Shown here: one piece after another, positions 1-64,000 of the stretch
Layout: each line of letters begins with the position of its first letter
How positions within the stretch are numbered: the first letter of the stretch is position 1
Source: Gracilariopsis chorda
Lineage: Eukaryota > Rhodophyta > Florideophyceae > Gracilariales > Gracilariaceae
DNA length: 64,000 bases
Direction: 5' to 3'
Assembly (NCBI GenBank): GCA_003194525.1
Contig: NBIV01000024.1
Coordinates: 124,001 to 188,000 of the forward strand
Made by a program: the position numbers and the translations under genes
The notes under the pieces: model-generated
The model's database searches: none
What the model was told of the DNA's origin: nothing
What the model saw: the letters and a program-made list of their open reading frames with translations, nothing else

Positions 1-577
1 AGACCCTAGATAATTTTTGATTAATTTTTAGGTAGTGCGTACGCAGGCCTGCAATTGGCCCATATCTCCCGAGGTGCTTCGTCCCCGAGGTGCACCTCGG
101 GGCCAGCCGGTCCACTTAGGATGGCAGTACCCCCCGACCCCCATGAACGAGTGAAGGCAGACATCATCCCACCTAACGGACTAGTTTCTTGTTCTAGTTG
201 GCGATACAGACTGCCCGCTAGCTTGTACTACTACTCTGCACGGTAAACTACGACCGGTACACGACCGCCAGCGCTCTACGCGTGCTCCCTGAACACGCCT
301 GACGCAGTTGCCCGTCCGGTTCCGCAGCCCTCGACTGGCGTCTCCTGACTTCTACTGTTCGGATCACCGAGCCCATCTTCCGCCCGGGCTTTCTAGGAAA
401 TTCTTCTACTCACCACTGAGGCACGTCCGACCAATCAGCATGTTGTGCTAAAGCATTGCGCTTCCCCACACACCTGGTGAAGGGTGCCTTCCAAGGACGG
501 CGAAAAACCAAACATTGGGGCGTGCGGAAAGCGGACACAGACTCGACGGAGGGTGCATATGCACGAGATGTAGCGGA
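1..577. other. Flank upstream of E1, no gene recognised
   Basis: Moderately GC-rich sequence with only short chance reading frames. I see no protein motif, RNA gene or repeat shared with the rest of the window. It ends at the target-site duplication of the E1 retrotransposon. Confidence 0.5.
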
Positions 578-582
578 AGAAC
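578..582. repeat. 5' target-site duplication of E1 (AGAAC)
   Basis: The five bases AGAAC directly precede the 5' LTR and recur at 12176-12180 directly after the 3' LTR. A 5-bp duplication is the usual footprint of Ty3/Gypsy integrase and fixes the outer borders of the element. Confidence 0.85.
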
Positions 583-1497
583 TGTAGTGCAATACATTCC
601 CGCGTACGGGCGATGGTGAAACTCATATCTGAGGTGTACTCGGTGCGAGCGATGAAGCGGGATGCATGAATTTTAGCCCCCGTTTACCGGGCTAATTAGC
701 GGTCGGGTTACCCAGGGTGGTTATGGGAACATTCATATTTTGTGGTACTTGCCTGGCAAGGGTGGTGGACACGTGGCTACAGCCCCGGCCAGGAGGCCCA
801 AAACGGCTACTTATTTTAGTGTAGTTTAGGGGTTAATTTTACTTAGGCTAGTGCACTACCTACTGTACTGCACTGAGCTAGTACTTGAGCGTCGGCCGCA
901 CGACGGCGAGCTCACCAAGAAAAGTAAAAGGAGAGTTCGGCTCTGACTCTATTCGCCATGCGAAGTGTCTAACTCCTCGCGGAGGTACACCGCTTGCCCG
1001 GTAGTTTCACCCGACTCGCACCACCGAGGAGACCGTGCTCGTCGTACCCAGTGGGTTGTGACCACTCGTGGTATTCATTGTTGTCGTGTGACCGCCCGTA
1101 CAGGCCCTATCTCCGCCCCAGTTTTGGGTATTGATATTACCGACGTGTGTCGTGAGACCGTGAGACCATCTCTTCCCCTCATATCCCCTAACCGCCGCGC
1201 GGTGCGTGTTCGTGTGTGTGTATCGGCACCCCCCTCCGGGGTCTGTTCCCGCTTTCCGCACGCCCCCGTCGGGTGGTCCCTTTCCCTCTTTTGTTCCCCT
1301 GTTCGCAGGCTACTTCCGGACCAGCCGTGGTTCCGACCCGTTCTAACCCCTAAACCTCCGAGGTACATCCAGGCTCCCGACGGAGTTACACCCGTCATAC
1401 GGGACACGGAGGGCTCTACCCAGCTGGGCCTACCTCTCCAAGAGAGCAAGGCTTCGAGCTGCCTTGGGTGCCTTTCCCACACCGGGATTGCACCAAA
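583..1497 (+). repeat. E1 5' LTR (915 bp)
   Basis: Begins TGTAGTGCAATAC and pairs base for base with 11261-12175, without net indels. By eye it differs at four sites, one in the terminal ACCAAA versus ACCACA. The ends form an imperfect inverted repeat (TGTAGTGCAAT / ATTGCACCACA). The open frame at 965-1594 is repeated in the other LTR at 11643-12221 and is probably not coding. Confidence 0.93.
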
Positions 1498-1499
1498 AG

Positions 1500-1518
1500 T
1501 GGTCTCCCGACCTAGAAC
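1500..1518 (+). promoter_or_regulatory. E1 primer-binding site
   Basis: TGGTCTCCCGACCTAGAAC lies two bases after the 5' LTR and starts with TGG, the complement of a tRNA CCA end. The same 19 bases occur at 41690-41708 in E2, and the first eleven bases recur at 53791 in element F. I could not identify the primer tRNA. Confidence 0.75.
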
Positions 1519-1627
1519 GGGTTTGGCTTTCAATCTGGCCTGTCGGAAGTCCGCTTCCCCTTTTCCCTTTTATCCCTTTTTGCTCATTCGTTGAGATTCC
1601 CAAGCCGTGGGACTGGTGAAGTAAGCC

Positions 1628-3688
1628 GTGGACGGCTATCTGCAGTATGCTGCCCACAGCTCCGAGTTCCCCCAGGAATGGTCCGCAACGGAACGCCGCA
1701 GCGGCGAGATCACGAAGGTCCGTTCCGGAACAACTACTTACCGATGCCGTCGGTCTGGAATCCCAAGGAATCCCATCGGCAACCTCGGTGCCTCGAGCCG
1801 TGACAGCTGTGGCCACTACGCCACCTCCGGTGGTCGAAACGCCGTCGGCTGTCCCCCGAGACCCGGGTCGCCTAAGTACCATCTCCTCGAGTCGAGAATC
1901 GACATTGCCAATGTGGCCCACGCCTCCCTCTCGCAGCAAGTTACCGAGTTGGAACGGCGATGGAGTGACTCCCTGGCTCGGGATTATTCGGGAGATATTC
2001 GTCTCCTGAGAGCTGATGTGAATTCCATTCTGGAGTGTCTGGGTACTCCGGCTGCCTTCGTAGAAGGATATCGGAAGTTCGTGGAGGAAGTTAAAACCCA
2101 TATGATGCGGGTAACCGGACGTATGGACACGCTGGAAGCGTTGCTCAGAGAAGACCTGAACGCTCCGAGACAGGAGGAAGTGAAGGTCATCTCAACCCAA
2201 CACCGCTCCAGTCACCTCCCCCGTCACCCTGGAAAGAGAGTTCATCGTTATGAAGTTTCGTCAAGTTCCGACTCGGAAACAAGTTCGAGTAGCTCGTCTT
2301 CGAGATCATCGCGTGATGGGAGAGGCCGCCGTCGCGGAGAAGAACCTAGTTCGAGGGCTACCTACACCTCCCATGGAGCAATCCGTGCGCGGGAGAAAGG
2401 TCGCCGTCATTTCGGCTTGAAGGAATTGAAACCGACGAATCCCCTTTACAGGAAGCTGTTGTCCTATCGTTATTACCGACTGGAAGACTCTTCGGGCACT
2501 CGAAGTTCGAGAGACACCGGTCGGGTGAAGGATCTCATACGTCGTATGAATGTGACGATGCTTAAGCAGAAGTTCTCCGGTGAAGATCCGATCCTCGTGT
2601 TGGATTTTCTGGCCCGCCTTGTGCAGGAAGCAGACGTACTCGAAATGAGTGAGGCGCAGGCATACGTTGCGTTGCCCTACTTTCTTTCAGGAATGGCTGA
2701 AGATCAGTACAACTCGGTCAGGGGTTCGTCCAGGGCCTCAGAAGGAGGTGTTACGTGCTGGCCCGAGGCTGTACACTACCTGCCCAGGTCGTACGCGACG
2801 GGAACTGCAATCAGTCAAGCCATCGTGGCGGTTCGCGATACGAAACAGAAGCCTGGTGAAACGGAAACGTCGTATTCAACTCGCTTGAATAAAGCGTTTC
2901 ATCGTTGTGGAAATGTTTTTACCGCTTTTGAGCGTTGCTCCATGCTGGTGGATGGTTTAGATCCTGGTATCAGGGCACTGGTGTCCCGCTACAGGGAAGA
3001 GAAGCGCAAGGCGACGTATCTGGAACTGGTCCAGTACGCGCAGGCTGAGGGTGACACCCTCAGAGCGAGAGACCCGAGGCGTCGGTCATCGAAGGCTCTC
3101 TTCGTCGAGAACGAGGCTTCCTCGGCATCTCTCCCTAACCCGGGACCACCTTCCGGATTTGCGGATAACATCCAGTATCTTGGCAGTCTTGAACAGTCGT
3201 TGGCAACCTCGGAACTGCCGTCCACGGTTACACCCCCCGTGGTAGATCCGGCCTTTTACGCAAACCCCGGTCGGGTTCCCCCAGCCCCGCTAGCCTACGC
3301 GTCGAGCGCCACACGGCACTCCCGCCCGGGATGGTCCAACCCGAAGCAACTAGCATTACAACCACAACACCCTCAGCACCGCGGAATGATGTCCCAAGCC
3401 ACCGGAACACGTTCAGCCCCGCTGATTTGCTACATTTGTTACCTTGAAGGTCATACTGCGTCGCAGTGTACCCTCCCCATTCGCGAGATGTGGAAGATCG
3501 TGGGAAATTATGAGAATCTCCCACCGGAGCATAAGGCTCGTGTCCCGAGTAATTCGTATGAAGACGCAAAGGCTGCGGTCCACAATGCTCAAGCTCGAGA
3601 AGCCGCGAAAACCGCGAACGGTAACAACCCTAACCTTTCGGAACAGGCTCAGCCGCACCCAGCGGTTGATTCGGTCCCGAAAAACTAA
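1628..3688 (+). CDS. gag: E1 Gag (686 aa)
   Basis: Structural capsid/nucleocapsid protein that should assemble the cytoplasmic retrotransposon particle. Residues ~210-235 are a serine-rich stretch followed by basic residues. The central part (about 270-450) matches the Gag core of E2 (42680-43873), with shared segments such as FLAR/FLSR, MSEAQA and WPEAV. Residues 601-614 are a CX2CX4HX4C zinc knuckle (CYICYLEGHTASQC) for RNA binding. The ATG at 1628 is the first start that gives the full frame, about 110 bases after the primer-binding site; no other start was checked. The frame is unbroken and ends at TAA 3686-3688, where pol begins in the -1 frame. Confidence 0.88.
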   Translation: MDGYLQYAAHSSEFPQEWSATERRSGEITKVRSGTTTYRCRRSGIPRNPIGNLGASSRDSCGHYATSGGRNAVGCPPRPGSPKYHLLESRIDIANVAHASLSQQVTELERRWSDSLARDYSGDIRLLRADVNSILECLGTPAAFVEGYRKFVEEVKTHMMRVTGRMDTLEALLREDLNAPRQEEVKVISTQHRSSHLPRHPGKRVHRYEVSSSSDSETSSSSSSSRSSRDGRGRRRGEEPSSRATYTSHGAIRAREKGRRHFGLKELKPTNPLYRKLLSYRYYRLEDSSGTRSSRDTGRVKDLIRRMNVTMLKQKFSGEDPILVLDFLARLVQEADVLEMSEAQAYVALPYFLSGMAEDQYNSVRGSSRASEGGVTCWPEAVHYLPRSYATGTAISQAIVAVRDTKQKPGETETSYSTRLNKAFHRCGNVFTAFERCSMLVDGLDPGIRALVSRYREEKRKATYLELVQYAQAEGDTLRARDPRRRSSKALFVENEASSASLPNPGPPSGFADNIQYLGSLEQSLATSELPSTVTPPVVDPAFYANPGRVPPAPLAYASSATRHSRPGWSNPKQLALQPQHPQHRGMMSQATGTRSAPLICYICYLEGHTASQCTLPIREMWKIVGNYENLPPEHKARVPSNSYEDAKAAVHNAQAREAAKTANGNNPNLSEQAQPHPAVDSVPKN

Positions 3689-6600
3689 TCTTGGGAGTCT
3701 CCCCCACGGGAGGGGTGTCTTCCAAGCCGAAGTTGAAGACGCCTGAGGCGCCACCGCTTCGCTCCCCTTCCAAAATCCTTACGAGGAAACTGGCTCAAGA
3801 AGACGTGAGCTCGGACCACTTAGTGGCTCTGCGTCGTCCGTGGATACGGTCCCGTAACCTCCGCATCCCGGATCGAGTTTTGGTAATGGCCAAGAGGAAC
3901 TATAAAGTTTATAGTGACCTCGGTCTCTCTAACCAGTTCATGGTTCGTCAGTTATCTGTCCTGGATACAGGTGCCGCTCCGAACCTGATCAATATCGGGA
4001 TTATTCCACCCGCCATGCGGAAATGCATTCGCATTGGTCCAAGTCTGGATCTGGCGGACGCTAATAACAACCCGCTCCAGACTCTTGGAACAATTCCTCT
4101 GGTACTCAGACTAGGCACCTACGTGGTAAAGTTGGACTTCATCGTATGCGATTCTCTTGCTGCACCGGTCATCCTCGGTTGTGATTTCTGTGACCGCTTC
4201 GTGGAAGCTATCCGCCCTCGCTCCAGATCCGTGGAATTGGCCAACGGTTCGACCATCCCGATTGTACGGAAGCCCTTGCGACACGCCTCCCGTAAACGGG
4301 TACCTTTACCTGCTGCTCAGGAAGCGTCCAATGTGGATCGAGCATCTACGAAGATTCGCGTCGCGGAACCAGTTTCGATCCCGAAGGAATCTCAGGTGTG
4401 GGTCTCAGTAACATCCAAACACCACGGGTTGCAGGTTGTTCAACCGCTCCCCTCGCTCTACGAACAGCGCCGTCTCGCATTAGCAAATGGGATCGTATCC
4501 GTCGAGCCGGACAAACCCTTTAAGGTTCTCGTTGCTAACCTCGGAACTACCACTCAGTGGTTGGTTAAAAACCAGGTCCTGGGCAACATGCTTCCGCATC
4601 CGTTGGCTATCCTTCCTACAAAGATTCTGATATCCGACGTTCTCGGAATACAAGACCCTAAGGAGGGGGAGGAGGTCCCGTTCGTTCCGTTGGATCCCGC
4701 CCGGGAAAGTTCAGATTCGACTGTCGAAGAAGCTCAGAAGAGCACAGCTTCAGCATCGGCAGATACTGCGTTAGACCCAGAACAGGCTTTGGATAAGTTG
4801 GACCTGGATCACATTAATGAATCTCATCGTGAGAAGTTTCGTGACATGCTCAGGGACTTTACCGCCATGTGGGACGGTTCCCTGGGGACGATAGGGGTAA
4901 CCGAACATCGGATTGATTTGTTGCCGGATACACGGCCTATTGCACAGCACCCGTATCGGGCAGGCCTTAAAGCAAGGGGGGAAGAGAAATCTCAGGTGGA
5001 GAAGATGCTGCGAGCTGGAGTTATTGAAGCACCACAATCCCCTTGGGCTTCTCCTGTTGTCCTTGTTCCGAAAGCCGATGGATCTTGGCGTTTCTGTGTG
5101 GATTACCGCCCCCTGAATGCGGTTACTGTCAAGGACGTCTATCAGATTCCACGAATGGACGAGTACATTGACTCCCTGGGGAGCGCAACGGTGTTCACTA
5201 CCCTTGATGCCAATTCGGGATACTGGCAGGTCCCTATTAGGAAAGAAGATCGTGATAAGACCGCGTTTGTGTGCCATCAAGGACTATATCGCTTTAAGCG
5301 AATGCCGTCTGGACTAACGAATGCCCCAGCTACATTCCAACGGGCAATCGATATCCTCTTGGAGAGGTTCAAATGGACCAGCTGTCTGGTATACTTGGAC
5401 GACATTATAGTGTTCTCCAATAACTTGGACGATCACCTGTCCCATGTCCGGGAAGTCTTGACAGTGCTCCGCAACGCGGGCATCACCCTGAAGCTGGGAA
5501 AGTGTGAGTTCTGCGCCGACTCGGTAAAATATCTGGGACACATCATCCGCCCCGGACAGCTTTCTATCGATGAAGCAAGAGTGAAATCACTTCGAGAGGC
5601 GAAACATCCGACTAATCAAACGGAGCTTCGATCCTTCCTAGGACTTTGCAATGTATATCGCCGATTCGTCTCGAACTTCGCCGACTTGTCAGCACCGCTT
5701 AACGCACTCCTCCGGAAAGGACAACCCACCGAACTGGACGTCTTTGACGAGGCTGAGTCGTCAGCATTCTGGTCTCTTGTCGACGCTGTAACGTCCCCGC
5801 CAGTTCTGGCCTTACCGCACCCGGACTTACACTTCGAAGTGGATACTGACTCAAGTGCCCACCAGGTGGGTTGTGCGTTGTTTCAAGTCACGGAAGAAGG
5901 AGAAAGACATCCGATCGGATATTGGTCACGTTCGTTGAACGTTCACGAGCGCAACTACTCGGTGTCCGAGAAGGAGTGTCTTGCTGTTGTTTGGGCGTTG
6001 GCAACGCTTTGCCCATACCTTATGGGTAACCATTTCAAGGTTCACACCGATCACTCGGCTCTCCGTTGGCTACTCGAAATTCGAGAACCGTCGGGCCGCC
6101 TCATGCGTTGGCGTCTCCGACTCTCGGAATTTACATTTGATGTCCTCTACAAGAAGGGATCCCTGAATACTCAGGCTGACGCCCTATCGCGCTTAGGAAC
6201 ATCAGCGGAAACCGAACCGGTCGACGATCTGGAAATACCATGCTTCATGGCACAATCCCCGGAGGGAACGGAAGAAGACGACCCAGACGTGAATGGGGAT
6301 GACATCTGTGATGATATTCTGGCTGCAAGCCCTACGGATCCTCCGGATGGCCAGGTTGTTCCCATATCCTCTGAGGAAATGATCCGTGAACAACAGCAGT
6401 ATCCTTTCTGTGCCCAGATTCGTGCCCGTCTTAACGGGGGTGCACAGATACCCTTTGCGGTGAACGATCGAGGCTACCTAGTCAGGTCGCTGACACGGGC
6501 CCCACAGATCGTTGTACCTCACACGCTGCAGCAGCGCGTCTTGCATCTATCGCATTACGCGAAGTTGGGTGCACATCCCGGCGGGAGGAAACTATACCTG

Positions 6601-7293
6601 ACCCTTCGCAGGGACTTCTATTGGCCTGCTATGGCATTTGACTGCTATGCAGTTCGCCGCTCGTGCGTGGAATGTGCGAAGAATAATGTGAAACTTCGGA
6701 AGTACTCGAAGAAGTTAACACTATTCCCGGCACGGGCGCCACTCGAATATGTCGCTATTGATATCATGGGCGAGCTTGTCAAAACCAAACTTGGTTACAA
6801 GTATCTTCTCGTCATTACTGACCGCTTCTCAAAGTTGGTGAGAACAGTACCGCTTAAACGGATTACCGCGGACGTGGTTGCGCGTGCGTTCGTAACCCAC
6901 TGGGTCTTTACTTACGGCCCGCCGGTACATCTACTCTCCGACAACGGATCTCAATTTACCTCAAAGTTCTTTCAGGACGTATGTAGAATCTTAGGAATCA
7001 AGAATATGTTTACTACCATCTACCACCCGCAGTGTAACGGACAAGTGGAACGATTCAATCGTACTATGCTCAACGCACTGCGCGCGTATGTCGCGGATCA
7101 CCCCATGGAATGGGACTTGTACACGGACGCTATTACGTACGCGTATAACACCCAGTACACCGGGTCACGACCCTCGCTCCATTTGAGCTGGTCCTGTCTC
7201 GGATTCCGCCACCCATGGCTATTGAAGCGCAACCGAACGTCTCGGGGTACCCTTCACCAAGGTTATATCGAGATTCCTGGAAGGAATGGTTGA
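3670..7293 (+). CDS. pol: E1 Pol: protease, RT, RNase H, integrase (frameshifted at the end)
   Basis: Replication polyprotein, probably made as Gag-Pol; no ATG precedes the protease in this frame (the in-frame codon at 3691 is TTG). Numbered from 3691: protease with DTGA near residue 92, reverse transcriptase with YLDD at 568-571, RNase H with acidic residues near 718-720, then the integrase HHCC zinc finger and catalytic D1024, D1084 and E1120, giving a D-x35-E spacing. All catalytic residues are present. From about 7166 the frame departs from the E2 sequence because one base is missing, and it runs to an out-of-frame stop at 7293. The true integrase C-terminus continues at 7215-8246 in another frame. 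Confidence 0.92.
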   Translation, partial: FGPEKLILGVSPTGGVSSKPKLKTPEAPPLRSPSKILTRKLAQEDVSSDHLVALRRPWIRSRNLRIPDRVLVMAKRNYKVYSDLGLSNQFMVRQLSVLDTGAAPNLINIGIIPPAMRKCIRIGPSLDLADANNNPLQTLGTIPLVLRLGTYVVKLDFIVCDSLAAPVILGCDFCDRFVEAIRPRSRSVELANGSTIPIVRKPLRHASRKRVPLPAAQEASNVDRASTKIRVAEPVSIPKESQVWVSVTSKHHGLQVVQPLPSLYEQRRLALANGIVSVEPDKPFKVLVANLGTTTQWLVKNQVLGNMLPHPLAILPTKILISDVLGIQDPKEGEEVPFVPLDPARESSDSTVEEAQKSTASASADTALDPEQALDKLDLDHINESHREKFRDMLRDFTAMWDGSLGTIGVTEHRIDLLPDTRPIAQHPYRAGLKARGEEKSQVEKMLRAGVIEAPQSPWASPVVLVPKADGSWRFCVDYRPLNAVTVKDVYQIPRMDEYIDSLGSATVFTTLDANSGYWQVPIRKEDRDKTAFVCHQGLYRFKRMPSGLTNAPATFQRAIDILLERFKWTSCLVYLDDIIVFSNNLDDHLSHVREVLTVLRNAGITLKLGKCEFCADSVKYLGHIIRPGQLSIDEARVKSLREAKHPTNQTELRSFLGLCNVYRRFVSNFADLSAPLNALLRKGQPTELDVFDEAESSAFWSLVDAVTSPPVLALPHPDLHFEVDTDSSAHQVGCALFQVTEEGERHPIGYWSRSLNVHERNYSVSEKECLAVVWALATLCPYLMGNHFKVHTDHSALRWLLEIREPSGRLMRWRLRLSEFTFDVLYKKGSLNTQADALSRLGTSAETEPVDDLEIPCFMAQSPEGTEEDDPDVNGDDICDDILAASPTDPPDGQVVPISSEEMIREQQQYPFCAQIRARLNGGAQIPFAVNDRGYLVRSLTRAPQIVVPHTLQQRVLHLSHYAKLGAHPGGRKLYLTLRRDFYWPAMAFDCYAVRRSCVECAKNNVKLRKYSKKLTLFPARAPLEYVAIDIMGELVKTKLGYKYLLVITDRFSKLVRTVPLKRITADVVARAFVTHWVFTYGPPVHLLSDNGSQFTSKFFQDVCRILGIKNMFTTIYHPQCNGQVERFNRTMLNALRAYVADHPMEWDLYTDAITYAYNTQYTGSRPSLHLSWSCLGFRHPWLLKRNRTSRGTLHQGYIEIPGRNG
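3679..3685 (+). promoter_or_regulatory. Putative -1 ribosomal frameshift site, E1 gag/pol
   Basis: The last sense bases of gag are G AAA AAC followed at once by the TAA stop. A one-base slip back continues in the pol frame, which is open from 3670. The site is near the X XXY YYZ consensus; the equivalent place in E2 is the canonical GGGAAAC. A small hairpin (CTCCC 3699-3703 with GGGAG 3708-3712) lies downstream and could stimulate pausing. This is inferred from sequence only. Confidence 0.65.
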
Positions 7294-8246
7294 AGAACAT
7301 GGTCCCTACCGCCCGAAAGGCTATGGGAAAAGCCCAGGAGGCATACAAACAGAACTTCGACGCGAAGATTCGTACCCCGATACCCCAGGTCTCTGAAGGG
7401 GATTCTGTCTTCCTGCGAAAGGAATATTATAATCCCGAAAAGGAGAAGCGCCACAAGTTGTCACAGATAGTGAATGGACCCTATCGGGTGGTTTCCGTCG
7501 CCGACGACACAGTCGTACTGGACATCGATAACCAGTTCGAACGCGTCTCACGCGACCGCGTAGCCCACGCGCCTGCGCCCCCTGAGGGCTCATCACCGCT
7601 CGTGACAATCCCGGAGGATGACCTCGTAACTCCGCCAACGGATAATCTGCTTCCGTCCCGCCCACCCGTCTTACCGCACCCGGAACGGGGACTCTCGGAT
7701 CTTCCGATTGCCGATCAACCGGTTGAGCGCGCCGCGCGTATCGTGAAACGCACGCTTGACCCCAAACGCCTAACCGTTACTCCGCCCGCGAAGGTCCTTC
7801 AGCCTGAACCCACCGCCCTCTCACCTAAGGAGGGGGAGGGACGGGAATCGATCGCACCATCGCGGAAGGAAGCTCCGGCGTCGGACGGTGTCCCGTTTCA
7901 TACGGCTTCGCGAGCGAGTTCCCTCGCGCCGCACTCTGCGCTAACCGAGGCCCTTCAGAGCAAGGGTACTGCCGTCACGGAACGCGTGGTAAGCCCGGCA
8001 CGGGAGAAGGTTGGGAACAGTGGACGAGCCCGCATCGGGAATACGGCATCGTCGGATGAGCACCCCCGGAGCAGGGAGGAGTTGAACGCATCACGAAGCG
8101 AGAAGGCCGTCTCCGCGGACCCGGATGCACCCCTGTCGAGCGAGTCGCTGGGTAGCGAAGGAGGAAGTAGTGAACCGGACTCGGTGTGGTCACTAATGTG
8201 GCGAATGATATCTCCGAGCACGGAGCACATACAACCTCGGTCATAA
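7173..8246 (+). pseudogene. E1 integrase C-terminal part and tail, out of frame
   Basis: Reads as the continuation of integrase after the one-base deletion near 7166. It carries the motif MGKAQEAYKQNFD, a basic RHKLSQIVNGPYRVV segment and VSRDRVAHAP, all matching the in-frame end of E2 integrase (about 47780-48060). The last ~200 residues are a Pro/Ser/Glu-rich linker without a domain I recognise. The first ATG of this frame (7215) is internal and unlikely to be a real start. Confidence 0.75.
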
Positions 8247-8686
8247 CCAGTTTCGTGGTGAGCTGAAAAGCAACCGCGGACACGGAGAGTGCGGTTGACA
8301 CTGCGTGCGTTACCGCAGAGCCCCACAAATGGACACTGTGACGCCACTGTCACGCGGACGAAGCCCGAAATTCCAAACCGTGGAAAGGTGTACACTTACA
8401 TACCGCCGGCCGGCGTCAGGAGTACAGTCAAGACCCGCGTCGTGGAAAGACCGCGCGCGACACTTGCCGCCAGCGGCCAGCCAATCACAGTGTGTGATGC
8501 ATGGCAATCCGCCTCCTGGCATCGGACCCGTAGTGAACCGCCTCCCTCACCGTGAACGGTCAAACTCACCAGAGTTGCACGGGTCGCGTGGGAGAAGAGC
8601 TCGCGAGCTGCGCGTCAATAGGGGAATCCGGTTAGAACGGAAGGCCCCCCCCCACAAGGAGAGGATTAGGAAGCGGAAAGACCGCA

Positions 8687-9031
8687 ATGCGGTATCAAGT
8701 CCCAGCACTCGCAGCGTCGAGGAAAGCTGACTTTGCCCGCAGGGTCGCGCCAATTTCAGGCAAGTCCCCTCACAGGGTTCTCCCCTTAAGCCCTGCCATG
8801 ACGGGTCAGGAGCCGGCTACGTACGACCAGGAGTTTGTCGTTGACCACATCGTGGATCATGTTCTAGACTCCAGAGGAGTGTGGTTTTACCAAGTCCGAT
8901 GGTACGGATACCCCCCGGGAGAGGACGCATGGGAGCCCATTCAGCACCTTCCTCGTTCCAAGGTGATAACCTACCACCGCCGGACGCGGTTCCCACTCCC
9001 ATCCAATTTGGACATGGCCCAGGTTGGGTAG
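8687..9031 (+). CDS. E1 chromodomain protein or Pol C-terminus (114 aa)
   Basis: Residues ~45-100 form a chromodomain: FVVDHIVDHVL, then WFYQVRWYGYPPG and AWEPIQHLP, with the aromatic positions expected of a methyl-lysine cage. In chromoviruses this domain sits at the integrase C-terminus and steers integration to marked chromatin (family knowledge). Here it is in a different frame from the integrase tail ending at 8246, so it is either cut off by mutation or made separately from the ATG at 8687 or 8798. In E2 the equivalent domain is also split off, there by in-frame stops. Confidence 0.8.
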   Translation: MRYQVPALAASRKADFARRVAPISGKSPHRVLPLSPAMTGQEPATYDQEFVVDHIVDHVLDSRGVWFYQVRWYGYPPGEDAWEPIQHLPRSKVITYHRRTRFPLPSNLDMAQVG

Positions 9032-9367
9032 GACGATACACTGCACTATGCAGAAGATTCCGAAGACGGAAGAGAAGTCTCCGAAGAGAAGAGGACACAG
9101 GAAGAGATCTGGCTACAGAAGGTTACACGAAGTAATGGACTGGATAGGGAAACCAATGGTCACTGGACGTCACACCGCCTAGCGGTCCGACCGAAGTAAC
9201 GGTTTAATGAAGAATACCGCCTAGCGGTCCAGCATGAAGATGCTATGAAGAAGAAAAAGAAGAGTCCGGACATACGGATATAGAAGAAGGAAGTCGTTTA
9301 CCACAAGCTATGGAGCGTTAAGCGCTAACCTATATCAGGTGTGTGTGCCAAGGTCCAGGATCCTGAC
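9032..9367. other. Spacer between sense pol and the antisense frame
   Basis: About 340 bases with no open frame of note. It contains a short internal repeat, the bases ACCGCCTAGCGGTCC occurring twice (about 9174 and 9219) around the self-complementary CCGCCTAGCGG. This is the zone where sense and antisense transcripts of E1 would meet. Confidence 0.4.
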
Positions 9368-10620
9368 TTAGGATGAGCCGCTCGTTGGCGGTTGGTAGTT
9401 CGCAGATGCGAAAGCCAATAACTCGCTCACGCTGGTGAGGTTGGAAGGCGCAACCACTCCAATGGACTGGAGGTGAGCCCTGAGGGCAACGGCCTGAGGG
9501 TCCACGGGGACCGGAGATGCGGTAGACGGAGAAGCAGCCGCACTGGCGGCCATATTCCAGCCATCTGGAGCAGCCACATGCTGGCCGGATCCGTCGAGAT
9601 CGTCGACCATCGCCGCTCCCGGGGCTACGGCCTCCTCCACCTCATCGGGGTCGTCATCCACCATTGGATCATCCTCGTAGGAGCCGTGCCAGTCATCGGA
9701 AAACATGAACCCAACCGGGTGGCCTCGCGGAACGGAGCGTGGTACATCGCGTAACGCTAGCGCGTGAGCCCGTGAAGTCACGGATACCTCCCAAGGGTCA
9801 TAGAAGACGAAGTTGCCAGCGTTTGGATTTCTCCGGCCTGGAGAGCGATCATGCCTGGAAGGTTCACCGTCAGGGACGTTGGAGGCTGGGACTGTATCCC
9901 AGTTAACCATATCGATGGTGTTCAGAAGGCACTGAAGCTCATCCACATTGGCTTCGGATCCCAGAGGGATATAGAGATCCAATCGGCGGATAACCTGGCG
10001 TAGGTAAGGAGGAATGTACCACAGACGGTTCTTGTCGTACACCTCCCAGAGGAGAAACGCGGCAACGCGAGCAGCCCATTTGGCGAGGAAGAGAGTCCAG
10101 TAACCGGAATCCGGATTGTTGATTAATCGTGAACCGATGTAGCTGAGGCACGGAGGCATCTCCGCAAAGCATCCCCTCGGGACTTCGAACCTGCTCCACC
10201 AATGGGGAAGAGGTGCATACCGGCCGCGCATCGCGGATGGACGGAGCCTCTCGACCTCGAGATTTTGGTATGGTACCAGGAACCCGAAGCGGGAGCGCGC
10301 CTTTCGCTCAAACCGGAGTCGGTCGAAGAAGGATCCGCGATGATTCGGACGACGAAGATATCGGAACTCTGCACGCAGAATTGGGCGCCTCCAGAGGAGC
10401 ATCCCGGCTTCGATTGGAGTGGACCGGAACGGTGTAGATGGCTGGTAGGCAGCAAGGTTCTCGCAATATGAGACTTCACCGTAGGTACGGTACCGCGAGA
10501 GGTCAAAGCTGTATTCCGTTGGTATCAGCTCATCCGGATAACTCGCGCGGGCGAGACGGTCGTAGGCGACCTTGGCCATCCCGGCACGGGCTTCATTCAG
10601 CGTCTCGAAACCATATCTGG
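9368..10620 (-). CDS. E1 antisense protein, C-terminal 400+ aa
   Basis: Unbroken minus-strand frame; the ATG at 10579 opens 403 codons, and homology to E2 continues upstream of it to about 10620. The segment VPRGCFAEMPPCLSYIGS, then SGYW, AAFLLWEVYDKNRLWY and LDLYIPLGS, matches the minus strand of E2 (49415-50290) residue by residue with many substitutions. The middle is aromatic and Arg-rich, with a hydrophobic stretch; the last ~130 residues are acidic and Ala/Pro-rich. No catalytic motif or known domain is seen. It lies tail to tail with pol and ends 336 bases after the chromodomain. Function unknown. Confidence 0.7.
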
Positions 10621-11210
10621 TGCGCTTCCGTGCGAGGAACTGTGGCTCTACCGCGATACGCGGTTCTCCAGTCGAAGGAGTCGACCAAATCCCGGCCTAG
10701 TCCCCCTGGGAGCTCGCCCTCCTCCACATAGGAGTTGATGAGGTCCGAGTCGGAAACCCATGTGGGGTGGAACCAGGGCGCACGCGAAAAGAGGAGAGCG
10801 TCTTCCTGGGGATTGCGGGCCCAAAGTGTCGATGGTGACACCCAGCCGGCGGCGGTCGCAGTGATCGGTATCGCTTGAGCGGAATTCCAGGCGGCGATAC
10901 TCGCGGCATCCGAGGCATCCAAGGTTGGAACATGAGACGATCCTCCAGGCAGAGGCAAGGAGAGGAACCCAGAGGTTGGGTGACGAACCCGCGACCCCAG
11001 CGTCGCGGAGGAAGGTTGTCCGCTCGCGGAAGTCCCCTGCGGGGCGCTCGCAGGCGGGTTGTTCGAGAACGGAGTGTTGGTCATAGCAGAGAGGGGCGCA
11101 GAGTCTGTTGAAGAAGGTACTGAGGGTTGATCAGTTGTAACCGTGTTGGTACGGGGGACCGGTATCTCGGCGGTTCCCTTGTCGGGACTATTTATACCCT
11201 CGCGCCTCAT
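10593..11210 (-). CDS. E1 antisense protein, N-terminal part, frameshifted
   Basis: Minus-strand frame starting at ATG 11210 (the frame is open to 11270, inside the LTR), 51 bases inside the 3' LTR border. The first ~110 residues are low-complexity Ser/Thr/Pro/Ala. Then APWFHPTWVSDSDLINSYVEEG matches TWFFPAGVRNEELNRSYVV in E2. It ends at a stop at 10593 one frame off from the 403-codon frame, so a single indel near 10610-10620 splits what was probably one protein of about 610-630 residues. Confidence 0.6.
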   Translation of the reverse strand: MRREGINSPDKGTAEIPVPRTNTVTTDQPSVPSSTDSAPLSAMTNTPFSNNPPASAPQGTSASGQPSSATLGSRVRHPTSGFLSLPLPGGSSHVPTLDASDAASIAAWNSAQAIPITATAAGWVSPSTLWARNPQEDALLFSRAPWFHPTWVSDSDLINSYVEEGELPGGLGRDLVDSFDWRTAYRGRATVPRTEAHQIWFRDAE

Positions 11211-11247
11211 CTCCTCACGCCTATACTCACGTTCGTTTTCGGCCCTT

Positions 11248-11260
11248 AAGGAGGGGAATG
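11248..11260 (+). promoter_or_regulatory. E1 polypurine tract
   Basis: AAGGAGGGGAATG directly abuts the 3' LTR start TGTAG, the normal place for plus-strand priming. E2 has CCCTTAACGGGGGTGATG at the same place, so CCCTTAA plus a G-run is shared. Confidence 0.7.
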
Positions 11261-12175
11261 TGTAGTGCAATACATTCCCGCGTACGGGCGATGGTGAAAC
11301 TCATATCTGAGGTGTACTCGGTGCGAGCGATGAAGCGGGATGCATGAATTTTAGCCCCCGTTTACCGGGCTAATTAGCGGTCGGGTTACCCAGGGTGGTT
11401 ATGGGAACATTCATATTTTGTGGTACTTGCCTGGCAAGGGTGGTGGACACGTGGCTACAGCCCCGGCCAGGAGGCCCAAAACGGCTACTTATTTTAGTGT
11501 AGTTTAGGGGTTAATTTTACTTAGGCTAGTGCACTACCTACTGTACTGCACTGAGCTAGTACTTGAGCGTCGGCCGCACGACGGCGAGCTCACCAAGAAA
11601 AGTAAAAGGAGAGTTCGGCTCTGACTCTATTCGCCATGCGAAGTGTCTAACTCCTCGCGGAGGTACACCGCTTGCCCGGTAGTTTCACCCGACTCGCACC
11701 ACCGAGGAGACCGTGCTCGTCGTACCCAGTGGGTTGTGACCACTCGTGGTATTCATTGTTGTCGTGTGACCGCCCGTACAGGCCCTATCTCCGCCCCAGT
11801 TTTGGGTATTGATATTACCGACGTGTGTCGTGAGACCGTGAGACCATCTCTTCCCCTCATATCCCCTAACCGCCGCGCGGTGCGTGTTCGTTTGTGTGTA
11901 TCGGCACCCCCCTCCGGGGTCTGTTCCCGCTTTCCGCACGCCCCCGTCGGGTGGTCCCTTTCCCTCTTTTTTTCCCCTGTTCGCAGGCTACTTCCGGACC
12001 AGCCGTGGTTCCGACCCGTTCTAACCCCTAAACCTCCGAGGTACATCCAGGCTCCCGACGGAGTTACACCCGTCATACGGGACACGGAGGGCTCTACCCA
12101 GCTGGACCTACCTCTCCAAGAGAGCAAGGCTTCGAGCTGCCTTGGGTGCCTTTCCCACACCGGGATTGCACCACA
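11261..12175 (+). repeat. E1 3' LTR (915 bp)
   Basis: Matches 583-1497 with a constant offset of 10678. Differences seen are G to T near 11891, G to T near 11969, G to A near 12105, and the terminal ACCACA. It is followed by AGAAC. Confidence 0.93.
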
Positions 12176-12180
12176 AGAAC
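12176..12180. repeat. 3' target-site duplication of E1
   Basis: AGAAC, the partner of 578-582. Confidence 0.85.
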
Positions 12181-12904
12181 TACCCAATACAGGGGCGATA
12201 GCAGGACCACATGGTAGATAATGTCAGACGAGAACTATAACACAGAGTATCTGCAGGTTTCCCGAGCAGGTGAATTGAGCGAACCGAATGCGGTGACCCT
12301 CCACAAGAAGTAGTACAGCGTAACGACCTCACAATCCAGAGCCGGATACTTCAGGTCAAACTGAACAGTTAAGAATGACCAAAGTCTTGGGTTGACTTTA
12401 CTTAGTGCTCGCGACGACAAAGTCCAATCATCCTGCAATCCATTCTAGATTCGTACCTTTCTAGGCAAAACTTCACACAGCAAACCATCTCATTGGCATC
12501 AACTCGTACGGTTAAAACTCATATACGGTAGAGCCGTCACGGTAACCGCCTCGCAGTCCTATGAGTAGCATCATCGCGATTTCCAGGCATTTTGGTGGCA
12601 CCATAATCCCACTTGTCAGAGAAAGAAAATTTCCCTCTTCTCCACCCGTACGGCGATCAGCAGGAAAACTTTGATATAAGCGTATTAATGGATGCAAGGA
12701 ACCTCAAACAGCAGACATCAGGTCTCATCGCTAACGAATGAAAGCTCCGAAAGCTCACTTTGGCTGAGAACGCAAAATGACATCTTTAATCAGACAAAAT
12801 CTTTCTGAACAGTGGACTGTTGATGCAGATGTAGATGCTTCGCACACATACAAACACTGAGGACATGCGACTGCCTTTTATGGACAGAGAGCAATAGACA
12901 AGCA
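12181..12904. other. Flank between E1 and a Helitron relic, no gene recognised
   Basis: About 720 bases without a convincing reading frame or repeat. The sequence near 12780-12900 may already be the decayed 5' part of the Helitron that follows. Confidence 0.4.
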
Positions 12905-15490
12905 TTGTACAAGAGCAAAAGATCCAGCAAGCACAACAGGAAACTGGTCATGTGTCACCATCACAGTTCGCATAAATGGAACATAACTTTATGCCCAAAG
13001 ACTCGGTCAATTGGCACGGTATCTGTCAAACCAAAGCATGGATGTACAGTTATCTTGGCACGAAGAGGACCGCCTTCTCTCTTCATTACTATCAACATGA
13101 ACATCTGGCAATAGAAGATCCAGTGCCTTGGGATATGGAAAACAGCCATCGTAGCGCATTTACAGCATAGAATGAATCCCTCAACAATTTGGCAGACCGG
13201 ATCTGACTGCAAGAGTATAGAAACAGTACATCACTGTATTGATAAGAAAATTGGAGAAGAAAGTGGAGCAAATATTTGGAATGAAGTGATTAGGGCTTGC
13301 ATCAAGCTTACGTTTCAAGAACGCAATGTCCCTCATGACCACATGCTCGTTTGGCTCGAAGAAGGCGTGATTAAAGAAGTTGATATGATTGAAGAGCTGA
13401 TTCGTGGAGACGTGCCCCTTCCCAGTGAGTATGACGCATTGCTTGCCGTCATTCGTTCCATGCGCTGGCACTGACAGCCCTTCCATTGCAGGAATTGCGC
13501 TGAGCGTTGCAAGTTTGGATACGATAGAAAATTAATTGTGCTAGAGACGTAAATTGAAGGAACGAGTCACGTGATGTACCACAGAAGAAGGCAGAAAGAC
13601 ATCAAGATTGTGCCATACAACCCAAATCTGACCAACAAGTACCTCTTTTATCTCAACGTAGAATGCAAGCGAGGGAGGGGGGGGCGGAGTAACCTATCTG
13701 ATGAAGGACGCATTTAAGCAGCCCAAAGCACAGGAGGTGGTGCTCAATGTGAATGGTGCTGATGAGATAGGCACCCATAACGAGCCACTACAAGAGCCGC
13801 AGGTGCAGAAAGACATTAGTGCATACATGCCTGCGCGTGTGGTGGGCGGTGTTAACGCAAGCTGGGATGCTTTTTGAGTTTTGCCATCTGCACATTATAG
13901 CTAAAGTTGAACGACTCGCCATTCAATTGGGAAGAGAGCGAACGCTTCTGCTCAGATTTCTAAACCTGCTCCTTTCTGCATCACAGCCGTCTGTGCTGGA
14001 GGGATACTTTGCAAGGCCCGAAGCATATGCAAATCTCGGCTATATTTCATAATTTGAAAAGTTACGTTTCTATCGCACGCTTCCTGGTCGTGTGCCTAAT
14101 CAACATGACAGAGCAGCACTCAAGATCCCAAGGACGACTCTGTTCTGCCAATGGACGCAGTAGAGCGGATGGAAGAGGAGCAATGCGTCGCAAGAATCAG
14201 AGGGGTGTCACCATCCAAAATTGAGCTTTTGCTCTTTGCGTGCTGCTGATGAATCACGGCTTGAGATCTTATGAAAACACAAAGAATATGAACGGACAGC
14301 TTAAAACGAATCGGAATCGGTGATTGCAAGCAGACTGCTCGCGGACGTAACCGAGTTTGATATTGCGTCCCAAGAGCAGTGCAGATCTACACCACACCCG
14401 CAGAGTTACGACGTTTGGTTCTTACATTATAATAGCAAGGCGTAAAAACACAGAAAAAGGCCGGTCAAGAACTATGGGGCACTATGTGGCGACATGCATA
14501 GAGGCGGTGAGCAGAATCGAAATCAAGAGATGTATCAACGCATGGTAGAGATCTCAGACTGGCCCCGTGGTCGACTGCTTCGCGATCACAAAATCTTATC
14601 ACAGCACATGCAACAGGGTGGTATAGCCTTGAATGAGACATGTTGAGTTACAACAAATCAAGGCGTGCGCGTGATGCGAAATGAGTTAACGTTGCATTCA
14701 AGATATGCGAAGTTAACATATCGCTCAAGACAAGTCACTGAAACCTTCATTGCCGCATTTCAACCACGACAAACGCTACAAGAGCAAACAATCAGTGCAG
14801 GGAAGATTTTCATTTTGCAGGGATCTGCAGGCAATTAAAAGACGTATCTGCTCAACCTACTCTGCGATATCACAGAGTCAGAAAGATTTTTTGCCGGAAG
14901 AACTGCCAAGAAGGGCATTGCACCATCGTGGTTAGAAAGTGGCCAAACTTTACATACCCTGATTGGACTAGGAGTAGCTGATACGGACAGAACAAGCAGC
15001 ACTATATCGATTTTGTCCAAATACGGTCCCCGATCTCGACATGCAGAAATGATTTGCGAAATACAACTGCTGGTCCTGTAAGAAGCATCTTCACAAAAGC
15101 TTTTTGAACTCATGGATGCGTTGCTCAAAGATCGTAGCGGCAATTGAATGAAAAATCCACCTCCAGTTGGGAGTGTGACGATCGTTCTATCCTGCGACTA
15201 CTCACAGCTGCTTTTAGTTGTACCGCAGGTACACATGGAAGATAAATGGACCTTTTGCTCGGTTTAAGTGCTGTACTTCACCAAATAAATATGCCAGCCG
15301 ATGATCCACGATTTGCGTCACTGTTTAGTTCCATTGCTCGCAAGACCCTATCCAACAACGCTTCAATACCACTCACTGTCTCCAGCAGGGCGCAAAATTG
15401 TTACGAAGGTCTATGAACGTGGCTCAAAATACGACGCAAGAAGGATATGGACCTCAGCAAAATGATCATGATCTGCATCCGTGTGTTGTT
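12905..15490 (+). mobile_element. Helitron relic I (Rep plus Pif1-type helicase, badly decayed)
   Basis: Rolling-circle transposon remnant. Near 13040-13110 the frame reads ARRGPPSLFITINMN, like the Rep segment before the HUH motif. 13172-13474 matches the Rep fragment of Helitron II (FQERNVPHDHMLVWLEEG versus FKERNVPHHHMLVGLDGG). Near 14800-14860 is a ruined Walker A (GSAG, then a stop, then KT), and near 15180-15240 VTIVLSCDYSQLL. Matching pieces are spread over all three frames with many stops, so it cannot be expressed. It is the oldest of the three related Helitron segments here. Confidence 0.8.
13172..13474 (+). pseudogene. Helitron I Rep fragment
   Basis: 100-codon piece whose residues ~30-95 (EVIRACIKLTFQERNVPHD, then HMLVWLEEG and DMIEELIRGDV) match the Helitron II Rep fragment at 56740-56940. 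H-D-H here corresponds to H-H-H there, the two-histidine motif of HUH nucleases. The start codon is incidental. Confidence 0.65.
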
Positions 15491-15750
15491 CGTGTGATTG
15501 TTGCGTTTATCAAACATTGAAGCCAGTCTTCTGTATGAATCGCAACGTGAAATTGGAAATTCAAAAGCACTTTAATATATACTTGCGTGTATTGCTATCT
15601 CAGTGCTTCTTGAAGCTATCTTTTCTTGCATTTTTATACGCTTAATCATATTTCTTGCTTGGTTTATTTACTGAATTGGACTTCTTGATTTACTAATTTT
15701 GCTTTTTGCGATTTTTCCCGCCTACTGCTATCTGTCACTTGTTAACTTTG

Positions 15751-15785
15751 GAGCACAGCGCTGCCCCCTTTCGAAGGCTGGTTCT
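15751..15785 (+). repeat. Decayed Helitron-tail double-hairpin motif
   Basis: GCACAGCGCTGCC followed by TTTCGAAGGCTGGTTC resembles, with substitutions, the tail motif that is intact at 63262-63293. Its position about 270 bases after the Helitron I helicase fits the 3' end region of that element. Confidence 0.45.
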
Positions 15786-16014
15786 TTTTATTCTAACTTA
15801 ACTAAAAATTTGTGCGATAAAAACCTTTGCAGCCTTTGAGAAATAAGTACAATGCATAATTTTGGGTTTTTGGCACAAACTGTGCTAGCACATAAAATCG
15901 TCGTTTACGTTCATTTTTTATCCTTTCTGGGTCGCCAGCTTTTTGCACCAATGTTAATCAAACGTTTTGGACAACCAAGACGTTTGATTCTCACGTTTGT
16001 GACCGCTCAAGCTC

Positions 16015-16116
16015 CGGCCCTACCAATCTTTCCTGAAGGCAAGATGCAGACGTCGCAACTGCAGGTAAGATGCGGACGTCACAACTGCAGGAAAGAGTGG
16101 TAGGGCCGAAGGCCCT
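16015..16116. repeat. 21-bp inverted repeat enclosing a duplicated 26-mer, plus a tail hairpin
   Basis: Arms 16015-16035 and 16088-16108 are complementary at 20 of 21 positions. Between them AAGATGCRGACGTCRCAACTGCAGG occurs twice in tandem. The right arm overlaps the hairpin AGGGCCGAAGGCCCT (16102-16116), whose GAA loop and following TTCTTACCCTTGTTC resemble the Helitron tail motif. Confidence 0.7.
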
Positions 16117-16279
16117 TCTTACCCTTGTTCTTCTAAAAACTGTTATTGAAGTTTCACCTTACAACTTGCCGTGACGTGAGTGACGCGTGACAGAGAATTG
16201 GCTGCGTTGATCATCAACGCTACGCCTCAAGCAGTAGGAGAGGATTCTGGCAGGGTGCGTCCAACTCCGGACCAATGGA

Positions 16280-16333
16280 GATTGGCGACGCCCATTAGAT
16301 TGGCGACGCCCATTAGGTTGGAGACGCCCATTG
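16280..16333. repeat. Three tandem 18-bp units
   Basis: GATTGGCGACGCCCATTA occurs twice exactly and a third time with four changes, followed by unique sequence. Confidence 0.85.
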
Positions 16334-16439
16334 CGTCTCCTATTCTCAAACAGCAGTTCAATATCGAGATCTCCCTTGTCTCCAGACCCATGTTCCGTTT
16401 TGCTATTTTGATTGGTAGACGCTGTGGTTTGGATTCATG

Positions 16440-17800
16440 CTAATTATCTTCAGGTACGAACAGTAGACTTACCGATGGTAACCCTTTACTGTAGCGTTTG
16501 TGTTGTTTGCAATGGTGGACAATCTCTTGTGTTATTATAACGAACCAACCGTTAGTTCTAGTGAATCAAGAGTATGAACCCAAAACACAATGAGTGCGTG
16601 CACAACGGGCTATATCTATAGAGTGTAGTTTTCCCTGTAATCGCGCTGGGGGTCAATCTGGGCGTGCACCATTTCCCCCTTGTTCTCTGAAGTAGATGGA
16701 TAGTTTTCTCCTTGCGCGGATAGAGCTGCGTTGATGATGTCTGTGGCGCATTCCAGGTGCAAGTATCTTCAGTAGTTGCCGTGTTCAGAGAAATCCCGCC
16801 AATCTGTTCGCAACTTATTATTAAAGATAAAGAAAAAGATAAAGAAAAGAGTTCCTATCGTTAACGCGGACAGATTTGAAGTACCCGTCTCAAAAATGTC
16901 TTGTAATGTATGTCACTGTGATGCCTTGTCATAATGACGAAGCGCGCTAGAACGTGGGTGAGGCTTACCCTGTTTTCCACGCAGATTGATTTGACAAATC
17001 ACGAACCGTTGAAAGATGTTTTTCTTCGCAGGCAGGCCGCCGCTCACTTCTTCGTGCTTCGAGAATCCATAACTTTCCGAGATGCGCTGCGCTGTGCAAG
17101 AGTTGCGCAATGCCCTCCCGGATATGAACGCCACACGTTAACATGAACTGCATCGATGGGATAAAAAGCGGACAGAGCGCGCTACAGCTAACAACGTGGT
17201 AGCAGTTCATTGGCGGAAAGTAATATTCGCACCAGTCGCAGGTTTGGCTTCTGGGTTGTCAATGGCAGTTATTTTCGACAAGGGCTTGCACTCGCATGAT
17301 TGCACTTCGCAAACTGATAGATACATTGAAGCGCGAAATCAGGAAAATTCATCAACCTTCTCAAAAAGAAAATTGTGATGACTGTGCGGAGATTTTTGTT
17401 GCACCTCAAAAAAAAAAACCGGGCGTATTATTAGGTTAGAAGCGGTTCACCGGTCAAGCTTCGATACAATAATATGGACGGTGAACGACCGGAGCCAATC
17501 TGACATGTCTTGCTTCTTGCAATGGGCGCAGTGGCAAGATCGCGGGGCTGATGCAACATTTAACATGTACTTAATGTATTAAACTGTGTGAATGTGTAGC
17601 GTGTAGCGAGACTGTAGCGGCGGGACTGTAGATGGAGGCCTCTCACACGGGTACGAAGAGAAACGGGATTACGTTTTCTACAGCAACGAAGCAGCACTAG
17701 AGACAGGTGTGGGAGTGTGTAGGGATACGGTGCGAGAAGACGTTCTCTAGGCGAGAGTGCCTCAACGTGTGAAGCTTATGAGCTAACACAGCTTTGGTAA
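16440..17800. other. Intergenic stretch, no gene recognised
   Basis: Only short overlapping frames on both strands, none with a motif. There is an A-run at 17407-17418. Confidence 0.4.
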
Positions 17801-18256
17801 CTACAAAGCGCTTTTTGAGAGTGTGACATGGACGGATGTTAGCATTGGCGGCAGTTCATTGTACTCGAATGGAGCGGTGGAGATGATAGAGGGCGGCCAT
17901 TCGCGAGGAGCTGTGAGGGACAAGATACTTTCGATGTTAAAGGTCAAGACGTGAAATGGTGAGTTCAACGTACGGCGGATTGGACGAGAGTGATTGAGGT
18001 GGAGAGATATTCTGGGCGGGTGTGTGATGGTACGTATGCAGTGCGGAAAAAGAAAAGGAGACGCTACATTATCATTCTGATACGGTGGAGAGGCAGATTT
18101 GGAAGGCGGACGCACGTGCGGTGAACGAGGAGGTTTTAGGTGGTTTTTAGATGAGAGTGCGGTCGGGACGGTTGCTGACGGCGGCAGAAGAGGGGGAGGG
18201 AGGAAGTAGGTGGGGAGATGGGAAGAGAGTCCCGAAGGGAGTCTCTTTGGCGGCAC
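17801..18256 (-). CDS. Possible small hypothetical protein (151 aa), doubtful
   Basis: A minus-strand frame rich in Pro and Ser with no domain. It lies head to head with the zinc-finger gene at 19044 in a GC-rich block, so a divergent gene pair is possible. However, purine-rich sequence on the plus strand yields such frames by chance. I give it little weight. Confidence 0.2.
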   Translation of the reverse strand: MPPKRLPSGLSSHLPTYFLPPPLLPPSATVPTALSSKNHLKPPRSPHVRPPSKSASPPYQNDNVASPFLFPHCIRTITHPPRISLHLNHSRPIRRTLNSPFHVLTFNIESILSLTAPREWPPSIISTAPFEYNELPPMLTSVHVTLSKSAL

Positions 18257-18899
18257 TAGACGGGAGCGCGCACCGCTACGTGTGGAAATAACGGTTGTCT
18301 ATACGAAAGGCAACGTGGTGGTTTTCAGCCGCACCGTCGTAGATATGTTCGATAGCACGAGTGCTGAGTGGCGAACGGGGGGGGCTGCGTGGAGAAGTGA
18401 GCGCTCGCGAGGGTTTGCGCGGGAGGGGGGTTCTGTAAGCCGCAGCGTACAGTAATGCGGCGCGATGCGGTTTTTGCGTGTGTTACCAGTGCTCGCCCAC
18501 AGCCGGCGCGGCGAGATGGCATGGTGCTGTTCTCACACGCGCGCAAGTGCGACGCGTCGGACGAGTACCCGCGCTCGCTGTGCCGAGACATCACGCCAGC
18601 CGGCTGAGCTTGCGTTTGACGTCGCAAGTTCGCAGAGACTTCACTGCTCAAAATTCCATCCAGCTGCGCCTTCCCCTTCGATCGAGCACCGTACGCCCCA
18701 ATTCCAACCACACTCCCAATAAACACGTGCCCATGTCACGCGCTTGCTGCGTGCCATACCGCCAATCGCAGTGCCGCATCCTCCCGCTGTGCTGCGCCCT
18801 GCCCCTCACCCCCCTTCCTCACCTCACAACCCCCTATACCATCACCGTTCATACAAGTATCCCGCGGCCCCACCCCCCCCCCCCAAAACCCCCCCGTAG

Positions 18900-19043
18900 A
18901 CGTATTGCTTTGTCATAGATACCTTCCTGAGCTCAGAACACATCAAAATTCCCTCACTCCCTACTAATAAGCCACCCGCTCACCATCCGCACAACTTTTC
19001 CACTCTCTCCGTCCCTCGCCACCGCCCGTTCCAAGCCCCACCG
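18900..19043 (+). promoter_or_regulatory. Likely 5' region of the zinc-finger gene
   Basis: Strongly pyrimidine-rich, C-rich sequence immediately before the ATG at 19044, including a run of C at about 18881-18893 just upstream. No clear TATA box is seen. Assignment rests on position only. Confidence 0.25.
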
Positions 19044-20066
19044 ATGGACCCCACCACTACCCTCTCTCCCTCGCAACCCTCCTCCTTCGTCTCCGCTTCT
19101 GTCCCGTCTCTCTCACTTCACACCCCCCCATTTCCTCCTGACACCGTCTTCACCTCCGTGCCTATCCCCTCCCAACAGCTCCCCACCTCTGCAACACTTA
19201 CTCCGTCATATTCAATGGACTCTCGCTGGCCTGATCTCGACTTTTTCGAGCTTGGCCCATCGCCTCCCCTCTCGTCACCCTCGGCCACAGCCACGTCCTG
19301 GGTGCTTCCTACCCACACCTCCCCCATCCCTCCCCAAGCTCCGCCTACTATCCCATCAGACGATCTTGCAGCTATATCGCTAGTGCCGTCCACCCAACCC
19401 TCCGTCAACACTGCCTGGACATCCACCCCCCAGTTACCGCTGTCTTCCTCGCCTCCGGAAGAATCCACCTCTGCCTCAACTCAACCGAACTCGGCTTTGT
19501 TCAACCTCCCGGCCCTGGACTTATGTGTTGGAACATCTGCCTTACCGTCTATCATACCTCCGCCCCATCACAATGAATCGTCGCCTCGCTCTGCCCTGCA
19601 TCTTTCACTCACCCCACCTCACTTCGCACAACTAACGAAAAGCCACCCTATTTACCATGACCAGTACCCCACTCCTCGCCCGAGAATTCACAAACAAACC
19701 CGTCGATACACCGCCCCTAAGAGCTCTCGCTACTGCCATTTGTGTGCCCGTCACCAGCGATCCGTGACCATGGTGCCGTGCGGAAACGTCCAGCTTGGGT
19801 TGTGTCAGAAGTCCGTCTGCACAAAGTGCATCGCCACTTACGGGTTAGATGTGCGAGTGTCCAACTGGGCATGTCCACATTGCTGCAACTCGTGTCCAAA
19901 GCGCGCCAAGTGTTTTTCCTACGACCGCCAGACCGCAAGGAGGAGGGAGAAGACATTGATTGCCAAGCTGAATTCCGTAATACGCTCTAACTCTAGCAAA
20001 GTGCATCCCTCACACTGCGTCATATCCTCTTCCGCCCGCATTTTGCACCCAGCATCCTCAACGTGA
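19044..20066 (+). CDS. Cysteine-rich zinc-finger protein, 4CXXC_R1-like (340 aa)
   Basis: Residues 1-225 are low-complexity Ser/Pro/Thr and probably disordered. Residues 231-290 hold a dense cysteine array: C231-C234, C246, C254, C259-C262, C277-C280-C281, C284, C290, including CHLCARHQRSVTMVPCGN and WACPHCCNSCPKRAKC. This spacing resembles the zinc-finger domain of MAO-A repressor R1/CDCA7 proteins, which bind DNA in the nucleus. A basic tail with RQTARRREK follows. The frame is single-exon with no stops, and codon use is C-rich, unlike the AT-rich TE relics nearby. I take it as a real host gene. Identification of the finger is from memory of the family; the regulatory role is inferred. Confidence 0.75.
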   Translation: MDPTTTLSPSQPSSFVSASVPSLSLHTPPFPPDTVFTSVPIPSQQLPTSATLTPSYSMDSRWPDLDFFELGPSPPLSSPSATATSWVLPTHTSPIPPQAPPTIPSDDLAAISLVPSTQPSVNTAWTSTPQLPLSSSPPEESTSASTQPNSALFNLPALDLCVGTSALPSIIPPPHHNESSPRSALHLSLTPPHFAQLTKSHPIYHDQYPTPRPRIHKQTRRYTAPKSSRYCHLCARHQRSVTMVPCGNVQLGLCQKSVCTKCIATYGLDVRVSNWACPHCCNSCPKRAKCFSYDRQTARRREKTLIAKLNSVIRSNSSKVHPSHCVISSSARILHPASST

Positions 20067-23000
20067 TGTAAATATTGCACCTTGCTTATTACATGCATCG
20101 CGCTCTTCTTCTACATATGCTCATTTGGCCTTCACATTGCAAAATGAGAGAAAGAGCACCTGCTCATTGGCCACTACACGGTGCCTGGTACTCAAACATG
20201 CAAAATGTTAAAACCCAACAATTCGTCCACTGACGCTGCGCTTCTAGTTTCCCGTTAGTACGCAAACACATTGGGGAAGACTCATGTAGTTCCTCACTTT
20301 GCGACTGCAGCTTTACGGACGGTAAACATCAGACCAGCAGGCGCTTCAGCGCCTTGGTATGTGCTGTTGAGTCGAAAGTACGTCAAAGTCACCAGTGCTG
20401 CTTCTTGCCAAGCAGAACTGCACAACACCTAAGAATTAAGAATATACCGGGCCCCTCATGGGTTGATGATTAGCTCGCCCTCTTGGCTTCATCAGCCTCT
20501 CCTTGCGGCCTGGGAGCATAGAAACGTGCGAACTGGCCCCTGGCCCGTTTCAGAGAATAAGGAATACACAGCAGTACATTTTCGAGTTATGCCAAGCACC
20601 TGGTAGGATCGCTACCCCCGCAGATAGCTACTTTTCAGTTGCCACATATCGCAGGTATATAAAGCATCTGCAGCAGTGAAGATCGTGGGTCCGGCAAGTA
20701 CCCTTGTATGTGCTTATCGATAATAATATATATGTGCTTCTACCCTATAGCTCTATTTCAAATACGATGCACACAGTGCTATTGGTATGAGACTGCTGTG
20801 TGTACGCATGCGACGGATGTGGCGTCTACGAAGATGGTCTTCGGTGGCTGATAATTGTCAACGGTTTTGGCTGATGGTTGAAACAGAATGGTTGCAGTTC
20901 TGCAAGGAACAAACGTAAAAAAAAAATATGGTAAGCGTTAGACCGCTACCAAGGGCACGGCTGGCAATCAAGAGCATTGTACAGTAGGTGGCCAATTAGC
21001 GACTTCGCGTGGACGCTGTCGTGTATATTTGTTTGCAGGACACCTGCCGAGGTCATCATGTACAAAGGGTTAAAGGGTTACCACGAAGGCCTTGGCACGA
21101 TAGTCGTGAGACGAAACTTTGGACCAAGTCTCGTGGCCCATGTCGAAATTCAGAGCATTCAGAGAGGTGGCAGTTCTTGTGTGTGTGTTATGAGCTCGCG
21201 TCTCTAATTCCAAGACTACGGTAGGGGTTGCAGTTTTTGTGGCAATGATTATGATTCTAGACGGGATATCGATGAGATACATTCGGGCGTTCAGTCCAAC
21301 GACTTTTCTTATGACCCCCGTACCTCAATCTCCCCATTCCAGCTTGTTAAAAACCTGCGGAGGCGCAAGAAAAAGGCAATTTGAGCGCTCTATCTAAGTC
21401 AGGTTGTGATGTATGACTTCCTACGGAAGTCATTCCAGTCGTCTATGTTTGTGAGTCAGCTTCTAGCAAGAGTATACAGTCTCGTGTGCCATATGACCAA
21501 AACAGCGTGACATAGTTCTCCGCTGGGTAACGTAGCGGACCTTTTGGCATATCCTTTACTCTACACAAGTCCCATCAAAACAAAGAAGAGGTGTACCGAC
21601 GGCAAACGTTTTCATAGTCAGAACCGAGCCATGACCGACGGGTGATTTTTGACCCCGCCGGAGCAATATCTGAGGTCAGCAAAGAGCTCTAGTACTTGAC
21701 CACACACACGACCATACTCCGGAGGTCGAAAACCAAGAAAACATACACAAAGATCTCGACAAAATCTTCTGAGCTAAAAAGGAACATTTACGACAATTTT
21801 TGGGTTTTTTTTTTTTCGCTTCTCTATCCAAACCTCAAAAGCAGAGCACTCCGACCGGCTCTTTGGGGTCTTGTACAATCTGAGCTGTTTGCTAAACCTC
21901 AGAGATTAGTGGTCCGGACGAGTCCAAAACATCAAACGGCGGCGAGGGCTTGGTTCTGATGGTCGTGCTTGAATATCGCTGTTCGAATTGCTGAGGAATT
22001 ATAAGCTGAAATCTGCACCGACTAGTCCTTTGGGTTCAAAATCCAATTACCGAACCTACATTCTTGTTTTACATTTCAGGGAAGAGGTTGCAGGATACAA
22101 GGGTATCCATGTCCATCAAGGATCTTCACCCCATTCGTGTCTCTATTCTTTCTGGTTCATTATCGAGTGAGCCCGGAATCAAGACTCACGCGATTTCATG
22201 TCACCCATCGTTACACAGTATGCTTCTTGCAGACATCATCATTTTTCATTATGTAATGGAAAGGAATACGTGCACTGTTAGTGCAGCAATGCCAATACAG
22301 TGCCGGTAACTTTTCGACGGCACACAAAATCGTGACATTTCGAATGCCGTCTCTTCATTTTTATATGTTCTGCTCTGGACAAGATTAGTCACACCTTCGG
22401 TAGCAGCAATACACGAAGAGCGAGCGTCTTGTAGTTCTTTCTGAGAAGCGAGAATCGAGCTCAATGATGGACCAGATATCTCATCTTTCACACTTCAATC
22501 GATATATCGCGAAGCATACCACGGGTTCCGAAACTAGGATCTGTCAGTGGAATCACCCCTCCAATTCCGACGAGTGTAGCCTTGTCGCAGTAGGGTAAGA
22601 TGTGTGCACACTACCATTTCATTCTATCAACAACTACAATACCAAGCACCCACCCGAGTGAGCTTTCAGATTTAAAAGTGGTGGTAAGTCGGACTCCAAG
22701 AAGCATCTTCCACTCGAAAAACTAGGCAATTGCATTATGCCCCACTAGAAAAAGCTTGCATACAGCACCCACCAAGAAGAGAATAACAGGCAGCGTGAAA
22801 AGCGACAGAGAGTAAGCACGCTCCAAACCAGAGATTCTATTTCTTTGAGCGTGTGCAAGATGATCATCATGCCACGATCTGAGCAAGCTGTGGGCATGCT
22901 GCATTTATGATAGTGGCCTAATTAAGAATGATGTATGGTGAAGGGGACATGCTTGAGGTGGTGATCATCAACTGATCTCTGTAGCAAAAGAAGCTCTTTG

Positions 23001-23458
23001 CTACTGACAGACGTAAACGTCTCGGGTAACGCTATCCAGAGCACAGTCCAAGCTTTTCACCCAAAGCTTGCCTACAATTGAAGCCCCGAATCCCGTTCCA
23101 CCGCTTCGGCGACTGCGGCGCGGCTCATGCCAGCAGCGCAATAACTTGTCACGCGAGATAAGGAACGCGTCCAGCACGTGCTAGAATAATAATATTAATA
23201 CAAGATATCTCGCAACTCTTAGTGCCAGTGGTTCTGCTCGCATCAGCAGATCAGCCATTCATTTGGAGTACACCGACTTACATGTGTAAGTGGAACGTGA
23301 TCCAGAAATGTATTACGCCTCTTGTGACTACTCTGTTGCTGCAGTTTATTTAGCAAGAAAAAGCGTTTTCCAAGCAAAATTCCTCGCGTTGGATAAGGGT
23401 TACCATCCCTGAAAACAAAATGTTCCACGCCCCGGTTTCTGTCGCCATAGTACTACTG
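20067..23458. other. 3.4-kb intergenic stretch, no gene recognised
   Basis: Nearest to AT-rich background, with short frames only. A small hairpin AGGCGC-TTCA-GCGCCT lies near 20339, and a run of T is at 21806-21817. No TE protein motif, tRNA or LTR could be recognised. Confidence 0.4.
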
Positions 23459-23627
23459 TGAATGCTGTCCACGTAGACAAGCCTGCCTGCCGTGCATGGC
23501 ACGCCAGTTCCTAGACAGTTATCTAATTGTCCCTCTTATGATCTCGCGGAAAAGCTGAAATCAATAACAGGTCCAGCCTCGCCTTTCACACCCGAAGGGA
23601 AACAACCAAGCCACTTTCATTGCCTTA
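23459..23627 (+). repeat. Direct repeat, left copy (possible LTR start)
   Basis: Begins TGAATGCTGTCCACGT and aligns with 30784-30950, including GGCACGCCAGTTCCTAGA, TCTAATTGTCCCTC and TTCACACCCGAAG. It is interrupted at its right end by the MITE at 23628. The two copies have the same orientation and bracket element D and the minus-strand gene, so they could be its LTR remnants; a dispersed short repeat is the alternative. Confidence 0.65.
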
Positions 23628-24209
23628 GAGCATCTCTAACAAAGACCCAAATACCTATGTATTTGGGCTCCAGCTTCAGAATGCATCTCTATCAAGTCCC
23701 CAAAACCTAAAAATTTTAGGTTGCGACCTAAACTCTACGCTATTGTGGAAAGAATATAGCCAGAGATTTGGGTTCCGACCTAAACTGAAGCACCAACCAT
23801 GATGCACCACGATTTTCCCACGTTTGCCACTTATATTTGGCTCCAAAGGCAAACCGAAACGCTAACCTTAATATGTCTTCGCAACTGCATGCTCGTCGCC
23901 TTCGCAACGACCTCCGTGTGTTTCTGGGTGGCGAATGGCCGTTGGCAGAACTGCTATGATACCCGCGATACAGTGGGCTGCAACTTGTTCTTCTTCGTCA
24001 GTCAAGTTAATGAACTGGTCTTCGGGGGATGTGTCGCTCATCTTGAGGAAGCTCAGAGAATGTGCGCATGCTCTCTGTACTTGAAAGTGTTCAAGGCAGC
24101 GCTTTTGGCTTGGGCAGTGCTGATAGTGATGCAAGATGTAAACAGAAGCAAAATTTAGAAATTTGGGACCTTTGGGATACGATGTTTAGGTCTTTTGTTA
24201 GTGATGCTC
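23628..24209. mobile_element. PIF/Harbinger-like MITE (582 bp)
   Basis: Starts GAGCATCTCTAACAAAGACC and ends with the inverted counterpart GGTCTTTTGTTAGTGATGCTC (one mismatch, one extra base). It is flanked on both sides by TTA (23625-23627 and 24210-24212), the three-base duplication typical of PIF/Harbinger elements. The GAGCATCTCTAAC start resembles known Harbinger/Tourist ends. Inside, near 23707-23723, is the palindrome ACCTAAAAATTTTAGGT. A minus-strand frame at 23868-24134 may be a transposase scrap, but no DDE motif is seen, so it is non-autonomous. Confidence 0.85.
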
Positions 24210-24549
24210 TTAATGGTACTCTCAACAAGAGCCTTTTCAAGAATATTTCGGCATTTTCAGCAATGTGATAAGTAATGAACCGGACTCACATGTAGTCAAG
24301 TTTTTCTGTTTTGATAATGTTGTATCCAAAGTGCTAATTGTTCAGAAAAAGCAACACAGCTCTTGTATAGTTTGAAAAGAAAGGCGTTTGACTTATATTA
24401 CAAGCTTCATGCATATAAAAGAAAGTGATTCTATGACGCATATGACTACGCTGCCGTTGAGCAAGTATTGATTGAAGAGTTTTCAAAAGTAGATCAGTCA
24501 AGAGCATTATATTCGTAGAGTAATAGATTGCAAGCTTCGACGCTTAAAT

Positions 24550-24819
24550 ATGGCAGCTTTTCTGGTGGACATGGACGTTTCCTTCAAGAATGCCAATTAC
24601 AACGAGAAAGCCGAGTTTGGACTGCCGACGAATACATTCATGGAACATATGTGTCTGGCTCAGTATGTTTTTCTGAGAGGTGCAAGTGACTACCATTCTC
24701 TCATGCGTATGGTCCAGGAAGATGTTTATTGTCGAGAAATTTTCAGCCAAGCCTACATGGGAAAGAGAAAAGAAGAACATAAGCAAAATCACGCGCTAAC
24801 AACTCTCTGTCGTCCCTAA
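24550..24819 (+). pseudogene. Element D, possible Gag fragment
   Basis: 89 codons between the MITE and the zinc knuckle. No motif is present. It is assigned only by its position before the nucleocapsid knuckle at 24942. Confidence 0.3.
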
Positions 24820-25388
24820 CAAGCAGTGGAGTCCAGGATAATAATTTAAAAGACCTCATTTCTTAGATAGTGAACCTAACGCTCTTTGTCAAAGAGAAAA
24901 AAACACTTCTAACGAATAGAACGTTCTTTTGGTTTTTGTTCTGCCACAGGCCAGGACATTGGGCAAATCGCTGTGACAAGAATCCGCACCGGAATACTAG
25001 ATTCCCTCAATGAGGGACAATGAGGCATTCGGAAGCTATGCATTGGTCAACGTCACAGATATTGGAGCCAATGATCGCTGCAAAAGACGAATACGTGAAA
25101 GCAGAAGGAGATAAATCTAGATATCCTGGAAACGATAAGGAATACCCAGTTGGGATAGTGACTGAAGACAATGCAAAAATAGACGATGTTAATGCTACAA
25201 AGAGAGATTCTGAGATCAATGCTCTGCTTATGCAGCCAAAAAGGGAAACAAGGGCCGGAAAGAAGTTGGAAAACTATCAGCTAGGTCCTATCGTTTACAT
25301 TACTAAAGGTCTACCAAGTCAAAAGAGGATTAAGCGCAAATCTCGCAAATCATCCTGAAAGAAGGCCCAGATAGCCCGAAAAGGTGGA

Positions 25389-26906
25389 ATGTCAGACTTT
25401 TTGGGACGGTACACTGTACTCATCGAGTTTTCAAATGCTTCATGTGGACTCACGTTTGGACAGCTGCATCGTGGAGACGCTGAGGAGGTAAAACGACAGA
25501 TTCAGAAACTGTTTGTAAAGAAAGCTAGAAGTCAGAAGGTTGCTGTCGCCTACAGGCCCGGAAGTATTCGAGGACTAAAATGTGTGAGACTGAAGCTGTT
25601 TGGAATCAAATTCAACGCACTTGTGAAATCAAGAGTTATGCAACACCTCCTCTTCACTTCTCTGATGGAGGAACTTACGCTCTTGCCAGACGCAATGACT
25701 AGGAAGATTGAAATCGCCTATGGAAGTTCTAATGTAGTCCATGTCGTCGTCAAAGACGGTCCTGTGCTGTTCGGCGAGTCGAAGACTATTCCAAACTTTC
25801 TAATTGTGGATGACCAACCGGTGGATGTGAGTAATGGTTCCCCAACCTTGGAGAGCATTCAAGCTTGCATAGCCATGGGAAATGATACTGTGACCGTGAT
25901 TATAGAAGAAAAAGAATCTGTATTAGATCTAGAGTACGATGAACGTATCCCCGATATGGAAGGATCCGAGACCAATAGTGAAAATCTCACCTCAGGCTCA
26001 GAGATATATCCAGAGTCTTCCAGTTCGGAAAGAGAAAAGAACAAGGAGTTTGTTGTTGCTCTTGTGAAGGACACCGAATCTCACCCGATGATGAATGGTG
26101 AGAGGGAAGCGGAAGAGACCATCCCCCAGCTCTTAAAAGAGGATGAAGATAGTGATATTGACGAAAAAGAGTTACATGTGCTGAACCTGGCCGAAGAAGA
26201 GTTACATGTGCTGAACCTGGCCGAAGAAGAGTTACATGTGCTGAACCTGGCCAAAGAAGAGGAAGACCTAAAATTGGCATTAATTGCGACAAATGTGAAG
26301 CATTCCTCAAAAAACGCACAAATGCAGCTCTCCGGAATACGGATAGACTCAAATTCCGTTGCTTGGTCTTTGGAAGACTTTATACTAGCTGATGTCCGAT
26401 TCAGGCATTCTTTCAAGCTGAAAGACCTAGAAATTTTGACGTGTCGGGAAAGACGTCTCCCACAGCAACATAATGAGGTGGTAAGAAAAGAGATTGATAA
26501 AATGCTTCGTGCAGGAATCGTCAAACCAACAAACTCTGCCTGGTCCTTTCCTATTTTAATCGTAACAAAGAAAGATGGAAGGCCGAAATTTTGCGTAGAC
26601 TACCGTGCATTGAATGCCAAGATGAAGTTTGATCGTTGGCCATTAGGGCGCATAGAAGAAGTGTTTGACGACCTTCGTGGATCTTTGCTATTGACAACTC
26701 TAGATTTGTTTTCAGGATTTTTGCAAGTGAATATAGCCGAAGTGTGTAAAGAGATGACGACTTTCAACTGCTGGTTCGGTACATTCAAGTTCAAAGTTAT
26801 GCCATTTGGATTGATGAATGCACCTGCTACCTTTCAGAGAATGATGGACGCCGTGTTGAAAAACTTATCCTTCGTTTGTGTCTACTTGGATGACATCGTC
26901 ATCTAG
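25389..26906 (+). pseudogene. Element D protease/RT frame (505 aa, ends inside RT)
   Basis: The N-terminal ~130 residues look like a retropepsin: FGIKFNALVKSRVMQHLL occupies the place of the catalytic D-S/T-G, now K-S-R, so it would be inactive. Residues ~255-290 carry three 10-residue repeats (EELHVLNLAE). From residue ~360 is reverse transcriptase: IVTKKDGRPKFCVDYRALN, FKVMPFGLMNAPATFQ and VYLDDIVI. A TAG stop follows YLDDIVI immediately, where a sense codon is expected. An upstream in-frame piece (25020-25358) ends in TGA. Confidence 0.85.
26166..26255 (+). repeat. Three 30-bp in-frame tandem repeats
   Basis: The unit GAAGAAGAGTTACATGTGCT plus ten bases occurs three times almost identically within the element D frame and encodes (E)ELHVLNLAE. 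The near identity inside a decayed element suggests late expansion. Confidence 0.85.
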
Positions 26907-26927
26907 TCCGATAATATAGATGATCAC

Positions 26928-27539
26928 TTGATGCTTTGTGAAAAAGTAATTGGTAGAACTGCCTGGCATGGGTTGAAGATTAAGCTGGCTATGTGTAGTT
27001 TTGCGCCGTTGCAAGTGAAGCTCTTGGGAAATATCATCGATAAGATGGGAATCGCGACAGACCCAGAAAAGATCAAATCTATACAGGACGCTCCACGTCC
27101 AGCCTTCGCAACGGAACTAAGAAGTTTCCTTGGACTGGCCAGTTGCTATCGACGGTTTGTACCTAGGTTTGCTGAAGCATCCATTGCCTTGCATGAGGCC
27201 ATGTCACCAAATAAAAGATGGCTCCGGACCCCAGAAATGGAAGAAAAATTCCTGGATCTCAAGCCAAATTTGGTGAAACACCCTGTTCTGGGATTTCCAG
27301 ACTTTGATGAAGCCTTCTTAGTTGAAACTGATGCATCCAGTGTTTCACTAGGGGCTGTTCGTTCTCAGAAAAGAGAAGGCAAACTACATCCAGTACAGTT
27401 TGTTAGCCGTACGATGACAGTAGCTGAGAAACGCTACTCAACCTGCGAACACGAAGCATTAGCAATCATCTTTGCATTGAAAAGTTTTCGTGTTTATTTG
27501 CTGTCCTCTCTCCCATTCAAACTCATTACGGATCACTAG
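26928..27539 (+). pseudogene. Element D RT thumb and RNase H
   Basis: Same frame as the upstream RT. It reads GNIIDKMGIATDPEKI, ELRSFLGLASCYRRFV (RT connection), then LVETDASSVSLGAV and KRYSTCEHEALAIIFALKSF (RNase H). It ends in TAG directly after LITDH, where RNase H normally continues. Confidence 0.85.
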
Positions 27540-27542
27540 TCC

Positions 27543-27968
27543 TTGCATTATGGGTTTAGGAAAGAAGATACTCATGGGAGACTTGCAAGATCGATGGAAT
27601 TTCTGTCAGAGTATGAGTTTGAGATAAAGTACAGACTGGGGGCAAGTATCCCTGTTGCAGATTACTTGTCACGTATAGAAGTATCCACAGAACAGAAGAC
27701 GGATGAAGCCGTACTGGCAGTCACCTCAAAAGAATCTATGTTCGAAGATTTAGAACAGTACCTTGTCAATACAGGGATTTACCTCTTGAGAATGAAACTG
27801 AAGGCTAACGATCCTCTCAAAAGTCGTAAGATTAAGAGAAACGTTAAGAACTATATGGTGTGGAACAGCAGGCTCTTTCGAAAGTTGAAAAAAGGGCTTC
27901 TAGTGATACCAATAGTAAAAACCCGACTGCAGATCTTAAAAATTTTTCATGACGACATTGAACACTGA
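27543..27968 (+). pseudogene. Element D RNase H end and connection
   Basis: In frame with the previous piece after one stop. It contains the RNase H C-terminal segment YRLGASIPVADYLSRIE, then linker leading toward integrase. It ends in TGA. Confidence 0.7.
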
Positions 27969-28183
27969 GACATAGGTAGTACCAAGAAATTCGTGTTCGA
28001 ACGCTATTGGTGAACGTATACCGGATTGTTGCTGTGTATGTGAGCAGCTGTGATGGGTGCCAGTCGGCAAACAATATTCCGACGTATCGGATTACGATCC
28101 GATACCCCTCGACAGGCTTGTTCCATTCTTTTTCTATCGATTTTGTTGCACCTTTACCCACGACAGTTCGAAAGAATTGATTT

Positions 28184-28492
28184 ATGTTGGTGGGGGTGGA
28201 GCATGTGACAGGTTGGTCGAGAGCAAACGCCACGCCGAGATCTACCACGAAAGAAGTGATCGACTTCCTAGAAGAAGAGATCGTAGCTCCATTCGGTCCG
28301 CCTCGTACCATAATCTCGGATAACGCTACCAGATTCACTTCAAAAGCTCTGTCAGAGTTCAACAAACGCCACGCCAACACCTGGAATATGGTGATGGCAT
28401 ATGAACCAATGTCGAATAGCAGAGTCGAACGAATGATTGACATTCAAAAGAAGTTTATGATAAAGAGCATATTAGAATGCCCAGAACCTTGA
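28184..28492 (+). pseudogene. Element D integrase core fragment
   Basis: Reads FGPPRTIISDNATRFTSK, followed by NSRVERM, the second D and the E of the D,D35E core. The first D region is obscured by frame changes near 28060-28180. Confidence 0.75.
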
Positions 28493-28747
28493 GATGAAGT
28501 TTTGCGGAAGGAATTATATGGATACTGACTCCGTCATCTCAGAGATGAACCTTCCCCATTTGAGTTGTTGTATGGGGTTCCCCCACATAGGTCTCAAGAT
28601 GATCTTTTTACCATTGTTATACACAGCGATGACTTAAATAATGGGGTGGAAGTAGATTCTGCTCTACAGCAAAGAGCCACACGAGCTTTGATGCACCCGA
28701 GACGTCAGCGAAGTACTGAAGAAAAGGAGTTCTAAGTAGGGAATGAA

Positions 28748-28972
28748 GTGCTTGTAGCTCGAAGAGCAATTCTTAACAAAGCCAAGAAATGGCTCCAGTT
28801 CATGTCCAAGATTTATGGTCCTTGTACGATCATTAGAGCTAAGCATCCGGCATATGTTCTCAGTTTAAGGCATAGAAAGATAAGCAGAAGTCCGATTCAC
28901 GCTCGATGCCTCGTCCCATATTTGAGAAGACGAACAATTCTCAAGAATTGTAGAGAGAGTGAACAAGGATGA
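28748..28972 (+). pseudogene. Element D integrase C-terminal fragment
   Basis: Matches the beta-barrel tail seen in Ty3 integrases (KIYGPCTIIRAKHPAYVLSL, then HARCLVPYLRR). No chromodomain follows. Confidence 0.6.
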
Positions 28973-29285
28973 ATAATTGGTTAAACGAATATATTTTAAA
29001 ACTTTGATATATGGCTTTAGGAAATCAGTTGCATGTATGCATTCTTTTGCGCAGTTTATTGAATCAATGGATATGGGGTGGAGAGCTAGTACTTGATGAT
29101 GAAACCTAATCGAGGACTATAACATCCTCCTCACAGTGTGACGCGTGCCTACGGAGACGCTGGCTGTGATTGTTGTGACGATGACAGGTGCGCATCGAGC
29201 TGCTTCTTCGTGATAGAACCAGTTTCCGGATGTCAGAAACGTACATGAACGTCGAGCCACCACCATCACAACCTTCCAAATCTTG

Positions 29286-30146
29286 CTAACATAACTGAAG
29301 CCGGTAAGACCCAGAACAGTCCAGAATTTGTTTGCGATGGGTATCGATCCCAACGGTATGATAAACTCTGCCGGAACCACGCATGGTTGGGTGATAGACA
29401 CACGCAGGATGGTTGATAATGTAGCAAAGAGAAAGCGCAGTACCGAACTGAACTTTCTCCAGGTTCGCATGCCTCTGCGAAAGCTGTTTCTGAAGATGCC
29501 GAAGGTTTTTAATACGTGGAGGATGAATACCAACGTTCTCGAATGCTTCCAAGTAATAAAAGAATTTAACCCAATTATCATGACAGACAGGTGATTGGAG
29601 TGCAAACAATCCGTTACAAAGCGCTGCAGGGAGACAAAGGCTGGTCTCGTCTGGGATACGAATAGGATGCTCATCCTCCAGTTCGTAATCCCAAAAATTT
29701 GGATTGTCTTCACCGGACCATACAGTGGACATATTTAAGTAAAGTCCCGGATTATGAGAACACCACTCGTCAAATGAAGAGATTGCCATGATCCGACCGT
29801 CAGTTCCGAACCTGAATCGATCAGAAGAGGAGACCTTATGAGTATGATTTCCGGGAGTAACAAAGACACGAAGAGTATACAAATCGTTTGCATGCTCCTG
29901 TCTGGTGGCTTCGTCGACACCAAAGTACCAGTGGTCCTTGTATACGATCTTTTCTATCACGCAGTCACGCGCCTGGTAGCGTTGAATAATCTGTGTTGTC
30001 TGAAACAGATAACATGAGTCCGGGAAGATACAAATCCTCAAGTGATTACTCACGCCATGGAACTTCATCGAGAAAGAGTAGGATATGGGGCACAAGCTAT
30101 CGAAAGAATTCTTCCTTGGAGAACTTATCTTGATCACCGTTGACAC
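29286..30146 (-). CDS. Unknown protein, possible cysteine protease fold (286 aa, one likely intron)
   Basis: Longest clean frame in this part and opposite to element D. GTGAGT at 30053-30048 and CTGTTTCAG ending at 30000 mark a 54-base intron whose removal keeps frame and drops 18 residues (32-49). C171 in SLCLPAALCNGL, H263 in VYHTVGID and D276 in QILDCSGS are arranged like a papain/OTU-type Cys-His-Asp triad; this is inference, not a family match. The 24 residues after D276 are lacking, so it may be cut short by the TAG at 29286. It could be host, or an antisense gene of element D as in E1 and E2. Confidence 0.5.
   Translation of the reverse strand: MSTVIKISSPRKNSFDSLCPISYSFSMKFHGVSNHLRICIFPDSCYLFQTTQIIQRYQARDCVIEKIVYKDHWYFGVDEATRQEHANDLYTLRVFVTPGNHTHKVSSSDRFRFGTDGRIMAISSFDEWCSHNPGLYLNMSTVWSGEDNPNFWDYELEDEHPIRIPDETSLCLPAALCNGLFALQSPVCHDNWVKFFYYLEAFENVGIHPPRIKNLRHLQKQLSQRHANLEKVQFGTALSLCYIINHPACVYHPTMRGSGRVYHTVGIDTHRKQILDCSGSYRLQLC
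30000..30053 (-). other. Candidate 54-base GT-AG intron
   Basis: Minus-strand GTGAGT donor, pyrimidine-rich TTATCTGTTTCAG acceptor. The length is divisible by three, so the frame is open with or without splicing. Confidence 0.55.
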
Positions 30147-30563
30147 ATCTGATCATATATTTCCTCGGACCTACGTTTCCTGATAGCACAGACACCTTGT
30201 TGACATCTCATCGGCTGGAATACTTCTGATTATTGCCCTCACGAGCACTGTACGGTCTTTTCTTGGTGGGTTTGGTAGCGATTCATTTTCCAGGAATCTC
30301 ACCTCCAAGAGTTCTCTCATTAGTGGTATGGGTTCTTGCCATCTTTAAGTGATATTCTGCTACTATAACTTTGTAAGTCAATTTTTACTAACAGTATACT
30401 AGAGAACTAATACACTACCTTAGTACGTCTCAATTAATATGAAGTCGGCTTACATTAGCTTTACAGCAGTTGAACTAACGACGGTAATTGACTTCGTGGA
30501 ATAAACAAATAAATAAGAGAATCAGCTTGAAAGACGAGGCAGAAAGAAGTATATTCGCACGGT
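30147..30563. other. Spacer, no gene recognised
   Basis: Probable 5' flank of the minus-strand gene at 29286-30146. No TATA box stands out and no repeats were found. Confidence 0.35.
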
Positions 30564-30695
30564 GAGCGAGGCAAAGGGTGTGAGAGAGCGAGGCAGAGTG
30601 TGAGGGAGAGCGAGGCGGAGTGTGAGGGAGAGCGAGGCGGAGTGTGAGGGAGAGCGAGGCAGATTGTGAGGGAGAACGAGGTAGAGAGTGAAAGA
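30564..30695. repeat. 22-bp minisatellite, six copies
   Basis: The unit GAGCGAGGCGGAGTGTGAGG plus GA is repeated six times with drift toward both edges. It is purine-rich on the plus strand. Confidence 0.9.
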
Positions 30696-30783
30696 AAGTG
30701 AGGCGGGGACGGTGTGCAAGAGGGAGGCACAGGAGTGAGCTATAAATGTAGCCGCCCTTGGCAGCGCTTAGGGAGGCCGATTT

Positions 30784-30950
30784 TGAATGCTGTCCACGTG
30801 GACATGCGTGACTGGCGTCTATGACACGCCAGTACCTAGAAAGGCATCTAATTGGCCCTCCGACGATCTCGCCGGAGGGCCGAAGTCAATAAAAATGCCG
30901 GTCTCCCCCTTCACACCCGAAGAAAAGGAAGCAAACCGCTTTTGTTGGTT
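30784..30950 (+). repeat. Direct repeat, right copy (possible LTR start)
   Basis: Starts TGAATGCTGTCCACGTGGAC and aligns with 23459-23627. Similarity seems to go on a little past the point where the MITE entered the left copy. It contains the palindrome-like CCCTCCGACGATCTCGCCGG followed by AGGG. Confidence 0.65.
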
Positions 30951-32536
30951 TGAACTACGTTAACAAAACAACTGCATAGTGGTGTAGAGTAAATTCTTTC
31001 ATAAAAAACACTCAACTTTGGACTTAGATGACCAAAATTAAATGAAAAATCCAAAATGTAAAAAAACAAAGACCTACGCAAATATTAGGGGCTTTTAAGG
31101 GTTGGTTACGGCTCTTGTAACAAAAAGCCTATAATCGTATATGTTATTAATATCAAAACCAAATTGATAAACAAAAACCTTACTTTAATCAACTGAAACT
31201 GTTTTCAAAAACGTAATTAAAAGGTAAATTAGTCATATCCAATCTAAACTCTGTGATATATTTTTCAAAACTTCTGATATAAACCTTTTATCGAGCGTTA
31301 CAAACCTCGAAGCAAATTTGAAATGGCAACTATCATTAACTTTAACACTCATTACCTTTCTTTTCAAAATGCATGTTTACTAAGATACACAACTCATTTA
31401 TAATATACTTTAAATTGCATTTCAAATATCTTTGAAACGCTTAAACGGTTTGCGTACTTGAAATATATTTGAATTTAGTTTTTTTCAGATATCTTCAAAC
31501 GTGGGTTTTGTATGTTCAGCGTGTTGATCTATAAATTTAGTCATGCAGATTTATTGCATTGTAAGTATCAGCTTACGCCCTTTTTGATTAGATAACCTGT
31601 TTTTGATGTTCAGACATGTTAAGCAAGCATTATAATCACAGTAAATCAACACCAAAAACGTGCTTAATAGGTAAATATGAACATCGAGTACCGTTCAAAG
31701 CCACAAATTCAACCAAAAAACAAAACTAACGAAGGGTTTCTTTTATTAGAAAGTGAAACATGATAAACAGCGAAATTTATTTTAGAACTGGGTGGGTTTT
31801 TTGTAATCTTTGCAATCGTTTTCAAGGTACATTTACCAACTAGATGCCCATTAACACGATTCTTCCCGAAATGACAGAGGTAAATCTTTAAACCTCACTT
31901 TAATCGTACTTGCTTCGAAAGCACAGCAAAAGAGTAAAAGTGCAAGAAAGCGGGCCGAATAGATAACTAAAAAAGTATTGAGGCAGCGAGGACACCATTT
32001 GATGGATTGCGTAACGAAAATCACCAATGAACAAAACAGTAAATGCCCAGTGAGATTTTAGAGTCACAGAACTAATGTATAGTCCTCTCAATACGCAGGC
32101 ACTACTTACAATTGTGTTGGAGTCCCATAGACCAAGACCATCTGACATTATGGCTCATGAGATCATCCGCACGAGTGGTTTTGCACCTGTCACATATTTC
32201 AATACTTCTTGGGTGGCCAAGGAATATACATATATGATATCTTCTTCAGCAACCTCTATTGTACCAGCTATCATGACCTTGCATCCGCAGCTATGACTCA
32301 TAAATTTGAATTCACATCCGGTTCTTTCTTGTTTTTTCCTATGTGAATCGCCATTTTCTCACTACTCAGTGCACTTTATACTAATTACGTTTCCAAAGTA
32401 GTAAGTTCAAGGTGCCTCACAATGCCTGGAATTTCCCTTTCCCTAATCTGAGCCCCTGTGCACTAAGCACTGTGAGTAGTGTTGGTGGCTTGATAATGTG
32501 ATATCATTATTTACAGCCGTCTACAGTAAATGATGT
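30951..32536. other. AT-rich stretch, no gene recognised
   Basis: Very AT-rich from 30960 to 31900, with no frame above 82 codons and no TE motif. It may be the remainder of a decayed LTR or simple intergenic DNA. Confidence 0.4.
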
Positions 32537-33333
32537 TGTAGTGCAATGCCCGGAAGCGGGAGTGCACCGAAAGATGTTCAGGACCTTTCCCCGTTAGAGA
32601 TGAGCCCAGTTGGGTAGAGCTCTCCCAGGAGTGGCACAACTATGTCAGGTTGTAAGGCCGAGGCCACCCGTCGCCACTTGCGCAGGGAGGGTGTGACGAG
32701 AATCAGGTATCCGCAGGAGTGGTGTGTGGGGGTGGTCGTTCTCTAGAGAGGTTAAGTCTCCACGTTAGTGTCACGCGCGAACACGAGCAGTGCATAGCGG
32801 TAAAACCACCATGTAAAGGAAAAGGAAAATGGGGAGCTGAGTCACAAGTGTCGTGACGAAGACTAACGGCAATGCCAGTAAATAAACCTTATACAAGGCG
32901 AACACCAAGACAGCTGTAATAACAATCCAAATACTCGGGTCCTTTAGATAGGCAAGGGGGTTAGACTTCCCGTATGCTACGGTGCTTCCCTCCAGAGACG
33001 AGTAGAGAACACACGAAGGCGATGAGTTCTAGACCCACTTTCCCAGGTTGGGGTCCCTTGTTGGAGACAGTTTACTGGTGCGACGGCAACTCGCCGGCGC
33101 ACTATGTACTAACCATCCCAGAAATGGGTGTAAAAATAATAAATATAATTAACTAAACTACTCCACTTTGGTGGGTCATGCCCACTACTGTGGCCAACCG
33201 CGAATTGACTCTTCCGTGTCCCACGTATCAAATCCACTACTAGTGGTCGTAGTTCATGCAATGAATACGTTACCGAAACATTCGGGAAATCAACCAAGTA
33301 CGAAGAATTCCTCCCTGAGGGCATTGCACTTCG
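32537..33333 (+). mobile_element. Solo LTR A (797 bp)
   Basis: Starts TGTAGTGCAATGCCCGG and ends GGCATTGCACTTCG (CA mutated to CG). It is flanked by GATGT at 32532-32536 and 33334-33338. It is about 95% identical by eye to solo LTR B at 40164-40960, of the same length. The ends are inverted repeats (TAGTGCAATGCC / GGCATTGCACTT) and resemble E1 LTR ends, so the parent is a related Ty3 family that is otherwise absent here. Confidence 0.88.
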
Positions 33334-33338
33334 GATGT

Positions 33339-33830
33339 GATTCAAATCATTCTCTGCACGCAATGGATGTAAGGATCAGGCCTTTCAAAAATACTTCATT
33401 TATCGTACAAGCCATGGCAACATCGTTAGTATTTGTATTGCACTGAGCCCTTCCCTTATGTAGAGGCCGTAGGCCTGGCCCTTATGGTGCAGCTGCACTG
33501 TTAGTCTAAAGGGCAGTGCCCTGAAAGTGTTAGTTTTTGGCGGCACTGGCGCCTTGCACTTCGCCCCTACCGAGCGTGGCGTGTCCACGTGTGGCACTGG
33601 CACTTGGCCAACTGCAGGGTGCGTGCGTGTGTACACTTGTGCCATTATGTACTTTGCTTATTAGAGTGGACCAACCTTAGGATAGCTATTGGGGCGGCCG
33701 GCCATACTAATAAGACTTGCTCACGCTCCAGCTTCTGAGCAAAGTATGTCCGAGTATTGGTGGCTTCAGAACTCTAGTTCTGGTATTGAAACACAAGTCC
33801 TCCTGGACTTACAGTCAGGTTTAGTTACTT
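33339..33830. other. Spacer, no gene recognised
   Basis: Contains the hairpin AGGCC-GTA-GGCCT (33474-33486) and GC-rich sequence that vaguely recalls the E2 LTR (CCCTTATG, AAAGGGC). It is too diverged to call. Confidence 0.35.
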
Positions 33831-34500
33831 TTCTACCTTTGTTTGGGTAAAGTTGGGTACAACATCAGTTCTAGACTGTATAGTTTCCTGTTTTTATTCT
33901 ACACGATCTCCTGAAGAGACCGGCTACCTATTTGACATGTCTACCTGGCCTCAAAGCCAAGCTGACATCTTTTGTGATATACTGTCACTATAACACTACA
34001 ACATGCTTATGTCAGAAAAGCCCCGACCAACCACGTGGACGGAGTTGGCTCCGAAGTACACGTGGCCTACTAGTTGCAACGTTGACAAACACCTCACATG
34101 GTACAGCAATGACTAAACGGTGCTAGAAGGTTCCAGTGAGATCCGTGCCAAGTCATCATGAGCACGTTGGGGTTATGCCAGAGCATCAAGACCCTGACCG
34201 TTGCTGATTCTTGCCAAGTTGTAGAACAATTCATCAGCTGGGGAATTTGCCAAGTCATCAAGAGGCTAGATCTGGTATTGAACCCGATAAACTACCACCG
34301 TATGGAGGCCAACGAGAAGACCAAGATTCAGTCCGTTATACCCTGACAATTTCTCATTGACTAGTGGCATTAATAGAACTAGGCTAGAACCTCTATATAA
34401 ACCCTGTTTGATACTCCGAACTTCAACTCGGATCATCACCATCGACTTCCAACCATTCTCAATCATTGCATCTCTGTTCCTAACATTGGTAACAATCACA
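33830..34500 (+). repeat. LTR-like repeat, left copy, with TATA box
   Basis: Aligns over its length with 52470-53128 (for example GCCTCAAAGCC, GACATCTTTTGTGA, AGAAAAGCCCC and ACACCTCACAT). It contains TATATAA at 34394-34400, followed about 30 bases on by likely start sequence, as in an LTR promoter. Exact borders are not resolved. It lies 5' of element C and its partner lies 3', consistent with being C's LTRs separated by nested insertions. Confidence 0.6.
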
Positions 34501-34501
34501 A

Positions 34502-34639
34502 GTAAGTATTGCGCTTACCTGGAACCGGTGACTTTCCTGCCTTGGTAAATTTTCCTACACAAAATCCCCTACGTTTGGATGAGACGTAGAGGTCCATATC
34601 ATACTGACTGTTGATTTCTGACCAATTTTGTATTTCCAG
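34502..34639 (+). other. Candidate intron in the leader of element C
   Basis: GTAAGT at 34502, a TACTGAC-like branch site near 34603 and TATTTCCAG ending at 34639. A second GTAAGT lies at 34679, and a CTAAC...TTTGCAG acceptor ends near 35601. Splicing of an LTR leader to the gag region is possible but unproven. Confidence 0.3.
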
Positions 34640-34683
34640 TGAGCTCAATATTACTGCTCAGGTCACCGGCGCCTTCGCTGTAA

Positions 34684-35262
34684 GTGTACACCAACACAGA
34701 CGTATCCTCCGAACCACCTTCAACCTCGCCGCCAGCGTCACTTGCAGACCTCGCCGACCTGGAACCCCCGGAGCTGACCACAACCTCTCCTTCGAACCCC
34801 GCACTCCGTCAGCCGAACCATTCGATAACCTTGTTTTGCTTGAACCCCGGACACTTTGGAGTTAACCACCATCTCCAGAGCCCATTGACAAGATTTCAGA
34901 AGCCCCACAAGAACGTCAGCAAGCATCCATTGTGGACAAACCTGCAAGAATTCACAAAGTCGGGGAATGCATTTGTCGAGCGTACGACTCAGCCCATCAG
35001 AACCACTGACCTGTCTTGCCGATCAGTGAGGCCAGAAACATCAACCATTACTGTGTGGCAAACGATTGCATTTGGCGCCAGAGGAAGTGTACAATTTAAC
35101 GTCACCGACCGCAATTTATCCATGAGGTTCTGCATACAACTCGAAGAACACCTTCACAGTTCCAAACCCAAAAACAAAGTGTTGTCGAAAACTTCACCGC
35201 CTGGTTGTTATATTTGCCGTACACCGTCTTTCAACAATTGGAAGCATTATGATGAACAATGA
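34684..35262 (+). CDS. Unknown reading frame (192 aa) before element C gag
   Basis: Open frame with a Ser/Pro/Thr-rich first third and a mixed remainder; there is a CYIC pair near the end. No family is recognised. It lies between the TATA-bearing repeat and gag, so it may be leader, an intron, or an extra gene of element C. Confidence 0.3.
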   Translation: MYTNTDVSSEPPSTSPPASLADLADLEPPELTTTSPSNPALRQPNHSITLFCLNPGHFGVNHHLQSPLTRFQKPHKNVSKHPLWTNLQEFTKSGNAFVERTTQPIRTTDLSCRSVRPETSTITVWQTIAFGARGSVQFNVTDRNLSMRFCIQLEEHLHSSKPKNKVLSKTSPPGCYICRTPSFNNWKHYDEQ

Positions 35263-35551
35263 AACGATGACAAGCATCTATTGGCTAAGGAAGAAGAACG
35301 AGGACATCAACAGAGATACGTCAACGGCCGTTTCTAGTGGGTAGACACAAGTTTGTGAAAAAATAAGAATTGGTCGTTCTACCCTTTGAGCTACCGTTTG
35401 TGGCTGTGTTCGACCTCCTGCTGCGCCAAGATCACCAAGCTTTGTCAAGGGAAAAGTACCCATACAGATGTTGCTATCTTCCCAATCTCTGGACACCTGG
35501 TAACTTCGACTGAAGGAACTCTACTTTAGCCACTCCGATACGCGTTCACCT

Positions 35552-35627
35552 TCTTACAGCGAAGGGACTCGAACCCGAGACCTCTAACTTCTGATTTGCA
35601 GCCTGAAATCACCTGATCACATCTTAA
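35552..35627 (-). other. tRNA-like sequence with an exact B box
   Basis: The minus strand holds GGTTCGAGTCC, an exact RNA polymerase III B box, inside GGTCTCGGGTTCGAGTCCC. A 76-base span around it starts CTTA and ends TAAG, but the cloverleaf stems are poor and no anticodon arm is convincing. It may be a decayed tRNA-derived sequence or chance. Confidence 0.25.
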
Positions 35628-35636
35628 GTTTTTTCT

Positions 35637-36014
35637 ATGGCAGAAGTCTGGGAGAATGTGCATTATAATTACGAATATCTAAATTTTTGGCCCAATAATT
35701 CGACCCAGTCGGAAAGGTTTTCCTGTTTCACTTGGTTCCAAGCAATTTTGGGCACTCCAGGCAACGCCACTCCCTCTCCACAGTCCCGCGCAACTCAGAT
35801 CATCCAAAATCTCTTACATGCGCTGGAAGATACACGTGGGAGAATGGATAGACTCAAAAGAGAAGCCGATCAGAAGATCACATCGCTCGAGTCTGCTCTT
35901 ACTCTCTTTCTAAGCTCTAGAGGCGAATCTTCGTCTGCATCAAAGACCAATAAGCGTCCTGTGTTTACTGGAAAACAGAATATCGATAACTGTATCACCC
36001 ATGCCAGAGATTAA
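35637..36014 (+). pseudogene. Element C Gag fragment
   Basis: 125 codons with a coiled-coil-like stretch (LHALEDTRGRMDRLKREADQ), then KRPVFTGKQNIDNCITHARD at the start of the Gag core. It is continued after the stop by NELYLAQLKNGTDFTT-like sequence near 36060-36130. Confidence 0.6.
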
Positions 36015-36373
36015 CTTGAAGGAACGTCAAACGAGAAGGAGCTTCCCATAGCATTCAGCTATAGTAGTAGAGCTGCTAACGAGTTGTACCTTGCCCAACT
36101 GAAGAATGGAACAGACTTTACCACACTCGACGATCTATTTGATGATCTGGAGACTCGCTTCAGAATAGCGAACAAAGAAAAGCTTCCTCGTGATAAACTG
36201 AGCATGTAGAAACAGATGAACGACGTCCAGAAGTACCATTAAAATTTCTTGAAGATCACACTGAGTATTCTTAGTATCAGTTTGGAAGAACAGGTAGACA
36301 GATATACAAGGGTCTGAAGAGCTTCATTTGGAAATAACTATATACCAAAGAATACAAATCGGTCACGGACACC

Positions 36374-36622
36374 ATGAACGACGCGGAAATAGTTGAATCA
36401 GCGTATAGAGAAGGGGGTGTCAGAAGGTTCGGCAGTTTGGCAGTCGGTCGAAGGCAGAATACCGGACCCGTACCGGTAGAAATTGGAAACGTGAAGTTAA
36501 AGAAGCTTAGCCAAGAAAACAGAGGACACTGTCGCAAGCACGAACTTTGTTTCGTTTGCAGAGGACCAGGGCATAGAGTATATGATCCCCGCTGCCCAAA
36601 AAATCCCAGAGGAACTGACTGA
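36374..36622 (+). pseudogene. Element C nucleocapsid zinc knuckle
   Basis: CFVCRGPGHRVYDPRC near 36548-36595 is a zinc knuckle with six instead of four residues between His and the last Cys. It sits between gag and protease as expected. Confidence 0.65.
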
Positions 36623-36755
36623 CATGTTTTGAGTTTCAATCAAAACCACCGCACCCATAGAAACAACAAAGATTTCCACCACTAACATTAAAGTCGAAGA
36701 TCGCACGGAACACCCGAATGCGAGTACCAATTTAGATCACAAGAAATACAGACTT

Positions 36756-37055
36756 TTGACGTCAAATATCGCATCACCCTTTGAAACCCCAGCCCCAGCA
36801 CTGTTACTTGCACAGGTACGCATAAACGGTAAAAGATGTGAAGCATTGTTTCATAATGGATCCGAAACCAGCTACATTTCTTATTCGTTCGTTAAACGCG
36901 TGCGAATTCCAACAGTCAAGACAAACTACCAAGCAGAAATGGCGAATGGATCAACTACTGTCCTAGAACAGACTGACAAGGAAGGTGTTACATTAGAAGT
37001 GGAACAACGCAAAGAGAAAAGACGGTTTGCCATATGCCCATTGTACGGGTATTAA
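36756..37055 (+). pseudogene. Element C protease fragment
   Basis: ALFHNGSETSYISYSFVKR corresponds to a retropepsin active site in which D-S-G has become H-N-G, so it would be inactive. It ends in TAA. Confidence 0.65.
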
Positions 37056-37427
37056 GCAATCCTTGGAAAAAACTGGCTTCAACAGTACAACCCTTACTTC
37101 AACCATCGAACAAACGTCATATAATTCCTCCTCGGAAATTGACAAGGTGTCATTCACGTTACATGGAAAACAAATGACAATATGACGACAATCAACGCTA
37201 TCAAGAAATGTATCCAGAAGAAGTTACCAGTGTTTGCTGTTCTTGTACGACCACGAAATGAACCAGAAGAAACATAAGTACAAGATCCGGACCTAAAGTC
37301 GTTGTTAAGTGATTACACAGATATGTTTCCCGATAAACCCCCAAAAGAACTACCCCTGAAACTAGAACAAGACTTTAATATCGACCTACTACGTGACTCT
37401 ACACCAATAAAGAAAGGAGTATATTGA

Positions 37428-37835
37428 ATGTCTGATAGTGAGCCTACAGAACTGCGTAAGCAACTCGACAATCTACTTCAACAGGGTTTCATCCTACCAA
37501 GCTCAAGTCCTTGGGGTGCACCCATACTATTCGTCGCAAAGAAAGATGGGTCAGTAAGGATATGCACAGTCTACCGAGGCTTGAACACACTAACAGTGAA
37601 GAACAGCTATCCTATACCCAGGATTGATGACATACTCGATCAGTTAAGTGGAGGAAGAATATTCTCGAAAATATATCTCTGTTCACGTTGTGATGAAATA
37701 TGGCATTCCGAACAGTCGTATCCTACAACAGCCTTTTGTAGAAGATATTGTCACTTTGCGCTCCTTGTAATTCCCTTCGGGCTTACCAATGCGCCAGCTT
37801 CCTTTTTGAGCCTGATGAATAGCTTATTACGATAG
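37428..37835 (+). pseudogene. Element C reverse transcriptase fragment
   Basis: [20 protein letters not shown], then [21 protein letters not shown], and [13 protein letters not shown]. It breaks off by stop; the catalytic box follows near 37856 as YLKDIL, with the first Asp of the pair replaced by Lys. Confidence 0.85.
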
Positions 37836-38165
37836 TAATTATATACGTTCGACCAATTATATCTAAAGGATATTCTTATTTATAGTACAAACGAAAAGGA
37901 ACACCTCAAGCATCTCAGATGTGTACTTGACAAACTGCGTGAGCACACGATTTACGGGAAGCTTTCAAATTTTGAGTTCATAGAAAAGAAAGTGGAGTAC
38001 CGAGGACACATTGTGAGTGCAGAAGGTATATACGTCGAGGCACAGAAAGTTGATGCAATCTTGAATTGGAGCACACCAAAAACCAAAACCGACGTCCAGG
38101 CATTTCTCGGGTTAGTAAACTAGTACCGAAGGTTTATTAAGAACTGTTCCGCAATATCACAACCT

Positions 38166-38659
38166 TTGACCAAACTATGCAGAAAATCCGAGTTTGAATC
38201 GAATCAAGAACAAATTGAGAGTTTTGAGTCTCTGAAGAAAGCCATCACGAGAACCCCAGTACTCACACACTTTGACCCAAAGCTACACATTATCGTTACT
38301 ACTGACGCTTCTCAATACGCTATTGGAGCTGTCATAGAAGAGTTTGAACATAATGCTAAACGACCTGTAGCATTTTCGTCAAGAACATATTGAACGCAGC
38401 GGAACAACATTATGCTGCCCATGAGACAGAAAGCTTGGGTGTGTCATCGACACACTACGAGTACGGAGAGTGGAACTTCATGGGCAAACATTCACAATAT
38501 GTACAGCCTTTGAAGTATCTTGAATGTAAACCGAACCTTTTTCAAAGACAGGTACGCTGTCTTGAAAAAATCGTGGAATTTGGCTTTTCTTTTCAGCCAA
38601 TCAAAGGGAAGTCCAATGTTGTCGCAGATGCACTTTCAGGATACCCAAATATACACTGA
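38166..38659 (+). pseudogene. Element C RNase H region (two frames)
   Basis: 38166-38393 gives VTTDASQYAIGAVIEE and RPVAFSSRTY. 38390-38659 continues in another frame with ETESLGVSS and QPIKGKSNVVADALSGYPN. One frameshift near 38390. Confidence 0.8.
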
Positions 38660-38679
38660 AAATCATGAAGTGATGAACC

Positions 38680-39660
38680 AGTCATTACTGCAGGAAGTAG
38701 TTTTCAGAACTTCCAAAGTCAATGGGGTATCCCAACTTGGTGAAGTATCCAGAAGAGATAGGCGCAAATTCCTCAACGGATATCTAAATGAGGAAGAGTT
38801 CAAAAACTTATACAAATATCCTGAAGCCGCATTCCACAAACGAAACGGATTATTTTATAAAGAAAGACTACTCTGAGTACCGAAAGGCCAGGTAAGACTG
38901 AAAATACTACAGGGCCATCACAATCAACCTCTGTCAGGACACCTAACATTCAAGGAGACACACGGAAAGATTCGGAGGCTATACAACTGGATATCGGTAC
39001 GCCAAACGATTTAGGAATACGTCGAATCATGTCTGAAATGTCAAGAAACAAAATTGCTAACCAGAAACCCTCTGGGTCAGCTACAACCATTATTTACGGC
39101 GAAAATGAAGTGGGCAAAGAATGCAATGGACTTCATCAAACCACATCCTAGAACGAAAAATGAAAATAGCGCATTGTACGTAGTAGTGGACCCGCTGTCC
39201 AAGTTGGTCAGAACCATTCCAACTACATCAGATGTTACTGCCGTTCAGACTTCAAAACTATATTTTAAACACATATAAAGACATCATGGACGTTCCGAAG
39301 GTATTATCTCTGACAGGGAAAGGAGTTTTAGGAGCAACTTTTGGAAAGAACTATTCCATCTCATTGGCACTAAGATAAGGACGTCAACAGCATATCATCC
39401 ACAGAAAGATGGCCAGACCGAAGTAATGAACAAGAAAATCAAAGAAGTGATTAGATCATACGTCAATCCCAAGCAGGCCAGTTAAGATGAGCACCTAATT
39501 GAGTTCGAAGTCACATACAACTCGAAAGAGAACTCAACTACGAAGCTTATACAATTCTTTTTGGCATATGGTGACCATCCAAGACTCCTAGTGCTTGTTA
39601 CTGTCATCTGCGAGAGCTCTCAAGGTCGTAGAAAACATGAAGCAAGAAATAATAGAAGCA
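38680..39660 (+). pseudogene. Element C integrase, scattered
   Basis: The zinc-finger region is at 38900-39060 (GHHNQPLSGH, then CLKCQ), and the core is at 39054-39278 (NALYVVVDPLSKLVRTIP-like). A second-Asp/Glu region near 39300-39430 reads SDRERSF and HPQKDGQTEV over two frames. Several stops. Confidence 0.7.
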
Positions 39661-39736
39661 TGAACACATATTGAAAGATAGAATCGTTACTCCAAGTCAT
39701 ACAACAATAAGAATCGATCGCCTTGCACATTGAAAG

Positions 39737-40144
39737 TTGAGCAAAAAGCCATGTAATCCACAAAAAAACCTCAATGCAGACAACATGGAGAAGAATTCCA
39801 AGCTAAGAATCCGATACTGTGGGCCATTCAAGATCATAGAAAAAATTGGCCCAGTAAAATATCGTCTAGACTTAAGCCATACATTGAAGTCAAAGATTCA
39901 TGATGTGTCCCACGCGAGTGTTCTCAGAGCGTACCGAGAATACAAGTCAATTCGCCCAGACCAATCTCATCCAACCCCAGTAACATTGAAGGGTGGGACA
40001 GAGAAGTATGAAGTAGAATGTATTGTGAACAACAGAAAAAGGGCCAGGCGATTTGAATTTATTGTCAAATGGCTCGGATATCCAATTCATGAGAATACTT
40101 GGATGACAAACGAAGACCTCATGAACTGCAAAGCTTTTCTCTAG
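39737..40144 (+). pseudogene. Element C integrase tail plus chromodomain (135 aa)
   Basis: Residues ~20-65 are the integrase C-terminal barrel (RYCGPFKIIEKIGPVKYRLD and HDVSHASVLRAY). Residues ~88-135 are a chromodomain (EVECIVNNRKRARRFEFIVK, WLGYPIHENTW). This piece is the best kept part of element C. Confidence 0.85.
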
Positions 40145-40163
40145 CAGTATTAGAAGACAAACT

Positions 40164-40960
40164 TGTAGTGCAATGCCCGGAAGCGGGAGCGCACCGAAAG
40201 ACGTTTGGGATCTTTCCTCGTTAGAGGTGAGCTTAGTTGGGTAGAGCCCTCCCAGGAGGGGCACGACTATGTCGGGTTGTAAGGCCGAGGCCACCCGTCG
40301 CGACTTGCGCAGGGAGGTTGAAGCAAGAATCGGGTATCCGCAGGAGCGGTGTATGGGGGTAGTCGTCCTCTAGAGAGGTGAGGTTTCCACATTGGTGGCA
40401 TGCGCAAACACGAGCCGTGGGTAGGGGGAAAGCTACCCTGTGAAGGGGGAAATATGGGGGAGCTGAGTCACAAGTGTCGTGACGAAGACTAACGGCAGTG
40501 CCAGTAAATAAACCTTATACAAGGCGAACACCAAGACAGCTGTAATAACAATCCAAATACTCGGGTCTTTTAGATAGGCAAGGGGGTTAGACTTCCCGTA
40601 TGCGACGGTGCTTCCCTCCAAAGACGAGTAGAGAACACGCGAAGGCGGTGAGGTCTAGAGACAGTTTCCCAGGTTGGGGTCCCTTGTTGGGGAGGGTTTA
40701 CTGGGTGCGACGGCAACCCGCCGGCGCACTAAGTACTAACCATCCCAGAAATGGGTGTAAAAATAATAAATATAGTTAACTAAACTACTCCACTTTGGTG
40801 GTTCATGCCCAATACTGTGGCCAACCGCCAATTGACTCTTCCGTGTCCCACGTATCAAATCCACTATTAGTGGTCGTAGTTCATGCAATGACTACATTAC
40901 CGAAACATTCGGGAAATCAACCAAGTACCGAGAATTCCTCTCTGAGGGCATTGCACTTCA
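40164..40960 (+). mobile_element. Solo LTR B (797 bp)
   Basis: TGTAGTGCAATGCC...GGCATTGCACTTCA, flanked by AAACT at 40159-40163 and 40961-40965. It is the partner of solo LTR A. The intact 5-bp duplication shows it arose by recombination between the LTRs of one full insertion. Confidence 0.92.
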
Positions 40961-40985
40961 AAACTGAATCCTACAGAGAAGACAC

Positions 40986-41689
40986 TGTAGCATTGAGGAT
41001 GCAATGGATTCGGAATGCCGACTATCGCTTAAGTTGGGGGATTCAACTCATCAATTGACGTTGAGGTTAACGCTACTGAGCGACAGCTATGAAAAGAACT
41101 GTCTCATGTGTGGCACACTAGTGCAGTTGTACACCTGTACCACCCTGGCACCCATTGCCAAATAATTTATTCGATATTTTATTCTAGTCCCAAATAGTGG
41201 CTAACCACACGTGTAAGCTTGACAGTGAGGCCGTCGCGCTGCCCTTATGGGCCTAGTAAAGGGCTGAAGCCCAGGTGAGAAAGGCGGAGGCTAACCAACG
41301 ACCAACGTCTTACCCAAGTGGTACACTACAGGAATCCTAAGTCTTTTACGACATGGGAGGGCCTGTAGCACCAGTGCCTAACGGTATCTGAGCTACAGCT
41401 GTCGTTCCGAAGATCTCCTCATATTCCTGTCATTACTGACTCCCGTTTCACCCCTTTTACTTGGCGTTGTGTGCTGTTTTCTCAGGTAATCCTGTGCTGT
41501 ACTCGACACCGAGATCTCCGAACCCTCCGACTCTTCGTCCGTTCGTGCACTCACGAGACATCACCGTTTGGGACCCAGGCCTGTGTACTAGACAGTCGCC
41601 CGCAAGGCGGCGCCCGCTTACGCGGTTACCTGTGGATACCCACCTCTGCTACCGAGACCCTACAGTCGTTGGTGGAATACCACATAAAC
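40986..41689 (+). repeat. E2 5' LTR
   Basis: Starts TGTAGCATTGAGG and ends CCACATAAAC just before the primer-binding site. It aligns with 51214-51919 with scattered substitutions and a divergent patch near 41565-41595. Confidence 0.88.
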
Positions 41690-41708
41690 TGGTCTCCCGA
41701 CCTAGAAC
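41690..41708 (+). promoter_or_regulatory. E2 primer-binding site
   Basis: TGGTCTCCCGACCTAGAAC, identical to the E1 site at 1500-1518 although the flanking LTR sequences are unrelated. Confidence 0.75.
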
Positions 41709-42031
41709 ACAGCTGATACTCGTGTCTGGATTCACGTGTCGTGTCGTGAAGTCACGTTGTCGTTCGAGATTGGAGCTCGTTTGGCACGGTTAGAGTCAGT
41801 GAGCTGAAATTTGGAACCGTGGCCACGGAACTGGTGAAGTCAGAGGACTGTCCGCACCGGGCTTTACTGTTCGCTCAGTTCTTCTCAGTTACTTGAAGTT
41901 TGTATTCGTTGTTCTGTGATCAGAAGTTATTATCGTTATCGATTTTGTTGGATTGTATCGTATTCGATAGAGAAGTTTCGTTTTGAACTATTTCATTATT
42001 GGTCTGGAACGCCAGAAGGAGTTCGGCCAGT

Positions 42032-44151
42032 ATGCCGACAAGAAGCCGCTCTAGCGCTAGTAAGCCGGAGGTGGCAGGACCCCGTTTAGCCACGTCGACT
42101 GAGGCGGACAACCTTTTATACCAGCAGGCAAGGAAGTCATGTTCAACCGGAGGAGCCGGAGCCTCTTCGGATGTACCGACTCCAGTTGCTAGAGAAGCTG
42201 CTACCCCACCTGGGTCTCGCACTGGTGACGACAGCACCTTAAGTGCTGAACTGCAGCAACTCCGCGCGGAATCTGAGACGCAGAAGTTCCGTCTGGAGGA
42301 AATGGATCGTCGCATCAACCGGTTGACATCGTCAGTGGAGACGTTACGTGAGGGGCACCTCGCCATGCAGAACTTACTAAACGATAATCAGCTATCTGGG
42401 ACGGTTCAGATTATCCACAAAGACGTTAATCGCATAATGGAGGCAAGAGAAGACGCCCCCGGGGCCCTACCAGCATTACCGGTCACTGTTGAGGAGGTCT
42501 GCTCACGCGTCAACCCACGCCTTGAGCGTCTGGAACACGTGGTGAACACGCCAATAGAAGTAGATCAGAGTAAGGTGAGAAGCGCCAGACAGCCCGAGCT
42601 GTCGTCAAAGGACTAAGACTGCCGTTCCGGACAGAAGAAGAAGCCACCGCGGCGCTCCAAGAAGAAGCGGAGATCCGCGATGGACGACTCGACCGACGAA
42701 GATGAAGATTCTGATGATTACGATGATGACGACTCCGATTTGGAGAGCTCTGAAAAGGACGACACGTCTGAAGACGATAGTTCTAGCGAAGACGAATATC
42801 GATGTTCGAAGAGGAAGAGCAGTCGCTCACTAATGTGCCGCAAGAAGGGGCCGCCTTGTCGAGGATTGAAACCTCTACCCTTTACTAATCCGCTTTATCG
42901 GAAGATCATGAACTATCGAACGTACCATTTACGTGTTCGTAAGCCCAAACGCTCTGGGCGTGAGACTGGGAAGGTGAGAGATCACATTCGACCAATGAAG
43001 ATTGGGTCCCATGACCTTAACTTTAACGGGAAGGACCAGATACTTGTGTTTGACTTTCTTAGCCGATTCGTCGCTGAGGCCGGCAACCTGGATATGAGCG
43101 AGGCTCAAGCGCTGGTGGCCTTACCACATTTCCTGAAGGATTTTGCTCTCGAACAATACCGAGCCGTGAGCGGCTCCTTGAGTGTAGATGACGGTGGCTT
43201 GGCTAGCTGGCCAGAGGCTGTGCAGTACTTTCTGCGTCACTTCGCGACTTCCAACGCTATCAGGAGCGCGATCCTGGATCTCAGGGATGTAACCCAAAAG
43301 GAAGATGAAGACGAGACTGAGTTCAGTTCAAGGTTGAATAATGCTGCAACTCGTTGCGTTAATTTTCACTCGATGGACGATGAGATGACGCTGTACGTCG
43401 ATGGATTACAGAAGGCTATCAAGTCTCTCATTGCCCGTCATCGGGATAGGCACACTCGTATTAAGTTTCTGGAACTCGTCCATTTCGCACAAGCTGAGGG
43501 GAGCGCAGTCCGAGCCCGCGGCGAGTGGCCGAATCACACCCGAAAGCTCACATCGGAGCAGCATAGTGCAAAACGAGGTCGTTTGATGTACATTGAGTCC
43601 CCGGAGAACACCCAAGCTTCTATGCAGACCCCTGCACCAACCAGTCACGATGCACACGAAGCTTTTCACTACTTGGGAGAGCCCATTGGTTCCATACCAA
43701 CTACGGAGTTACCTTCAACAGAAGAGACTGACCTGTTGGCCATGGATCAACGCCGATACCCTTATAGAAGGGAGGAATGGTCCAGCCCCCAGGAGGATTT
43801 ACGTCTAAGAAACCAGGATGGGTTGATACCCGTGTTCCTCATGCCCAAGCAAGGCCGACCAGGGATAGCCTGACTTGCTACAATTGCTACGCAAAGCATC
43901 ACATGGCTTCAGAGTGCACGCTCTCCTCTAAGGAGTTATTCAGGATCGTCCTGAAATATGAGGCCTTACACCAGGCAGAGAGGAAACGCGTACCCGCGAG
44001 TTCGTATTGGAAGGCCGAAGCATGGGTAATCGCTGAGGGGATGCGTCCAAACGCCTCTGCTACCACAGGCAGGAGTGCACCCCAAGTGCAGTCTCTGCTG
44101 AAGGAAGCAGCCCCTGTGGAGGGCAAAAAGCCCGCTCAATCGGGAAACTAG
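42032..44151 (+). pseudogene. gag: E2 gag, one stop and one frameshift
   Basis: Starts at ATG 42032 (MPTRSRSSASKPE). A coiled-coil-like segment lies near residues 75-130. An in-frame TAA at 42614-42616 interrupts it, then an acidic Asp/Ser-rich tract (42680-42800) and the Gag core up to about 43780 with MSEAQALVALPHFL and LASWPEAVQYFLRHFA. A frame change near 43780 leads to the zinc knuckle CYNCYAKHHMASEC (CX2CX4HX4C, near 43876-43917). It ends at TAG 44149-44151, preceded by the slippery GGGAAAC. Homologous to E1 gag in every part. Confidence 0.88.
44142..44148 (+). promoter_or_regulatory. Canonical -1 frameshift heptamer at the E2 gag stop
   Basis: G GGA AAC in the gag frame, directly followed by TAG. 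GGGAAAC obeys X XXY YYZ exactly, and the -1 frame is open into the protease. A short GAGG/CCTC hairpin (44154-44165) lies downstream. Confidence 0.75.
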
Positions 44152-44882
44152 GGGAGGGAGTCCTCAAGGGGTCGGCAGGGATCGATCCCATTATGCTGGC
44201 CGGGGTTCTGACATTTCCCCGCTCCAGGGAGGCTACGCCGAAGGTCCTTCTGAGGCCAGATAGATCTTCGACTGTCGGGGAACAGGTGCAGCTTGACTGC
44301 AGTTTGACGCGCCCTTGGAGACGATATGTGTGCCCAGGAAGAAGAATGGAATTCGTGATGGTCATGGCTCGCTGTAATTATAAGATCTATGCCGACGTCT
44401 GCTCTTCACAATTGCTTCTGACACGCAAATCGGCAGTGCTCGACACGGGTGCAGGCCCGACCTTCATCAGGATATCGGAATTGAATGATGACGAGCAGGC
44501 TCGAATCCAGGAGGCAGTATTACCGGATATCCGGGACGCTAACAGGAGGCCCATACGGACTCTCGGAACAATACGGCTTGTGGTCCAAGTCGGAAATCAT
44601 GTTGTCATGTTACCTTTCATCGTGTGTTCTACGTTAGCAGCGCCAGTGCTCCTGGGTTGTGATTATTGTGATAAATTTATCGAGGCTATTCGTCCGAAGA
44701 GTCGGGAAATTGAGCGGAAGAGGTCACCGCCGTACCTATTGTACGCCGACCCTTGCGACGACCCGCTTCCGCTGTGCCACTGCCTGCTTCACAGGAATGT
44801 GAAGCTCCCCAGGGCAGAACTTTCCCGAAGATTCGTATCGCCCAAATGGCTGTTATCCCGCCTCAATGCCAGGCTTGGGTGA
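44148..44882 (+). pseudogene. E2 protease region
   Basis: Frame entered by the -1 slip. It reads SAVLDTGAGPTFIRIS with an intact DTGA active site, then FIVCSTLAAPVLLGCDYCDKFIEAIRPKS as in E1. After about 44730 the frame is shifted and the true continuation is in the next entry. Confidence 0.85.
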
Positions 44883-46036
44883 CCGCCACAACGGCAAAGC
44901 ATGGACTTATTGTGGTGCAGCCAAACTCCGCACTCTATCACACTCATGGAGTACTCATTGCGAACGGCATCGCTCAGATAGAAACTAAAAGGCCATTCCA
45001 GGTTCTGGTGAGTAATATCGGTTCGACCGAATGCCGGTTGCACAAGAATCAGGTCGTTGGGACCGCGTTACCTCACCCATCTATGGTGTTACCGATGCAC
45101 GTAATGACGTCTGACGTCCTAGGGTTAGCATCAAAGGATGAGCAGCAACCACCCCTTACCCTCATGGAGGAACAAAATAGCATGAAACCACTGAAGGAGG
45201 AGAAAGTTTCCAAAGAGGAAGCCGAAAAAGCCCTCGAGGGCTTGAAAATGGAACACGTTCCAGAGGTGTATCAATCAAAGTTGCGCCGTCTACTATTGAA
45301 GTTTTCACACATGTGGAACGGCCGTATTGGCCAGATACCCGCAACAGAGCATCATATCGACACTTTGCCGGGTACAAGACCCATCGCACAACCACCTTAC
45401 CGTGCAGGACCGCGTACTCGACAAATCGAACAGGAGCACGTTAACTACATGTTGGAGAAGGGAATCATTGAGCCCGCTCAGTCCGCTTGGGCGTCCCCAG
45501 TTGTGCTCGCGCTAAAGAGCGATGGTTCGCTACGCTTTTGCGTTGAATATAGGTAACTGAATGGAGTAACGGTCAGGGATACCTACCCGCTTCCACGAAT
45601 GGATGAATGTATCGATAGTCTTGGAAGAGCCAATAGGTTTACTACGTTAGACGCAAATTGAGGATACTGGCAAGTGCCAATTGCTGCGGAGGAGCGCGAC
45701 AAGACTGCTTTCGTATGCCACGCGGGGCTGTATCGCTTCAAGCGAATGCCCTTTGGGTTGAAGAATGCCCCTGCCACCTTCCAGGGCGCCATTGACATCA
45801 TCTTGTCCCAGTATAAGGGGAAGAATTGCTTATTCTACTTGGATGACATCATTGTCTTCCGCCGTGATTATGAAGAACACTTCAACCACGTGGAGGTGAT
45901 CCTCAAATGCCTCAACCACGCAGGGATCACACTGAAGATCAATAAATGGAATGGTTCACGAACCAAGTCAAGTATTTGGGACACCGGATCAAGCCAGGTA
46001 CCTTGGAGATGGAGGAAGTGCAAACGGTTGCAATAA
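44753..46036 (+). pseudogene. E2 linker and reverse transcriptase
   Basis: Continuation after a frameshift near 44730. RT begins near 45440: VNYMLEKGIIEPAQSAWASPVVLALKSDGS... then FCVEYR followed by TAA (45554-45556). A TGA near 45659 sits in the DAN-GYWQVP segment. From 45674 come FVCHAGLYRFKRMPFGL and FYLDDIIVF (catalytic Asp pair intact). Another frameshift near 45945 ends this frame. Confidence 0.85.
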
Positions 46037-46959
46037 GTGAGGCCAAACCTCCAAAGACACATACCCAACTACGAGCCTTCCTAGGGCTTTTTAACCTCTA
46101 CAGACGATTCGTCCCACGCTATTCGCACATCGCTGCACCTCTCAATGCCCTTTTGGAGAAAGGTCAGCCTTTACAGTTGCAGGAATTCGGAAACCCCGAA
46201 ACGGAAGCTTTCGAAACGCTAAAGCGCATGCTGACTTCAGCCCCTGTGCTCAGTCTTCCGAAACCGGATTTGCCCTTTTCCGTCGACATGGACGCTAGGG
46301 ATTATCAAGTAGGGTGTGCCCTTTTTCAAACCCATAAGGACGGGAAATGATATCCCATCGAATACTGGTCTCGATCACTGCATCAGGCAGAAAGGAATTA
46401 CTCGGTGTCAGAAAAAGAGTGCCTTGCTGTGGTATGGGCTCTTAGGACCCTTCGGCCTTACCTACAGGGTGTCCATTTCACGGTCAATACCAATCATTCT
46501 TGCCTGCGATGGCTCATGTCCATATCCGGCCATTCGGGACGTCTCATGAGAAGGGGCTTGCGCCTTTCCGAGTTCTACTTCACCGTCACTTACAAGAAGG
46601 TAACTTCAAACGTGCATGCTGACGCGCTATCGCGATTGGAAACTTTGGGCGAAACCCTGTTACCGGTCGATGACGACATCCCATGCTTGCTAATGAGTGA
46701 TTCTCAAAAAGTGGAAATGGAACCGGACATGCTTGAAAACTTCGACGAGGACGAATACTACTTCGACCTCCTTGTCACCCAGACGACGGAAACGCCTGCT
46801 GACCAACAACTGGAGCGTGTCTCCCTCCAGGAGCTCTTACGTGAACAGTTCACAGATCCCTTCTGTGCGGGCGTCCGCTCCCGTCTTAACGGGGGGGGAG
46901 GAGTTACCATTTCGTCTCGACGATTGCAGTATTCTTATTCGAACTGTCGAAAAGCATGA
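45946..46959 (+). pseudogene. E2 RT thumb and RNase H
   Basis: QVKYLGHRIKPGTLEME and LRAFLGLFNLYRRFVPRY, then SVDMDARDYQVGCALFQ (the second acidic residue now in DMDA). A TGA at 46348-46350 follows; then SEKECLAVVWALRTLRPYL and VHADALSRL. The frame changes again near 46905, within a run of eight G (46891-46898). Confidence 0.85.
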
Positions 46960-48076
46960 TCACATTGTGATACCTCACTCGCTCAAGAGCAGGGTACTGC
47001 CTCTGGCCCATTATTCACAGCTATCTGGTCATCCAGGAGGAACGAAACTCTACCTGAGCCTCAGGAAGGACTTCTATTTTCCAAACTCGGCAATCGATTG
47101 TCACGCGACAGCTACGCTATGCGCAACCTGCGCTAAGAACGGGGTGAAATTGTGGAGAAAGAAGAAGCCACTTAAGCAATTCCCGGCGAAAGCGCCCCTA
47201 CAGTATGTCAGAATTGACATTCTTGGCGAGCTGATTCGCTCTAAGCGAGGAAACCGATACCTCTCGGTAATAACCGATCGCTTCTCCAAGCTGGTAAGGA
47301 CTGTTCCGCTTAAACGGATTACTGCAGCCGTGATAGCACGAGCGTTTATTTACCATTGGGTGTATTACTATGGCCCACCGGAGGTTCTGCTCTCAGATAA
47401 TGGTAAGCAATTTGTTGCACGCTTCTTTCAAGATATATGTAGGATACTGGGCGTCAAGAACGTGTTTACCACGACCTACCATCCTCAGTGTAACGGCCAA
47501 GTGGAGCGGTACAATCGCACAATCTTAGCCGCGCTACGGCACTACATTGCGGACCATCCGAAAGATTGGGACTTGTATACAGATACAATGTGTTATGCGT
47601 ACAATACGCAAATACATTCGACAACGAAATTGGCACCGTTTAAGCTGGTACTATCACGCCGCCCGCCGGCATTACCGATCGAGATTGACTCGCAAGATAG
47701 CGACCAGGAGGAGACGCCTACCCAGTTTCACCTACGCTGGAGGAATGAGCTACGCGCACGCGCGGCTAAAGCTGCAGAAGAAATGGGAAAGGCCCAAGCC
47801 AGGTACAAGCGCAATTATGATGGGAACCTACAACCGGCTTTACCGGATCTTCAAGTTGGAGGACACGTCTTCGTGAGGATCGACCGCAAAGATGAAGAGA
47901 ACTCCAAGTACAAAAAAGAGCGTAAGCATCGGCATAAACTCGGGCCGATCGCAACAGGGCCGTATGAATTTGTCGAGTTCGACGAAAACCCTGCAGTGAT
48001 CAAGAAAGGTGATGAAGTAGAACGCGTCTCACGCGATAAGATGGTGCGCGCACCAAGCCCCGAAGCTGACACGTAG
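46905..48076 (+). pseudogene. E2 integrase (core intact, upstream shifted)
   Basis: Carries the HHCC finger (HYSQLSGHPGG to CATCAKN), DILGEL, LLSDNGKQFV and NGQVERYNRT giving the D,D35E set, and the full C-terminal part including YNTQIHSTTKLAPFKLVLSR, which E1 lost to its deletion. It ends in TAG at 48074-48076 after VSRDKMVRAPSPEADT. Confidence 0.88.
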
Positions 48077-48322
48077 CGAGAGCAGGCTGCACGTGACCGC
48101 ATCGAGCCACGGAAGCTGCCACAGCCACTGGTGGCGCCGCAACTCGCTGACGAGCCAAAGAGGGGGAATTTGGCCTCAAAATATCTGCCACATGGCGCGC
48201 AACGCATAACGGATGGCTCATAAGCCTGGAAGGATGGGTCGATAGTCCGACGTTCAGAAACGAGCAATCTTATTGACCCAGCCCAAATTGCTGGCCCTAA
48301 GGAAGCAATCCGTACCTTTACG

Positions 48323-48982
48323 GTGCAGCACGCTGCTCCTTCCTCACGGAAGCTTGCGGAGATCGCGCACAAGTCGCCCAAGGACACCCGACCAGACGGC
48401 CGTTCCGAAGTCCAAACGGAGGAGCCCGAGCTCAATAAGCAACGGCCACTCGCTGAAAGAGATGAAGGCGAGAGCGCCACGCCAGAGGTCACACTGTCGC
48501 GCGTCGACTCCGGAAGTGCAGAAGCACGGAACCGTCGCGACATCTCCGCAGAAGTAACTGCGCAGGATGACACGGATTTCAGAGCAGTGGCAGGACCACG
48601 CAAGAAGGTTGTTTCGGCTGACTCGACGTTAGGGGATGCTGTGCAACAAGGCGACAGCCCCAACAAGCCGAATACAGTACCACCGGAAAAGGAGGAGCCC
48701 CCATGGGCAATTATCGAGCACAAAGCGACGGGAAGCGTCGTGGGACCGCCAATTGAATCGGATCAGCCGAAAAAGAAGTTGAAGGCAACCGCCGAACCGG
48801 AGGAAACCAGGAAGTCTAGGACAATGGGCCGGGAACGGGCCGTCGTTAGGAGCCCTGACATGCGCCAACTCGCGACTCGAGATCTTTCGTCGCGAGGCGA
48901 CCAAATCGAGGAAACTCGTAAGGTCACTGCCACTGCCGAGGGTGAACCCACAGAGATGGGAGAACCCGAGCCTGCTGAATAG
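48323..48982 (+). pseudogene. E2 Pol linker before the chromodomain
   Basis: 219 codons in the integrase frame after stops at 48074-48300. Charged and Pro/Ala/Glu-rich, without a domain. TAG at 48980-48982 separates it from the chromodomain, which is in the same frame. Confidence 0.55.
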
Positions 48983-48997
48983 TACGTTATAGAACGT

Positions 48998-49210
48998 ATG
49001 GTGGCCCACGGCTGGGACGATGAGGACAACAGTTCGCTGTTCAGAGTACGCTGGTACGGATATCCGTTGGATAGCGACACCTGGGAGCCCACCCCTCATC
49101 TTCCGCGATCTCAGGTGTTAGTCTACTGTACGCGCGTGAAACTGGATGTCCCAGAGAATATCGATGACGCTCTCGTCGGTATTATCGTCTTAGGACGCAC
49201 TAGCTCGTAA
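48998..49210 (+). CDS. E2 chromodomain (70 aa from ATG)
   Basis: FRVRWYGYPLDSDTWEPTPHLP is the chromodomain core; YVIER just before the ATG, after the TAG, is its first strand, so the domain was once joined to Pol. Residues after ~45 match the E1 tail loosely. As in E1 the domain is now detached from integrase. Confidence 0.75.
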   Translation: MVAHGWDDEDNSSLFRVRWYGYPLDSDTWEPTPHLPRSQVLVYCTRVKLDVPENIDDALVGIIVLGRTSS

Positions 49211-49414
49211 TAGTCCCCCATTGGGAATCACGGAGCGGAGCATTTGCTCATGAGTGGAGAGAAGGAGTGAAAAGTCACAGAAGTGGAACCATGGAGACGG
49301 AAAGGAGAAGAAAAAAGATAGAAGTGAAGAATTCACAAGGTGAGGATTTGTTTTACCTCAAACTATACTACGTTTAGTCGTAAGTAAAGTCATATCAGCC
49401 AGGTCAGGCTGTCA
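49211..49414. other. Spacer between the E2 chromodomain and antisense frame
   Basis: Purine-rich, no frame. Equivalent to 9032-9367 in E1 and contains CTACGTTTAGTCGTAAG near 49367. Confidence 0.4.
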
Positions 49415-50290
49415 TCACGCGTTTGTGTTTGGACCGCCGTCCATGCGGAGACGCAAGAGGTTCAGCATCTGCTGACGACCACTGGGGATCTGTTCAGGTG
49501 GAATGCCAGCGTCTAGGAGGAATTGCCTTAACATTCCGAGTTCGCCCTCGTTGCCCGTACCAATTGGTTGACTAGGCACCTGAGCAGAGGTCTGCATCGC
49601 CGCAGCACTCGGTTCGACGTCGTCGGCGGCATATGGTGAAGACACCTCCATGGCTTCCCCTTCCGCCTCAGCATCGGCCTCGAGATTCCCCAGTTCGTCG
49701 ACGTTAGCGTCAGGATTGACCGGAGCCGGTTCAAATACGTAGCCAGTGGGCTGAGCTGGGGGTATCGCTCGTGGATTCTCGCGTAGGTGTTTTGCCTGTG
49801 CGCAATCGATGTGCTGATTGGTCCACGGATCATACCACAGGAAGTCACCGCCAGGGCCGTTTCTCCCCGGGGAGTGATCGAAGTCATGTGACCCACGCGC
49901 TGCCTGTTCAGCTGGCACAAGGTTCGAGTTAATCTGTTCTATTACGTCTATCAGACGACGGAATTCCTCCTGGTTGGCTCGTGAGCCAAGTATGAAGGAT
50001 AAGTCGAGTTCTCTCGCGTATCGCCGAGCAGTTGGGCTCATGTACCACAAGCGGTATGTGTCATAGACGTCCCACAGGACGTACACAGCCACCTTGGCAA
50101 TGAATTCGGTGTAGACGACTACCCAGTAACCGGAAAACGGATCGTTCGTGAGGGCAGACCCCACGTAGGTCAAGGCAGGAGGGAGCTCCACAGCGCAACC
50201 ACGAGGACTCTCGATCTCATGCCAGTGCCTCGGGATAGGGATGTAGCGCTCAGGGCGCGAATGGAACCGCACTTCGTCGATCTCCAACAT
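49415..50290 (-). pseudogene. E2 antisense protein, C-terminal part (291 codons)
   Basis: Minus-strand frame matching E1 9368-10579: SPRGCAVELPPALTYVGS, SGYW, VAVYVLWDVYDTYRLWYMSP, LDLSFILGSRANQEEF. The acidic, Ala-rich C-terminus is also conserved in character. It stays in the same frame as 50351-51121; only stops at about 50296-50298 (TAA) and 50351-50353 (TGA) separate them, and the bases between still encode ERRARSRLRYVVP, which matches E1. Confidence 0.75.
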
Positions 50291-50350
50291 TTTTTATGGT
50301 ACAACGTACCGGAGTCGCGACCTCGCGCGTCGCTCCCACCTTGGGAAGTC

Positions 50351-51121
50351 TCAGTAGAGGATGTCGCGTTTGCGAAGGAAGCGGAATTCCGCACGGATCT
50401 GAGGATTGTCGAAGCAGAGCGCTGCGTTGGAAACGCTGCGGACCCCTTGCCATTGACGGATATCCAGATGAGCCAGGTTCTCGGCATATGCGTAAGCTTC
50501 TCCGCCTGTGCGGGCATACCAGGTGTCGAAATTCCAATTCTCATTCAAGGGAACCGTCCCAATGAGGCGACGCATCCGCATATATACCAGTCGCACGAAA
50601 TTTCTGCAGGCCTCCACCATGGATTCGCCATGGTGACGAGTTATTGCGCTATCAGGCAGTGCACAATGGCTCAACCAATCTGTTGTGTATAAGGCAAACC
50701 ATGGTACACCGTCAGGAGGTCGACCGGCGACCACGTAGCTCCTGTTAAGCTCTTCATTGCGGACACCCGCTGGGAAGAACCAAGTAGCTCGTGTGTACAC
50801 GTTCAAGTTTCGCAAAGGGCCATGCCCCACCAATTCCGAATACGAAGGGAAAGAACCCGCGGGGATCGGTGGTTGTGGAGCCTGTACGCCAGGAGGCAGA
50901 AGATACGCGGGAACCGCTGGCCCAGAAAAGCTTTGCCGCAATGGCGCAGTTTGTGACAAAGGTGTCGGATGATGACCTGAAGCGGCTGCAGGCTGAGCAG
51001 GAGCGTCTAGATCGTCATAGAACGACGGCAGAATCATGTAGGGTGGATATTTGTTCATTGTGTGGACACAAAACGAAGCAAGGACACTTGAGAGAGTGAG
51101 ATTGGTATCGCTTGTGTTCAT
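50351..51121 (-). pseudogene. E2 antisense protein, N-terminal part (256 codons)
   Basis: Starts at ATG 51121, 93 bases inside the 3' LTR border. Residues ~95-140 match E1 (TRATWFFPAGVRNEELNRSY) and the end (AYAENLAHL... RAEFRFLRKR) matches CENLAAYQ...RAEFRYLRR. With the C-terminal part it makes about 570 codons in one frame. No signal peptide or known domain; function unknown. Confidence 0.7.
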
Positions 51122-51198
51122 TGAAGAGCGAGATGATGTGCAGAGAGCTGCTTGGCGAAGTCGCTTTTAAACGCTCTTGCGTCGCGCGCGCTCCGCCC

Positions 51199-51213
51199 TT
51201 AACGGGGGTGATG
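51199..51213 (+). promoter_or_regulatory. E2 polypurine tract
   Basis: TTAACGGGGGTGATG directly before TGTAGCATT, equivalent to the E1 tract at 11248-11260. Confidence 0.6.
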
Positions 51214-51919
51214 TGTAGCATTCAGAATGCAATGGATTCGGAGTGCCAATTATCGCTTAAGTTGGGGGATGCAACTCATCAATTGACGTTGAGGTTAACG
51301 ATACTGAGCGACAGCTATGAAAAGAACTGTCTCATGGGTGGCACATTAGTGCAGTTATACACCTGTACCACCCTGGCACCCATTGCCAAATAATTTATTC
51401 GATATTTTATTCTAGTGCCAAATAGTGGCTAACCACACGTGTAGGCTTGACAGTGAGGCCGTCGCGCTGCCCTTATGGGCCTAGTAAAGGGCTGAAGCCC
51501 AGGTGAGGAAGGCGGAGGCCAACCAACGACCAACGTCTTACCGAAGTGGTAAACTACAGGAATCCTAAGTCGTTTACAAAATTGGAGCGCCTGTAGCATC
51601 AGTGCCTAATGGTATCTGAGCTACAGCTGTCGTTCCGAAGATCTCCTCATATTCCTGTCATTACTGACTCCCGTTTCGCCCCTTTTACTTGGCGTTGTGT
51701 GCTGTTTTCTCAGGTAATCCTGTGCTGTACCCAACACCGAGATCTCCGAACCCTCCGACTCTTCGTCCGTTCGTGCACTCACGAGATATCACCGATCGGC
51801 AGCCGAGCATGTGTTAATAGACATTCGACCGCAAGGCGGCGCCCGCTTACGCGGCTACCCGTGGATATCCACCTCTGCTACCGAGACGCTACAGTCGTTG
51901 GTGGAATACCACATAAACT
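51214..51919 (+). repeat. E2 3' LTR
   Basis: Aligns with 40986-41689. It ends CCACATAAAC(T) and is followed by AAGCATTCAG. Confidence 0.88.
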
Positions 51920-51945
51920 AAGCATTCAGTATCAACCAACCATCA

Positions 51946-52295
51946 GGATGAATCAGAACTCCAATATTCAAGACGCAAGGGAATTCTACAACAATGTAAA
52001 CCTCGGTGGAAGATCACTACATACCTGGATGGGTGAAATCACTAGCATGGAAGCACTTATGCTACGCCTTTGCTGGGCAGCCTGTCGTATATCCTTTGCA
52101 ATCGCCCAACATCATGGACCTTTCTACACCGACGAAAATGACAAACTTCAGCACCGACTTTTCTTCAGCTATGATGGCAAAATTCTGAAGATTTTGGACG
52201 ATACATTGAAATGCATCTTTTCTACTACATGGCCGCACGTTACGGACACCTCTCTGGTGAACGAACTTGCACGGAGGAAATTTGTGAAATCTTAA
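51946..52295 (+). CDS. Unknown reading frame (116 aa) after E2
   Basis: Begins MNQNSNIQDAREFYNN; the frame is also open upstream into the E2 LTR. It includes SMEALMLRLCWAACRISFAI and ends FVKS. No family is recognised. It lies between E2 and the right LTR-like repeat, so it may be the 3' internal part of element C or host sequence. Confidence 0.3.
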
Positions 52296-52469
52296 ATCTC
52301 TTGGAGGATGAAAGTTAAGTCCAATTCACCCTGGAACCTGACTCTCAACGAAACCTCTTCCCAGTTCCTCCAGAATCTGGGTTGATGCGAATCTACGAAT
52401 ATCTTTGTTATGACTACTTACGAGTCGGGTCGACTCGACTGTTAGAGGAGAGTGATGGTAGATTTAGTT

Positions 52470-53128
52470 TCTCTTTTTTCTTTGTTTAGGTATAGGTGGC
52501 TCCAGCATCAGTTCTAACCTGTCTACTTCTCCTATTTTTACTCTAATCTATCTCCTGAAGAGATCGATTACTTATTTGCCATGTCCACCTGGCCTCAAAG
52601 CCGAAATGACATCTTTTGTGACATACTGTTAACATATTATGACAAAATGTTTATGCCAGAAAAGCCCCGGCAGACCACGTGGACGGAGTTGACTCCGAAA
52701 TACACGTGGCCTACTACTTACAACGTTGAAAAACACCTCACATAGTACAGCAGTGATCAGATGGTCATAGACAGTTCTCGTAAGATCCTCGCCAAGTCAT
52801 CACGAAGACGTTGGGGTTATGCCAGATTATCAAGACCCTGTCCGTTGCTGATCCTTGCCAAGTCATTGAACAAGTCATGAGCTGGGGAACTTGCTAGGTC
52901 ATCAAACGGCTAGATCTGGCATTGATTCTGATAAACCACCAACGTTTGGAGGCCAACGAGAAGGCCAAGCATAATGCCTTTAAGCCAGGACGATTTCTCG
53001 CAGACTAGTAGCACTGATAGAACTAGGCGAGACCTTCTGTAGAAACCCCGATGAATACTCCGAACTTCAACTCAGATCATCACCATCCACTTCCAACCAA
53101 TCTCAACTATTGCACCTCTGTTCCTAAC
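52470..53128 (+). repeat. LTR-like repeat, right copy
   Basis: Counterpart of 33830-34500. The TATA box region is mutated (CTGTAGAAACCC). Similarity ends near CTAACACTCACC. If it is the 3' LTR of element C, that element now spans about 19 kb through the nested solo LTR B and E2. Confidence 0.6.
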
Positions 53129-53139
53129 ACTCACCTAAG

Positions 53140-53789
53140 TGTTGACGCCGACAATACAGGATATAGCCTGCCCAACTATATTTGAGGTCCACCTCGTTTC
53201 CCACACTCGTCGGGTATTACTCGTTCAGTCCTCGTCACTACCGGCCTGCGGCCGCGGGTAGTACACATTGCGATGTAGCTAAGCCCGTTGGGCTAGTCCA
53301 AATCCTGACGTCTGAGTAGATAGCCCACGTATTGTATCGATTCCAATACTTAGGTGCACAGGCGAGTCCTGGTTAGTGAGAATCGCTCTTTTTAGTGCCA
53401 TAGAGCGCACCCGTAGCAGAGGTACACGTCTGGGCTCTGACGTACTTTCAGGGATACCCTTCTCTCTTGTAGCAATCCGTGGGATGCTCGGTCGAAGCGT
53501 CGTACACGACGCAAGCATAAGCCCTCGCCTGGGCGATGATCCAATTTCGGGGTTGTGCTCCCGTTTTCCGTCGCACTGCGACGTTTCTGGTCGACGGATA
53601 GGACTTAAGACGATTCCATTACGCTGGTTTTACGTCTATCAGACGACCGTTTCTTTTGGGAGCTATGGGCATCGCCCAATAGTAGTACTTCTGTTGGAAT
53701 CATAGAACCGAGCGTGGTGTTCGAACCGTTCCGGGCCGGCTAGTGTTCTCTTGCCAGGCTCTGCCTGCTCTTATTTCCGCTGATAACGG
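53140..53789 (+). repeat. Probable 5' LTR of truncated element F
   Basis: 650 bases without coding potential, immediately before a primer-binding site of the E1/E2 type. The likely start is TGTTGACGCC at 53140. There is no second copy in the window, so it is inferred from position only. It contains the GC palindrome-like GGCCTGCGGCCGCGGG near 53241. Confidence 0.45.
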
Positions 53790-53790
53790 C

Positions 53791-53801
53791 TGGTCTCCCG
53801 A
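53791..53801 (+). promoter_or_regulatory. Element F primer-binding site
   Basis: TGGTCTCCCGA, identical to the first eleven bases of the E1 and E2 sites, then diverging. Confidence 0.6.
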
Positions 53802-53854
53802 ATAGCTAACCTCGTTTTCTTGGCGTTATCCACAATTTGTCCCGTTTGTCTGAG

Positions 53855-55600
53855 ATGGCTACCCGATCTGATAGATCACTCCAGCGTTCAAAGTTGAACG
53901 ATAATTTGTCCGTGTCGAGTAGTGACCGTAAGAAGAGTTGTGATAAGAAAATTTTATGGGACTTCCAGTGGAAGTAAGCAGCCCAAACTCTTCCACCTTG
54001 CTCAGATGGCCCATGGCCATGCACACAGAACTTTGCAGTCGCTGATTCTTAGAGGTGCTGGCCCGTCATCAGTGAAAGCCGTAGTTAAAGAACCCTTTCC
54101 TTGGCCCCAGATGATTCGAGCATACCGCTGAAGGCACCAGCCCCAGCGCTTTGCGCCGCCTTGCCTGATTTGGGGTTTCCTCCACTCCCTTTTCCTACAC
54201 TGGAGAGCCCATCCCAGCAGTGGAGACCGACTGATAGCGGACAGCAGCATGTGGCCAGGCCAGTTAGGACCGGCGTAGCTACACCGGTGCTGGTGGGGAT
54301 TTCCTCACAAGTAGATGAGCCCTCACCTTCACTTAGCCCAACGGGCATACTTCATGCACACGTTAAACAACTTGTTGTCTCAGAGGTCGCTGACCTCGTG
54401 ACCCTACTCTTTACTCAACATGTTACCGAGGTGGAGGGCAGTTGGATAGATGTTTTCGAAGCTGGACTCAATGAGCTATTCGTTAACGTCGCAGACCACT
54501 TGCAGGTTGCAATGCAACCACGATTTCAGTCGCGTCTTACGATTGAGGTCCCTTTCCACGCTTTGCATAAGTCATAGCAAAGAGAGAACGCCTCCGTCTC
54601 AAGAGAGCTCCGCAATGTGGCAGCAAGTATAGTCCAGCACGAACAGAGGTTCGACAACCTTGAGGTAGAAAATCATGTGCAAAGAATCCAGATGGCTTTG
54701 TCAAGGAAGCCTAGGGTTTCCCTGCACGAAAATGGTATACTATCATGGAAGGCTTTGGCTTTGAAAGCCAAGATGGCGTGCAGACGCTCGAAGAAGGACC
54801 GTGATTCTGACTCCGAGTCTTGTTCCCCTGATGATGGATCATCCTCGTCTTTCGAGTCTGATCCGGACTTGCGCAAGCACAATCTCGCTTAAATGAACGC
54901 AGCAAATAGCCGTTTTTAGAAGGTCTTATCATACAAGACATACCAGTTTTATAAACGTAACACGAGAGAGAGCTCAAAATTGAAGCGACCTGTCGCTTTG
55001 ATGGTCAAGCAGTTCAATACCACTGTGTCCAACCTTCGATTCGACCGAAGGGACTGTATGTGCTCTTTTTATTTCTTGCCGCGTGTACACTTGAGACCAA
55101 CAACAATGACATCTCCAAGGGAATGGCAAAGTTGGTTCTGGCGTACTTCTTGTCGCGCAATGCCCGTATCTCTTACAAAAGCGCCCTATATCTCGATGCA
55201 GTGTATGATTCCTCGGTACGAATCAAGAGTCAGCCGGAGGTCACACAATGGGTGCTACGCAGCTATGCAAAGAATGAGCTCATCCAAGATTTGGTACGTG
55301 ACTCATTTTACTTCTTCAACGATCAGGAGAGACAGAGCAGTCCTTCCGACAGCATGTACGCTTAAAATACACCAGGCTTGGCGGAACATATGCACATGAG
55401 GAGCAGATTCCGTCCTTCATCGATGGGTCGCCGGTCACTGTCGCTTCGTATGTTACACTGGATCGACAGCTCTTCCCTGATCGTTTTACGACCTTGAGCT
55501 CGGTGGTGGAGCTCTCCATGTCCCATGGAGATATCTCCCGTCTAACGCGACCGTAACGACTACTGCCGAATTCTCTGAGTTATCCGGCAATGACATCGGT
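53855..55600 (+). pseudogene. Element F gag, broken in several places
   Basis: Starts MATRSDRSLQRSK, similar to the E2 start. 54101-54577 and 54617-54892 share a frame with one stop between and include an acidic Ser/Asp-rich tract. 55060-55365 holds the Gag core (LAYFLSRNARISYKSALYLD, EVTQWVLRSYAKNELIQDL), aligned with E1 residues ~340-420. Frameshifts near 53980, 54950 and 55370. Confidence 0.7.
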
Positions 55601-55908
55601 GGTGTCATGGGAGGGTAGTAACCTCACGACGGATACAGCCACGACTGCCCTACCACACGGCGATAGCGCCATACACCACATCGGAACTGATGACGGAGAT
55701 GATCCACCAACCGATCCAAGCTACACCGGTAGCACAACCAAGGCGAATGCGCCTTCTGCGGAAGTTCTGCTAGGACAGATGGACCCCATTCTAGCTATAG
55801 TTTCAAACTATAACCCTCGTCTTGAGGAATGGGTACAGACCAAACCACTTGGTTGAATTGACTGAAAGAGAGGTGCATGGCACCCGTTCAGTGGCAAGCA
55901 TGTCGCTG

Positions 55909-55960
55909 GTAGAGCCTGCTACCTCTGCGCCATAAACCATCAGGTTTCGGACTGCCTGTG
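55909..55960 (+). pseudogene. Element F zinc knuckle
   Basis: CYLCAINHQVSDC, CX2CX3HX4C, one residue short of the standard spacing between the second Cys and His. Confidence 0.6.
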
Positions 55961-56309
55961 GATAACTCCACCCATGCGAGCAAAAGCTTGACAGAGGATC
56001 ATGGAGGCCCTTCCCGAACGAGTGGCATCCCTGCCGATAATGACGTAATACATCGCGAGATTAACGCCTTCTAGGTGGGACTACCTGTTTAGTTGTCCAG
56101 GAGCTGGCTCAGCTGCCCTACCTCAAGTTCTTGTTAAGAACAATGATGAGCGGCAGGCTCCAAGAAACGAGGCAAGGGCTTGAAAGACGACGTCTATTTT
56201 GTTGAGGAACCGAGTTTTGGCGACAAAGAGGATGACCTGGTCAGGACTTGTCTGGAAGAAACATGTGTGAGAGTAGCGGAACAGGCACAACACCCTGAAC
56301 GGGCCTGTC

Positions 56310-56591
56310 TTGAAGACAGGCCAGCTCAACTACAAAACTGCAGCCCAGGTGGGGTTCACGAGCACTGAATCTCCGAAACTACCCACAGTACTAGAAACGG
56401 GAGCTGCTCAAAACTTCGTCCATCAGAGTGCAGTCTCAGCACTGAGGATACCACCATTAGCGCAAAAGTCCATTGAACCTAAATACGCAAGAGGTCATGC
56501 TTTACGGATACACATTACAACGTTCATAACGGCATGCATCGCAAATTATAAGGCCAACTGCCAGTTCCATATAAGGATTAGGAAAAACTGA
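56310..56591 (+). pseudogene. Element F protease remnant
   Basis: VLETGAAQNFVHQSAV corresponds to VLDTGAAPNLI in E1; the catalytic Asp is replaced by Glu. It ends in TGA just as the RT remnant begins in another frame. Confidence 0.65.
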
Positions 56592-57148
56592 CATTTGAAT
56601 GTTATACCGGAACCAATCGGTTCGTTGGGATGCCCTTTGGGCTATGCAACGTACCCAATCTGGTTGCGAGGGTGTACAACCAGTACACCAATGACTTCAT
56701 GAAGGACTTGGAGAAGAAGTCGGAGCGTATATTTGGGATGAAGTGCTTTAGGCTTGCATCAAAGCTTGAGTTTAAAGAACGCAATGTGCCTCATCACCAC
56801 ATGCTCGTAGGGCTCGATGGGGGTATGATTGAAGACGTTAACGTGATCGACGAGCTGATTGATACAGAAGTGCACCTTACCGGTGAAGACACCGCATTGC
56901 GTGCCCTCACTCGTTCCATGCAGAGGCATCGCCACTCCTTCTATTGCCAGAATCGCGCTGGGCGGTGCAAGTTTGGATACGACAGCAACATGATTGTGCC
57001 AGAGACGTACATTGAAGAAGGCACTAATTGCTTTATCTACCGCAGAAGAAGGCGAGAAGATCTCAAGATTTGGCCGTACAACCCAACTATAACGAAGAAA
57101 TACCGCTCCCATATCAACGTAGAACGCACGAAAGGAGGGGTGCAGTGA
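56582..57148 (+). pseudogene. RT remnant fused in frame to a Helitron Rep fragment
   Basis: Codons 56582-56653 read KLTFECYTGTNRFVGMPFGL then CNVP, matching the RT segment TAFVCHQGLYRFKRMPSGLTNAP of E1 in exact spacing. From NLVARVYNQYTNDFMKDLEK on, the frame is Helitron Rep, matching Helitron I, with FKERNVPHHHMLVGLDGG (two-histidine motif), then YCQNRAGRCKFGYD and YRRRRREDLKIWPYNP. The stop at 57148 follows a frameshift near 57130. The junction lies near 56652. Confidence 0.7.
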
Positions 57149-58344
57149 CCTCTCTGATGAAGTGCCCCTTTAAGCAGCCTAGATCTCAGGAGGTGGTGCT
57201 CAATGTGAGTGGTGATAATGATACAGGCACGCTAAAATAGCAGCAACAAGAGCCGCAGGTGCAGAAAGAAATTCATGCATATATGCGAGCGCGTGTGGTG
57301 GGCACTGTGAACGCAGCTTGGAGAATATTTGAGTTTTGCAATGTTAACATTGTACCTAAAGTAGAGCGACTGGCCATTCACTTGGAAGGAGAGCTGTAAT
57401 TTCTGCTGAGAGGTCCAAAACAGCTCTTTTCTGAATCGAAGCCTTCTGCATTGGAGAGATACTTTGACAGGCCCGAAGCATATGCAAGCTTTGACTACCT
57501 TTCTTATTTTGAAAAGGTGCGACTGCATCGCACGCTTCCTGAATGTGTGCTTTATCGACAGGACGGAGACAGCACTCAGGTACCCACAGACGACTGCACT
57601 CCGCCCATGTATGTGGTAAAGCGTGCGGAAGACGAGCAGTGCGTCACAAGGATCAGGAGTGTGTCAGCGTCCGACGTTGAGCTGTTTGCTCTTGGCTTGC
57701 TGTTCATGAATCAAGGCTCGAGCTCTTACGAAGACCCAAGGAATTTCAACGGACAGCAGTATGGAACTTATGGTGAGACGGCGATCGCAAGTGGACTGCT
57801 TGCGGAGGGAACCAAGTTTGATATTGCGTTCCAAGAAGCAGTGCAGACCTACAGTACGTCCTCCGAGCTACGAAGTCTGGTTGTCACACTATACCAAAAA
57901 GAAGCAGGCCCAGAGAAAATGGCTGTCGAGAACTGGGAGGCACTATGTAGCGACATACATACAGGCGGTGAGCAGCAACGGAAGCAAGAAATGTATCGAC
58001 GTGTGATGGAGATCTCAGAACAGCACAGTGGTCGACTGCTTCGCGATCACAGCTTCTTCTCCCAGCACCTGCAGCAGGATGATGCAGCAATGAATGAAAG
58101 AAATAGAGATAAAACAAATCGAGAAGTGCGAGTGATGCGAAACGCGTCAACATTGCAATCAAGCTACGCCATCTTAAAACCTCGCCAAAAACGAGTCATT
58201 GACACCGTCAGTGCCGCATTGCTACAACAGCAGGCGCTGCAGAAGCGAGCAAGCACTCCTGGAAGGGTGTTCTTTGTGCAAAGATCCGCAGGAACCGGAA
58301 AGACATACGTGCTCAACCTCTGTGATATTGCTGAGTCAGAATGA
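57136..58344 (+). pseudogene. Helitron II middle region and helicase start
   Basis: One frame with stops at 57238-57240 and near 57399. It reads VTSLMKCPFKQPRSQEVVLN, then RARVVGTVNAAWRIFEFCN and PSALERYFDRPEAY, matching Helitron I near 13690-14050. From 57451 it is open for 297 codons. LKPRQKRVID and FFVQRSAGTGKTYVLNL (58270-58320) are the helicase start and ATP-binding loop. It ends in TGA. Confidence 0.8.
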
Positions 58345-58950
58345 TTGCTCGCCGAAATGACTGCTACAACAGGCATTGCAGATTCATTGTACGAAAATGG
58401 CTCCACTTTACATAGCCTACTCGTACTGGATGTCGCTGACAAGGACAGTACAAGCAGCACTACAGCCACTTTGTCCAAGTACTGTCCCCGATCTCAACGT
58501 GCGGAACTGCTACGAGAAATACAACTGCTCGTCTTGGATGAAGCGTCCATGCTCTCATGAAAGCTCTTTGAACTCGTGGATGCGTTGTTCAAAGATCTTC
58601 GCTGTAGTGGAATGCAAAACCCCCCTTTGTTTGGGGGCTTGACCATCGTTCTATCCAGCGACTACTCCCAGCTGCTTCCAGTGGTGCCGCAGGTGTACAT
58701 GGAGGCCAAACCAAGTGGAGATATGAGACGAGTATACACAAAAATTCTCAACGAGATGCCGTGGAAGAGTGATCTGTGGACAATGTGCTCAGTTCAAGTG
58801 CTGTATCTCACCAAACAACAATGCCAAGCCGATGATCCGGCATTTGCGTCGCTGCTACGTTGCATTGCACGCAACACAATATCCAACAACGCTCCACTAC
58901 TACTCAGATCTACAGGTGGCATGCAAAAAGCTTACCAAGTCGTGCGAAGT
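58345..58950 (+). pseudogene. Helitron II helicase core
   Basis: Same frame as above: EMTATTGIADSLY, QLLVLDEASMLS (58530-58557, Walker B) followed by TGA, then LFGGLTIVLSSDYSQLLPVV (motif III with D-Q-like DYSQL) and DPAFASLLRCIARNTI. A frameshift near 58950 ends the homology in this frame. Confidence 0.8.
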
Positions 58951-59676
58951 GGCCCAAAACACGACGCAAGGAGGATGTGGATCTCAGCAAAATGCTCATT
59001 GCGTCCACAAATCAGTTGGTCGATGAACACAATGCGGCAGCGTTGGATCTGTTTCCTGGTGAGCACTTCACTCTTCCGTTAGCGAGAAACGTGCAACCTG
59101 ATCGTGGACAGAACCCAGAGTCTGAAATCGCCAGTACTATCGTTCCCGAGTTTGCATATCAGTATGCACCTAATGGAGTACCGCTTCATAACTTGGACGT
59201 GAAGATCGGTGTGCGAGTTATGGTAATTCGGAACGTGCTGCATCCCGCTGTGGTCAACGGAAATCTGTTCGTAGTCGTGCGTGTCTATCAGTTTACGATG
59301 CAGGTTGCTCGATTCGACGAGAACGGACAGGTTCTGGAACTACAACTCCTGCATCGTATCGACTTCGAGTTTTCTTAATGAGACATTCGCATGACTCGAA
59401 GGCAGTTCCCCATTCCTGTCGCGTTTGCACCTACCGTTCACAAAGGACAAAGAAAGACCTTGGATGGGTTGGTCGTGGATGTGCGATGCAACATCTTCTG
59501 CGCCGGTCAGTTGTGTGTCGTATGGTCGCGCGTTCGAAGGAAAGACCATGTGCTGCTCCTGCATGACCCGCAGTTTACACCCGGGAATGTGCAAACAACT
59601 CATCGCATGCCTGTGGTCCTCACAAACCAAGTGCTGCCTGAAGCCATACAGTTCTCCATCCCTCCACAACCGGAAT
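58950..59676 (+). pseudogene. Helitron II helicase C-terminal domain
   Basis: KMLIASTNQLVDEHNAAALD, GVRVMVIRNVLHPAVVNG, LLHRIDFEFS followed by TAA and TGA (59376-59381), then FAPTVHKGQRKTLDGLVVDV and CVVWSRVRR. Compared with fragment III (VALSRIRR, KGQGKT) motif VI and the GQGKT motif are mutated. Confidence 0.8.
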
Positions 59677-59689
59677 CATATTTCTTTCG

Positions 59690-60120
59690 TTCTTCATTCA
59701 TTGAAATATACTACTTGCTTTTCTGCTTTTGCTTTCTCCACCCTTCTTTTCTTCCCACCACTTTTTATCACTCCTCCACTGTGTTGCGCAGCGCCACCCG
59801 CGGCCGACGGCCGCTTTCTCTTGTCTCAACACCCCCTGTACTACAATGATTTGTTCATGTATGAGGGGGGTGTTGTTGATTGACGGGAGCCGTTGCGCCA
59901 AACAATCCCCTTGCACGCCCCCTTCAGTGCATGCAATTTCCACTTTGGAGCAACGCCTCCCCGCCAATTAAAGAATTCAGCAGCAGCAGCAGCATCAGCA
60001 GCAAAGCTCAAAGCATATTGGCTGCTTGGCTGCTGCTGCATTTTGACTGCCGCTTCTGCTCACTGGCTGTCACTACAGTAAATGACTGCAGTGCCTGCCA
60101 ATTGCCAATCAAGTGAATTT
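59690..60120 (+). repeat. Helitron-tail repeat, copy 1
   Basis: Follows Helitron II as copy 6 follows fragment III. Contains TTTATCACTCCTCCAC, the hairpin GCGGCCGACGGCCGC (59800-59814), ATGAGGGGGGTGTTGTTGAT, inverted-repeat arms 59885-59902 and 59944-59961, and a CAG run at 59980-60005. Confidence 0.75.
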
Positions 60121-60269
60121 AGACCAACACGTGTTAGTAGGTAAATAAACCAAAGTTAGATTTCTGTTTCTACTACCTCTTTGGATCTATCAACCAAAGT
60201 TTGGCTGTGGCGCAGCATGCAGAACTACCTTTGCTGCGTACAGCCAAAAATGGATTTGAAGGCATATTA

Positions 60270-60530
60270 TTGTCTCTCCACTCTTAAGCATTTTTTCATG
60301 AATGAGGAGGGCACTATTGATTGCATGGAGGCAGTGCGGCAATATATAGCCTTGCTTGCTGCTGTAAGCGCATGCAAAACTAACATTTCTCGCAACGCCT
60401 CCCTACCATTTAAAGAAATCAGCAGCTGGAGCAGCAGCAGCTAACATACATTACATTGGTTGCAGCTGCATGTTGATTGCCTGCCTGAACGTAAGTGCCT
60501 GGCACTACATGAATGAATGCAGAGCTTGCC
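60270..60530 (+). repeat. Helitron-tail repeat, copy 2
   Basis: CTCTCCACTCTTAAG, ATGAATGAGGAGGGCACTAT, arms TGGAGGCAGTGCGGC (60326) and CGCAACGCCTCCCTACC (60391), and CAGCAGC at 60421-60440. It lacks the double hairpin. Confidence 0.65.
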
Positions 60531-60749
60531 AATAAGAAGCAGCAGGCAGGTTGTGCGACATGGATTAAGCGATAATCCAAACTTAAGAGCAGTGGCACAT
60601 TTCACTACTTATCTCAGTCAAATACCGTCTATAGCTTCCCACATCTCAAACTCAATCTCAGCGCCACGGCCGGAATTGGTCTGCAGACCGTGCGCGAGCG
60701 TTAGCGAGCAAAACAGGCTTGCAAACTCTCCAAAGTCCCACTGCAATTC

Positions 60750-60960
60750 TGCGGCGCGCAGCGCCGCTCTAGTTCGAAGGCCGCTTCTACATGTTTCCCT
60801 CTTAAGAATTTACATGCATATGAATAGGTTGGTGTTGACTGATTAGAGACGTTGCGCTACAAAAGCGCTTTACATGCCCAAATACGCCATATGAAACCCT
60901 CATTTGGCACAAAGTTTCCCTGCCACTTAAAAACCTCAGAATCGGTGGGAACAGTAAAGC
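60750..60960 (+). repeat. Helitron-tail repeat, copy 3 (diverged)
   Basis: Has GGCGCGCAGCGCC (60753-60765) and GAAGGCCGCTTCTAC; the second hairpin is half lost. The following ATGAATAGGTTGGTGTTGAC and GTTGCGCTACAAAA to TTTCCCTGCCACTTAAA keep the order of the other copies. Confidence 0.6.
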
Positions 60961-61249
60961 TGCCTGCTTAGACGCCAGCACTTCTATAACAACTGTAGTG
61001 TCAGAAAGCTACAGAAGGCAACTTGTGACGCTCCAACGCCATTGTCCGGCACTGAAATGAATTTACGTACTTTAAAACAAATATCTACCGCTTCAGCTAC
61101 TCTATGCGTCATGGCGCGTCGAGAATCTACGAGTGCTATCGAGAACGTGAGTGTGGAAAAGGCTTGGTGAAACTCCAAAGGCTGCTAAATAAACAAAGCT
61201 ACATAACAAGCGCAATGCGCAGGTTTTCCAACGTTTGATGAACGTGTTT

Positions 61250-61420
61250 CCTTTAAGTTTCATGTTAAAGCATATAAATGCGTATGAGAGGGTTTTTTTT
61301 GACTGAGTAAAGATATTGCGTTACAGAAGTGCTTTGCAAATCTTCATACGCACATGCTAAACGCCTATGTAACGCAAAGTCTGGGTTCTACTCTAATAAA
61401 TCAGGAGCAGCTGCAACATC
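61250..61420 (+). repeat. Helitron-tail repeat, copy 4 (badly diverged)
   Basis: GTATGAGAGGGTTTTTTTTG, ATTGCGTTACAGAAGTGC and GTAACGCAAAGTCTGGG keep the pattern with many changes. Confidence 0.45.
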
Positions 61421-61687
61421 ATCAAAAAGTACAATTAATTATATGTTGCTGCGTGTTGACATTCTACGTTCTTTCAGAATGGCTGGCACTTCGAATATGA
61501 CTGCTGAGTTACCTAGCAGCAGGCAGGTTTTGTCACTTGAGCAAAGCGATCAAGTGCTCTCTAGTGCAGGTTTACATTGCACTGGATGTGTTAAAGGAAA
61601 GTTATCTATATCTGTTCAGTCTAACATCATTCTCGACGCCGCGGCCCTCATTGGTCTGCAGACTCCCCAAAGTCACCCATACTCAGC

Positions 61688-62170
61688 GGCGCGCAGCCCC
61701 GCCCGCGGCCGAAGGTCGCTTCTACTTGTCAGCTACTCATATAGATGGGCATTTGTACGAGAAATCGTATGGAATTGTCGTACGTTTCGTAGCCACATAT
61801 GACAGGTGTGTGCCCTGTTCGTGTTGTATACCAAAAGTGTACGAGAATTTCTATGGCGTGAATCCTCTACTGTTGTGAGACTACGCTGTTGCGGAGCACG
61901 CACGGCTCCATGAATTCGAAGTGGTGTAATGCAAATCTCAACACCCCACTCTTAATGATTTACACATGTATGAGGGGGGTGTTGTTGATTGACGGGAGGC
62001 GGTGCGCCAATAAACCGCCCTGTATGCCCCTCTACGCGCTTGCAAAACTGCCATTTGGCGCAACACCTCCCTACCACTTAAAAAATTCAGCAGCAGCAGC
62101 AGCAGCAAAGCGTTCAGTTAATTAGCTGCTGCTGCTGCATGTTGACTGTGCAATGGCTGCTGAATGGCTT
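61688..62170 (+). repeat. Helitron-tail repeat, copy 5
   Basis: Double hairpin at 61688-61719, then after extra sequence CTCTTAATGATTTACACATG, ATGAGGGGGGTGTTGTTGAT, arms 61994-62010 and 62055-62071 (15 of 17 pairs), and CAG repeats at 62089-62107. Confidence 0.7.
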
Positions 62171-62223
62171 GCAATACAATCAAATTGTAGTGCCAGCCAC
62201 TCAGCAGCAGAAACCCAGCGGTT

Positions 62224-62300
62224 CATTCTGACACGTGGCAAATTGCACTGCGCCAGTGCAGTACATTCCAACACGTGGCAAATTGCACTGCGCCAGTATA
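62224..62300. repeat. 40-bp direct duplication
   Basis: ACACGTGGCAAATTGCACTG plus CGCCAGT occurs at 62231-62257 and 62271-62297; the second copy abuts the helicase fragment III. Confidence 0.85.
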
Positions 62301-63155
62301 CGCCAAGCGGATGATCCGGCATTTGCGTCGCTGTTACGTTCCATTGCACGAAACACAATATCCAACAACGCTCCAATACCACTCAGATCTACCGTTGGCA
62401 TGCAAACTGCCTACCAATTCCTGTGGAAGTGGCTCACAACACGACGCAAGGAGGATGTGGATCTCAGCAAAATGCTCATTGCCTCCACAAATCAGTTGGT
62501 CGATGAACACAATGCGGCAGCGCTGGATCTGTTTCCTGGTGAACGCTTCACTCTTCCGTCAGCTACGACGGTACAACCTGACGGTGTACCAAACTCAGAG
62601 TCCGACGTCACAAATACCTTTGTTCCCGAGTTTGCGTATCAGTATGCACCTACTGGTGTACCTCCTCATAACTTGGATTTGAAGATTGGTGTGCCAGTTA
62701 TGGTCATTTGGAACGTGTTGCATCCGGCTGTGGTCAACGGAAAGCTGTTCGTAGTCGTGCGTGTCGATCATTTTACGATGCAGGTGGCTCGATTCGACGA
62801 GAACGGACAGGTACTGGAACGACAGCTCCTGCATCGTATCGACTTCGAGTTTTCTTTCGCAGACATTCGCATGATTCGAAGGAAGTTCCCCATTCGTCTT
62901 GCATTTGCAGCTACAGTTCACAAAGGACAGGGAAAAACCTTGGATGGCTTGGTTGTGGATGTACGATCCAACTTCTTCTGCGCAGGTCAGTTGTATGTTG
63001 CATTGTCGCGCATTCGAAGGAACGACCATGTGCTGCTCCTGCATGATCCGCAGCTTACACCCGCGAATGCGCACACAATTCATCCAATGCCTGTTCCCAT
63101 CGCCAACCCAGTGCTGCCTGAAGCCATTCAGTTCTGCATCCCTCCACAACCGTAA
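62235..63155 (+). CDS. Helitron fragment III: open helicase C-terminal part (306 aa)
   Basis: Homology to Helitron II begins at about 62303 (QADDPAFASLL) and runs to the stop without a frameshift. It keeps KMLIASTNQLVDEHNAAALD, GVPVMVIWNVLHPAVVNGKL, FAATVHKGQGKTLDGLVVDV and QLYVALSRIRR, the C-terminal RecA-like motifs. The ATP-binding half (Walker A and B) is missing, so it cannot be a full helicase. The first ~23 residues come from the 40-bp duplication. It is either a truncated relic that has had little time to decay or a captured domain. Confidence 0.7.
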   Translation: MANCTAPVQYIPTRGKLHCASIRQADDPAFASLLRSIARNTISNNAPIPLRSTVGMQTAYQFLWKWLTTRRKEDVDLSKMLIASTNQLVDEHNAAALDLFPGERFTLPSATTVQPDGVPNSESDVTNTFVPEFAYQYAPTGVPPHNLDLKIGVPVMVIWNVLHPAVVNGKLFVVVRVDHFTMQVARFDENGQVLERQLLHRIDFEFSFADIRMIRRKFPIRLAFAATVHKGQGKTLDGLVVDVRSNFFCAGQLYVALSRIRRNDHVLLLHDPQLTPANAHTIHPMPVPIANPVLPEAIQFCIPPQP

Positions 63156-63159
63156 TCAT

Positions 63160-63550
63160 ATCTCTTGAATTCTTCTTTCATTGAATTAAACTACTTGCTT
63201 TTCTGCTTTTGCTTTCTCCACCCTCTTTTTTCCTTACCGCTGTTTATCACTCCTCCACCGCGGCGCGCAGCGCCGCCCGCGGCCGAAGGCCGCTTCCTCT
63301 TGTCTCTCCATTATAAGTATTTGTTCCTGTATGAGGGGGGTGTTCTTGATTGGATGGAGGCATTGCGCTACAAAATCCTCTTGCACGGCCCCGTTTGCCC
63401 ATCCAAATCGCCCATTTGGCGCAACGCCTCCCTACCATTTAAAAAATTCAGCAGCAGCAGCAGCAGCAAAGCTTCCTGCTTACTGGCTGGCACTCTCATA
63501 ATGACTGCAGTGCCACCCAGTTACACAAAGCAACGTGTCGCGCTTCCTCA
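63160..63550 (+). repeat. Helitron-tail repeat, copy 6
   Basis: Best-preserved copy: GGCGCGCAGCGCC (63262-63274) and GCGGCCGAAGGCCGC (63279-63293), ATGAGGGGGGTGTTCTTGAT, arms 63355-63373 and 63416-63432, and CAG repeats at 63450-63470. Confidence 0.75.
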
Positions 63551-63694
63551 TCATTGACTGGCACTGCAGTCAATTTAGGCACCTAGGCGCCGCGGCGTCC
63601 CGTGGTTCTACGAACGATATTGCGAGAGCAAGCGAGCAAAGTGCTCGGAGAGCTTCCGAACGCCACGAAATACACAAAGCTACAAACACAACGC

Positions 63695-63735
63695 GGCGCG
63701 CAGCGCCGCCCACGGCCGAAGGCCGTTTCCACTTG
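63695..63735 (+). repeat. Helitron-tail double hairpin, copy 7
   Basis: GGCGCGCAGCGCC (63695-63707) and ACGGCCGAAGGCCGT (63712-63726). In the second hairpin the outer G-C pair of the other copies is an A-T pair, so both arms changed together. Confidence 0.7.
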
Positions 63736-64000
63736 TCACAAAGCTATTGATTAATACAAGTCTGAATAGGGCGACAGCGCCCATTGCAATTATCAGCATG
63801 AACGAGACCAGACAGCACCCACGCGAACGGGCACAAGCGCGAAGATACAAAGGTTTAGCCATAGGCCGAGTAAACCCGATAGCGTCGCGAGCAGTAGCGA
63901 CGAGCCCAGCATTGTGCTGACCTGTTTGATTGCCCTGAGCCAACTTTGGAGACACATCCCTACGTCATGAATCACTACAATGACCAAATTGTGACTGCAT
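63736..64000. other. Window end, no gene recognised
   Basis: 265 bases without repeat or protein motif. Confidence 0.4.

Follow-up and report, generated by a model that had tools for sequence, protein, structure and literature searches.

An antisense coding frame conserved among diverged Ty3 chromodomain retrotransposons of the red alga Gracilariopsis chorda

Long open frames on the strand opposite gag-pol raise the question of whether a retrotransposon keeps a second gene there or whether the frame is an accident of composition. This question is posed by a window of 64,000 nucleotides (the whole stretch of DNA analysed, from contig NBIV01000024.1) of Gracilariopsis chorda, in which the interval from the chromodomain to the 3' LTR holds a minus-strand frame in each of two elements, E1 and E2 (Table 1). 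The available text on the Gracilariopsis genome describes a size of 88.98 Mb and the presence of Gypsy and Helitron elements (PMC5970526). Gene content agrees with a red-algal host: light-harvesting proteins gave 15 matches, with eight places free of stops, and phycobilisome linkers gave seven, on seven contigs; the former are not known from glaucophytes. Searches for Fungal_trans, hydrophobin and elicitin found nothing, a weak negative by itself because control genomes gave no match either.

Table 1. Parts of elements E1 and E2, with positions in the window
Feature	Position	Strand	Basis
E1 5' LTR	583..1499	+	99.56% identity with 11261-12177 (self-comparison)
E1 gag-like frame	1625..3688	+	Placement and CCHC-like stretch (by eye); no accepted Pfam match
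E1 pol frame	3670..7293	+	Pfam RVT_1 9.4e-38, RT_RNaseH 5.2e-35, rve 2.1e-13 (reverse transcriptase, RNase H, integrase)
E1 chromodomain frame	8636..9031	+	Pfam Chromo 1.5e-08
E1 antisense frame, C-terminal piece	9368..10696	-	Stop TAA 9370-9368
E1 antisense frame, N-terminal piece, stop to stop	10593..11300	-	Open reading frame
E1 antisense gene, likely start codon	11082..11084	-	Between-group protein similarity begins there; starts by eye
E1 TATA-like box TATAAATA	11189..11196	-	Antisense
E1 polypurine tract, bordering 3' LTR	11245..11260	+	Sequence reading
E1 3' LTR	11261..12177	+	Self-comparison
E2 5' LTR	40986..41690	+	94.05% identity with 51214-51919 (self-comparison)
E2 chromodomain stretch	48944..49180	+	tblastn with E1 chromodomain frame, 41% identity, E=3.3e-14
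E2 antisense frame, single frame, in-frame stops 50353 and 50296	49415..51166	-	BLASTP match to E1 piece
E2 TATA-like box TTTAAAAG	51164..51171	-	Antisense
E2 3' LTR	51214..51919	+	Self-comparison

Reverse transcriptase, RNase H and integrase in this order, together with a chromodomain, lie between paired LTRs (Pfam matches and LTR pairs), and on these features E1 and E2 are classed as Ty3 elements with a chromodomain. E1 is flanked by an AGAAC duplication. The LTRs of the two elements had been described as unrelated in an earlier note on this DNA, and the self-comparison of the window found no match between them at E<=1e-10. Despite the unrelated LTRs, the sequence directly after the 5' LTR, GGTCTCCCGACCTAGAAC, is common to E1 (1500-1518) and E2 (41691-41709) and is likely a shared primer-binding site. 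Integrase is 64% identical between E1 and E2, compared with 38% for the antisense pieces.

Several other features were observed in the window. A 288-aa frame on the minus strand (29286-30152) lies past a further reverse transcriptase and RNase H of Ty3 type (25359-27539). It has no Pfam match and may belong to a different element, as an antisense frame of a second kind; its cysteine/histidine pattern, judged by eye, is presumably reminiscent of a cysteine protease. A 388-aa frame on the plus strand (18900-20066) has a proline/serine-rich N-terminal part and a cysteine cluster, with a match to zf-4CXXC_R1 under the cut-off (E=0.09). Diverged repeats of 75-85% identity with PIF1-helicase-like pieces (13201-15239, 56658-58703, 58823-59997 and 62302-63468) are probably Helitron remnants. 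Two direct repeat pairs, 32536-33332 / 40163-40959 (90.9% identity) and 33817-34485 / 52460-53129 (81.8% identity), are possible solo LTRs or other repeats.

The antisense frame of E1 comprises two overlapping minus-strand pieces in different frames, in agreement with the frame of about 610 codons split by one frameshift that the earlier note had reported. The start at 11210 given there did not stand: position 11084 is the likely start, because protein similarity begins there and the TATA-like box lies downstream of 11210. The frameshift is a defect of this E1 copy, as most of 30 E1-family copies keep the long frame. The homologue announced for E2 was recovered at the same place and orientation, with 80 of 187 residues identical between the C-terminal pieces (43%; E=3e-51, BLASTP). 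One correction applies, since the E2 pieces share a single frame with two in-frame stops and are not separated by a frameshift.

The distribution of the frame was examined in the genome to which the window belongs (91.3 Mb in 1081 contigs). Matches to the E1 piece number at least 96, of which 82 show no stop over the aligned part, and those to the E2 piece at least 135, 92 of them without stops; only the best 95 of 1506 and the best 134 of 1215 candidates, respectively, were scored, so that these counts are lower bounds and biased to intact copies. Random disruption of the frame in other copies, which had been named beforehand as an argument against a gene, is thus not the pattern among the best candidates. 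The 30 best-scoring copies of the E1 family, counting E1 itself, divide into 21 in which a 571-codon frame runs from one common start motif to one common end, three (L012, L021 and L031) in which the motif differs but the long frame is intact, and six, including E1, that are broken. From 74 loci (66 places), 16 representatives were selected because their antisense frame is long and open. In each of them a single frame is open, over 536-694 codons, and 7-33 stops interrupt each of the remaining five. The representatives form nine groups with 29-61% identity between groups, and E2 makes a tenth, 66% identical to L044 over the C-terminal piece. At least ten groups of the antisense protein therefore exist in the genome, with a mutual likeness of at most about 68%. 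What recurs in them is a coding frame opposite gag-pol, between pol and the 3' LTR, kept in many copies. A chance frame is excluded by this recurrence in ten groups and by the stops in the five other frames of the 16 representatives. Of the 74 loci, 38 were inspected, and in 36 of these the 3' end of the antisense frame is followed by a chromodomain on the other strand; at the other two (L035 and L070) the sequence stops about 300 bases past the frame. Distances between antisense proteins correlate moderately with those between chromodomains (r=0.42, permutation p=0.022, 8 groups), which lends mild support to their co-inheritance.

Selection on the protein had been suggested from the many substitutions between E1 and E2, with dN/dS of this pair as the proposed check. 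The pair alone cannot yield the ratio, given that its silent sites are saturated, and three further between-group pairs are also saturated. The two pairs in which saturation is incomplete provide values far below 1, with omega 0.169 for L013-L072 (dS 1.7, likelihood ratio 222 against omega=1) and 0.139 for L047-L048 (dS 2.4, likelihood ratio 229), and selection is upheld by them. The same analysis gave codon-position counts of 174/140/337. The signal within families is weak: seven pairs had omega of about 0.69-1.32 with a largest likelihood ratio of 3.3, as in near-neutral drift. Over 1296 bases of the 30 E1-family copies, silent changes were in modest excess (28 vs 19.5 +/- 3.9 expected), replacements were fewer than expected (37 vs 43.4 +/- 4.0) and new stops were absent (2.1 expected). 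This within-family test cannot by itself pick the strand, because one sense frame with coinciding third positions gives a similar ratio (28 silent and 31 replacement changes, plus stop changes); that frame is closed by stops. Between L047 and L048, segments on the sense strand close to where pol ends are 40-47% identical, compared with 62% (327/525) for the antisense protein below its start. The substitution pattern is that of a gene under selection during element replication and seemingly released once inserted, and the antisense frame is almost certainly a real gene.

Similarity between groups starts at a methionine, followed by N in seven of ten groups (starts set by eye), and identity in five pairs is 48-65% below this start vs 14-34% above it. 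Between the start and the polypurine tract, the best match to TATAWAWR lies at +42/43 or at +64 to +67 from the tract edge in all ten groups. With TATA patterns set post hoc, after the sequences had been viewed, the summed TATAWAWR score was 65 (56.3 +/- 1.9 in resampling), above all of 2000 Markov-resampled sets, and strict patterns occurred in four of ten groups vs 0.33 expected, a number reached by none of the 2000 resampled sets. The TATA-like boxes of L044 and L048 match at 5/8 positions only. Since the ten groups share ancestry, the fixed spacing does not represent ten independent events. These matches make it quite likely that the gene has its own core promoter just inside the element. 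By distance of the box, the groups fall into two sets, L013, L072, L069, L070 and L071 (+64 to +67) and E2, L044, L047, L048 and L067 (+42/43). Promoter spacing and antisense protein seem to have been inherited together, as protein identities show the same split.

The predicted protein has a constant layout in nine groups: an N-terminal tail of 74-101 aa (51-60% P/S/T/N/Q/G), a core of 351-358 aa, an acidic linker of 63-100 aa (net charge -8 to -22) and a C-terminal stretch of 37-41 aa (76 in L072). AlphaFold models of the window pieces had mean pLDDT of 40.2 and 36.3 and contained no usable core; in the E1 piece pLDDT exceeded 90 only around a C-terminal helix pair, and the E2 piece was added without gain. 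Pfam searches with 11 proteins gave no match over the cut-off (best weak matches: E3_binding 0.091, DUF6220 0.097, DUF6127 0.17), and PF04195 (TRP28, Retand) had none at E<=1, in keeping with the earlier view that no relationship to plant antisense genes could be recognised. No homologue was accepted from NCBIfam (four window pieces), PHROGs (10 members), PDB sequences (whole proteins, best E=0.31), IMG/VR, prokaryote genomes or plasmids (one protein), collections that contain almost no eukaryote genomes and hence say little on other algae. For the C-terminal helix pair, assignments to DUF6127 (2/10 members, best E=0.0068), Ish1 (2/10 members, best E=0.078) and PDB sequences (best E=0.22) were considered and not accepted.

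Antisense genes at this place are described in the available text of the literature for the plant elements Grande, RIRE2 and Retand and the fungal element Boty (PMC7264820, PMC11963269, PMC8365987). For Grande, gene23 is reported to be driven by a separate promoter and to encode a protein of the nucleus (PMC7264820, PMC11963269), and brtn of Boty in Botrytis cinerea is an antisense gene between pol and the 3' LTR of a Ty3 element (Zhao 2011 as cited in PMC7264820, PMC8365987). In retroviruses, HBZ of HTLV-1 and APH-2 of HTLV-2 are minus-strand genes at the 3' end of an LTR element and encode nuclear regulators (PMC11963269, PMC7264820), with the HBZ promoter located in the 3' LTR (PMC7264820). 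The excerpted review gives the function of antisense accessory genes in retrotransposons as not known (PMC7264820), and some fungal or spikemoss elements are drawn with an extra open reading frame to which no function is assigned (PMC2864245). In the literature searched, as far as its available text extends, no antisense gene was recognised in red-algal elements.

The gene described here is like those of Retand and Grande in its place and orientation and in the many copies kept, but the Retand family PF04195 has no counterpart among the 11 proteins. Retand also belongs to a non-chromovirus lineage in plants, whereas the carrier here has a chromodomain and its host is most likely a red alga. 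The position between pol and the 3' LTR of a Ty3 element is shared with brtn, a likeness of description rather than of compared sequences, and the host of brtn is a fungus. HBZ and APH-2 likewise are minus-strand genes, read from the 3' side of their LTR element. HBZ belongs to the bZIP proteins and has its promoter within the 3' LTR; here, in contrast, the bZIP family had no Pfam match at E<=1 in 11 proteins and the TATA-like box lies just inside the element body. This kind of gene is already known from plants, fungi and deltaretroviruses, and the likeness to these is put forward as an analogy of arrangement, with no claim of kinship.

The explanation favoured here, which is held to be moderately probable, is an accessory protein gene of a Ty3 chromodomain lineage in a red-algal host, with its own promoter and a soluble, trans-acting regulator as its product. 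The sequences show that the gene runs antisense to gag-pol in the interval from the chromodomain to the polypurine tract, and that its protein is maintained by selection as the elements replicate and diverge. Transcription would begin at the putative core promoter within the element, where the TATA-like box stands 42-67 bases away from the edge of the tract, and the antisense transcript would comprise a short leader followed by the coding sequence of a protein of about 530-600 aa. This protein would be a soluble regulator with a flexible N-terminal tail, a core of about 355 residues, an acidic linker and the C-terminal helix pair. It may act in trans on element expression, silencing or integration, on the model of HBZ of HTLV or the nuclear gene23 product of Grande. 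A trans-acting regulator is favoured by the analogy with HBZ and gene23 and by the coding of the gene apart from gag-pol; drawn from these parallels, the regulatory role is tentative.

The protein could instead be a particle, envelope-like or movement factor coded on the opposite strand, which is rather unlikely. The nuclear location is so far an analogy, and mean hydropathy over 19-residue windows reaches 1.85 in L047 and 1.65 in L048, but the other seven of nine groups lie at 0.94-1.30, so that no membrane segment is conserved. Antisense coding also sets the gene apart from the genomic RNA that makes the particle proteins, and this orientation, together with the lack of a strongly hydrophobic window in seven of nine groups, speaks against an Env-like protein. 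It is improbable that the gene was captured from the host and retains a host-like function. LTR elements with captured genes are known in the available part of the review (PMC7264820), but all flanked loci examined are inside elements, a result from the best-scored candidates in which a single-copy host relative could be missed.

Two further readings give the protein little or no weight. The antisense RNA might be the working part, through double-stranded or small RNA control of gag-pol; such control is discussed for other elements in the same excerpts (PMC7264820), and the antisense gene and pol are convergent. This is nevertheless very improbable, as it leaves the low between-group omega and the codon-position counts unexplained, and the E1 antisense frame does not overlap the chromodomain frame, the end of which is 336 bases away. 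A by-product of a conserved sense frame or of G+C-rich composition would fit a G+C content of about 58% and the many chance frames of 80-160 aa, yet its probability is close to nil. A conserved sense-strand frame, already proposed in the earlier note as a possible cause, was not found, since every sense frame carries 7-33 stops in 16/16 representatives, and a chance frame is ruled out by the between-group omega.

For the favoured accessory gene, a bolder version is offered as a speculative one: a red-algal chromodomain retrotransposon lineage may possess a second transcription unit, separately promoted and directed inwards from the 3' LTR border, which encodes a protein of a new family, a trans regulator or silencing antagonist, which would be a third independent origin after plants and fungi and convergent with HBZ. 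With at least ten diverged groups and more than 200 scored matches in one genome, many of them open, natural variation should suffice to locate the functionally important residues and to probe the role of the protein. The finding would add red algae, and a separate protein family, to the known range of antisense accessory genes, and suggests that a minus-strand gene has arisen repeatedly at this place in LTR elements.
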